Of a DNA stretch of 64,000 nucleotides, positions 1 to 64,000 are shown one piece after another; position 1 is the stretch's first letter; every line of letters starts with the position of its first letter. Made by a program: the position numbers and the translations under genes. Below the pieces are notes generated by a model, which was not told the DNA's origin, searched no databases, and was given only the letters and a program-made list of their open reading frames with translations. Source of the DNA: Bolinopsis microptera (lineage: Eukaryota > Ctenophora > Tentaculata > Lobata > Bolinopsidae); NCBI RefSeq assembly GCF_026151205.1, contig NC_087073.1:21356837-21420836 (forward strand). Direction: 5' to 3'.

Positions 1-87
1 TCAGTTTCACTTTTATCCAGGTCAGTTTCAGTTTCACTATCATCCAGGTCAGTTTCAGTTTCACTATCATCCAGGTCAGTTTCACTT
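1..87. repeat. 27-bp minisatellite at window edge
   Basis: About three tandem copies of a unit ending ACTATCATCCAGG and containing TCAGTTTCAG. The repeat runs into the first visible exon of copy A. Each unit contains TTTCAG-like sequence, so it may supply several candidate splice acceptors. It may alternatively be partly coding. Confidence 0.7.
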
Positions 88-1656
88 TCATTCTTATTTG
101 AGGAGAATTGCGCAGAAACAGATCTGCCAGATAGGTGTTAGGCTTATTCGCATTTTTCATATGATTAGTTTAATACTTTAATAGTTGGATTGTCGCCATA
201 TGATATAAAATCTTTCAGTTGACGTTAGGATTATTCGAGATAGTAATAACAGATCAAAAGGATACGGATTTGTGGAGATGGAACCATCAGGGAGGGGGAG
301 TATTGAAGTGACTCAAATACTTCAGCAGGTTAGAATTTCGTTTTTAGTTTGAATTTCCCTCTCAGGTAAAGTTGCGGTGGTTTTTGACCAAGGTGATAAG
401 GTCGTCTTTACAAAACATTGAGCCACTTATTGTCGCTATTTGATCAATCTTTTAAATTATTTCCATCTTGTCAGAGGTATTTCAAGTTTGGAGAATCAAC
501 TATACTGTTTAAGCCAGCGGTTCGTGCAAGAAAGAAGGTATGAGAGTTCTGTTTATTTATTTGGCGAATTACGTATTTGCGCTTTGATTCTGTCATTAAC
601 TTCTTTCCAGATGTTTACAGTTACTTATAATGAATAATGATGCTTTGAAAACGTTCCAAACTTTCAGGGGATTTTCATTCTGCTAACTGTGTACTTTCAG
701 TCTGGTATCTCAGTGACGAAGATAATATCAGTAGCTGACGTCTTTGATCCAGACTCCGAGGAGGTCCACAGTCAGTCTTCAACTAGTTCTCAGAAACTCC
801 AGTCAGATCACAGTCAGTCTTCAACTAGTTCTCAGAAACTCCGGTCAGATCACAGTCAGTCTTCAACTAGTTCTCAGAAACTCCAGTCAGATCACAGTCA
901 GTCTTCAACTAGTTTTCAGAAACTCCAGTCAGATCACAGTCAGTCTTCAACTAGTTTTCAGAAATTCCAGTCAGATCACAGTCAGTCTTCAACTAGTTCT
1001 CAGAAACTCCAGTCAGATCACAGTCAGTCTTCAACTAGTTTTCAGAAATTCCAGTCAGATCACAGTCAGTCTTCAACTAGTTCTCAGAAATTCCAGTCAG
1101 ATCACAGTCAGTCTTCAACTAGTTCTCAGAAACTCCAGTCAGATCACAGTCAGTCTTCAACTAGTTCTCAGAAACTCCAGTCAGATCACAGCCAGTCTTC
1201 AACTAGTTCTCAGAAATTCCAGTCAGATCTAAAGATTGATCTTCCTGCAGAGTACTGGAACACCCTTTTTACCTGTCCTACATTACCACAGCACTACTTC
1301 TATCTCTCTGTCCGGACATTCATGGTGAGTCATTTAGTGTAATTTCCCTTTCAGAGGTTTAATTCTCTTAACTTTTCCAGAAGGTTAGGAAGGAGGAAAC
1401 TAACACTCCTTCATCAACATGAACCATATTTCCTTAATGTTCCAGTGAAATAATCTTCACACTTTCACACTCTTTCTCCTATCAGGGAGTTGACGGGAAT
1501 TACTACCATCACTTTGTGCCCGCTCTGATTCCCAAAACAGATCACCCTTTCTACAAACAACATATCATCCCCTGCATTCCTACTGGATCCTCGGTTACAT
1601 TCTCTAACTTATCCAACCCTTCATCTCAACCCGGTACCCCTTACTGGAATCAGTGA
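1..1656 (+). CDS. DAZ/Boule-like RRM protein, copy A (5'-partial)
   Basis: Predicted RNA-binding protein of the DAZ/Boule type; the family acts in germ-line translational control (family knowledge). Exons read by eye: end of an exon at about 134, then 219-328, 475-537, 701-1324 and 1486-1656 (TGA), all phase-compatible with GT/AG borders. The second half of an RRM is clear: DVRIIRD, RNP1 KGYGFVEM, then ILFKPAVRARKK, matching the DAZ-family IFKPAxRK strand. The tail has VTKIISVADVFDPD, homologous to copies B-E, followed by eleven 14-residue repeats (767-1228), and ends TPYWNQ like the PYWNAPN end of the others. The N-terminal exon(s) are off-window or hidden in the minisatellite at 1-87. Its intron after ILQQ is shared with copy F but absent from B-E. 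Exon borders are inferred, not confirmed by transcripts. Confidence 0.72.
767..1228 (+). repeat. Coding minisatellite, 11 x 42 bp (14 residues)
   Basis: Eleven in-frame copies of HSQSSTSSQKLQSD lie within the 624-nt exon of copy A. Variation is limited to S/F at position 8, L/F at 11 and Q/R at 12. The array is perfectly in phase, Ser/Gln-rich and likely disordered. A parallel open frame (VSLQLVLRNSSQIT) is a by-product of the periodicity. Confidence 0.93.
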
Positions 1657-2253
1657 AGTTACAGTGATGTTGGAAACAGGAATTAAATGACTTTTAACAT
1701 TAACTTGCATCGCCTCTGGAATTTACCCAGGCAGTTCAAGTGTTTTTAGATTTATTTTTAAATGTATATAAGCATTAAGCAGGATTTTTCACAATTATAT
1801 TTTTCACGAATGAAACCATTTCGTATTCTTATATATTTTCATTTTGATTTATATTTTTGCTGTTGTATGCTAAGGTATATCTTATTTATTTTATTTAATA
1901 TTCTCGAGTTTGAATTTAAGGAACATTTGCTAAATCCTACTGACAGTTACCCTTTTGATTATTCATTATTAATTTAAGTTTAACTCTCATGGAAACTTTT
2001 TAATCTCAATTATATTTAGAATATTTAATAAATTTCCCAATCGTGTCGTCTCTACTGTTTTCATGACAGTCATATGGTTTTCAAAACTCTACTACCAATG
2101 ATTGAAATTTAACAAACATCTACTTTTATTCTTTTCAGGTTTACCTCTTGAATCTATCTTGACAACTAAACTGCATATGTTACACAGAAATTTTAGATTT
2201 AAAATTCTAAACCATGAACTAACCCAACATTCCTTAGTTTAGCTAACAAGATA
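1657..2253. other. Intergenic spacer between copies A and B
   Basis: AT-rich and without a supported gene. From about 1848 the sequence (TGCTGTTGTATGCTAAGG and onward) is homologous to the spacers before copies C, D and E, so the left edge of the segmental duplication lies near here. Just before copy B there is a CCTTAG/TTTAG run ahead of the ATG, a possible acceptor. Confidence 0.6.
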
Positions 2254-3263
2254 ATGAGTAACACAGCACCAACCCCGTGTGTTTTATACAAGGACAGAGT
2301 GTTCGCTGGTAATCTAACTACTTTCATTGATGAGGAGGACATCCTCACTTTCTTGTGGGAACACGGATTTGCACCAAGTTAGTATTGCACTTGTCGGGGG
2401 GGGGGGGGGGGGGGGGGGTACAATAATGTAGCTTTTAGCCGGTACTTTAGAGTTATAACTGGTGACCATGTTAAGTATTGACTTATTGTTTAGTATCCGA
2501 CTATTGCATGTATTAACTCATATTTCCTACCACTAGAGGATGCTAAGATAATCAGAGATAGAAGGGGAGTGTCCAAAGGTTACGGATTCGTAGACATGAG
2601 GAGCGACAAAGAGGGCGAGAACCAAACACAGGAGCTTTTGAAGCGGAGGGCAATGTTCTATGGAGACCAAACTATTATCTTTAAGCCTGCTTACAGAAAA
2701 TCTCCTTCCTCCCAGGTTTCAGTCTATTTCTGTTTTTATTCTACCATTGGGCGCCATAAATTATAACTAACAACTTTGTACTATTTAATCTTAAGATGTG
2801 ACCATAACACCGAACTACCCAGCAGTCCCAAGAACTGGTATTTACAAAAGTGATATCCTCCTCGGAACTGTTTGACCCTGAAGCGGAGACTGATGGTTCA
2901 GAAGGAACCCCTCCACCCACTCCACCTAACACGTGTCCTTGTTGTGCTTGGCCCTGCGACTCTTTTGCTGGATTATCTCTCGCTTCAACACCGGTTAGTT
3001 CTATTTGCATTTAGTTTGACTTTCTTAGATGTTTCGCCAACTTTCAGTCAAATTATTTATTTGTTGAAAGTTGATATTGAAGACATCTCATGCAACATTT
3101 TGTGAACTAGTTTCAGCAATATTTAAGTCTGACAGTTAATCCTGTTCTCCAGAGTCAGTACCAACAGAACCAGGCACCTTCCTTTCAGTTCCCTCCTTAC
3201 TACTTCCCTCTTGTTACCTACCAGCCCTCTTCAACACCTCCTTATTGGAACGCCCCTAACTAA
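2254..3263 (+). CDS. DAZ/Boule-like RRM protein, copy B
   Basis: Four exons: 2254-2377, 2537-2715, 2823-2993, 3153-3263 (194 aa). One RRM covers about residues 13-100: RNP2 VFAGNL, then KDAKIIRDRRGVSKGYGFVDM with RNP1 KGYGFVDM, then TIIFKPAYRK. Spacing and wording match the DAZ/Boule RRM (family knowledge: germ-cell mRNA binding in the cytoplasm). The C-terminal half is low-complexity: acidic SSSELFDPEAETDGSEGT, Pro-rich, a CPCCAWPC cysteine cluster, and a Tyr/Pro/Gln tail ending PYWNAPN. Intron 1 holds a G run of about 20 at 2397. An AATAAA lies at 3364-3369, about 100 nt after the stop. The splice model keeps frame in every copy. Confidence 0.82.
2397..2418 (+). repeat. Poly-G tract in intron 1 of copy B
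   Basis: Uninterrupted G run of roughly 20 nt just downstream of the exon 1 donor. The same site in copies C, D and E has shorter runs (about 10, 9 and 14), so it is a length-variable homopolymer and a potential G-quadruplex on the sense pre-mRNA. Confidence 0.9.
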
Positions 3264-4348
3264 ACAGTAACTTTAACCTCCCTTCAGACTGGTTATTTTA
3301 ATGATAGCCAACATTGTAGATTTATTTTAACCTTCATTTTGCCACGAACCACCGCATCGGTGAAATAAATTCTGTAATTTATCATTTCACTAGAATTTGA
3401 TGTAGGACAACTTCTAAGTTTCAATAGGACTATCTGCTGGTTAATAGCCGCCTTAGGATTATTCTTTGCTAATGTAACACTAATACAATGATTTGTGTCT
3501 CACTTGCCTTTTTGTTCATTTCTAGTATTAGAATTATGATTTCTTTATTTTCATGGTGTATTTCGACTAATTCTAAAATTTACGTTTATTTTATGGTGGG
3601 TTTAATTTTATAACACTTAACATTTATTTGATAATTTTCTGGACGAGAACTTTTAAATCGAACATTATAGGTGTCATTACTAAATTTGACGACGGTTTTA
3701 TGAAACTTATTTAATTCTTCACATTTTTCTAAGTTAAAACCTTCAGGGGACTGCTTAATAACTATTTTATTTGATTGTATGTCGAATAGTTTAAAGTATC
3801 AGAAGATTCATGGTTACTATTACATATTACTATTCTTATAATATAGATACATTTATTGAGTAATTTAACAGTATTTTTATATAGATGATTTAGCGGAAGG
3901 GTTAACCGTGATTCGTCATAATTTATATTTTTTGCTGTTGTATGCTAAGGCATATCTTATTTATTTTATTTAATATTCTCGAGTTTGAATTTTAGGAACA
4001 TTTGCTAAATCCTACTGAAAGTCACCCTTTTTATTATTCATTATTAATTTAAGTTTAACTCTCATGGATAAGAATGTTCATGCTTGAACCTTTTTAATCT
4101 CAATTGTATTTAGAATATTTAATAAATTTCCAAATCCTGTCGTCTCCACTGTTTCCATGACTATCATATGGTTTTCAATAATCTACCTACCAATGATTGA
4201 AATTTACCAAACATCTACTTTTATTCTTTTCAAGTTTACGTCTTGAATGTATCTTGACAACTAAACTGCAAATCTTACTCAGAAGTTTTAGATTTAAAAT
4301 TCTAAACCATGAGCTAACCCAACATTCCTTAGTTTAGCTAACAAGATA
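3264..4348. other. Spacer between copies B and C
   Basis: AT-rich, without a supported gene. It contains the copy B polyadenylation signal and is duplicated almost base for base at 5354-6442. TTTAG and CCTTAG motifs lie directly upstream of the next ATG. Confidence 0.7.
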
Positions 4349-5353
4349 ATGAGTAACACAGCACCAACCCCGTGTGTTTTGTACAAGGACAGAGTGTTCG
4401 CTGGTAATCTAACTACTCTCATTGATGAGGAGGACATCCTCACTTTCCTGTGGGAACACGGATTTGCACCAAGTTAGTATTGCATTTGTCGGGGGGGGGG
4501 GTACAATAATGTAGCTTTTAGCCGGTACTTTAGAGTTATAACTGGTGACCATGTTAAGTATTGACTTATTGTTTAGTACCCGACTATTGCATGTATTAAC
4601 TCATATTTCCTACCACTAGAGGACGCTAAGATAATCAGAGATAGAAGGGGAGTGTCCAAAGGTTACGGATTCGTAGACATGAGGAGCGACAAAGAGGGCG
4701 AGAACCAAACACAGGAGCTTTTGAAGCGGAGGACAATGTTCTATGGAGACCAAACCATTATCTTTAAGCCTGCTTACAGAAAATCTCCTTTCTCCCAGGT
4801 TTCAGTCTATTTCAGTTTCTACTTTTCAGTTTTATTCTACCATTGGGCGCCAGAAATTATAACTAACAACTTTGTACTAAATCTTAAGATGTGACCGTAA
4901 CACCGAACTACCCAGCAGTCCCAAGAACTGGTATTTACAAAAGTGATATCCTCCTCGGAACTGTTTGACCCTGAAGCGGAGACTGATGGTTCAGAAGGAA
5001 CCCCTCCACCCACTCCACCTAACAAGTGTCCTTGTTGTGCTTGGCCCTGCGACTCTTTTGCTGGATTATCTCTCGCTTCAACACCGGTTAGTTCTATTTG
5101 CATTTAGTTTGACTTTCTTAGATGTTTCGCCAACTTTCAGTCAAATTATTTATTTGTTGAAAGTTGATATTGAAGACATCTCATGCAACATTTTGTGAAC
5201 TAGTTTCAGCAATATTTAAGTCTGACAGTTAATCCTGTTCTCCAGAGTCAGTACCAACAGAACCAGGCACCTTCCTTTCAGTTCTCCTCCTTACTACTTC
5301 CCTCTTGTTACCTACCAGCCCTCTTCAACACCTCCTTATTGGAACGCCCCTAA
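4349..5353 (+). CDS. DAZ/Boule-like RRM protein, copy C (frameshifted C-terminus)
   Basis: Exons 4349-4472, 4620-4798, 4916-5086 and 5246-5353 mirror copy B. The RRM is intact (VFAGNL, KGYGFVDM, IIFKPAYRK). In the last exon the copy B run TTTCAGTTCCCTCCTTAC has become TTTCAGTTCTCCTCCTTAC, one base longer. The last roughly 26 residues are therefore read in another frame and end in ERP-stop instead of PYWNAPN, at nearly the same place. The Tyr/Pro tail shared by B, D and E is lost while the RRM is untouched. The product could still bind RNA but lacks the conserved end. An assembly or base-calling error cannot be excluded. AATAAA is retained near 5458. Confidence 0.75.
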
Positions 5354-6442
5354 CTAAACAGTAACTTTAACCTCCCTTCAGACTGGTTATTTTAATGATA
5401 GCCAACATTGTAGATTTATTTTAACCTTCATTTTGCCACGAACCACCGCATCGGTGAAATAAATTCTGTAATTTATCATTTCACTAGAATTTGATGTAGG
5501 ACAACTTCTAAGTTTCAATAGGACTATCTGCTGGTTAATAGCCGCCTTAGGATTATTCTTTGCTAATGTAACACTAATACAATGATTTGTGTCTCACTTG
5601 CCTTTTTGTTCATTTCTAGTATTAGAATTATGATTTCTTTATTTTCATGGTGTATTTCGACTAATTCTAAAATTTACGTTTATTTTATGGTGGGTTTAAT
5701 TTTATAACACTTAACATTTATTTGATAATTTTCTGGACGAGAACTTTTAAATCGAACATTATAGGTGTCATTACTAAATTTGACGACGGTTTTATGAAAC
5801 TTATTTAATTCTTCACATTTTTCTAAGTTAAAACCTTCAGGGGACTGCTTAATAACTATTTTATTTGATTGTATGTCGAATAGTTTAAAGTATCAGAAGA
5901 TTCATGGTTACTATTACATATTACTATTCTTATAATATAGATACATTTATTGAGTAATTTAACAGTATTTTTATATAGATGATTTAGCGGAAGGGTTAAC
6001 CGTGATTCGTCATAATTTATATTTTTTGCTGTTGTATGCTAAGGCATATCTTATTTATTTTATTTAATATTCTCGAGTTTGAATTTTAGGAACATTTGCT
6101 AAATCCTACTGAAAGTCACCCTTTTTATTATTCATTATTAATTTAAGTTTAACTCTCATGGATAAGAATGTTCATGCTTGAACCTTTTTAATCTCAATTG
6201 TATTTAGAATATTTAATAAATTTCCAAATCCTGTCGTCTCCACTGTTTCCATGACTATCATATGGTTTTCAATAATCTACCTACCAATGATTGAAATTTA
6301 CCAAACATCTACTTTTATTCTTTTCAAGTTTACGTCTTGAATGTATCTTGACAACTAAACTGCAAATCTTACTCAGAAGTTTTAGATTTAAAATTCTAAA
6401 CCATGAGCTAACCCAACATTCCTTAGTTTAGCTAACAAGATA
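5354..6442. other. Spacer between copies C and D
   Basis: Near-duplicate of the B-C spacer, with no supported gene. It carries the copy C AATAAA near 5458. Confidence 0.7.
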
Positions 6443-7450
6443 ATGAGTAACACAGCACCAACCCCGTGTGTTTTGTACAAGGACAGAGTGTTCGCTGGTA
6501 ATCTAACTACTCTCATTGATGAGGAGGACATCCTAACTTTCCTGTGGGAACACGGATTTGCACCAAGTTAGTATTGCATTTGTCGGGGGGGGGGTACAAT
6601 AATGTAGCTTTTAGCCGGTACTTTAGAGTTATAACTGGTGACCATGTTAAGTATTGACTTATTGTTTAGTACCCGACTATTGCATGTATTAACTCATATT
6701 TCCTACCACTAGAGGACGCTAAGATAATCAGAGATAGAAGGGGAGTGTCCAAAGGTTACGGATTCGTAGACATGAGGAGCGACAAAGAGGGCGAGAACCA
6801 AACACAGGAGCTTTTGAAGCGGAGGACAATGTTCTATGGAGACCAAACCATTATCTTTAAGCCTGCTTACAGAAAATCTCCTTTCTCCCAGGTTTCAGTC
6901 TATTTCAGTTTCTACTTTTCAGTTTTTATTCTACCATTGGGCGCCAGAAATTATAACTAACAACTTTGTACTAAATCTTAAGATGTGACCGTAACACCGA
7001 ACTACCCAGCAGTCCCAAGAACTGGTATTTACAAAAGTGATATCCTCCTCGGAACTGTTTGACCCTGAAGCGGAGACTGATGGTTCAGAAGGAACCCCTC
7101 CACCCACTCCACCTAACAAGTGTCCTTGTTGTGCTTGGCCCTGCGACTCTTTTGCTGGGTTATCTCTCGCTTCAACACCGGTTAGTTCTATTTGCATTTA
7201 GTTTGACTTTCTTAGATGTTTCGCCAACTTTCAGTTAAATTATTTATTTGTTGGAAGTTGATATTGAAGACATCTCATGCAACATTTTGTGAACTAGTTT
7301 CAGCAATATTTAAGTCTGACAGTTAATCCTGTTCTCCAGAGTCAGTACCAACAGAACCAGGCACCTCCCTTTCCGTTCTCTCCTTACTACTTCCCTCTTG
7401 TTACCTACCAGCCCTCTTCAACACCTCCTTATTGGAACGCTCCAAACTAA
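6443..7450 (+). CDS. DAZ/Boule-like RRM protein, copy D
   Basis: Exons 6443-6566, 6713-6891, 7010-7180 and 7340-7450 (194 aa), with the same phases as copy B. The RRM motifs VFAGNL and KGYGFVDM and the strand IIFKPAYRK are intact, and the tail ends PYWNAPN. Exons 1-3 are almost identical to copy C; exon 4 lacks the extra base of copy C. The position equivalent to the copy B/C AATAAA reads AACTAA, so a different polyadenylation site must be used if the gene is expressed. Role is inferred from the DAZ/Boule family only. Confidence 0.82.
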
Positions 7451-8517
7451 ACAGTAACTTTAACCTCCCTTCAGACTGGTTATTTTAATGATAGCCAACA
7501 TTGTAGATTTATTTTAACCTTGATTTTGCTACGGACCACCGCATCGGTGAACTAAATTCTGTAATTTATCATTTCACTAGAATTTGATATAGGACTAGCG
7601 TCTAGCTGCTGGTTAATAGCCGCCTTGAGATTATTCTTTGCTAATGTAACACTAATACAATGATTTGTGTCTCACTTGCCTTTTTGTTCATTTCTAGTAT
7701 TAGAATTATGATTTCTTTATTTTCATGGTGTATTTCGACTAATTCTATAATTTACGTTTATTTTATGGTGGGTTTAATTTTATAACACTTAACATTTATT
7801 TGATCATTTTCTGGACGAGAACTTTTAAATCGAACATTATAGGTGTCATTACTAAATTTGACGACGGTTTTATGAAACTTATTTAATTCTTCACATTTTT
7901 CTAAGTTAAAACCTTCAGGGGACTGCTTAATAACTATTTTATTTGATTGTATGTCGAATAGTTTAAAGTATCAGAAGATTCATGGTTACTATTACATATT
8001 ACTATTCTTATAATATAGATACATTTATTGAGTAATTTAACAGTATTTTTATATAGATGATTTAGCGGAAGGGTTAACCGTGATTCGTCATTTATATTTT
8101 TTGCTGTTGTATGCTAAGGCATATCTTATTCATTTTATTAAATATTCTCAAGTTTGAATTTTAGGAACATTTGCTAAATCCTACTGAAAGTCACCCTTTT
8201 TATTATTCATTATTAATTTAAGTTTAACTCTCATGGATAAGAATGTACATGCTTGAAACTTTTTAATCTCAATTGTATTTAGAATATTTAATAAATTTTT
8301 CAATCGTGTCGTCTCTACTGTTTCCATGACTATCATATGGTTTTCAATAATCTACCTACCAATGATTGAAATTTACCAAACATCTACTTTTATTCTTTTC
8401 AAGTTTACCTCTTGAATCTATCTTGACAACTAAACTGCATATGTTACACAGAAATTTTAGATTTAAAATTCTAAACCATGAGCTAACCCAACATTCCTTA
8501 GTTTAGCTAACAAGATA
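7451..8517. other. Spacer between copies D and E
   Basis: Homologous to the two spacers before it but more diverged. No supported gene. Confidence 0.65.
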
Positions 8518-9537
8518 ATGAGTAACAGAGCACCAACCCCGTGTGTTTTGTACAAGGACAGAGTGTTCGCTGGTAATCTAACTACTCTCATTGATGAGGA
8601 GGACATCCTCACTTTCCTGTGGGAACACGGATTTGTACCAAGTTAGTATTGCACTTGTCGGGGGGGGGGGGGGGTACAATAATGTAGCTTTTAGCCGGTA
8701 CTTTAGAGTTATAACTGGTGACCATGTTAAGTGTTGACTCATTGTTTAGTATCCGACTATTGCATGTATTAACTCATATTTCCTCCCACTAGAAGACGCT
8801 AAGATAATCAGAGATAGAAGGGGAGTGTCCAAAGGTTACGGATTCGTAGACATGAGGAGCGACAAAGAGGGCGAGAACCAAACACAGGAGCTTTTAAAGC
8901 GGAGGACGATGTACTATGGAGACCAAACCATTATCTTTAAGCCTGCTTACAGAAAATCTCCCTCCTCCCAGGTTTCAGTCTATTTCGGTTTCTACTTTTC
9001 AGTTGTTATTCTACCATTGGGCGCCAGAAATTATAACTTAAAACCTTGTAATATTTAATGTAATAAGAGGTGACCATAACACCGAACTCTCCAGCAGTCC
9101 CAAGAACTGGTATTTACAAAAGTTATATCCTCCTCGGAACTGTTTGACCCTGAAGCGGAGACTGATGGTTCAGAGGGAACCCCTCCACCCACTCCACCAC
9201 CTAACAAGTGTCCTTGTTGTGCTTGGCCCTGCGACTCTTTTGCTGGATTATCTCTCGCTTCAACACCGGTTAGTGCTTTTTGCATTTAGTTTGACTTTCT
9301 TAGATGTTTCGCCAACTTTCAGTCAAATTATTAATTTGTTGAAAGTTGATCTTGAAGACATCTCATGCCACGTTTTGGGACTAGTTTCAGCAATATTTAA
9401 GTCTGACAATTAATCCTGTTCTCCAGAGTCAGTACCAACAGAACCAGGCACCTTCCTTTCAGTTCTCTCCTCACTACTTCCCTCTCGTTACCTACCAGCC
9501 CTCTTCAACACCTCCTTATTGGAACGCCCCTAACTAA
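8518..9537 (+). CDS. DAZ/Boule-like RRM protein, copy E
   Basis: Exons 8518-8641, 8793-8971, 9095-9268 and 9427-9537 (195 aa). It is the most diverged of the four tandem units: GFVPK replaces GFAPK at the exon 1/2 junction, MYYGDQ replaces MFYGDQ, and exon 3 has one extra proline codon. The frame is kept throughout and the tail ends PYWNAPN, so selection on the reading frame is likely. RNP2 VFAGNL and RNP1 KGYGFVDM are intact. The AATAAA of copies B/C reads AACTAG here. Confidence 0.82.
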
Positions 9538-10626
9538 ACAGTAACTTAAACCTCCCTTCAGACTGGTTATTTTAATGATAGCCAACATTGTAGATTTATT
9601 TTGGCCTTGACTTTGCTACGGACCACCGCATCGGTGAACTAGATTCTGTAATTTATCATTTCACTAGAATTTGATATAGGACTAGCGTCTAGCTGCTGGT
9701 TAATAGCCGCCTTGAGATTATTCTTAGTTAACACTAATAATATGACTTGTGTCTCACTTGCCTTCGTGTTTATTTCTAGTATTATAATTATTATTTCTGT
9801 ATTTTCATGGTGTATTTTAACTACTTTTATTTTAAAATTCTATAATTTATGTTTATTTTATGGTGGGTTTAACTTGATAACACCCAGTAAACTTAGCATT
9901 TATTTGATAATTTTCTGGACGAGAACTTTTAAATCGAACATAGGTGTCATTACTAAATTTGACGGTCTTATCTTATTTATTTAATTCTTCAAATTTTATT
10001 TAAGTTAATCTGCAAGAGAATTGCTAAATAACTATTTTAATTGATTGCATGCCAATTATTTTGAAGAATCTGGAGATTCATGGTTACTATTACATATTAC
10101 TATCTTAGAATATAGATGCATTTATTGAGTAATTTAACAGTATTTTTATATAGATGATTTAGAGGAAGGGTTAACCGTGATTCGTCATTTACAAATGTCA
10201 AGCTTCTGGCATGAATACCAGAAATTTCCAATTCTATCTTTTAGCTCTTGAAAATTTTAAAATGTTTACATCGTCAAAAAACAAAATACATTGTCGACCA
10301 AATAAAAAGTTTTCGACATGCCAAAATCAAAATATGAAGAAATTTCGAAATTGTGGTTTCCCGACCTATCATCTTATCTCTTCAAGTCTATTTTAAAGAT
10401 TATATTCATAAAATCATCCACGTATTCAGCAAATTTATATGTGTTTTACTCTCGTCCACATTATAAATACAAGATAATTTATTAACCAGCTGGTGTCAGT
10501 GATAGCCTATATTGTTTTATCGTTAGCGAACCTGAACTCGCACTACCCAGGCTACTTTTCAAAACTAGGAACCAAATTTAGCTAATATGTGCTCATCATG
10601 CTCAATTGTTATTTCTCTTAGCTGTA
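9538..10626. other. Spacer between copies E and F
   Basis: The last unit of the 2.09-kb duplication decays across this stretch and unique AT-rich sequence follows from about 10.2 kb. No gene is supported. CTCTTAG lies four bases before the ATG of copy F, a good splice-acceptor context. Confidence 0.6.
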
Positions 10627-13600
10627 ATGATGGAGACGGCTGCAGATTCTACTTCTAATGAAGATAATGGATATATGAACCGTGTGTTCATAGGTAGCTT
10701 ACGAAAATCGGTAAGAAACCAAACGGGCCCCCCCCCCCCCCCCCAAACGTTGTCATGAAAGTAGTTTTGTTATTTTTTAAATAATTTGAATATTATGTAT
10801 TAAGAAATATGTTACTAAAAATAGCAGGTTTAATCAGAATATTTAAATACCTGAAGATACTTATTACAAGTTGAATTTTTTTCGCTCTGGCGCAAATTAT
10901 AAATTCCTCAGATATTTGTACATTCCTCAGATAATGGAGGAACATGTCAGGGGGTTCCTCAAGAGTAAAGGCTACAACGTCGGTATGTTTATTTGTTTAG
11001 ATTAGTCGTTTTTCTAATTGCTGTGTGTTTCCGACCGGATGATTTATATTGTCACTGTTTACTTACAGTGTATATTGTTTGTAATTTTCCGCCCGTTTTG
11101 CTACACAGCAACGCTGATTATTTGAACATGATCAGTGATCACGGACCTAATCTCTGATTGAATTCATCACACCAGAAGATACAGTTTTTCCAGTTATGAG
11201 TTTGATTGTCCTCGATTTGTTCGCTTATAATTAGTTTTGAGAACAAGTAAAACTATAAATTCTGGTCCGGGATCCGGGTCTCGGAAAGTGGTAAGAATAA
11301 ATAGAAAATATTTTTTTTGTGTTTATAAACACAAAAAAAATATAAATGGAATATGTAGTTTTTTGTACTTTTTGGGTTTTTTTCAGTTTTTTTCACCTTT
11401 TGTAATAACAACAATAAAAAGTAATAAATAATGTGAAATGCAATTTTGTTTTTTCGTCGTCAGTTTTGCCTCGATCTTCGGAGGAAACTTCAGTCATTTC
11501 TCTTTGTGATGTTTGCATAAGCAGCTTATATCAGTTTCCGTAGCGTCCTTGGACTTTAAGTTTCCTTTTTTATTCTCTAAAGACCTCTTCATGTCCTGGT
11601 CATGGGGTTCATGTTCATGAATGGAATGAACTGTGGGTTGGTTCCACTGAACAGATCGTCGAAATCTGCCCAGGAAGCCTCAGTTGGCCTCAGCCGTTCT
11701 ATGGTATCACGGACAAAAGTCTTTAACATCTTTGATGATGCAGTAAGACTGTCTCCCAACGAGGTAGTCCGACTATCGACTGCGTACGCAGCTCTTCGGA
11801 AATTCAATTTTCTATTGAAAGAGTTCCTAATCTTCGTTCGGAAACTCTTCTTCCTTCTTCGATTGGGGAGCAAATTAAAGGAAGGCATGTCTTTAGTCTC
11901 TTCACAACTTGTGAAGGATTCGGTCCAATTGCAACCAGCATATCCAAGAACCTCTTCTGTATCTTCTCCAATAAATCCTGGAAGAGCGAAGGCGCCATAT
12001 CTTTCCTCGCGAGAGTTTGATCCGGGAGATAGGGCGGGAACCGAGAAATCGGGTTCGATGTTGATGCATTCAACCTCTGTGATCTCGTAACTAGATCTTT
12101 TGTTGGAGAGTGTAGAGAAAACCATTTTAAATGATTTAAAATAGTTGTAGGAGTTGTCTTTTCAAGCGTATGAATGTGGAAATATCAAAATTGATAATTA
12201 GCACGTGCGATGTGTCCTATTACAGGGGATTAGTAGGGGATCAATAGGTTACCTAGCAATGTCGCCCACATTCCTAACTAGCCTGCGCAAAGTTATTTTT
12301 CAAGATATTCTGAATTAAATTATTATTGGCGCGCGGCGCTGAACCGATCAATTAAATCGTTAATTTCACCATGTGTCGTATCCCACTAGGCACTAATTGC
12401 AATTGATAGCATATTATTTCGAGTTAGTATTACTACTTTGCACAGATCCGTGTCACATCAGATAACATAAACTTTGAGGTAGTCCGGACTAAAATTGCAC
12501 GGAAAATCGATTAAAAGTACCATCACGAAGTGAGAGTCTTCACTCAGTGTGTTAAAACATAATGCTTTGTCGACGTTTCGGCTACATGCCTTTGTCATAG
12601 ACAGGACGTATTGATAACTAACATAGGTAGCTCAATAAATGTAATAGATTTGTAGTGTTGTAATTAGTTTAAAACAAACAGTTTGTCCATATTCGGAGTA
12701 CGTATATATTTCACAAACTTACGGGTTCGGACAAGAATTGTCTACGGTCAGCTTTCCGTATCAGTCACATTTTTCGGTCAATTATATTCAGACAAGATTT
12801 GTTTTTCAACAAATATCAAATCGGACAAATAATTCTATGGAGTCGAACACTAATATTTATTGCAAAAGCACCAAAACGATGGCGGGTCTGAGCCACCATA
12901 CACCACAAGAATCAGCTGTTAAAAAGCACTTTAACTGCAGAGATTTGATCAGCCGGTCGCAAGTAATTACGTGCAAGTAATCACGTGCAACAGCTGACGT
13001 TTTACTTGATCTGTGGGGGAGCACCCCTGTCACGTGAACAGTTGGTCCCCTGCTCCAAGTTAAAAGTTTTTATATCCACTTTTGATATGAGCGGAACATT
13101 ATATAAAAGCGGAACATATATTTAAATGCCTGTTTCATTCCCGTTTAATCTTAGAAAGGACAAAGTTCATAACCCTCATAAGAACTACTCAACCGTCTTA
13201 AATAAGTCTAAACAGATAAACCCAGAAATCTTACTATAAGTCTAAACAACAAAGTTCCAATTCAGAATTACGTTCAGTTCATTTTATAATCTTAACCTGT
13301 CCTCAGAGGATGTGAAGATTATACGAGATGTGAACGGACAGAGTAAAGGATACGGGTTTGTGGATCTGGATAGAAGTGCACGAGGGGAGCTTCAAGCTAA
13401 TCATCTTCTTAATCAGGTAAAACATTACACGAGGGGAGCTTCAAGCTAAACATCTTCTTAATCAGGTAAAACATTACACGAGGGGAGCTTCAAGCTAAAC
13501 ATAATCAGGTTAAACACTCCAGTTTTCCCGATTATGTTGCTGAATTAAGAAACAGAAAGACTATTAAAGTACAATGTCTTATCTTACTATGTATAAAGCT

Positions 13601-14486
13601 GAGACTATAATATATCTAGTAAGACTTTGCTGACCCAAGTCTGTCAATTAGAACAAAACAATACTCAAATTAACCAATAAAGAGAATCTGTTTAGCTGTC
13701 AGCAGTGCTTAGTACTGGCAACCGTGTCGTGCTAAATTATCAAGACGTCAGTGTCATATTTTAACTCAGGAAGGCCGGAAGTTGAACTCTGCTCTCTTCG
13801 ACTTCACTGTCCCTTAATATTACATATTTCCTTGGATATAAGATATCCAAAAAAGTAACACCTTCTTCAACAGTAACATATCTTAATAAAATGTTGAACT
13901 TGATCGTCTTTGGGCTGGAGCCTGGAATTAATATTATGGTGTGCAGGCACTAATGAAATTTTGAGTGTTAATAATAAACATCTTGTTCTATTTCAGTACA
14001 GAATGTGGTATGATATAAACATTAAAGAAGGGTTCTTTGTTGTATTCAAGTCAGCCTACCGGAAAACCAAAGCCCATCCGGTACAAGTTGTGAAGGAGAT
14101 CTCCACCAACGAGATTTTTCAAGAGTCTTTTACCATGTTTGTAAATTTCAGTTTCATTCATTACGTCTTTCTCATTTCTGAATCTCCTTATCGACAGTCG
14201 AGTGTCATTTTGCATTTGGTCCTTAACACAGATAGAAGTGGAAGCTTAACAAAAACTATTCAATTTCAGTTACCAGACCGATGAAGCAAAGGATGAACTA
14301 CACCAGAACGTCCCTAGTGTAGGGATTCAAAAGAAACCACCGCAGACTCCGCCCACTCTCCAACCAGTACCTCACTACTTGAACCCGATGTATTATCAGC
14401 AATACCAATACCATCTATCTGAATACTATCAATTTGAACAACCTGTGTTTTGTATGTACAACTATAATCGAAACGCTGGAGCTTAA
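10627..14486 (+). CDS. DAZ/Boule-like RRM protein, copy F
   Basis: Five exons: 10627-10710, 10931-10982, 13307-13416, 13997-14136, 14270-14486 (603 nt, 200 aa, frame kept). The RRM spans about residues 18-105: RNP2 VFIGSL, IMEEHVRGFLKSKGYNV, EDVKIIRD, RNP1 KGYGFVDL, then FFVVFKSAYRK. The tail is Gln/Tyr/Pro-rich (PHYLNPMYYQQYQYH). The 110-nt exon 3 corresponds exactly in length to that of copy A, whereas B-E fuse it with the next exon. Exon 4 needs a GTTTGT donor at 14137 to stay in frame; a GTAAAT donor four bases later would give an immediate stop. Intron 2 contains an opposite-strand ORF. The end of exon 3 with its donor is triplicated. The gene is the most diverged of the cluster. Confidence 0.72.
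10729..10744. repeat. Poly-C tract
   Basis: C run of about 16 nt just after the exon 1 donor of copy F. It is the reverse-strand counterpart of the G runs found in intron 1 of copies B-E. Confidence 0.85.
11589..12125 (-). CDS. Hypothetical 178-aa protein nested in intron 2 of copy F
   Basis: Intact ATG-to-stop ORF on the strand opposite its host, fully inside the 10983-13306 intron. I do not recognise it. The N-terminal half is mixed and acidic (SYEITEVECINIEPDF, FIGEDTEEVLGY); the centre is strongly basic (NRRRKKSFRTKIRNSFNRK); the C-terminal third (SSKMLKTFVRDTIERL) could form an amphipathic helix; it ends Met/Pro/Asn-rich (FIPFMNMNPM). There is no signal peptide or membrane segment. Overlapping open frames on both strands reduce certainty, but length and composition differ from the surrounding AT-rich intron. 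A real small intronless gene is plausible, not certain. Confidence 0.5.
   Translation of the reverse strand: MVFSTLSNKRSSYEITEVECINIEPDFSVPALSPGSNSREERYGAFALPGFIGEDTEEVLGYAGCNWTESFTSCEETKDMPSFNLLPNRRRKKSFRTKIRNSFNRKLNFRRAAYAVDSRTTSLGDSLTASSKMLKTFVRDTIERLRPTEASWADFDDLFSGTNPQFIPFMNMNPMTRT
13380..13510 (+). repeat. Triplicated exon-end/splice-donor segment
   Basis: A unit of about 49 bp (ACGAGGGGAGCTTCAAGCTA to AATCAGGTAAAACATTAC) occurs three times, the last one shortened. The first copy is the 3' end of copy F exon 3 with its donor; the next two repeat the same exon end and donor inside the intron. Confidence 0.88.
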
Positions 14487-14765
14487 ATATGGAGTTTGAA
14501 TTTTGAATTTCGTCGCCGACTTGAGAAAGCAACCCGATGTAACTTGAAAATTTTTACATCTCTGGCCCAAAATCTGACTGTAAACATCTTGTAATCAGTA
14601 AGTAATGTGCTTTGCGCTAACAAAGGTTTTTTACTTTCATGGCTTAATACCATTATGAATACCGATAATAGAATATCTATACCTATGAAACTCGTATTTT
14701 ATAGACACAGTCGTGTATATTTATTCCTATTAAATATTCAATGTCATAGATATGCGTTTCACTTG

Positions 14766-15601
14766 TATCACGTCGTGACACCCATTGAGCATTGTCATTT
14801 CACCTAGTGGTGTATCGGGGCAACAGCCACGATACAGCACGCACTCGTGCTCGGCGGGCCTACAACTTGAAGCAACGTTTCACAAAGAAAATGTGAATTT
14901 ACTTTAGTACTTAAAATTCTTTAAGAAGTCAAATTTTAGACCAACATTCAAGGCACGGTTGTTGGAGTAGAGTGGGGTTTTGCATCATCAGCCCTGGACC
15001 TTTTAGTGTTCCACGTGCCATCCTAGTCCTCCTTTTACATTTTGGTTTTACTGGGTGGCGTCCAGCCTGTCACTGTCAGTGTCACTCAGCCGCATCTTCA
15101 GAAAAAGCCTGAGGTCCCCACTCCCCAGGTAATCCTCTTATTAGACTTGATCCCGTCGATCGTGTGTGATTTGATTGTGCTAGAAGTAGTAAAGACGACG
15201 GGTTCAAATAACCATAATAATAAAGCATAATCAATAATCATAGGTCATTTTATTTCGGATGATGATTAATCTTTAAATCACACTACACTCGACTAATTAC
15301 CTGGGGACCTCAGGCTATTATGTACATAAACATAATATGTAATAGAGATTCGGCGGAATGACAGGCTGAACGCGGCCCAGTAAGACTATAACTATTTCCA
15401 ATTTCGTCGCGTGACTAATACTAATAGTAATATGTAATTCAGTAATTCAGTACTTAACTTTTCATTGTCATACGTTGTATGACCCGCTGCGCACGAAGTG
15501 CGCGGCTCCCCCTGTAGCGTCGAAGACGCTACAGTACGCACTATAGTGAAGCGCACTATATGCTATAGTGAAGCGACCGTGGGGGTCACCACGTGATACA
15601 A
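14766..15601. mobile_element. Fold-back/MITE-like element with CACGTCGTGA ends
   Basis: The left end reads GTATCACGTCGTGACACCC and the right end, reverse-complemented, GTATCACGTGGTGACCCCC. Inside the ends lie GC-rich subterminal palindromes (CGCACGAAGTGCGCGG, GCGTCGAAGACGC). Related ends occur at about 15940 and 49268. No transposase is visible, and exact limits and target duplication could not be fixed. Confidence 0.55.
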
Positions 15602-15934
15602 ACTTTTCATTGTTTAATTTGTAATTGTCTCCGCAGCACATTATTATTTATTATACTTGCGCGCTTCGCTATTCTACATTTGTTCTAAGTTGTAGCGGAG
15701 CTACGACCTGGAAGTGGAACAAATTGGCATTGTTAATCATATCATTTGTCAAGCTCAAACATTAAACACGTCCTTTAGATGAACACAGAGATTAAAGCAA
15801 AGTTTCACCTACCCATGTGCTTGCGGGCGCGCTTGTTCCACAAATAAATAAGAATGAAGAAATGCAAACGAGATAGAGCAAAAACAAAGTAATTAATTGT
15901 TAAAGGAGTATACCATACTGTATTTGGTATTGTC

Positions 15935-17050
15935 AATTATATCACGTCGTGACCCCCATTGTCATGTAACTTGATGAACTGTATCGGGGTGGAAGCCATT
16001 GTTAATGGTCTGGCCCGGCGCGCGCTACTTCGTAGCACTTGCCGTCGAGAAGAAAGCGGCGCGCGCTTATACTTCGAAGAAATTTAGACGAGTGACATCC
16101 GTCAACCACGATACAGCTGCGCACTCGTCCATGTTGTCACTCTTGCGCGGCGGACCTATATACAACGTGAGGCAAAGTTACTATACCATATACTGTACTA
16201 TATAGGCAGCTTAGCGCGGGCTCCGTGGAAGATTTGACAGCGCACAGATCTGTTACATGTTATGAGTTACGTGTTATATGTCATGTCGCTCTAACCAGAG
16301 CCCTCTCGCTTGCAGTAGCGCGCGACCGTTGTGAAACAAGCGCGTCACGCAGTACGCGTAGGCACATGGCTATGTGAATGTTATATGTTGATTTTGTGTT
16401 ACCGCTCATTTCGCTAACTGTTAGTGTTAGATCAAATTTATCACTCATAGATTTTTTTGAACGCGCGCAGCGCGCGCACTGGGTTTATTTTTATTTAGCA
16501 ATTTATTTAATTGTATTCATGCTGTGAATTCAGAATTGCCTCAGACTAGTAACATTAGTACATTGTACTCTATTTTTTAAAGTATATAAGTATTACCTAA
16601 AACATGTTTAAGTTCGTTGAGTGTTAATAAGTAATTGTGCAGTGTGGCTGTTAAAGATTTTTAAACACTTTAATATTTTATTGAATATAGTTGATTGACG
16701 ATGTCAATCCATTTCGATCGTTGCTCTGCGAAGCAAAGCAAAGATCGACGATGCGAAGCAAAAATGCTAGTCAAATAGAATGTTTGAACCACTGAAAATG
16801 CCGGTCGCGGTTGACTGTTCACTGTTGGGTGTAAGTGGTTGTAAGACGCTGCCTGACCCACTGTTTTATCGTTGTAGGTTTACAACCTACCAGGACGCGC
16901 GCCGAGTTGGACTCGTCGACGGCCAAACAGATATTTTACGAGTATCACCCGTTAATTTTATTGTAGCCGGGCTGGTGGAGAGGGTTGGGGTGCAACGTGA
17001 AGCCATACAATTTGCAATTGAGAGTGCAGAGGTAGTTTAAGTTTGCGCGC
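15935..17050. repeat. GC-rich interspersed repeats shared with 48.4-49.6 kb
   Basis: Shared blocks include the CGGCGCGCGCTACTTCG segment near 16015 (again near 49493), the GACGCGCGCCGAGTTGGACTCG segment near 16893 (again near 48971), and the GATTGACGATGTCAATC block near 16693, which recurs inverted near 48785. These are dispersed, rearranged non-autonomous repeats. Confidence 0.65.
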
Positions 17051-17916
17051 CGCAAATCAATTCAGAGTGATCCTGTGTGAGTTCCTCCGCACGCAACCTT
17101 GAAAGACCGAGGCTTCATGTGCTTCAACTTTGAAATGAACATACGGCCTGTGCCGCCACTGTCGTGGCCTGTAACGGTTGTTTCATTACCTGCACTGCAT
17201 ATCTTTTGATCAAATTAGTTCGTTTATATCTTGTTTCAACTTACAATTGAAATTCAACAACTATTTTGCTCATTTGAAAATATGATGCCCTTAAACCACA
17301 GTGCTATCGTTTAAGTAAAGTCAAATAACAAATCTAATGATCATTATACTAAACGGTTAATGATACAGAACTGATGCGGCAAGTATTTTCACTGTGTATA
17401 CTCAAAGCGATACACAGGATACATTAAAACTCAAGAAGCAATCACCATTCTACAGAACGATACTGTTTTGTTTTTTGCTTTCCTACTTTCTTTTGAGTTG
17501 TCATAATATTATCACCAATTGATACATGCTTTTACCCTCGTGGAACCAGTAATATTAAAACTGTAAACTTGTATTCTCTACTGTATTATGTGCAGCAAGT
17601 AAGTATTACTAAGTAAAGGCAAATCGACATAGGTTACTTAAAGAAACCGGTGTCTTGTGTCGATTTGTATGCCTTTATCATAGGATACAGCTTTGTGCCA
17701 CAATTGTCAGTGAAAATAAGTTGCTAATATTGCTTTCGCTAACCGTCTTTTGTTCATATTAGAGTGCTATTTTGCGGACAGCATTAGTGACTTCATCTGT
17801 CATCACTTTTTTTATATTAAACGTTTTCACTCGATCCTCAACACTTTTTAAATAATATGATTCCAGCAGCCATGAGTTATGTAGTGATCTGATAAAGTAA
17901 AGATTTATGTAATGTA

Positions 17917-20900
17917 ATGGTGGACGCAGCTGTCATAAAAAAGACACAAGACTCGCTTGGAAAAGTTATTAAAAAGCCCCCTCTTACAGAAAAGTTATTA
18001 TCAAAACCCCCCTTCAGATACCTTCATGATATTATTTCAGAGGTTTGTGTTCATTTCCCGTTCATTTGTTCATTTCCCGTTCATAAAACCGGGCAGCCTA
18101 GGAATTCTAGCAATAATATCCATTTTTGAAATCTCCTCATTCCCTATTTGTATGATCATACCTTCACTTCCATTGTAGAGCACACAACTTTATAAACAAT
18201 TCTCTATCTCCAGGTAACGAAAAGTACCGGTTTTCTTGAAGGACTATTTGAGGACAATGAAAAAGTTGCCGCCAATGTCAAAGTAAGTTTGAAGCGTTTT
18301 GTAGATCCCTGTTTGAAAATGTTTCCATTTCCCTCTTTGATCAATACTACCGTGCCCAGTCTGGTATTTAATTTAATTTTCTTTACCAAATAATTTTTCC
18401 ACAGGATAAAGAGTCCAAGATACAGTACTTACAAAAAGCAATAGATGCCGTAGGTGAGTCTCTCTCGCTCTAAAACACGCATTATCACTTATCAGCTCAT
18501 CTACAGCGTCACACAGCGTGTAACCATCATGCATGACATGTCACGAGGACACCTGTGTTACATGCATACATGTCCACATGACAAAATATTAGCGAACATC
18601 TGTCATTTGATGTTCGTTCATTGTCTGCTAAAAGATTAAAAGCTGCAGCATCGTGTTTTAATGAGCTCAGACTTATCATGATTCATGATACATCTTCATT
18701 ATTCATCGATGACATCATTTCATTTAAGCCAATATATTTCTGATTTAAGTATCGTTTTACTTCCCTACCTCTATTTATAATTTGATACCATAAAATACTC
18801 GTTAAATCTAAGTTTTACCAGATCAGACGTTCTATTATATATTCTATTAATAGAATATATATATATTATATAATTATATATTGATTATTGAAACAAATTC
18901 AAACAAAGATCAAACAACTAAGCAATCGTTTGTAATAGGGTGTAACAAAATAACCTACCTACATAATAATAATATACTGATAATGATAGGCTAGGGGAGT
19001 GACTCAAGTTATGATAATCCTAACTAATAGATTAATTAATTAATCGCTGTTAAATTTCAAAGTAGACTTGCGCTACCTCCATAATATTAGCCACGTCGTC
19101 AATATGAAAAATAAATCACTTACTTACACTAAATTTGTCAACATGGTAATCTGCATTAAACTGAATTAAACGCAAACTACATATTTACAACATACAAATT
19201 AAATATTAATACTTTTAGGTTTGGTGTTAGGATCTCAACTCGGAGTTCGTCCGTCTAAAATAATTGCTGGACAAGAACCGGAGAAAACCAACGAATTTCT
19301 GCAATACTTGGGCAGATGTGCAGCTAAAGGGGTACGTATTCTTGAAATTTCGTTGTGGATTCAATTTAAAAACAAGAGTGGTGAATTTACTTGCACCTTG
19401 TATTGTACACCCGGCTTAGGTGAAACGAGTAACGCTGCTACCACTTATTTTGATTCATTTAAAGAAGCATAAATTTGGAACCTTCAGGCTGATAACGAGG
19501 TTGTGAAACGCGTGAAAAAAGGAGAAAAACCGGGGAAGAAATCAAAGTGAGTTTCAAGTTGGGCAAATAGCAGTTAAAGTGAATGGTGGCATGAGCTGTG
19601 GGTATAAATTAAGTTTCACGTGCTAACCATCGTGCTTCCATAAAATTGTAAGGTTCCATTTCTTCATAATTAGCAAATAGCAAATTAACAGTATTGCTGT
19701 TTCAAATCTATTTGCAGTGCAGCACCCACTCTGGGATTTTAGCACCTTTAGCACTTTAGCCAAGTGCTCAGAAACGTGCTCAATCCAAGCTGGACCTAAT
19801 AATAAAGCCTCGAGTATTGTGGTACACACACTCAAGTTCGACACGCACTCTAGATCGACACGTACTGTAGTTCGACAAACCCTAAAGTTCAACTTTGTCG
19901 AACTAAAGTGCGCTACCTGGACTTTAGTTCGACACGTACTTAAGTTCGACAAAAGAACTTCGACTCAGGGATGAAAAAGATATTCATAAAGATTCAGATT
20001 TATTCAAAAAAATATTTTTTAATTCAGATTATCTTCCAATTTAGTTTTTTATCGAACAATTTTGAGTCACATATAAAATTTGATAACATTCCGTGAGCCA
20101 GAAGTAAAGGTAATAGTAAATAGTAATAGTAGAGGATGATGTTCGATACGACTACTATAATACCTTCATGCGAGCTTGTGATCCGATAGCGTGCAGCAAC
20201 AGTATATATAAGTCGTATTATACAGTATTATATAAGTCGTATATAAGTATTTAAACAGTTATATAAGTAGCACCAGTAAATAGCCGTTGGATCACAAGCA
20301 GAAACTATTTGTCGAACTAGAGTACGCTACCTGGACTCTAGTTCGACACGTACCGAAGTTCGACAGGGCTGATTTCTTAAGGGGGCAGGGGGTCTTTATG
20401 AAATTTCTCTCGAAATTGATTTTATAGTTGTTTCTGATAGAGGGGAGTGATATCTACCAGATGTTTTTGGTCCCATGGAAAATGTTTGTTCCTAGCCGAA
20501 ATTATTGCCGGTCAAAGGTCAGCGATCATGTGTAATTGTAATGCGCGAGCGATTTTCAATCGCGCGCCCTGAAAATCGAGTCTAAAAATCTATCTTCTCC
20601 TACATTTTTTGAGCAATCACCTTGAAACTTTCAGGATATGTTCTAAGAACCATTTAGAAACTTCTGGTCAAAAAACGAGGTCCAAGATTTTCAAAATCGA
20701 ATAAAAACTTTTCTAAGGCCTATTTTAAAATTCTGATAGACCAGAAGTTTCTAAATGGTTCTTAGAACATATCTAGGAAAAAAATTTTTCCATGGGACCA
20801 AAAACATCTGGTAGATATCACTCCCCTCTATCAGAAACAACTATAAAATCAATCTGGAGATCCAACGATATGATTTTCCTGAAACTTTCTAGATAGTAAG

Positions 20901-23900
20901 ATAGCTTTAAGACAAATAATTTGTGCAAGTTTGGGTGAATTTCTATGTGCCAAATTTGAGATATCACTTCAAACACAAGAAAATAGTGTTGTCGGACAGA
21001 TGTCGCTGTCGGACAGATGTCGTGTTACCAAAATCAATTTCGAGAATATTTCATAAAGACCCCCCCCCCCTGCCCCCTTAAGTTGTCGAACTAGAGTATG
21101 TGAATCGAGTATTGTAAGGCTTTGTATAAGAACATGTTATTAATGGCCTCTGCAGTATCAGATTGTGACATTAGTCCCTCCTCAGATCAGGAGAAGACGG
21201 CAATAGGAGCAAGGAAAGGAGGTCTTCTAAAGAAGGAGGTGAAAGAAAGTCCAAAGCGGGTAAAGAACGTGATACCTCAAAATCGAAAGAGCGTGTTGGT
21301 TCTAAAGAGAGATCGAAGGAACGTGTGAGTGGATCTTCAAAAGAACGTGGTTCCAAAGAACGTCCAGAGAGAGGAAGAAGAGAACGATCGAAAGATGATA
21401 AAAAGGGGAAAGCTAAATCTTCTGAACAGGTGGCAGAGAAAAAGGATTCCTCAGAGGAGAGAAGAAAAGAAAAAGGACGGCGAGAAGAAGAGCGCGCTAA
21501 AGAAAAAGAAGAAAGGAGACGGAGAAAGGAAGCTGAGGAGGAGGAGAAGAGACGGCAGCAAGAAGCTGCTGCAGCTGCTGCAGCTTCACAAGCTGAACCT
21601 GATGGAGAAGAACCATCTACTGCAGCGCCACAACACCAGGTAAACAAATTGTGATTCTACAATGCTGGTGTTAATGTTAGTTTATAAAAATGATACGAAC
21701 TTATATTATGGTTATGAGTTTAACTTATCGTTCTTAAGAAGACTTATCGACTTCAGGAATAAATTACGATATATGACAATATCTCCATGTTTTCAGGAAG
21801 CTCCTGAAGGAGACGAAGAGGCGCCGCTTACAAATGGTTTCCACGAAGACGATGCTCCTGTACGCATTCCACGACCCTCTTCTGCAAAAGGTGCTCGCAG
21901 ACGACCTGAACCACCCTCCGCAGACCCAGGTATAATCCAGCTTCTAAATTAGAATATAGAATGTTGTAGTAGCTGCTTTACCTACTCTAACCCTGTTTTC
22001 AGAAGATAGTAAACCACTGTAACCCAGGGCAGGAGGATCTGGTCCGGGCTAAGTCAGGTCGGCACCGGCGTGCTCCTTCTGCAGGACGACCTCGTAACGG
22101 CAAATGTCGCTCCTCAGGTCATAATCTGCACGTTGTACTAGTTTTGCACTGATCACCTGTATTCTTGTCGTACAGTATATGATGATTAGTAACCTATATA
22201 ATACTAGGTCTCAATTATCTTTGGGTTGGTTTGTGGCTTGTCGTTCTTTTACTTTTAGGGAGCATGGCACGATGATATGTTTTTGATGGATTACTTTTGC
22301 AGAATCTTTGTCGTGCACACTGCACCAGCTACCAAACACTAAAAGCGTATAATGCATTACGCTACTTTTCTGTATAATCTAATAATAAATTGTAAACATC
22401 GTCTAGTGAGCTGTTATATACTGAGGGGTCCAACGTAGCCTGGCAGCACTGATGAAAGTCTCAACAGACTTGATACACTGTATATATATATACGTACAAA
22501 GTAATCAATTGGGAATGTTGAGACACGAGAACTGACACGTCTCAACATCCCTCTTTTACTTTAACACTTTTGTTTAAAACTTGAGCCTCAGCCCACAAGA
22601 ACGATACTTCAGCAAATAATTTGTTTTTAAAATTTCAAAATAATTTGTTTTAAATGTGTTTTTCCTGATTTTTAAAAGTTATACTTTCTTTCTGATGTTT
22701 TTGATGTTAGGTTATGAAAAATGTTCGATCCTAATCATAGTTATGAGTATGTCGATATATAGCATCTCTGGATAAAATGTCTAATAATACCAATAATATA
22801 ATAATGCAGTAACCGGGGGAGCTGGAGGGGGTTCGGGTACTAAGTTCTGTACGTAATGTCGACTTTAAAGTGTAATTTTGGAATTTTTCAAAAGACCACC
22901 CACTCTTGGTCACCCAATACAACTATCTGGAATCGTTCTTTGATTTTGGATTAACTTTTATAGTATTTTGGTACAGCCTAACCCACCTCCTTCGCGGTAC
23001 TTTCGGATAATAATTAAGACACCCACCCCCTTTTGCCGGCTTTTGCGGTACTAACTGTTGAGAAATCACGGTACTAAGTGTGTCTTGGTATATAAAATAA
23101 GATACCCACCCAGAAATTGCATTAAACAGCTCATTAAACATGACTTTTTAGTTTTAAAAGGATCCGATATTGAATGTAAACAATAAAACTAACAGTTGAG
23201 ATATCTATGCTTAATTAAAAACAGATTATACGATGTACAATCATCTTCTGTCTACTCCAGTCTACTCTTTAGTTGTACGAACTTTTCCACATCTATAGCA
23301 GCTCTTTTGGCGGGCCTCTTTGCCGGGCCCGTCACGTACAGTACTCGACAGTCGACACCCCCCCCCCCCCCCCCCTCCGCAGTGACAGTAATTAAGTAAT
23401 TAAGTTCGATAATTAAGTTATGTTCGTGTAAAAGCTCTTCTGAGTTCTGGTAGATATGTAGACCTTGCCGCCTTAACTTGAATCTTGATATTTCCCTTTG
23501 TGAGACGCCTTCCTCTAGCGTTAATTATTTATATTATTCATTTTACCTGAAACATTAAACATTACTAGATGTTTTGTTTGAAAAACTACAGAACTACAAT
23601 TGCAATACTCTAGTCTGTGCACCGTATTTAACAATTGCATACCAATACTAACATTGCACTGATACACATACTGTCTTCCATAGATCAATCCCCTCATGAA
23701 TGCCAGGGACGAGTGCCTTATTACCTCTAGGTTTAACTTACATTTATTATTCATGTAACGTGAATATAATTTATTCAACACTATTTTGATATTAGATTTC
23801 AAACATTGCTATATAACGGAAGCTTTTAAGATTTACACTATTCTCCACATTACCATTGGGAACCGTTTGAAGTTTCTTCTTTCTGAGCATGTTATTTCAG

Positions 23901-26900
23901 ATTTGATAATCAGTGCCCTCATGTCATATTGGTATTTTAGAAACATGCTCTTTACTCTAGTAGCAGGGAATAGTTGAGTGTGCACTTGGATGTGTACTAT
24001 TTCTGACAACACAGGGTTGTTTGTTAGGTCATTCTTAACCAAAATCGTGTGGGTGCACAATTTGTTTCGCTAGAGACAACCCTACAGGGCAAATTTTCTA
24101 AATTACCCTCAGTCGCGTATACGAGATTTTCGTATTTCGGCTCCTGAAGGTCATAGAGACTTCAATTTTAGCTTAAAATTACCGCAATAGCCATATTTAT
24201 ATACAACTTATGAAGCAACATAATAAGGTCTCCAGTGCTTTGTTTTATAGATATTGACAAAAAACTGTTTTTTGGCTCAGCGAACCAAAAATGGGACTGA
24301 ATTTTGGTAACTTGAACTAGGAAGATCGTAGAGACTTGAATTTTAGCTTAAAATGAGCGCAAACATCACATTTATATACAACTTATAGAGCAATATAAGC
24401 CCTTTAATGCTTATTTGTTAAGATATTGACAAAAATCGGTCATTTTGACTACACGCGTGAGGAAAAATACCAAATTGGGCAACAACTTTGGTTTTTTTTA
24501 TAAACCAGTTTTGTGCTCAAGTTATTAAAATGTGCTTTGATGTTGTAGATCGGGTGTTTTCTTCCAATATGGGTTTCGGTATAAATCCGGAAGCACCCGG
24601 TTCATGGGTGATAGGGGTTAAAAACCCTAAAATGTCAGGCGATGGGCGAGACAATTGTCTGAAGTTGGTTATAAAAACACTTGCACTCTTTGCTAGGGTT
24701 TGCTTTTTTCTGCTACATCGATACTAATCATCCCCCTCTACATCATTCTCTTTTAGATACATGATTTAGTTAATCGTTTTTGAAACTGTCTTTGAAAATG
24801 ATATCTATTGCCAAATTGCTTTTAGACCTTCTGTGTGGGAAAATCATCAAGAATTTTTGGCTGCGGAAAACCGCAAACATATCTTCCATTCCTTTCTGTG
24901 CGAAAGTTTAAGTTGTATGCGCTCTACATTTCTCAGGATATGGTTGCCTCTACTCTGCAAGGCACATATAATAATTTGTGATAACTAAGACAGATGGTGC
25001 AAGCTGGCCATGTTTTACTTGTGGGTCATTTTGTAACTGGGTTGTAGGAGAAAGCCATTTTGTAACATACTATTTTGAAGGTTTTAATGTGCCCATTAAA
25101 CATTTTCTGGGGCCTAGCTCCAAATGCTTAAGAACTGTCCTGCTTCACTCGCCGACATTGCGAAAGTGGAAAATTCGCGAGCGAAGCGAGCGAGCCACAA
25201 AAAGCAGAAAATTTGTATCTGCGAGGAAATTTTTAACTTTCTGGATGTGGGTATTTGTGAGTGTCATAAGCTGATTGTGTAAGCGGTCTAGATTTATTTA
25301 TTAATCATTGGAGATTATCCTAATTCCTAAATAAGTTGCAGTGTTAAACTAGCCTAATGGAAAGCAATATGGCGTAACAGTGGGGAGGTGGTGGCGTGTT
25401 AGAAGCTAAGAAATGGAAACAACATAATATGTTGGGGTAGGATGAGACCTGAGACTGAGGGTAATTACAGCAGCCGATGAAATTGTAACTGGATCACTGT
25501 AATCGCTAAAAGGAAAATGTGCTGACTAGACGATATAATAGGAGGAAACACAATTAACAACTTTTCCCAACTTTTTCATGTGCAGCGAATTTGGAGACAA
25601 AAACGCCGCATTAGTAGTCTGAATAATTCGCCAAATTTGCAGCCTTTAAGTAGATTATTGTGTTTAATACGACAATTAATTTACAATGTATCTTACGTTG
25701 ATTTTGCTGACAATTCAGGATGTATAAACAAGTGTATATTCAATATGATAACTTTGTAACTTTACAACAAGATTTCCAACATATGTGTAAAGACGACTAA
25801 CGCGACTAAAGTGACTCGGTTTCAAACTGATCAGAGATTGTGCTATTGTGATCCAGCTTGACAAGTTATTCGTTTGCTAAGAATCACCCTCTTTTGTTTT
25901 GTTTGATCAGATATCGATAGTTTTAAAAGTCAATGCATTATCAACTTGCCTTCTGATAATAATGATTAAAAATTTTCTGAGAATATTTTTAGGGAAGAAA
26001 AATCATTCTAGACACAATATTATGTTTTTCCTGATTTTAAAAAGTAATTCTACTTTCCAATGTTTCTAATTTTACCTCATGTCAAATGTTTGACCCTAAC
26101 CATATATACTTGAAACTGCACCAAGTATGGTATGTATGTTCATGAAATACTTGGTATGAAATACTCCGGGTTACTTAGTATAAAATACTCAGGGACCAGG
26201 GTTACTTGGTATTGTATTCCTACTTATCTGGCATGCTCTGTCACACTAAATTTGATATTGCAAGATCACACTTGGTTGCTTGGTTGCTAGTATTGTTGTA
26301 AAACCCTGCGTTATGCGTTCCCTGGATGCTTGTGTTTAAATGTACCATTATTTTTTGCTATGTTTGTACTTGTACTTGAAAAGGTCTCCTCCTAGCCGTT
26401 GGAGTGGCCTGCACCACATAGTAACTCCTTTCTCCGGTGTATTAGACCTCTCCAGTGAACCCTGTCTGTAGCTTGTTGTTCTGCTATGTTTGCTTATTCT
26501 TAATTTCAGATAAGATTGTTTATTCATTATCAAGTTAATAACAGCTTTGTCTTATAACAAGATCACGTGATGACAAGTTCTCGAAGTGACAAACCAGTTA
26601 CCGCCCCTCTCATCCAAAGGGGCGGTCCTGACAAGAACCCTCCTAACCACTTCAAAACAGCCCTCCTCTGTGTGATATCTCTGACTCTGGGACTCGTACA
26701 GACCATCCCCCTAGCTATCCTGATACCTGAGTCTCTAAACCTGGGACTCTCCACAGCTCAAGCCTCCCTTATCTTAGCAGCATGGCCTGCCTCCTCCCTT
26801 CTAGTCCTCCTCATTCAGCCCCTCATGAACCGTCTCAAAACCCCTCTCTACCTCATTCTCACGGCTCTGATCAACTCTGCTGGGTTTTGTTCGTTCTACT

Positions 26901-29900
26901 ACTCTGTTACTGTACCCCAGTATTACCTCTATCTGGCGGTTCTGGCGCGGTTCACCTGCGGTACTACTCTCTTCCTCATCAACAACAAAACAGCTGTAGG
27001 AATAACAGAACATCTTCGTGGAAATGTCAGCAAGTCCTCTACTCTTTGGGAGGTATTCAACTCAGCAGGTCAGGCCTGCGGAGCTTACCTTGGATCCGTA
27101 CTGGACAGTAAGATCGGGTTCCCTCTCTCTATGGCTGTGTCTGGGGGAACGATACTGGTCACCGTGGTGATATTATCTTGCTTCTATCCCCGTGACTATG
27201 GTAGAGTTGACGAGAGTACCGACACTTCAACTCGAGATACCTACCGTCTCTACGTATCTCGTGATATGCTGATATACTGCTGGTGCCCAATGGTCTGCAT
27301 TGGAGGTTGTATGGTGTACGTTGAAGGAATCATCACTGAGTTTTACTTAAAAGAGTTTCTAAAATCCTTGCAGTTTGGCGGTGTTCTGATAGGTGTAAGC
27401 GGTATCGTGTATTGTATATCTGCCACTGTAATAGGGTTGCTACGGGAGAGATGGGCAAGTTTGACGATTATAGGTCTGGTGTTGGGTTTGTTTGGATGTG
27501 GAGTTGTCCTTCCTTTTATCGGACCAATGGTCTCTCCTCCAGGACAGTTTAAACTCTACCTCTCAGTCGCTACTTTCAATCTACTGGGAGTTTGCAGCTG
27601 TGCTATTCAACTCAACTCCCTAACCGTATCAGCTGCTGCGCTCACTAAAATACTGGATAGTCAGACGGCAATGTCAGTCTCTTTGAACGCCGTCAATGTC
27701 GCATATAATCTCGGGGCGTTTGTCGGTCCAATTATTGCTGGCAATCTGTTGACCTGGTTTGGTTTTAGTGAAGTTTTTGCAATTGGGGCTCCGTTTTTTA
27801 TTTTAGCTGCTGTTATTGTTGGTGTTGCCCACGTTAGACAGCCCAGATAGTCGAACTATTCGTTTTTCAGTATTAGGGGGCAGGACGCCATCCCCATGTT
27901 CCTAACCATGTTCCTCAAGTGGGTCTAAGACAATCCTCTCTATAAAAAGAGTACAGACCGTTGATGAATTTAATGCTTACCAATTTTTAAATAGTTATAC
28001 TGTGACTATAAAGATCTCGTATTTTTTTTATTGAACAATTTAAAAAAGTTAAACCACCGAAAGGATATTTATGTTTGAATTTTTCTATCGTGTGTTGTCG
28101 TCTAAATGAAATGTCAGATAATCTATATTGTTTGTAAAAACGCTACGAATACTAACGGGGGGGGGGGGGGGGGGGGGGGGGGGGCCAATGGCATAAAATG
28201 GCATAAAATGGCATAAAATGGAGACTTTTTCTATGGAGAAAATGGAAAAACCCATGAGTAATTCTCCATTTTCTCCATTTTATGCCATGAATTTTGTCTT
28301 CGAAATTTCATCTTTAACATCATTTAACACCTAAATTGGACATCCTAACATGTTTATTTACGCTTACTAGGGGCGTAACAAGCTTATGAAAGCTCATAGT
28401 AGGCTACTAGATGCTTATACTAGGTTAGTAGAGGCACACTTCAGGCAAACTCATAATTACTCAAGCCTAGTGTAAAGTTATTTCTACAGGCTACAGCAGG
28501 AGTGAGTAATAGGGGAGAGTAATAGGCACTGAGAAGTGAGACCTACATCCTCGACAGTCGAAACAAGCTCGCACTGCAAAGGGGAGGCCTGCCTTCCGAG
28601 ATCGCATTACCAGGGGGAAGCCTCGAGTCCAAATTTGTGTATCGAGGGGTAGGTGCAGACTTCGATAAACCGAAAAACCAAAAAAATATTTTCGGCTTAT
28701 AATGAAGAGGGTAGCATGAAACGTAGAGAAAAGTGGTTTTTAGAAAAACTTTGAAAAATTTTGACTTAAAAAATTTTCGGCCCGAGTCATTCTCGATACG
28801 TACCTCTCGTATCGAGAGCTCCTGATTCCGAGCTCGTGTTGCAAAGGGGAGGCCTGCCTTCCGAGATCGCATTACCAGGGGGAAGCCTCGAGTCAAACAT
28901 TGTGTACCGAGGGGTAATTTTTCAAATTTTTTCTGAAAACCGCTTTTCTCCACGTTTCATGCTACTCTGTTCATTATTTGCCGAAAATATTTTTTCGGTT
29001 TTTCGAAGTCCACACCTTCCCCTCGATACACAATTTTGGACTCGAAGTAATGCGATCTCGGAAGGCAGGCCTCCCCTTTGCAACACGAGCTCGGAATCGG
29101 TAGCTCTCGATACGGGAGGTACTTATCAAAAATGACTCGGACCGAACATTTTCTAAGTCAACATTTTTCAAAGTTTTTTTCTGAAAACCACTTTTCTCCA
29201 TGTTTCATGATACTCTGTTCATTATTGGCCGAAAATATTTTTTCGGTTTTTCGAAGTCCACACCTTCCCCTCGATACACAATTTTGGACTCGAGGTAATG
29301 CAATCTCGGAAGGCAGGCCTCCCCTTTGCAACACGAGCTCGGAATCGGGAGCTCTCGATACGGGAGGTACTTATCGAAAATGACTCGGAACGAACATTTT
29401 CTAAGTCAACATTTTTCAAAGTTTTTTCTGAAAACCACTTTTCTCCATGTTTCATGATACTCTGTTCATTATTGGCCGAAAATATTTTTTCGGTTTTTCC
29501 ACACCTTCCCCTCGATACACAATTTTGGACTCGAAGTAATGCGATCTCGGAAGGCAGGCCTCCCCTTAGCCCCTTTGCAACACGAGCTCGGAATCGGGAG
29601 CTCTCGATACGGGAGGTACTTATCGAAAATGACTCGGACCGAACATTTTCTAAGTCAACATTTTTCTAAGTTTTTTCTGAAAACCACTTTTCTCCATGTT
29701 TCATGATACTCTGTTCATTATTGGCCGAAAATATCTTTTTTTTAAATAATTTTTCTCGAAATTCTAAATTTTTCAGGTTTTCAATGGCATAAAATGGCAT
29801 AAAATGGCATAAAATGGAGACTATTTCTATGGAGAAAATGGAAAAACCTATGAGTAATTCTCCATTTTCTCCATTTATGCCATTGGCCCCACCCCCCCCC

Positions 29901-32900
29901 CCCCCCCCATACTAACATACAACTATTTCTGATTTCTGTCACTACAATTAAGATAAAAACCATCATCCATCAAGTGGTCCTGCTAAAACCGTGTGTTAGA
30001 ATGAATATGAAAATGTAAAAGCAACAAACAAGTTATAAAGTATGAATATTTCAGGGGGAGATGTGAAGCGGTCGTACGCTGAGGCAGTGACAGGTGCAAC
30101 TACAGGGGAGCCCGCTATTCCAATCGTGGCAGGGTATGACACTTTCTGTTGACAAATTTAGTTTACAAGTCCTAGCAAAGTATAAAATACGTGTTAAAAG
30201 ATTATTTTCACAATTCGAATGGTCTTGAAACACGGTATTTGTGGACCAATATTGGTGTATATATCACTATTATATTCCGTCTAAACAAAAGTAAGAATAA
30301 ATTTTTAGCATACCTTTCTCCTATCGTAACTTCTAAACTTGATTAGGACTATATTATGTATCTAACCCACTGATTAATCCCTTAAATAAGTCGTGATTTA
30401 TCAAAACAAACAAAAGTAAATAGGGATAATATGAACGCTTGATAAGATCGATAAAACTGACTTCTGCTAGTGATCGAGGACAGATTAACAACATATTGTG
30501 CAATTTAATTTAGGTCCCAAAACTGAAACCTAAACTATTGTGAGCGTGAAATATCCAAATCGTATAACAGGATGATTTCCAGAAACAATTTTAAAATCCG
30601 CTCGAAAATTGTTGTTTCTGTATATAGCACTTACTTCTAATAATAACTTTAAATGTCCAATTTAATACCCGTAAATAAATTCACTAATGGAATATGTAAA
30701 GTTACAAATATCTTTAATTCTTCAGTAAGCGGAGAGAAAGGCCCACCAGTGCCCGCCCAGCCCCACCCAGGATCAAGAAACGAGACGATGACTCGACTGA
30801 GGACATAGCTGTCAGGTTCGTACAAAATATTCAAACTATCACCCTCATTAATCGTTATGTTGGAGCGAAATGCAAATACAACCGCTCATTCACCTTTACG
30901 GTAAATTTACTTATTTAACTCAAAGTTAGGAATCTCTAACGTCTCTGGTATTCGAAAAAAAAAACAGTTTAAGAGACAATTTGCATTATGTAGACATTTG
31001 GTTGGCATTAAAGATCATGCGTAACAATTTTGTCGTCAGAGCCTATTATTATTGCGTTATGGCTAAATTATTGGCATTTGAGATAACTTATGATTTTTAA
31101 AACTAATATTAAATCATTTACGGTATGAGACATAAATATAATAGGTGTGTCGATTCCTATAATATTCTTGCTCTTGAATCAGGTTTAATTTGTCTGGAGT
31201 TAAACTGATTTGTCCCTGATACTCTGCTCACTCCTTTACATTAAATAAGATAAAGACTTAACATTTACTCTTGTGACGTTGTCACGTGATCTAATATCTT
31301 CAGTATTTGATGATGCTTTAGTAAAAGATGTTGCGATATTCCAATTCCAGAGAATCGTTCTTAAACTAATTGCTAAAATCCTTTAAACATGTTTAAGGGG
31401 GAGCCCCTCCTTGCCCCCCGGCCCCCACCCCTCCCCCAGCCCTGGGTCAGACAATAGATAAGTGATCATGTACGTGATACATTAAATCTAAATAGTATAT
31501 AAAATGTTGACCCACATAATGGAAGTATTACGTAATAAGTAATTAGGTTCCGTACCTTCATATCAATATCAGTACATTATGTTATATTTACTCTCTGAGT
31601 CGTCTCTAAAATACGTGAAATTTTCAGGGAGGGATCAGGGAGGCCCCCAGCTGGAATTATAGTGGACACCAAAGCAAGCAACGAAGAAGACGATGACGAG
31701 ATGTTCGTTAACGAGGAGCCCGAGGAGACGGCCGCCATCAAACAACCCATCATCATGGGGGGTAGTGGTGGTTCTGGAGGTCAACACGGCGGTCTTGTTC
31801 AGAAGATTATAGACTCTCAGAAACAGTATTCTGCAACTGACAAACAGGCAAGTTTTTGTGTACCGTATTTGTGAATAGGAAAATTGTTGTGTAATTAATG
31901 AGTGTAATTCAGGTACCTAAGGTTTCCCTAGTTAAATCTATCAGGTTTCTATGTCAGTGCCACAGTTCCTTGGTTTCGTTTCAGCCTAAATCCTAATGCA
32001 TGTACTCCTTCAGGAAGAGAAAGCGCCCATTATGAATCAAGCTGCCAGGCAAAAAGAGCGGGCTATGACAAAGAAAGAGGTAACTAAATTTTAATTTTAA
32101 TGTCCTACTCACATTTGAATGTTCGTGATCAATTTTTAAATATTGCCTAATCCATCTGAACCGTATGTTTTAATGGCCGAACTTCACAGATTAGAATTAA
32201 TTCGTTTTTTCCCTACTTATTCTATGATCGTTAGAAAATATAAACTTTATATAAAGGGAAAGCGAAACTTTCATCTTGAGGTTTTGCAGCCCAAGTGTGC
32301 CTTAACAATTAGTGGATTAATATGATAATATTTCCTTAAAACCACATACAGTTGGATCAATTATACACTTTCCCAAACTTATGCCCCTTAATTTTGTGAC
32401 CCATAGCAACTGACACCTGATAGACTAATAATGGCAATGCTTTATCGCTAAGCAACGCTTCGAAATTTTGCGCTTTTTGTTATGAAAAGAACATTTTGTC
32501 AGCGGTCAGTGTGTTAAGAAGTATTGCGCGCGCAGTAATGAATTAACTTTACCTCATTTCGAGCGCTTTCCAAATTTAACGGTACTCACTATCTACAAGT
32601 TATGACATTGAATCGTGCCATTTGCAGTATAGTAGATTCAAACTCTTTTCTAAAACGGGAGGCCGACAAAGGGGGGCCCCCGATTATTAGGGGTCAGATC
32701 ATATGACGTATAATTAGTGATGTGACGTATAATTAGTGATATGATCCATCAGTTGAATTTAATCACCAACACCATGAGAGACACCCTCGACAAGATCTTC
32801 AGAGAGTTTGAGCTTCCTGTCTAAATTTTAGTCTTCAAACCACCAACCCAACCTCTTGAAAAAACTATGAATTTACAATCTAAAATTATAAGCTGGAACA

Positions 32901-33881
32901 TCCAATCAACGAATACAACTTTTGGCTCTAAGTTTGATGACCCTCAATTTTGTGCCGTCTTTGACAAGTTTCCTTTTGTCTGCCTTCAAGAACTCTCTGG
33001 CCAGTACATGAACATTAAACATCATTGTACCAGCGCTGTTTCTTTTCGCGCAACAATGAGTGCAGAGTGACCTGACCAAGGCGACTGTAAACAAAATATG
33101 TATTGTCTATTGACTTGTTAATTTAAATCAAAAGTACGGAGTTAAACTGGGCTAGATATAGGGTAGAGTTCACATGTTCTGTAAATCATAGCTGGTGGAT
33201 CAAATCACTAATTATACGTCACATCACTAATTATACGTCATACGATCTGACCCCTAATAATCGGGGGCCCCCCTTTGTCGTGCAGCCTCTAAAACATACC
33301 AACTTATGAATTCTAATTTCAGATTGATCAGCTGAGAATTGGAATCCAGACTCTAGCCAGTAGCGCAGCTCCCCTCGGTAAAGTACTGGATTATCTGCAA
33401 GAAGATCTGGACAGTATGCAGAAAGAACTCGAAAATTGGCGGTCTGAGAACAAGTACCATGAAACGGCTATCAAAGCTGAAGAGAGGTAATGAAACCATT
33501 GCCATCCAAATTTTGAAATTTCGTAATTCTACATTCATCAATTGCTGCAACGCCAATCAGTCCAATTTTGACATTTTTCAACAAATTCAAGTTATTTATT
33601 TCAGTCACATGGAGAAAACGTTGGAGCCTCTCAAAGATCAGCTAGAGGATACTGAACAGCAGATAATCGACATGGTGAGAGTTTGTCAGTTTTCTGATTT
33701 TGGAATGGTACAGCAGGGTGTCAGAATTATTTGCGTGTTTGAAATTTTATGTGTATTTTATATGCTGACCGCTATTACCACATTTCAGATCAACAAGATC
33801 AACACGATGAAGTGCAACATTCACAACAACGACCAAAAGATAGGCCAGATGTTATCGACGATGAGCTTCAGTGCTTCATGA
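17917..33881 (+). CDS. TRAF3IP1: IFT54 / TRAF3-interacting protein 1 (MIP-T3)
   Basis: Subunit of the intraflagellar transport B complex; the family binds tubulin/microtubules through its N-terminal domain and is needed for cilium assembly. Fifteen exons keep frame (1875 nt, 624 aa; human is about 690): 17917-18042, 18214-18282, 18405-18453, 19219-19331, 19488-19546, 21186-21639, 21797-21929, 22028-22117, 30055-30133, 30726-30815, 31628-31847, 32014-32079, 33323-33486, 33605-33674, 33789-33881. The N-terminal domain (about 1-140) has [39 protein letters not shown] and [20 protein letters not shown]. Exon 6 is Lys/Glu/Arg/Ser-rich with an alanine run. Then comes the conserved [15 protein letters not shown]. 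The C-terminal coiled coil begins [20 protein letters not shown]. Intron 11 appears to be GC-AG (CAG/GCAAGT). Exon 8 boundaries are the least certain. Intron 8 (7.9 kb) contains a transporter gene. Confidence 0.93.
19896..19934. repeat. 39-bp GTTCGACA hairpin, copy 1
   Basis: Perfect 14-bp arms TGTCGAACTAAAGT / ACTTTAGTTCGACA around the 11-nt loop GCGCTACCTGG. It lies in IFT54 intron 5 among further GTTCGACACGTAC motifs (19830-19965). Confidence 0.85.
20310..20348. repeat. 39-bp GTTCGACA hairpin, copy 2
   Basis: Arms TGTCGAACTAGAGT / ACTCTAGTTCGACA, loop ACGCTACCTGG. Relative to copy 1 one base changed in each arm, at paired positions, so the stem stays perfect. A half stem recurs at 21084-21097. 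Confidence 0.85.
20381..21077. mobile_element. TTAA-flanked inverted-repeat element (non-autonomous)
   Basis: About 697 bp in IFT54 intron 5. It is flanked by TTAA on both sides (20377-20380, 21078-21081), with termini GGGGGCAGGGGGTC / GACCCCC...CTGCCCCC. The inverted arms are long (GATAGAGGGGAGTGATATCT, then TGTTTTTGGTCCCATGG and their complements), with a second nested pair TTCTAAGAACCATTTAGAAA. TTAA duplication is the mark of piggyBac- and Kolobok-type transposases (family knowledge). No transposase ORF is present. Confidence 0.8.
23358..23375. repeat. Poly-C tract
   Basis: C run of roughly 18 nt preceded by GTCGACA in IFT54 intron 8, one of several long C or G homopolymers in the window. 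Confidence 0.85.
24140..24440. repeat. Two diverged direct repeats of about 170 bp
   Basis: Shared landmarks in order: GACTT(C/G)AATTTTAGCTTAAAAT, then CATATTTATATACAACTTAT with its near copy CACATTTATATACAACTTAT, and AAGATATTGACAAAAA-type sequence. Probably remnants of an old repeat; no coding content. Confidence 0.6.
26570..27850 (+). CDS. Major facilitator superfamily transporter (SLC18-like), nested gene
   Basis: Intronless 426-aa membrane transporter, in the same orientation as IFT54 and wholly inside its intron 8. The ATG at 26570 overlaps a CACGTG box. About 12 hydrophobic segments follow a short hydrophilic N-terminus. Segment 1 [20 protein letters not shown], then the loop [18 protein letters not shown] and segments 4-5 with [17 protein letters not shown] and [18 protein letters not shown] resemble the DHA1/SLC18 branch (vesicular amine and polyamine carriers; family knowledge). 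The C-terminal half has [19 protein letters not shown], typical of the MFS TM11 region. Substrate cannot be told. Codon use is more GC-rich than the flanking intron. A retroposed origin is possible. Confidence 0.85.
   Translation: MTSSRSDKPVTAPLIQRGGPDKNPPNHFKTALLCVISLTLGLVQTIPLAILIPESLNLGLSTAQASLILAAWPASSLLVLLIQPLMNRLKTPLYLILTALINSAGFCSFYYSVTVPQYYLYLAVLARFTCGTTLFLINNKTAVGITEHLRGNVSKSSTLWEVFNSAGQACGAYLGSVLDSKIGFPLSMAVSGGTILVTVVILSCFYPRDYGRVDESTDTSTRDTYRLYVSRDMLIYCWCPMVCIGGCMVYVEGIITEFYLKEFLKSLQFGGVLIGVSGIVYCISATVIGLLRERWASLTIIGLVLGLFGCGVVLPFIGPMVSPPGQFKLYLSVATFNLLGVCSCAIQLNSLTVSAAALTKILDSQTAMSVSLNAVNVAYNLGAFVGPIIAGNLLTWFGFSEVFAIGAPFFILAAVIVGVAHVRQPR
27851..28156. other. 3' flank of the nested transporter gene
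   Basis: AT-rich sequence within IFT54 intron 8, presumably the transporter 3' untranslated region. No further feature is seen before the transposon. Confidence 0.5.
28157..29908. mobile_element. 1.75-kb transposon with poly-G/poly-C ends and 8-bp target duplication
   Basis: Flanked by the 8-mer ATACTAAC on both sides (28149-28156 and 29909-29916). The left end is a run of about 28 G followed by CCAATGGCATAAAATGG; the right end is CCATTTATGCCATTGGCCCC followed by a long C run, so the termini are inverted. Just inside both ends lies the same ATGGCATAAAATGG triplet repeat and a palindrome of CTCCATTTTCTCCATTTTATG type. The core holds about five copies of a 230-250-bp unit, the left ones inverted relative to the right ones. 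An 8-bp duplication is typical of hAT-type insertion. ORFs here are repeat artefacts and no transposase is present. Confidence 0.85.
28560..29735. repeat. Internal 230-250-bp repeat array (inverted and direct copies)
   Basis: The unit contains GATCTCGGAAGGCAGGCCTC, GAGCTCGGAATCGG, TACGGGAGGTACTTATC and GGCCGAAAATATTTTTTCGG. Copies at about 28565-28730 and 28830-28900 are reversed relative to those at about 29040, 29290 and 29540. The array is confined to the transposon. Confidence 0.85.
31397..31446. repeat. C-rich tract in IFT54 intron 10
   Basis: About 50 bases of almost pure C/G (GGGGAGCCCCTCC... and CCCCCCGGCCCCCACCCC) in otherwise AT-rich DNA. The tract is G4-capable on the minus strand and has no coding content. 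Confidence 0.6.
32664..33280. mobile_element. Terminal-inverted-repeat element carrying a LINE-like fragment
   Basis: About 617 bp in IFT54 intron 12. The inverted termini of about 85 bp start CGACAAAGGGGGGCCCCCGA and contain TTAGGGGTCAGATC and two copies of GACGTATAATTAGTGAT; the complement ends at 33280. Between them lies sequence resembling the junction of two retrotransposon ORFs (32867-33070). No transposase is visible and the target duplication is not clear. Confidence 0.75.
32867..33070 (+). pseudogene. Truncated AP-endonuclease start of a non-LTR retrotransposon
   Basis: The ORF reads [10 protein letters not shown] and, after a gap, [14 protein letters not shown]. This matches the conserved opening of LINE endonuclease domains (SWNIxS, then a hydrophobic run ending in LQE). 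It then breaks off at once, with no reverse transcriptase. A short ORF end ([13 protein letters not shown]-stop at about 32785-32823) precedes it, like the end of an ORF1. This is a dead internal fragment trapped between the inverted repeats. Recognition rests on a short motif. Confidence 0.5.
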
Positions 33882-34430
33882 TACTATCTAACCTTCAACA
33901 GTAAGATTGTCTTGCTTCTAGCTCAGTCAGATGAACCAGATTGCAACTACCCGGGTCTAAGTCCGGGGTCAGTGTAATTGTACTGCCGGCAGTACAGACA
34001 GCAGTTTACTCGTGTATTTGTGTCATTGTTTATATCAAATTGGACCGAGCTACCCTAAGATTTAGCAGATTTGTTGTTTTGTTGCTTTTATGTCGGCCAG
34101 AATCTGATAACTAAATACTTCAGAGTTAATTTCCCTTACTATTATGGTTTTGAGAAAACTTTTGCTCGACTGACTGGAGAACACCAAGCTGCAACCAGTT
34201 TAGATTGTTTGGTATTGTTTTAAACATGTCCCTTTGGAATGTACTTTTTTGTGATTTATATAAAAGAGGGTAATAAATTGTACAAATTTTACATTCCTTA
34301 AAATAGATAAAATTTCATACAAAGTTTATCTCACATAAAACCCAGGGCGACTAACTTTAACGCGTAAATCACTAAAAAACTACATCTGAATAAAAACGAA
34401 GTACAAGCTCATTTTCAAAGTTTCCACAAT
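33882..34430. other. Convergent intergenic region (IFT54 / zinc-finger gene)
   Basis: The two flanking genes run tail to tail. AATAAA on the plus strand near 34271 is a likely polyadenylation signal for IFT54. Nothing else is seen. Confidence 0.55.
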
Positions 34431-37190
34431 TCACACAGAAATATCAGAACCATCTCCCATTCCAAATACCACTGAATGTTGTCCGGACAAAACTTTACTT
34501 CTCTCCTGCTTCATAGAAGTTAATCTCATATAAGTTTCATCGCACTGTCCCGTTACATCAAGTGGAGAAAGGTCAATGAAAGGTTCTCCCTCAATTTGGC
34601 CGCCCAAAACAAAGTTCATGTCGTGTTTGCTGGTGATATTATGACTTGGGTTGATCCCCTGGTTCCCTTGCGATGTGTTCTGAATGTAGTTTTGCTCTTC
34701 CATCTGATCCTCGTAGAACTGGTCATCTTTTAGATCATCCTCGTCCTCCTACAGAGAAAGCACAGTATTATCAAAGATAAGGGGTTGAATTGTGGCTTAT
34801 AAAATCAAGCACTTGATCCTTGAGCTCACCGGATGATGGTATTAATAACAGGCGAATTCCGATTATGTTCTAAGTACTAAACTGAGCCTTACTTACCGGT
34901 AAAAGTGGTACATCTCCACGTTTCTTTCTCTCCGGACACTTTTCAGTGTGTCTCCTCAAGTTGGAGTAATGTGGGAAGGTGGCCAGGCAGAACCGGCAGC
35001 TTTTCTGGCAGCCCCGCTGAGAATGGGACCTGATGTGCCGGACCAGGTGGGACGACTGGTTGAAAGATGTAGGACACATGTGACACGTATAGGGGCGACT
35101 CTGTAACGAACATTTAGAATTAGGTTACAGAATCTGTAATTCTAATATTTCTAATATTATTCACGAGAGGCAATCAATTTTCCTGAACGACTTTAGTATG
35201 CTGGTGGTATTGATTACTCAGGTACTTACTCTGGTGTGTATCCGGAGATGTCTCTTCAAATTAGAGGGGTCTCCAAACCCTCTGCTACAGTATTGGCAGA
35301 TGTGTGGCTTCTCTCCAGTGTGCAGATTCATATGTACCTGACAAATTTAGTTACTCTATTATGTCAAGCCAATAACAGGGTAACTATAACCTTGAATCAT
35401 GGAGTAATGATCAGTTATTCAAAAGAAGCCCTACGAGTCTCACCTTTAGTGAACTGTTACTGGGAAAAGTTTTCCCGCAAAAGTTGCAGATATTGTTCCC
35501 TTTTCCATTCGAGTCGTCTAAGTCCTCTGGGACTGCCTCAGTACGAGTGCAGCTTCTTCTGTTGATCCTAGCTATTGGATCACTTGTTGGAGAGATCTTC
35601 TGGTTGTCTGGCTTGTTTTCGTTTCTCGGTCTCCTGAGAATATGTAAATGGATTGGTCAAACAATCAATGCAATAGTAGGAAATTATCTCGGATTAATCC
35701 AAAATGTACCTCGTTCAACTTAAATAAACAAAGGCAAAAGGATAGAGTTCTTGTTTTTTAACTAACCTGAATTTGTATCGTTTGTTGACTGATCTAGTTT
35801 CCTCTTGCGGGGTCTCTTCAACTGGACCCGCTTCCCCCGCACACTGTTCCTCCTCATCCTTCTTCCCCTGGTACAAGTTCTCTGCTATGTTGATCACACT
35901 GAGTGACTTGTACATGTTACAAACGTCCACAAACATCTGGTGTTTGGTCGCATCGTCCATGTTGTTTATATTCTCATCAGACTGATCTACAAAGGACATG
36001 AAGACTGTCCTGACTTTATCCAGAGCCCCGGGGTCGGGAGGGCCGGGTTGGTGGAGTGTGGGAGTCAGGCCTGGTCCTGCAGTGAGGGGAGTTAGATTGT
36101 GGTACTCAGGAACCATCTGATCTGAAGGCATTATACAACCTGGGGGCGGGACTATCTGTCCTTCGTTAAGCAGCTCTATCTGTGTTGTCATGTTAGGATC
36201 ACTGAACTGTCCTTCTATCTGAGCTGCCATGGCTGCAGGGAGTCCAGTATCTTTGTTGCTCGGCTTCCACTCTCTGAAACTGCTATTTTGGCGTCCCCGC
36301 AGGTTTGGGATGGTAGTTTCAGGCTGAATGTCCATTGCAGGGAACCCCCCTCTCATCTGAAGCTGTTGAGCATTCTGGGTATCTTGTAACATCTGCTGAT
36401 CTGCCAACGAAAATCCAGTTAAGTTGTAATCTTCTTTACCAGCAAGACTGTACGGACTGATTTTATCAAATAGGCTAGGATCAACAGTTTGGCCCCAGCT
36501 AGCTTGATAAGCTTGCTCGATGGGAGATAGTTTCTTGTCGCTGGACATATCCATCATGTTGGTTGTGGGGTACTGCATAGAGTATCCGTCGTAATTCTGA
36601 TACATGTTGTTATTGAGCTGTTGCTGGTACATTGCTGAGTTATCGGAAGGGATCCCGCACAAGTTAGCCACATCATTGAGGGTATAATAGTCACTTGGAG
36701 AGCGGTACAATCCCGGGGCGGTGTCTGTAGTCGGGGTCATGTAGTCAAGTGACGACAAGTTTTGGTCATCAATCTGGGCCATGTTTAGATTGAAACCATC
36801 GTCCATCTGAAGTGCCTGACTCAAGGCAATGTCTTTCTGGAGTATCTTGGAAAGCTCCTCGGGTTTGTTAGGTTCGTACATTCCGTACTGATCTACATAA
36901 CCCTGACCCTGAAACTTCTTGAGACCACTCAGAGGATCGTTGTCTTGCTCGCTGTAGGGGGAGGGTGAGGGGGTGGGAGAGACGGGGGCTGGTATTCCAT
37001 AGTCTGGGGGAGGGATGTAGAGTGGCATATTTTGATAAACTGGGCCTGCCATGTAATTGGTCTTCACCTGACCTGGCACTGTCATGGTTTGACGAGGTTT
37101 CATAAATGATTGGGCAGTTCCGTCGTCATATAAGCTGGCTAGAAATGGCTCTGGTTGTTGAACAAGGAGGTTTGGATCTTGCTGTGGCAT
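34431..37190 (-). CDS. C2H2 zinc-finger transcription factor
   Basis: Five coding exons on the minus strand: 37190-35767, 35633-35444, 35337-35230, 35100-34897 and 34748-34431 (2244 nt, 747 aa, in frame). Residues 1 to about 475 are a disordered Gln/Asn/Met/Pro-rich region suited to activation or repression. Four fingers follow: CNFCGKTF...HMNLH, the linker [14 protein letters not shown]...[13 protein letters not shown]...HIRSH, and CRFCLATF...HTEKC, where the last ligand is Cys (C2HC). An acidic tail (EDEDDLKDD) and a C-terminal region follow. I cannot assign it to a named family. The ATG at 37190 was chosen because upstream there is only a splice-acceptor-like ACAACAG, with no in-frame ATG, suggesting a 5'-UTR intron or trans-splice site. 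Confidence 0.82.
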
Positions 37191-37223
37191 GTTCAACCTG
37201 TTGGAGCTGTTGTCAGAATACAA

Positions 37224-38641
37224 GATTTAACAAACACTACATTTGTAACAGCTGACCAAATTATCGATCTATCAGTAACTTTGTACTTTCCAGATCGTAA
37301 AAGAAAGAAAAAGGTTAAACTAAAAAAGACTGAACTGGTTTTCTCCAATTTTATTGCAGTTTTTTCTTCAGAACTATTGAACTCATTTTTCATGACCGAA
37401 CTTTCCTGCTCCTAATCGGCCAAGCCAATTTGGATGTTGTAAACCTAATAATTACAAAATCAATCTCTGAATGTGAAACTTGGGGTCCAAATCACATAAT
37501 ATTAATCTCATCACTCAACATTTGCTCAATACTCCTGAGGTTTCTCATGTCCAAGGCTTAAAGTGTATTTGTGCTTCTATCAAAATAAACGCCCGATGCA
37601 ATGCTATAGATCTCAGATCACCCAAAACTGACTCAGACTCACTTATATTTTTGTGCCCAACAATTCAGAGTATAATAGTTGCATTATAATAATATGCCAT
37701 GTCATGACTGGTAACCAGAAGACTTTCCATAAAATGACTCTCATAGTAAGGAGTCTCCAATCCAAGGTAGGAGTCTCCCGATCCTATTAGAGACTACGGC
37801 AATAATTAATTGGAGACACCCAGTTCAGCCTTCACAAGTTGAAAGTCTCTCAAACAGAACGAAGAATTTAACAAACCGATTGATTTGTGTTAGCAGGCCC
37901 CTCTCTGTTCAGGAGAAGGAAGTGAGATCTCAACAGACCGGGTCACGTGGTCACTCAGCTAGGTCACGTGATGTCAGATTCAGACCAGGGACAGGTGCTG
38001 GAGGAGGAAACCACCCTTCGAGTGTATGTTACAATACATGCTCTGTTTTTAGAACGCTGTGTTAGCTGCAGCCTGAAATCATTGTATTAGTCACATGTGT
38101 TTATGTGATGAGCTTGCTGAAACATCGCAATGAACTTTCAAGGCTTAGTTTACGGATTGAGAAATCTGGATCAGAAACAAATTTGTCATTTAATGCAGTA
38201 CCTGTGGGAAAAAAACGTTCAGTTGAGGTAGCATTTCCGGAATTTGAGGGTGTATGTTTTGAGTGGATGGTGTTGGTTCAACAATCCCTCAACTCTTAGC
38301 TCTGTCGTAGGAAGTGTCCACTGTCCTGTACTTCAATTCGTAGAATTCTTGAAACACCATACTGCTGCACTTTGAGATAGTTAGTTTACATGTGATTTAT
38401 CAAACGAGTATTAAAGATGAATGGCAAACATTTAAGGGGCGTGATTTAACTCAAGTTTTAGTCTGAAATTTGTCAAGAAATAATGTAAACCACGCATATA
38501 ACCAACTCATAAGAAACAACCAAGTTAATACTCAAATGTAACATTAATCTATATGATTAAATTTGATTGATTAAAATTGTTCGGTAATGAAATTGGTCTA
38601 TCAATGCAAATGAGTAATGAGAGACCGGCCCGATTTATTAA
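37224..38641. other. Intergenic, no gene seen
   Basis: AT-rich; a short duplicated GAGTCTCC motif near 37750-37800 and a GGTCACGTG pair near 37940-37970 (E-box-like) are the only features noted. Open frames are short and unsupported. Confidence 0.5.
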
Positions 38642-39184
38642 TTATACATCAGGATCTTGCGAGAATCCGTTAAGAAGTTCACACATCAGAGCGAAAGCAT
38701 CGTTAATACCAAGAGGACTTTCACTGTCTACAGCTTTATCATTAAACATAGCACAGGCTCGGTCAGCGTTCCTGATTATTTCTATTTCTGAGAGCAAACC
38801 AGAGATCTCCTCGTGGTCGCCACGAGGCACTTCCCTCCAGAATTTCTTGACGTCCTCGCATGACCCTCCCAGATTGTTGACATCCATGTAATGTTCAATC
38901 AGTGTGGTCATCACTCTGTCCATCTTCAAGTCATACTCTTCCTCAGACGGTGCTGCCGGTTCTTTTTTGAACCAGTCAAAGACGTCCACGATGGTTGACC
39001 AATATGGCTGAAGTTTGTTCCGGAACCGAATGAAGAAGCTTTTGCGGACGAAATCCGGACCATCCGGAATTGACGATACACTTTTTTTGGCAGATGCTTT
39101 CGCCGACACAAACTTCATAGGAATTAATGGTACATTAGAAGGAGAAAATGGAATGAAGAAGTCTTTTTCGTTGGATGAAGCCAT
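38642..39184 (-). CDS. Hypothetical 180-aa protein, intronless
   Basis: Clean ATG-to-stop ORF. I do not recognise it. A basic, Ser-rich N-terminus (FVSAKASAKKSVSS) is followed by an aromatic-rich segment (FFIRFRNKLQPYWSTIVDVFDWF) and then an acidic, mostly helical C-terminal two-thirds (EEEYDLKMDRVMTTLIEHYM, DAFALMCELLNGFSQD). No membrane segment or signal peptide is seen. The size and intronless form recall the orphan ORF at 11589-12125, but I see no alignable similarity between them. Composition and the uninterrupted frame support a real, perhaps lineage-restricted gene. Confidence 0.62.
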   Translation of the reverse strand: MASSNEKDFFIPFSPSNVPLIPMKFVSAKASAKKSVSSIPDGPDFVRKSFFIRFRNKLQPYWSTIVDVFDWFKKEPAAPSEEEYDLKMDRVMTTLIEHYMDVNNLGGSCEDVKKFWREVPRGDHEEISGLLSEIEIIRNADRACAMFNDKAVDSESPLGINDAFALMCELLNGFSQDPDV

Positions 39185-40172
39185 GAATGATATGAGGATG
39201 AACTAGCTAACCTAGGTAAGGAGTTGTGAGTGAATGAAAACATTGTTATAGGTTGGGATTTAACAATACCTAGAAAACACATACGTTGAGACCGCGCCCA
39301 ATGATACTTTCGATGTTGCCGCCATTTCACATTTGAAGGCGGGAAATTTGGTACGCACGAACCTCACTAAATTAGCTGCAGAAATCCCGGAAAACTGGGG
39401 AATTCGGGAGGAGGTTATGTCACAGAAAGGGTGTCAAAGGTCTGCATGTATTAACGGCAATGTCGAGTTGAACAGATGCCAAGTTTTCCTGCAAAATCAC
39501 AATATTGACAGATCTTTGCCAACTGTTCGATCGATGGTGCTTAATAATGAGCGCGCGGGAAATTTAGCACTGGAGTGAATGTGATGGTTTAAGTATACGG
39601 CCGCGCACGAATTCTGCTAGTATCATTAGATGTTATTCTCAAGATGTCCCATATTATACAAATGAAACGCGCCACATTCAAGCATCTCATAATTAACATT
39701 ATTTAAACAATTTAAGTCGGAGACTTAATGATATACAACAGAATAATGATAACTAATAAGTCTTATTGTTAAGATAGATAATTCGAATAGATCCAATAAT
39801 TCATTTTAGACAACTGGAGACGAAATGGTTAAATTCTCCATTCACGTCTAACACGATTATAAAGGAACTAGCAAAACTGTAAACAGATCTTCGTAATCTC
39901 GATACAAGCCATAGAAAGGCAGAAAACTGTTGAGCTTCGTTGAGCCCGAACAAACTCGTAAAATTCGCATAGTCAGGTTTTAAGATGGATAAAATACGCT
40001 GTTTCGGCAGACATACAATGAACGGTTATAACTCAAAACAAACAATTCGTCGACATTTTATCATTTGATTTTGGCTAACTGATTTTGGTTGTAACAGCTG
40101 TAGACTTGGTACTGTTCATGCTGCTGTAACAATCACACCATCAGGTTTGTTGGAAGGAGGAAGATGGCCTGC
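39185..40172. other. Intergenic, no gene supported
   Basis: Contains an 81-codon plus-strand ORF (39333-39578) with no recognisable content and otherwise AT-rich sequence. It probably includes the promoter of the 180-aa ORF and the H2A.Z 3' end. Confidence 0.45.
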
Positions 40173-41318
40173 TTAGGAAGATTTCTGAGATTGCTCCTTC
40201 TTTCCGATCAGGGACTTGTGAATGTGAGGAATTACACCACCGCCAGCGATAGTTGCTCGAATCAGTGTGTCCAATTCTTCGTCACCCCTGAAATTATTTG
40301 TAACTTTAGTTCAAATTTTAGTGAAAAGAGAGGGACTGTACGCATGAAACTTCTGTTTTTGGCGTGATGATCTGACCACATGGTCTCTTGGAATTCGATA
40401 AGTTCATGAATTCCAAGAATTTCAGCCTTTCAAGGAAAACATTGGATCGGTCATTGTTTAATAACCGATAACCTAGGTTATTTAATATCTAAGTTAAAAC
40501 TGTACGACACATCTTAGAAAAACATATCTTAGACTTTAAAGTGCAAACCAACCTGATGGCAAGCTGTAAATGTCTGGGGGTAATCCTCTTGACTTTCAGA
40601 TCTTTGGAGGCATTTCCCGCCAATTCCAGCACCTCAGCTGTCAGGTATTCTAAGATAGCGGCGCTGTAAACTGCAGAAGTAGCCCCAACTCGCCCTCGCC
40701 TCGTCGTCTGAGATTTCATGTACCTGGAATCACGTACGTTAGTTCTAATCACGCTCCAGGTACGTACGTTCTATATAGTACGTTCTATAATAGTACCTTA
40801 TCAGACTATTCAGCATTAGCATTAGTACTTGTTTGAAGAGTTATTTCAAGGGATAATGTTATTAAGTATACAGTGTATGATGTATTTATTAAGTATACAG
40901 TGCAAGTGTATGATGGATCTAAGTAACAACACCTCAGATAATACACAACTAAGTGTTGTAAATTCAGCATGTAAATGTACGAGCTGCAGGTAGCCTGTAA
41001 CTCTGAGCTGTTACACTACTACCAATAACACTTCATCAACACGTCATACTACCAGCTCAGGTAGCCATTACACCAGCACACCTGCTCAACCAAAACAAAA
41101 CCCCGCACAATTTAAAAATGCCCCCACAATGTAATCTGATACATGCCCCTCGTGAAGGGTGTCAGCACGGCGCCCCCCCCCCCCCCCCCCCCCCCAGCAC
41201 GGCTGTAATGAACTGACCTGTGAATACGGCCCACAGGGAACTGGAGACCCGCTCGCATAGATCTGGACATGGCTTGCTCTCTAGGTTTAGAATCCTTGCC
41301 AGCCTTCCCGCCCGCCAT
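40173..41318 (-). CDS. H2AZ: Histone H2A.Z
   Basis: Replacement histone variant deposited at promoters by SWR1/SRCAP-type remodellers. Three exons: 41318-41218, 40723-40553, 40287-40173 (387 nt, 128 aa, the usual H2A.Z length). The fold is complete: [32 protein letters not shown], then the H2A.Z-specific [20 protein letters not shown], the extended acidic-patch helix [20 protein letters not shown], and a tail [10 protein letters not shown]. The Met at 41318 (MAGGKAGKD) is preferred over an in-frame ATG 18 bases upstream because it gives the family N-terminus. Introns identify it as a replacement variant, not a replication-dependent histone. Intron 1 contains a C run of more than 20. Confidence 0.95.
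41171..41195. repeat. Poly-C tract in H2A.Z intron 1
   Basis: C run of more than 20 nt, a poly-G on the transcribed-RNA sense of H2A.Z, about 20 bases inside the intron 1 donor. The position is like that of the poly-G in the DAZ-like introns. Confidence 0.88.
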
Positions 41319-41336
41319 GTTTCTTTTACCTGCCAT

Positions 41337-41888
41337 GCTACTGTAGGGGGTATGGTTAGTGTGGTTGTAGGGGGTGTGGTTAGTGTGGTTGGAAAGGATA
41401 TTCTATGGTGATATTATTATTGGTTAATATAATTGTTGTGGTATTTTGTAGGTTAGTGAAACAAGTGAGTTGTAAAAGTCAATAAATTAAATACAAAAAT
41501 CATCTCTGATATAAACAGTTATCTCACAAATTGTCTACCCAATAAATAACATAAAGTTGCCATGAAAATAAATCAACAAGAGGATTACAAGAATCGCTCG
41601 AATGTACAATACACCAGTGTATTGCCGGCATAACTTGCAAGCTGCACCACAACAACAGGGAAATGCCTCACTTATCATGTACGGTGCCTTCCGGGAGAAC
41701 CAATGGCCCAGTACCAAGGGCCGTGACGGTACGTGGTGTTTAGTTCGGCCAACTTATCTACTGAGACCTAGTGGCTTTCAGACTTTCAGAGCCACAAACC
41801 TTCAAACCTTATTGTGATGTCAGGTAACAAAACAAAGCACTAACAACGAACGAGGAATGTATCAGGTAAACATCCCCACATTTACCCC
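41337..41888. other. Intergenic between H2A.Z and the mL37-family gene
   Basis: Contains the H2A.Z promoter; CCCCCTACAG sits four bases from the upstream in-frame ATG. A short tandem GGGGGT(A/G)TGGTTAGTGTGGTT repeat lies at about 41345-41390. No gene is seen. Confidence 0.5.
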
Positions 41889-43817
41889 TCATATCTGAAC
41901 AGCCTCATTCTCCTCCGCCTGCAGTAAAACATCTGTCTCCAGCTCGTGGCTCTGAGCGGTCAGCATTCCCAACATTCCACCTAGGAGCTGCTCGTTAACC
42001 AGACCATCTTTAACAATAGTCTGCACCTCCGACAGTGCACAACAGTTAACGTGGGTATCTCCTAGCTGGGTTCCGCACATATTGGTCGTGTTACACTGGT
42101 AAACACCCAGACAGTACCTGGAATGTAGTACACATTATGTGAATTCCTTACATATTATATGTATTTACATAGTTTTGCACAGTAGTATTTACATAGTAGT
42201 ACCTGCTTCAGCCACATGAGGGCATGATAAAGAACAAATTACCTGTTGCCTCTCTTAACAAAGTAGAGTCTGCGTAAACAGGTTCTAAAAAGTCACGTAC
42301 AAAGGTGGCAAGTAAAATGGCACTAATAACTTGGCACTAATAACTTTGCAAAGCTCTATGTTTAAGTTACACTGGGATTAGGCCACTTTCTACACTGCCC
42401 CAACAATTAGGGGGCCTAATGCCCTGCTGAAACTGCTCCTTTATCAATATCTTAACTAAAAATATATACAGCAGGTGAGCTCGTTTACCTGTTACCATCA
42501 GTAACGATAACGTTGACTGCCTCACTTCGCTCCACCTCCGGCAGTAAGTCAATCCGGCAGGGGAAATCTAATCTGTGCTGAGTTGTAGCCACAGTTTGAC
42601 CAAAGCCAGTCATCATGGTAGTCGCTTGGAGGTCACGGTCACTTAGTGCACTGCTGACTACCTGGCGATGTTATTAACTTGTTAGGTGATTATTTAATTG
42701 GTATTTGATGAGAGTAATCAGATAAATAAGGGAGGGTAGTGACTCCCACGAAGGGAGCGGAGATATTTAGGTCGATTCCGGAATCGTTCCAAACGCGGTA
42801 TAATGTAGGGCGTTATTAACTTTTTAAAGGAGCCCTCGCCACATATAAATAGGTTAAATGATTCACTTAAACCACGTCTACTATTATTTGTCATACCTTG
42901 AAGAGCGTATGGTTGTAAGGATAAAGAGTTTCCTTTATAAATCCCGGATATTGGTCAACCTCCCTTTTTTCTTTAAACAAGTTGAGCCGCTTGGTACACA
43001 AGTTCGGTAAATACATATCCTTCCGAGACCAATCAGCTGCAACAGCGGAATTGGTGTCACCTCTCAGAGCTTGATAAGACAGTGGTCGAACACTCCGCAA
43101 CATAATGTCTATAAAGTTGTTAAGTTGGAAGGAGTAGCATTGTAAATTGGACTCCGTACTCTGCAGCACTTGGTGTCTCCAAAAGGACGAGGTCCGCACC
43201 TTCGTGGTCTGGTGGCTGTTCGAGAGTAGTTCTCCGGAGTGAGAGCTCGAAAATGTAAAGTTCAAAATGTTCTGCAGAAATCCAGACGCGTAGAGTTTAG
43301 CGTAATTGTCTAATTCTAATGGAGTGGGATATTTTGATAATCGTATTCCCTTCTGATAAAATAATCTGTTGAAAGAGTCGCAGCATTCTTCTACGTAAGC
43401 CACGAAATCAGATAAAAATTCACTGTCAATGCTGTGATTTACATCAGACAAAAGAAGGGGTCGAGCTGTTTTAGTTAAAGCGCAGAGATATTCCACAGCA
43501 TCACTATTCTTAGTCCTAGGGAATGGATCTAACTGATAAGAGTACTCTACAATTTTAGGATCCTCAGTCTCGTGCAGCAAATCATCAGGCGGCCTGATAG
43601 AGTCAAGTTTAAACATATTTGTTCCCTTTATTGGGGTCCAGCGTTGCTTTTTCCTGGGCCAGTCTCTAGTGTCCCATTTGTTACCCTGTAACTTTACCAT
43701 GTGACCGTGACGAACTCCATTCAGAGCGGCAGAACAAGAAAAAGGTATTTTCCTTGCCAGACCAGCCATTGCACATTCCTGGGACACAATTGTTGTGAGA
43801 TAATTCAGGGGGATCAT
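41889..43817 (-). CDS. Mitochondrial ribosomal protein, mL37/mL65 (PDCD9) family
   Basis: Three exons on the minus strand: 43817-42897, 42661-42489, 42117-41889 (1323 nt, 440 aa, in frame). The length fits both mL37 (about 423) and mL65/MRPS30 (about 439). The N-terminus is basic with hydrophobic residues, as in a mitochondrial presequence; a second Met (MAGLARKIPFS) is an alternative start. The diagnostic part is C-terminal: EAVNVIVTDGNRYCLGVYQCNTTNM, resembling the family pattern of TDG followed by a QxNT strand. The middle (LLSDVNHSIDSEFLSDFVAY, FWRHQVLQSTESNLQCYSFQ) is consistent. These proteins are structural components of the mitoribosome large subunit. Which of the two paralogues it is remains open. 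Confidence 0.66.
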
Positions 43818-45220
43818 TTCAAGGAATTAGGAATTTATGATAGAAATTTCATGATATTTGATTTGATCGCACATCGTGCGTTGTTAATTTGATAATTTTT
43901 AAATATTTTGAAAAGTTCAATATGTTTTAAAAGAAAAACTAAAGTAGAAGTCAATTTAACTGCGACTGTTTTTAAAAGGTCATATTATGCATAAACAGAA
44001 TAAATAATCATATACAACCACAAGCCGTTTACCCATGGTATATTACTCCCAACCCTATAAACAAATTGTGTGCTACAAAATAAATTTTTCTGGTGGGAAT
44101 AAATTAATTTTCAAATAAAAAACCTGTGATATCAACAGAATGTTGAGGCAATTTCTATCGATGCATAAAGCTGTTCGCGATATTTTCTAATTACCAAAGA
44201 TTTAATTACGTTTAAGTAAAAAGTGTCCATGTTAGTGCACGTAAAAGGTGCAATAATTAAAATGGAAGACAAACCCTCATGTCACGTTCAGCGGAATAAA
44301 GCAACCAAATAGAGTACGAGCACCCTAAATATTGGGGCTGTAAAAAGTTCAAGTGAAGGCTCCATTAAACAGATCAGTTGTCGTCTAGTTCGCTGATTAA
44401 ATTTCCAATATCCAGATACCGATATATTTTTATGGATCACTCTCCAACCGTGATATACATAGCCATCAATATAAAATACGTATCAATACTTTATGAGGCA
44501 AAACGATAGTTATAATACTGAAATGAATGATAAATTTTGAAATTCGAGGCGCCACCCTTTCACCGTCAATTGTTCTAACATGAAAATCACGATCTACTCG
44601 AAACTTTATTCTAGAAATGAACTCAAATAATCTGACCACTGCACTAAATATGTATTACGTCACTTCGCATTAAAAAATTGTTGAATTGACACGTCACGGC
44701 GTCAGTCAGCATGTTAGCCATCAATAAATTGGTTAAAACATTTTGAAAATTGTAACATTAAATACTTTGAAAGCCACGAAATTAACGGGCCATGTGTCCG
44801 GACAGCAAAAAGTGGAGAATTAGCCATACTTTCATACATACACAGTTATTAGTTATACAATAAATAAAGACTTCAAAACTTAACATGGTAGCAATAACGA
44901 GGCCCAAATTCTGAGCCGGATTAAACTAACTTAAGGTCTATCATGTATATTTGAGAACTTTCATGCTGAACTCATGTTAGATTTGACGAAAATCAACTTA
45001 TTTCAACAAAATCAAAACCAAAACAAACTTCTCAGACTCGGATAGCCTTACCTAGTCACCTAGATAGTCTTACCTCCGGCGTATCTTTGTAATTCAAGTT
45101 ATTTAAAACTGTCTGATCAATTTAACGGTTCCAGTTCGGACGGTTTCTAAATTTGCGTATAGTATCAGGTTATTAAATAATGTCTGTAATACTGAAATTG
45201 GGATTTAAAGAGTGTAAGTG
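43818..45220. other. Intergenic, no gene seen
   Basis: 1.4 kb of AT-rich sequence with no ORF or repeat that I can support. It includes the upstream region of the mitoribosomal gene and the 3' flank of the AT-hook gene. Confidence 0.5.
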
Positions 45221-45649
45221 CTAAGCCTCAGCCTCCACGGGGGGTGTTGGTTCGACGGAATCTGCTTTCTTTTCCTCGACGGCGTCATTGTTTTCGTCAA
45301 CGTTTTCCTTTTCCGCCAATTCGAGAGGCTCCTCTCTCTTTTCAGTTGGGGTGCTGGCTTCTGATGATCTGGATACTGATCGTCTGGTACTGCGTCTGGT
45401 AGGTTGCTGGGGGACTTTAACTTTCTTTGGTGTCCTTTTGGAAGTTCCACTTGATGGTCGTCCTCGTTTCTTGGGGGGCTCCAGTGCCTCTGGTTCGGCT
45501 TCTGGTTCAGCTTCCTTTGCTGCAGTTCCGTTCTGAGCGGGAGCATCAGCAGCGGGTTCTGCTGCTGGCTCCACAGCAGGAGCTTCTTCAGCTGCCTTTT
45601 CTTCGGCTACAGGGGCGACCACGGGGGTATCTGCTACAGCATCAGCCAT
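45221..45649 (-). CDS. AT-hook (HMGA-like) acidic nuclear protein
   Basis: Intronless 142-aa ORF. Residues 1-55 are an Ala/Glu/Pro-rich acidic repeat region (EEAPAVEPAAEPAADAPAQ). An AT-hook core follows, PKKRGRPSS, with the GRP tripeptide flanked by basic residues. A basic Arg/Ser/Thr region (SKRTPKKVKV, RRSTRRSVSRSS) comes next, then an acidic C-terminus (KENVDENNDAVEEKKAD). Composition and one clear hook suggest a chromatin architectural protein binding the minor groove of AT-rich DNA. It could be part of a longer gene, but the ATG has a CATTTCCCAG acceptor-like sequence 19 bases upstream, arguing for a complete coding exon. Confidence 0.68.
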   Translation of the reverse strand: MADAVADTPVVAPVAEEKAAEEAPAVEPAAEPAADAPAQNGTAAKEAEPEAEPEALEPPKKRGRPSSGTSKRTPKKVKVPQQPTRRSTRRSVSRSSEASTPTEKREEPLELAEKENVDENNDAVEEKKADSVEPTPPVEAEA

Positions 45650-46367
45650 TTTTGGTGAGGGTTAAAACTGGGAAATGAGGGGTTAGATGCGGTAAAATAT
45701 TATCAACAAGTCAGTTCTTCTCAGGTTACCGAATTATGAGAAAGTTTACATTATAACATGTTGAATATTTTTTGTAGTGTAAAACGGAAACAAAAGTAAA
45801 ATTCAGCTGATATGTAAAAACATTACAAGTCACAATATAATAATAAACATTAAAAGCTTCGAAATATACTAAACCTCATCGTATTTACCAATCACAATGC
45901 ATCTGAACTCTGAACTTTCATACACAAACACAGTAAAACTTATCATTATATACCATATTACCAATCATCTTCATTCATTCAAATTTTGAAATTTTTAGAT
46001 ACTCATATAAAATTAAAAGCAGTGAAAAGTTAATAATAAGTAAGCACTTCCTATTTATGTAAGATTTCAGGCATGTAAGCTTCATCCAAACTATCGGACC
46101 TGAAGTCGAAAATCAGCAAAATAATCGAGATAAAATATATAATTTCATTAAATTTCATTAAATTACATAATGGTAGCGCTGCTCTCCAAATTAAAAATAT
46201 TTGTCTGTAATAAATCTCGATCGTGTGCACAGCAACACTTTATTGCCAAGTAAATCTGAGTAATCACAAAACAATACCGATAATAAACCATGTGAAGGGT
46301 GAATTCCTATATCCAATTGTACAAATACAGTTCTTAACAAAATAAATCGCTGTTAGGTTTCTTAAGC
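45650..46367. other. Intergenic between Homer and the AT-hook gene
   Basis: AT-rich and featureless. It presumably holds the Homer 3' untranslated region and the AT-hook promoter. Confidence 0.5.
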
Positions 46368-47468
46368 CTACGTCTTACGACAATATGTGAGAAGTTTCCG
46401 GTTCATATCTACCAGATCTCTCAATCTTATTTCCATATCCGCTTGAAGTTGGCAGATCATGCTGTTCTCGTAAGCCTGTTTGCTCTGCCCATTTCTATCG
46501 TCCTGAGTTCGCAGCTGACCTTTCATCCTCATGTTCTCCTCCTTAACTTCCACCAACTCTGCAGTGACTTTCTCTAGAATCTGCTTCACTCGCTCCACTT
46601 CCTCAGATTTCAAGTTTGACTTGGTAATCTTTTTGTTGAGTTTAGGAGAATGAGTACCACTGCGATTCAAGTTCTCAATCTCAATCTCCAGTTCCTCGTT
46701 CCGACTCCTTAACTTGCTGTTCTCCTCGCGATACTGCAGCAACTGAGTTTTCCACTCCTCGATATTCCTGCTGTTCTCATGCAGGGCGCCCTGGAGTCTG
46801 CTGTTGTTGGTTCGCAACGTCTGCAGCTCCACCTCCCACTTCTTCAGATTGTTCTGAGATTGACTGAGCGATGTTTTCAGTCGGTCGTTGTCCAGCCTCA
46901 AGTTTTCTACTAAGTTTTCAACTCCGTTCTCTTGACCACTGGTCCTGCTATGTTCTGATGACTCTCCGTCTGTTGTTACACTGGACCTTAGTTTTACAGG
47001 AATGTCCATGTCAAAGGAATTTGTCGATCTAGCCGGCTCGGGAGGAAGACCCGGCGACATAGCTCGTCTAGGGGGAGGCTCAGTCTCGTGATTCTCAATG
47101 GGAGGGGGAGATCCGACAGGAGATAAAGTATCCCGGGCAACAGAAGATTTAGCTTCCTCGAACTGATCTGCGAATTTAGCGAGCTCGTCCTCGTTACTGA
47201 AACCCACTCCATAAACCGTATTAGCTCTCTGATCACTCCACTGACCAAACTTCTGGGCAGTTCTACTGAACGTCATACCAGCGACTATGGTACTGTTGAT
47301 AATAGGCTTACCATTGTCGATAGAAACTACACGATATCCTCTTTTGTTTGGATCGAAGAAAAATGAAACTTGGACTGGTCCCTCTGCGGCAGGAATCCAT
47401 GTCTTCTTGGTCGTAGCGTCGATTCTAAAGACGTGGCAGCGACAAGAATAAACAGGTCTGTCACCCAT
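46368..47468 (-). CDS. HOMER: Homer scaffold protein
   Basis: Intronless 366-aa protein, close to the vertebrate long-form length (about 354). The N-terminal EVH1/WH1 domain (1 to about 115) contains VYSCRCHVFRIDATTKKTWI, VSFFFDPNKRGYRVVSIDNG, INSTIVAGMTFSRTAQKFGQ and WSDQRANTVYGVGF, all family hallmarks; it binds PPxxF-type ligands in Shank and calcium-signalling receptors. A Ser/Pro linker with SPVGSPPPIENHETEPPPRR follows. From about 180 to the end there is a long Glu/Leu/Lys/Asn-rich coiled coil for tetramerisation. The single-exon state is unusual, since Homer genes known to me are multi-exonic, and raises the possibility of a retrocopy or complete intron loss. No disabling change is seen. 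Confidence 0.95.
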   Translation of the reverse strand: MGDRPVYSCRCHVFRIDATTKKTWIPAAEGPVQVSFFFDPNKRGYRVVSIDNGKPIINSTIVAGMTFSRTAQKFGQWSDQRANTVYGVGFSNEDELAKFADQFEEAKSSVARDTLSPVGSPPPIENHETEPPPRRAMSPGLPPEPARSTNSFDMDIPVKLRSSVTTDGESSEHSRTSGQENGVENLVENLRLDNDRLKTSLSQSQNNLKKWEVELQTLRTNNSRLQGALHENSRNIEEWKTQLLQYREENSKLRSRNEELEIEIENLNRSGTHSPKLNKKITKSNLKSEEVERVKQILEKVTAELVEVKEENMRMKGQLRTQDDRNGQSKQAYENSMICQLQADMEIRLRDLVDMNRKLLTYCRKT

Positions 47469-48339
47469 TCTGAGCTCACTTCCCTTCCATCTAATTACCT
47501 TGTGAGTACTTAAGTTAGTATGGTTTGTTTACAAATAACAACAAGGCAAATGCAAAATTGTGTGCCAATGATAATCACGACCTATGAAATGCCCATGGTT
47601 ACGAGGAATCAAATGGTGGGATGACAGAATCAAACGTGATGTTATTCTGACAGCACCAATACCCTAGCCATAATCAAATTAAAGTCCCACAACGGATCGT
47701 GTATTAGAGGCATCTTTAAAGAACTGCTGGGCAAAGCGTTGTACAGACAAGTTATGGGCGAGAATACCTCAAAAATGTGGACGACTCGGGCTCATAGATC
47801 AGATCATGGTAACTAGCGGTGAGTAGAGAAAAATTAGGGCAAAGTAATTAAATAATAAGTTAACCTTTTAAGAAAGACGTTGTAGTCGCAACTTTATCGA
47901 CAAAATTGAGATGTAAAGCTCTGTTAAATGCTCAATTTTGATTCTGAAGGTCAAAAATGACCAACAGTGAGATAAACCAAAAAGTATCTACATGTGTGTA
48001 GATGCAATGCTACTTAACTACCATTAAAAGGTACTACCAGTGCAGGGAAGAAGTACAATTGGATAATAGCTGTTACATCAATCGAAGCATGAAATTGGTA
48101 TCTCTAAGATGTTAAAGAATATATCTTAGACATGAGCATGTAATGGAAGTGATGCCGTTCTGGCATTAAGATACATTTTCAAAACATGAGAGAAATTCAT
48201 ATATTGGCGCTCGATTTTCAAACCATAAACTTAACAACATATTGCAAATTTGCGCGGCACTTGACTTGCATGACTTGATATTCGAAATAAATTGTAATAC
48301 ATCATTTAACATGCAAATATTGTAGCGCAATGCGTTACT

Positions 48340-49570
48340 GTGCCGCGCCGCGCATCCAGTAATGATTCTCGCTAGATCGTCGAGATGCGCTACTGTGCCT
48401 CTCCGAGCTGCGATGAATTGACAACGTCAATTAAATGCAAATAGTTTATAAAATTGGGCTACGGCTGCATAAATGAAGATTTTAGATTGCTAGCTTGAAC
48501 ATAGGGTCGCATTTAAAAACTTCGATAAAATTATATTTATTGTGAACCCATTTTATATTATTCTAACGTTACTTTTTTATAGCATTTAGCTTATACTTTG
48601 CTTCAAATTTGTAATATAGATAAATACTGCGTCTTCACTCTTGTCGACTTCATGTGAACTACAAACAACAAAAATTGCTCACCGCGCCACTGTGGGTGTC
48701 ATTTTTGGAGGACTTTGCCGCTTCGATGTTCGACGCGCCGCACAAAATAGCATTCGTTCCTCGCAGAGCAACGATCTCGATGAGTTGACATCGTCAATCA
48801 AGTGCATCATTTGTACATGGTAAATACAAATAACAACGCAACGTGTATGAATGTATAAATATTGACAGCTACGTGTTTTCATACAGCCATGTGTCTACGC
48901 GTACTGCGTGACGCGCTTGTTTCCCGTGCTGCCTTCGGTGATAGCTTGTAGGTTTACAACTACTGCAGGACGCGCGCAGAGTTGGACTCGACGATGGAAC
49001 AAATATTTTACGAGTATCACCCGTTAAGCGATCGCGCGCTAATGCAAGCGAGAGTGCTCTGGTTAGAGCAAATTCATGTTTATACTAATGTTAAATCCAC
49101 AAAATAATTCAAATTGTAAATTGTGTTTTTTTGTTTGCAGTTTGTCCTGGTCTTTTACTTTTATAACTTACCAAAATGTGCGTTGAGTTGGACTCGACTC
49201 GTCGACGGTCTTTACACTTAAAAACAATTATTTTGGGGAAAAATTTTTACGACTATCATTTGTCATTGTATCTGGTATCACGTCGTGCATCGTGATCCCC
49301 ATCGTCGTTTCACTGTAGAGTTTCTACGATACAGGGGGAGCCGCGCACTCGTGCGCGGCGGGTCATACAACGTATGACAAAAGTAACACACATTCGGTCA
49401 TATTTTAAAAGTTAACTCTTAAAATATTTACTTGTAAAATATCTGTATAAACCTACAACGCTCTAATCATTGACCATTGTTAATGGTTTGGCCCGGCGCG
49501 CGCTGCACTTGCCATCGAAGAAAGCGGCGCGCGCTACTTCGAAGAAATTTAGACAAGTAACATCCGTCAA
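48340..49570. repeat. GC-rich dispersed repeats, second cluster
   Basis: Blocks of the 15-17 kb repeats recur here: CAGAGCAACGAT plus TTGACATCGTCAATCAA near 48765, the TTTACGAGTATCACCCGTTAA block near 49005, the CACGTCGTG end near 49272 followed by GGAGCCGCGCACTCGTGCGCGG, and the CGGCGCGCGCT block near 49493. Order and orientation differ between clusters. Confidence 0.65.
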
Positions 49571-50175
49571 TCTAACCAGAACCCTTGGTTTTTTAAATAT
49601 TCTTTAGTTATAAATAACAATTTGATTCAACGTTGTATTTTTTGTTATTGGGCCGCGCCGCGCATCAAATAATGCATCTTCATTCTGGACACTAAAAAAC
49701 TATTTGTTTTCAGCTCTATAGTTCGATAAACATTAATTTTGGTACTCAGAATTGGTGTAGCACTTAATAAAATTAATAAGTAATCGAATTGTAAACAATA
49801 CAATTATTCCTCCAAAACTACATTATGAGTGATTTCGACTTTTATTGTTCACTCTTAACTTAACTATTTACTTTTGAAGCAGTAAACGTCGTGATATCGA
49901 TAAAAAACCAACAATGAACAATGAACGACTGTCGTATTGATGCACAGTAAAAAGGTAATAATGTTTATCCAAGGACATTTTACCGTTGATAATTTTGAAA
50001 TCAGATTGTTGCAGATGGTAGTCTTGCTATCTCATCATTAACTGATCCAAGGGCTTCATGTAAGTTTCTGTCATGTAGTTGACTAAGTTTTTTTAAAAAG
50101 GTCAATTGCCAAATTAGTAGTTATATGAACTCGCATGTACCAACTTATTTTCATGCCGTTTCTCACGGATATAGG

Positions 50176-50464
50176 CAGTGGCGTAACGAAAGGCCCTGCT
50201 GACCCCGCTGTGCAGGGGGGCGCCTTCTTAGGGGGGCGCCAAATCGTCGTTTGAATGTGGGACAATTTCGAAAACTTAACTAAAGTACTAGCAAAACTGC
50301 GCGTTTTGCTCTAGATACACACTTTTTTAGAGATTTTACCGGCGTATTCTTTAAAATCACCTAATTTGTTCAATTTTAGGGAGGGGCACCAAAAGGGGAG
50401 GGGGCGCCAACAGGGGGGCGCTTTTTACGGCAGGGGGGCGCCAACAGGCAACGTTACGCCACTG
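50176..50464. mobile_element. hAT-like MITE, copy 1 (complete)
   Basis: 289 bp, termini CAGTGGCGTAACG / CGTTACGCCACTG, flanked by a perfect 8-bp duplication GATATAGG (50168-50175 and 50465-50472). Inside are several GGGGGGCGCC motifs and no ORF of note. CAGTGGCG-type ends with 8-bp duplications are characteristic of hAT-mobilised elements (family knowledge). Confidence 0.93.
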
Positions 50465-50728
50465 GATATAGGCATAAATAATGACAGAACACATTGACAT
50501 ATTTGCCATGACATGATATAAATTTGGTACCTCCCTTCCTTACTCGAAATGTCTTTTATTGAGTTTGTACACTACAGAAATTGAATGATATGACATAATC
50601 TCGTTCAACTGATACAAGTCACTAGTCACAAATTTGATCAATGCAACTTACATGTTGAAAACTAAACTAAGGAACAGTAATATTTTGGAACCCTCAATGC
50701 ACATTAAAAATTACTGCAGAGGGAGTGG

Positions 50729-50909
50729 CAGTGGCGTAACGGGGGCGCCATCTTAGGGGGGCGCCAAATCGTCGTTTGAATGTGGGACAATTTTGAAAAA
50801 CTTAACTGAAGTACTAGCAAAACTAGCAAATCACCTAATTTGTTCAATTTTAAGGAGGGGCGCCAACAGGGGAGGGGTTGCCAACAGGGGGGCGCTTTTT
50901 CGGAAAAGC
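50729..50909. mobile_element. hAT-like MITE, copy 2 (3' end altered)
   Basis: The 5' end is identical (CAGTGGCGTAACG) and shares GGGGGGCGCCAAATCGTCGT with copy 1. It is flanked by the 8-mer GGGAGTGG (50721-50728, 50910-50917). The 3' terminus reads GCTTTTTCGGAAAAGC instead of the canonical inverted end, yet the duplication lies directly next to it. Confidence 0.85.
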
Positions 50910-51366
50910 GGGAGTGGTGCACACTCAATTGTATTCTGCAATTGAATAGTTATGATTTTGTTATATTATATGATAGGCAATATGAAATTACACACCTTAC
51001 TTTAACTTTATCCCGTCACCCATGGACTTATCAATTAACGGCTGGTGGTGGTGTCATCATTTGTCGTACTCAAAACGTTTCGCGGTTGCGAATGCCGGCC
51101 CATCGAGGAAAATCTTTTTACTTTGTATTTTAACCATTATAAAGTGTGATTAGTCGGATATAGTACTGAGTTCAAACAGTCCCCGAAACGAAAAAGCAAA
51201 CATTTGATTTTTGTTTCGGCGACTGAATCGTTGATGGGCCAGCAAATATTTTTTGTCGAGTAGTGTTGAATACTCATATTAACATGATTATTGATTTAAT
51301 TTAGGAATTGTATATAAATATCTTTGACCAAGTTTAATTGTTAATGAGAATGCACCCCAGCACTGG

Positions 51367-51440
51367 GCGCGCGCGGCGGCTTTGATGTTAGCGGCTACAA
51401 GCTTGAAGCTAGGCAGCTGCAGAAAAAATGCCGCGCGCGT
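51367..51440. repeat. CG-rich fold-back
   Basis: GCGCGCGCGGCGGC on the left and GCCGCGCGCG on the right can pair around a loop of about 50 nt with its own small stems. It is an isolated GC island in AT-rich DNA and resembles the GC-rich repeats at 15-17 and 48-49 kb. Confidence 0.6.
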
Positions 51441-51888
51441 TCAGCGTAGGGCTTTTCGTTTTTGATTTTACAAATGACAAAGCAACTTTTAATGAATATT
51501 AATGGAATTATCGGATATTTATAATTCAATATGTATTGATTCTTCTGTGGAAAATAAAAATTGTATTTTACTTAAAATTGTATTTTACTTATGAATTTTG
51601 TTATATTATAGATTGTAAGTAAAGGATAGAATTTAACATCTGTTTCTCTAGAATTTGTTTCTCTACATTATGCATGTTTGTGATTGAAAGACTTCATTTA
51701 GGATTAGTTTGATGTACTAAAATGTAACAATATGCCTTACTGTGTTAATCTTTTGTTCTGGTTCAATTCGCTTCTTGGTTTAGTTTGCTCCAAGTTTGCA
51801 ATTACGATACACATTAAAATTGAGCTTCCTAATCACTTCATACAATATTGAACAAGCTTTTAAACTAAAAATCATAACAGGACTAATT

Positions 51889-52611
51889 ATGATGAAGATA
51901 TCAAGACTTGTGTCAAGGATTGTCCAGTATCGCAAAGTCTCCAGGAGCATCAGCTCGTCTTGTCCTCATCTCGCTGGAAAGTCTACAAATGACAACTATG
52001 TCACAGTCGTGAAGCTACCAGCTCACAAAATGAGTCTCATAAAAAATTATCAGAAGATTTGGAATTGGATAATTCCAGGATGCTGTGTCGTTAACATAGC
52101 CTCTTCCGGTTTATGGCAGGTTCTAGAACCATCAGTGTTAGGGATATATTCAAATGTTGCAGCTGGTGCTTCATTTGTGGTACTCCCTGGTATTGTGACT
52201 TCTTATTATGCTTCCAAGATACTGGGACAAGTCAAAGTGGATGCTGGGTCAGGAAAACTCATTGTATCCCATTTAGATCCATTTGGAGACCGTATCAATA
52301 AACAATTCAATGCTTCAGAATGCCACTTTAAAATGGCAGGCCTACTTGACATCTGCTATTTACCAGATGGGAAATACTTTGTTATTTCTCGACACTGCTC
52401 TTCAGAAGAGAGGGAATTGCTGCAAAGTGTAACTGCAAATCAGCCAGGCCGTACTGATGGTTTTGGGCCTGACAAAAAGAAAGTAAGGTTGTATACTTCA
52501 CTTATATTTAGTGCAACAGCGGGGGTATTCATGTTGTGTTTAATCAGGTATATGTATGAGGAGTATTATAGAGTTCAATCTGTTGAGTCTGAGGAAAGGG
52601 TTGCTGATTAA
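51889..52611 (+). CDS. TMEM186-like mitochondrial membrane protein, copy 1
   Basis: 240 aa, uninterrupted. The basic, Ser-rich N-terminus (SRIVQYRKVSRSISSSC) looks like a mitochondrial presequence. Two hydrophobic segments (IIPGCCVVNIASSGLW and SNVAAGASFVVLPGIVTSYY) precede LGQVKVDAGSGKLIVSHLDPFGDR, which resembles the TMEM186 block of strands ending VSHLxFWGxR. A third hydrophobic stretch (SATAGVFMLCLIRYMYEEYY) lies near the end. TMEM186 belongs to the complex I assembly (MCIA) machinery; assignment rests on this pattern and is tentative. The Met at 51889 was chosen over an upstream in-frame ATG because copy 2 starts at the same place and both have an AG/GAC acceptor-like junction just upstream. 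Confidence 0.66.
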   Translation: MMKISRLVSRIVQYRKVSRSISSSCPHLAGKSTNDNYVTVVKLPAHKMSLIKNYQKIWNWIIPGCCVVNIASSGLWQVLEPSVLGIYSNVAAGASFVVLPGIVTSYYASKILGQVKVDAGSGKLIVSHLDPFGDRINKQFNASECHFKMAGLLDICYLPDGKYFVISRHCSSEERELLQSVTANQPGRTDGFGPDKKKVRLYTSLIFSATAGVFMLCLIRYMYEEYYRVQSVESEERVAD

Positions 52612-53244
52612 GTTGTTGCTTGATCATTAATTTATTGGCCTATTGTAAAAGTTAGTGTTTTGCAATCTTTTAAATTTGTACTTTTAAAAAGAGTGTACTA
52701 CATCTTTTTTTCTTATTACTTAAGGACTTTTAACCCTTGAATAAATTAGAAAAATCAAACATTTACTCTGTAAATATCAGCTTTAAGAGTTATCAAAAGT
52801 ATCTTCGTTATATCTAATTCGTCAATTGCATAATATGTTGTTCATTGAATAAATACATTCATTAGGTATAGACAATGCAAATTATGTTAATCTCTTATTT
52901 CAAGAAATAAACTCTATGTTGAATGTTAATTATAGGTAAAAGTGGTCCTGATTGTTAGTGCCTCTGTGTAATTTTATTGTTGTGGTGAAAAGTACAATTT
53001 ATATTCTATTTCCTCTTTCATAAAACTTCCCAAACCACGTCTGACGTCATGACCACTTTGTCACGCAAACCACGTAATGTGGTTACAGATAAACACAATA
53101 TTTGAAATGTGGTGAACCAGACTACAGTCACATTAGTGCTCTGTGCTCTGTGTTTATAACTACATGAGTGCTCTGTGTTTATAACTACATCAGTGTGATA
53201 GTCTCTACTAGTCTGCTAATTATGTTTGGATTGTTTTAGGACAC
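52612..53244. other. Spacer between the TMEM186-like copies
   Basis: AT-rich, no gene. A short tandem duplication GTGCTCTGTGTTTATAACTACAT lies at about 53140-53190. TTGTTTTAG lies six bases before the next ATG. Confidence 0.6.
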
Positions 53245-54006
53245 ATGATGATGATGAAGATATCCAGACTGTTATCACCAAGTGTCCGGCACTGCACTAT
53301 TCTCCGGACTATCAGCTCATCGTGCCCACATCTTTCTGAAACTTCCATTTCTGAAACAGAACTTTCAAAATACGACAACTATGTCACAATAGTGAGACAA
53401 CCTGCCAAATATATGAGAACTAAAAAATATTACCAGATTCTTTGGATGTGGACAGTGTCAGGCTGCTGGGTGGTTAATGCTGCGGCAGCTACATTGTGGC
53501 AGATTTATGAGCCATTGACATTCGGGACTTGTTCAAATGTAGCAGCTGGTGCTTCACTTTTGACTATTTTCGGTATAACTACCCAGTTTTTAAGTTCGAA
53601 GACCTTAGGAAAGGTAAGTGTTGATCAAGAGTCTAATAAAGTTCTGATATCACGTTTGGATTTCTTTGGAAATCGTATCGACAAGGAATTTAATGCTGCA
53701 CGATGTTACTTCAAAGCAACAAAACTAGTGGAAATATGTTCTTTACCAGACGGAAAATATACTGTTGTTTGGAAGGAAAGCAATCCAGAAGATATAAAAT
53801 TGCTACTGACAATGACCGCAAAAGGGCCTGTTTCCACAGACAGAATGGATCCTGACAAGAAGAAATCCTATATTTACAGTATGCTTGTTTTAAATACCAC
53901 AGTTGGACTCAGTGTGTTGTTATCTCTAAAGGTTTTGAGGGAGGAGTACAAGAAGCAACAACTTGAGTCTGAGACACAAGTTGTGAATAAAGATATTGTT
54001 TCATGA
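53245..54006 (+). CDS. TMEM186-like mitochondrial membrane protein, copy 2
   Basis: 253 aa, a tandem paralogue of the preceding gene with the same orientation and architecture. It opens MMMMKISRL with a basic presequence and shares SSSCPHL, DNYVT, the two-segment membrane region (SGCWVVNAAAATLWQIYEPL, SNVAAGASLLTIFG), SRLDFFGNRIDKEFNAA, SLPDGKY, DPDKKKSY, and a third hydrophobic stretch (VGLSVLLSLKVLREEYKKQQ). The N-terminal linker is longer (SETSISETELSKY). The copies are well diverged, so the duplication is old. Function is inferred only from the TMEM186 resemblance. Whether one copy has a new role cannot be told. Confidence 0.66.
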   Translation: MMMMKISRLLSPSVRHCTILRTISSSCPHLSETSISETELSKYDNYVTIVRQPAKYMRTKKYYQILWMWTVSGCWVVNAAAATLWQIYEPLTFGTCSNVAAGASLLTIFGITTQFLSSKTLGKVSVDQESNKVLISRLDFFGNRIDKEFNAARCYFKATKLVEICSLPDGKYTVVWKESNPEDIKLLLTMTAKGPVSTDRMDPDKKKSYIYSMLVLNTTVGLSVLLSLKVLREEYKKQQLESETQVVNKDIVS

Positions 54007-54366
54007 TTTAGAAGTGTGTGTTTGTTGAATTGGTGCATAATTTAATTTAGCATCTACAATCCTTTTAAATTTGCAGTTTATAAAAAGAACGAAAGTTTAT
54101 TTTTCTTACTTTGTGATCTTTACCCTTTAACAATTTATATAGCTTCTTCGTTTTCAGAATGGATACTGTTAAGGTTAACTGTAAATGATATAATTTATTG
54201 ATTAACACAATTATGATGAAATTTGTTCATTTGAAGGTGTATTTCTTTAATTAAATATATCTTCGTCAGTCTCTACATAGTAACTGAAACGCTATTATAT
54301 TATTACACGTATTTCAGTGTACTATGATAAAGTTGAGATTAACATTGTATTTCCAGCACTGTAGGT
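54007..54366. other. Intergenic upstream of gamma-tubulin
   Basis: AT-rich. Ends in TATTTCCAG 12 bases before the gamma-tubulin ATG, a strong splice-acceptor sequence. Confidence 0.5.
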
Positions 54367-62706
<8,340 letters not shown>

Positions 62707-64000
62707 GTGTATGTCCCCTTAAAAGCGTTCAGCTGTTAGATTTAGACTGATTTAATGCTCGTTGATTACGTAATCCAGATTTTCTTTTTTAGTACCACGT
62801 GCCACATGCCTAGCATGAAATATTTACCTACTTACTTGTACTTGTGTAGGTCTGTAGCTACAGGCTATCCCGAAACTAGAAGCTCGTAAACAGTTGTTCG
62901 CGAACAGTTGTTCGTGAACAACTTATGACATGATGGTTACCAGATCATGACTGCATAATGACACGGAGCTCCTGTACGTGTACTCTATCATAATTACTAC
63001 TAGAGAATCAACGAGTTTGTATTTTATGATCACGTGACCATTAATCTGACCAACCATAACTGAGTTACCTCTCAGCTATAATCGAAAGTTCAAACTTTAG
63101 CATAATCGAGCTGCAGATAACTACATTCTGCCTTTAAATATCGATCTGAGAATAAAAATGGTCCGTTTCTCATTGACTATAATAACAGCCACAGGCCACA
63201 GCTCATTGAGAAATTGATCGCTTGCCAGATCCCTCGAAAACTGCGCCTAGTGGCATGGTTTCCAAATGCTAATTTATGAATTGTTACATATAATCAATAT
63301 TTATATCTAAGGGAAATATTAGAGCATAAATATTAACTCAGAGCCCCCGCACGTGTACTCAACATAATATTATAATATATATAATATATATAATTACTAC
63401 TAGAGAATCAACGAGTGTGTGTTTTATGCTAATACCCTTTCGAGCCATCGTTATTAAGCCTGGAAAGGGTAATCTAACTTAACTGAGCCGCTCAGCACTC
63501 ACCTTCATCGCTTTGGTTATTAACTTATCTGGCCCCGGGTGTATTGTCCATCGTCCGCCTCTTCGGCTTCTTTATTCATAAAGCTCAAAAAGGACGATTT
63601 GCTTATTCAAGAGGTCATTATAAGTTCCTGCTGGACAGGATTGAGTTTGTTCCATAACCAAGCACATTGCCTTGAGTTTATGACCGCCCGCGCCCTGCAG
63701 TCTGCACTTGAACGGTCGTAAATTTTTTTGGCGCTTATTCTTTTCAAACTGAGCGAATACTACCATAAGAATTTCTAGAATTTTTGAATCTGAGAATTTG
63801 ACCATTTTCGCCGGGAATACTCAAAAATTATTTTTGAATCTGAGAAATTCAGCATGGATTTCTCATTTTCTCGAAAATTGTCCACTCAAAAATAGTGATA
63901 TACCAAATCATTCTTCATATCAGTGCAATGTGGTCCAAAAATACTCAAAATATTTCCTCTCCTGGAAACTTTTCTCAAAAATACTCATGATCCCCCCCCC
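62707..64000. other. Gamma-tubulin intron 7 (incomplete)
   Basis: No gamma-tubulin exon is recognisable here. It contains a direct repeat (TACTACTAGAGAATCAACGAG near 62994 and 63394, with a CACGTGTACTC-type segment before each), and near the end repeated TTTTTGAATCTGAGAA and CTCAAAAATA motifs, finishing in a C run cut by the window. Confidence 0.6.
62970..63430. repeat. Direct repeat pair in gamma-tubulin intron 7
   Basis: Two segments of about 70 bp, near 62974-63030 and 63348-63430, share CGTGTACTC, AATTACTACTAGAGAATCAA and CGAGT(T/G)TGT(A/G)TTTTATG. They are separated by about 340 bp. Possibly the ends of a decayed element, although the ends are direct, not inverted. Confidence 0.6.

Follow-up and report, generated by a model that had tools for sequence, protein, structure and literature searches.

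Genomic organization of the RRM gene cluster

The window, a 64,000-nucleotide stretch of the Bolinopsis microptera genome (C2:21,356,837–21,420,836; 264.65 Mb and 232 contigs in total), was analyzed for the genes at its left end. Thirteen contigs of 15–26 Mb account for 97.51% of the assembly, and the remaining 219 make up 6.6 Mb. In keeping with a ctenophore genome, one of its glutamate receptors scored 412 bits against the Mnemiopsis receptor ML032222a, possibly a paralog, compared with 231 bits for a kainate-like receptor (4zdm) and 147 bits for receptors of vertebrate type. Six RRM genes, all on the plus strand, form a cluster at C2:21,356,538–21,371,322 (Table 1; negative positions lie upstream of the window start). 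An earlier note on this DNA had reported six such genes in a row, four of them on duplicated units of about 2.09 kb. The six genes lie on the same strand at the coordinates given there, and the units were recovered with lengths of 2,095, 2,094, and 2,075 bp, the fourth having been cut by us at 2,091 bp. The span of the cluster in that note, positions 1–14486, has the correct coordinates but not the true start, as the first exon of gene A lies outside of the window. Neither the 10 kb upstream nor window positions 14,487–20,000 yielded a seventh member.

Table 1. Features of the RRM gene cluster, in window positions
Feature	Position	Strand	Description
Gene A	exon 1 -298..-196 (RNP2); 219-328, 475-537, 701-1324, 1486-1656 (including stop)	+	spliced model; 356 aa; intron phases 1,0,0,0
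27-bp repeat, gene A intron 1	1..90, extending upstream to about -200	+	
42-bp in-frame tandem repeat, gene A	767..1229	+	11 copies; Tandem Repeats Finder and translation
Four tandem units	1834-3928, 3929-6022, 6023-8097, 8098-10188	+	outer boundaries chosen by us
U1	exons 2254-2377, 2537-2715, 2823-2993, 3117-3263	+	206 aa
U2	exons 4349-4472, 4620-4798, 4916-5086, 5210-5353	+	205 aa
U2 recombination point	5026..5065		U3-like before, U1-like after
U3	exons 6443-6566, 6713-6891, 7010-7180, 7304-7450	+	206 aa
U4	exons 8518-8641, 8793-8971, 9095-9268, 9391-9537	+	207 aa
Gene F	exons 10627-10710, 10931-10982, 13307-13416, 13997-14140, 14277-14486	+	199 aa
49-bp tandem repeat	13379..13502	+	2.5 copies; spans end of gene F RNP1 exon

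Gene models are our own and were made from genomic sequence without transcript support. Every modeled intron in the six genes is bounded by GT and AG, all splice sites are intact, and reading frames are open across four to five exons. One base change near the C-terminus of U2 puts its last 21 amino acids in a frame unlike that of U1, U3, and U4. In tblastn comparisons with permissive settings, E values were 4e-27 to 2e-46 among the first three exons of the units, 8e-7 to 3e-10 between the units and genes A or F, and 2e-11 between A and F; unit exons matched gene A at 2e-8 and 8e-7. These values, the GT–AG introns and open frames, and the excess of synonymous over nonsynonymous change reported below indicate that resemblance within the cluster is not due to chance. 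A protein search of the genome with a cluster query also returned weak matches at C2:8999939 (E 0.055) and C7:5008004 (E 0.29).

The 42-bp repeat in gene A encodes an 11-fold repeat of 14 amino acids, with variants of HSQSSTSSQKLQSD. Each copy of the 27-bp repeat in intron 1 contains a donor-like CAG/GTCAGT and an acceptor-like TTTCAG; this repeat keeps the exon 1 frame open, and variable splicing could be possible. The 49-bp repeat in gene F duplicates a splice donor. A minus-strand frame of 190 aa (window positions 11592–12161) lies within an intron of gene F and gave no Pfam hit at E ≤ 0.01.

Motifs and domain content

The motifs listed in the earlier note were all recovered. RNP2 reads VFAGNL in the units, LFVGNL in gene A, and VFIGSL in gene F, RNP1 contains KGYGFV(D/E), and the IFKPAxRK-type strand occurs as IIFKPAYRK, ILFKPAVRARK, and VVFKSAYRK. 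The RNP1 region of the units, DRRGVSKGYGFV, agrees with the published consensus DRAGVSKGYGFV at 11 of 12 positions. The Boule RNP1 published in 2010 is DRAGV(I)SKGYGFV(I); genes A and F and a separate gene described below (BOL) have diverged ahead of SKGY, and BOL reads KGYCFV. All seven genes (cluster and BOL) have GN or GS in RNP2, whereas the published Boule signature contains GG (PNRI(V)FVGG; Xu et al. 2010). Across five aligned rows, 19 RRM columns are invariant, including the RNP2 Phe, the RNP1 Lys, Tyr, and Phe, and the PAxR Arg. Each of the four proteins scanned (U3, A with its repeat shortened, F, and BOL) has a single N-terminal RRM, seen as one Pfam RRM_1 above the cut-off. No Pfam match to the 24-aa DAZ repeat was found in these four at E up to 10, using a library whose inclusion of a DAZ-repeat model is unconfirmed.

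Placement in the DAZ/Boule clade

The top three PDB matches to the U3 RRM were chains of mouse DAZL (42.2, 41.7, and 41.7 bits), followed by nucleolin (35.8 bits). Among single-RRM chains, DAZL likewise scored highest with BOL (38.8 bits) and with a five-row RRM profile (51.6 bits); the only chains ahead of it were multi-RRM chains without a passing single stretch, from poly(A)-binding protein (BOL and profile) and nucleolin (BOL). Gene F scored higher against hnRNP A2/B1 (35.4 bits) than against DAZL (27.8 bits) and was placed by its relatives in the tree. In a search of the genome with mouse DAZL, three retrocopies of BOL ranked first, third, and fourth among 49 places, and an RBM24/38-like exon ranked second (36.9 bits). 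The unit exons reached only 25.6–26.7 bits, below many other RRMs, because they are split by an intron.

A tree of 35 RRMs separated U1, U3, U4, A, F, BOL, one retrocopy, and mouse DAZL from 27 others with a branch of 100/97, and the cluster genes formed a single clade (98/96). The 27 are RRMs of the same genome (26 of the 30 listed loci and locus L008). In a 36-row tree that included human and fly Boule, values were 96/95 for the family and 97/94 for the cluster. Both trees rest on 79–80 columns and have long branches. In the best tree, the cluster is nearest to BOL; AU p values of 0.447 and 0.412 leave the branching order of cluster, BOL, and DAZL unsettled. The earlier note had assigned the genes to the DAZ/Boule clade and proposed an RRM phylogeny as a check, with grouping outside that clade as the adverse outcome; the RRMs instead joined mouse DAZL in both trees. 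The sequence comparisons therefore support membership of the cluster genes in the DAZ/Boule clade. We refer to them as DAZ/Boule-clade genes and do not call them boule in the narrow sense because RNP2 contains GN or GS where the signature has GG.

One further locus, C11:14463050, was considered as an additional Boule gene and rejected, as its sequence resembles RBM24/38 and it groups with other RRMs in the tree. The tree rows called RBM24-like and hnRNP-A/Musashi-like carry labels assigned by us.

A separate Boule-like gene and its retrocopies

A search of the genome using an open frame from contig C160 identified BOL, an intact Boule-like gene of eight exons that encodes 323 aa. It lies on the minus strand of the same chromosome as the cluster (C2:20,776,044–20,785,591), at a distance of 571 kb. 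A phase 0 intron after RVFIGxLxxx is found at the exact same position in F and BOL, and another phase 0 intron, after LLxQ/ILQQ, is common to A, F, and BOL. These two shared positions support common descent of the cluster and BOL. A phase 1 intron before D(V/A)(K/R)IIRD occurs in A, the units, and F; the middle RRM intron of BOL is in phase 0 and is located 11 bases further on. A phase 0 intron follows the PAxR strand in A, the units, and BOL, in columns that are near each other and not identical. There are two introns inside the RRM in A, three in F, three in BOL, and one in the units. The 2010 Boule signature calls for at least two between RRM-coding exons, at conserved junctions.

Three intron-less retrocopies of BOL were identified on contigs C160, C5, and C11, with exon pieces that are 93–100% identical to BOL, apart from one short 3′-UTR piece in the C11 copy (81%), which also has part of the tail absent. 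The C5 and C11 copies are interrupted by stops, start some 100 bases before the ATG, and extend into the 3′ UTR. There, both (loci L003 and L004) are joined to a tRNA-like SINE head, so labeled by us from its sequence, at about the same point; the chimera therefore probably has a single origin, with later copying or duplication. The C160 copy has an open frame of 324 codons that starts inside BOL exon 1, without the BOL start codon, and a dN/dS of 0.37 when compared to BOL. A further fragment, covering 144 bp of the last exon, is located at about C2:17,000,888–17,001,025 (positions 280–423 of locus L007, C2:17000600–17001300) and is 95% identical to the retrocopies and 91% identical to BOL. 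No retrocopies of the cluster genes were among the matches listed in three protein searches of the genome. Given how retroposition works, heritable processed copies suggest that the BOL gene is transcribed, and its RNA spliced, in cells feeding the germ line.

An acceptor-like TTTTTCAG immediately precedes the C160 retrocopy (positions 1753–4068 of locus L002). A second copy of the retrocopy's tail lies 1.3 kb downstream, and a nearby frame resembles a membrane protein.

Divergence and recombination among the units

Pairs of units are 93.65%–98.94% identical. The coding sequences of U1, U3, and U4 differ by 2.4%–3.2%, with dN/dS values of 0.25 (U1–U3), 0.23 (U1–U4), and 0.20 (U3–U4); U2 was left out owing to its frame change. 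Synonymous exceeded nonsynonymous divergence in all three pairs (Fisher P = 0.008, 0.001, and 0.0007, in the same order), and purifying selection is acting between units. Noncoding sequence has diverged 2.2–3.6 times as much as coding sequence in the three pairs that include U4 and 1.1–1.4 times as much in the other three.

Unit 2 is a mosaic (Table 1). Before the recombination point, it has one difference from U3 in 1,098 columns (two gap columns), and after it, one difference from U1 in 994 columns (one gap column). The 60 sites informative between U1 and U3 fall into six runs in U2, and none of 20,000 shuffles was as low. This pattern points to a recombinant of the unequal-crossing-over kind, although a haplotype misjoin would look alike. 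In a three-unit array, one unequal exchange between U3 and U1 would give exactly the present unit order. The cluster was most likely multiplied by unequal crossing-over; copy number rests on the assembly.

Interpretation and alternatives

We read the locus as a tandem expansion, specific to ctenophores, of the DAZ/Boule RNA-binding family, with a probability of about 0.78. BOL, its retrocopies, the shared introns, purifying selection, and the recombinant unit go beyond what the earlier note described. An origin of these RRMs in another RRM group (e.g., hnRNP A/Musashi or RBM24/38), as a ctenophore family that evolves fast and has converged on DAZ/Boule in RNP1, is improbable. Such an origin would fit the absence of GG from RNP2, the long branches, the second rank of an RBM24/38-like exon in the DAZL search, and the match of gene F to hnRNP A2/B1, its best in PDB after a four-RRM chain. 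However, the 100/97 branch was obtained with RBM24-like and hnRNP-A/Musashi-like rows in the tree, the units, BOL, and the profile all have DAZL as their best match, either overall or among single-RRM chains, and similarity extends past RNP1 through the PAxR strand. Sex-linked amplification akin to that of primate Y-linked DAZ, suggested by clustered copies of a DAZ-family gene and raised as a possible function in the earlier note, deserves hardly any weight. Bolinopsis microptera is described as hermaphroditic, as are ctenophores apart from Ocyropsis in the accounts available, which makes sex linkage of the array implausible. The view that the expansion arose independently of the mammalian Y-linked array held up, with the cluster forming one clade (98/96) nearest to BOL of its own genome (order unsettled; AU P = 0.447).

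Two further alternatives bear on the array itself. Two haplotypes with different unit counts may have been joined during assembly, making the array partly an artifact and unit 2 a false bridge from U3 to U1. The U3-then-U1 structure is what a misjoin would give, and the published assembly is described as having been built from PacBio reads using wtdbg, with haplotig removal (PMC10232365). A join of haplotypes from an outbred animal should, however, leave allelic differences, of which there are almost none, and no stray copy of the array was found on other contigs among the matches listed in three protein searches. The coding differences among U1, U3, and U4 also indicate that at least three units look real, and we consider an artifact rather unlikely. 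Neutral drift in copy number, with unit genes that are redundant or dying, is unlikely and slightly more so. Unequal crossing-over suffices for arrays of this kind, and the frame change in U2 would be in keeping with decay. Against this, dS exceeds dN in every pair tested (U2 excluded), noncoding sequence diverges faster in the U4 pairs (less clearly in the other three), and splice sites are 100% intact.

Comparison with other systems and origin of the family

The ctenophore genes share with Boule (BOLL, the ancestral DAZ-family gene) a single RRM near the N-terminus, an RRM clade, introns within the RRM, and the similarity of RNP1 in the units to the published consensus. They differ in RNP2, in the DAZ repeat not being found by Pfam, in having six tandem copies and one more, and in that most cluster proteins are shorter (199–207 aa; A, 356 aa). 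Nematostella has a lineage-specific Boule duplicate in a non-bilaterian (Boule1 and Boule2, as reported in PMC2904765), but with two genes as opposed to a six-gene array and a single gene. Several DAZ-family copies are described at one place on the human Y (PMC2698988). The ctenophore array resembles that cluster in having multiple copies at one locus but has no sign of sex linkage, comes from a different ancestor, and has no DAZ-repeat expansion, with gene A having an unrelated 14-aa repeat instead.

The survey of Xu et al. (2010) recorded Boule genes in bilaterians and in a sea anemone; Trichoplax had none, and the same was tentatively concluded for a sponge. No description of a ctenophore Boule/DAZ gene was found in the literature searched, which most subscription journals lie outside of; in papers indexed for boule and ctenophore, the word was missing from the main text where this was searched. 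A DAZ/Boule gene in ctenophores would shift the origin of the family to the animal root, earlier than the 2010 survey. Gene linkage has been reported to place ctenophores as sister to all other animals (PMC10232365). If so, DAZ/Boule would have been present at the animal root, and loss in placozoans would be implied. The data suggest a germ-line family as old as animals that was multiplied independently in the ctenophore lineage.

Proposed function and a possible multiplied germ-line circuit

By analogy with their relatives, the cluster proteins are most likely germ-line translational regulators. DAZL is described as binding GUU in 3′ UTRs and stimulating translation initiation (PMC4884919). 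Each cluster protein would use its conserved RNP1, RNP2, and PAxR surfaces to bind 3′-UTR motifs of the GUU type, which are short and U-rich and include G or C. GUU-type binding is likely because the RNP2 Phe, the RNP1 Lys, Tyr, and Phe, and the PAxR Arg are invariant in the five aligned rows. The RRM together with a diverged tail could then exert translational control over gamete or maternal mRNAs, as in DAZL and Boule; partners and targets may differ among the proteins because the tails differ. Duplication would provide dosage or a division of labor among egg, sperm, and stem-cell lineages within one hermaphrodite. With the array and its one separate relative located on one chromosome, the division of labor that follows duplication of a conserved fertility regulator can be tested directly.

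The CPEB genes of ctenophores are similar to the cluster in being a tandem multiplication of a germ-line RNA-binding regulator but belong to a different family, with two RRMs and a zinc finger. Seven places with a CPEB zinc finger were identified in the genome, four of them in tandem within 16.5 kb (C7:8014619–8031153) and three elsewhere. Six CPEB1 paralogs, four of them consecutively named, are reported in Mnemiopsis, and DAZL and CPEB are described as acting together on maternal mRNAs in vertebrates (PMC10284499). Five vasa genes are also reported in Mnemiopsis. We favor a multiplied germ-line translation circuit because of these CPEB places, the CPEB1 and vasa numbers in Mnemiopsis, and the partnership of DAZL with CPEB. 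A broader scenario is offered tentatively, as possible and short of an even chance. The last common ancestor of all living animals would have had DAZ/Boule, and ctenophores would have rebuilt their germ-line translation circuit by multiplying its members, giving DAZ/Boule and CPEB clusters, both in tandem, as well as several vasa genes. Eggs, sperm, and stem cells of one hermaphrodite would each have copies of their own.

Other features of the window

A dispersed repeat at window positions 20376–20860 is 75%–82% identical to sequence in locus L004. Positions 28917–29740 contain 3.3 copies of a 248-bp tandem repeat. Two neighboring frames (51784–52608 and 53212–54003; 275 and 264 aa) look related by eye; a Pfam scan of the first gave no hit at E ≤ 0.01.
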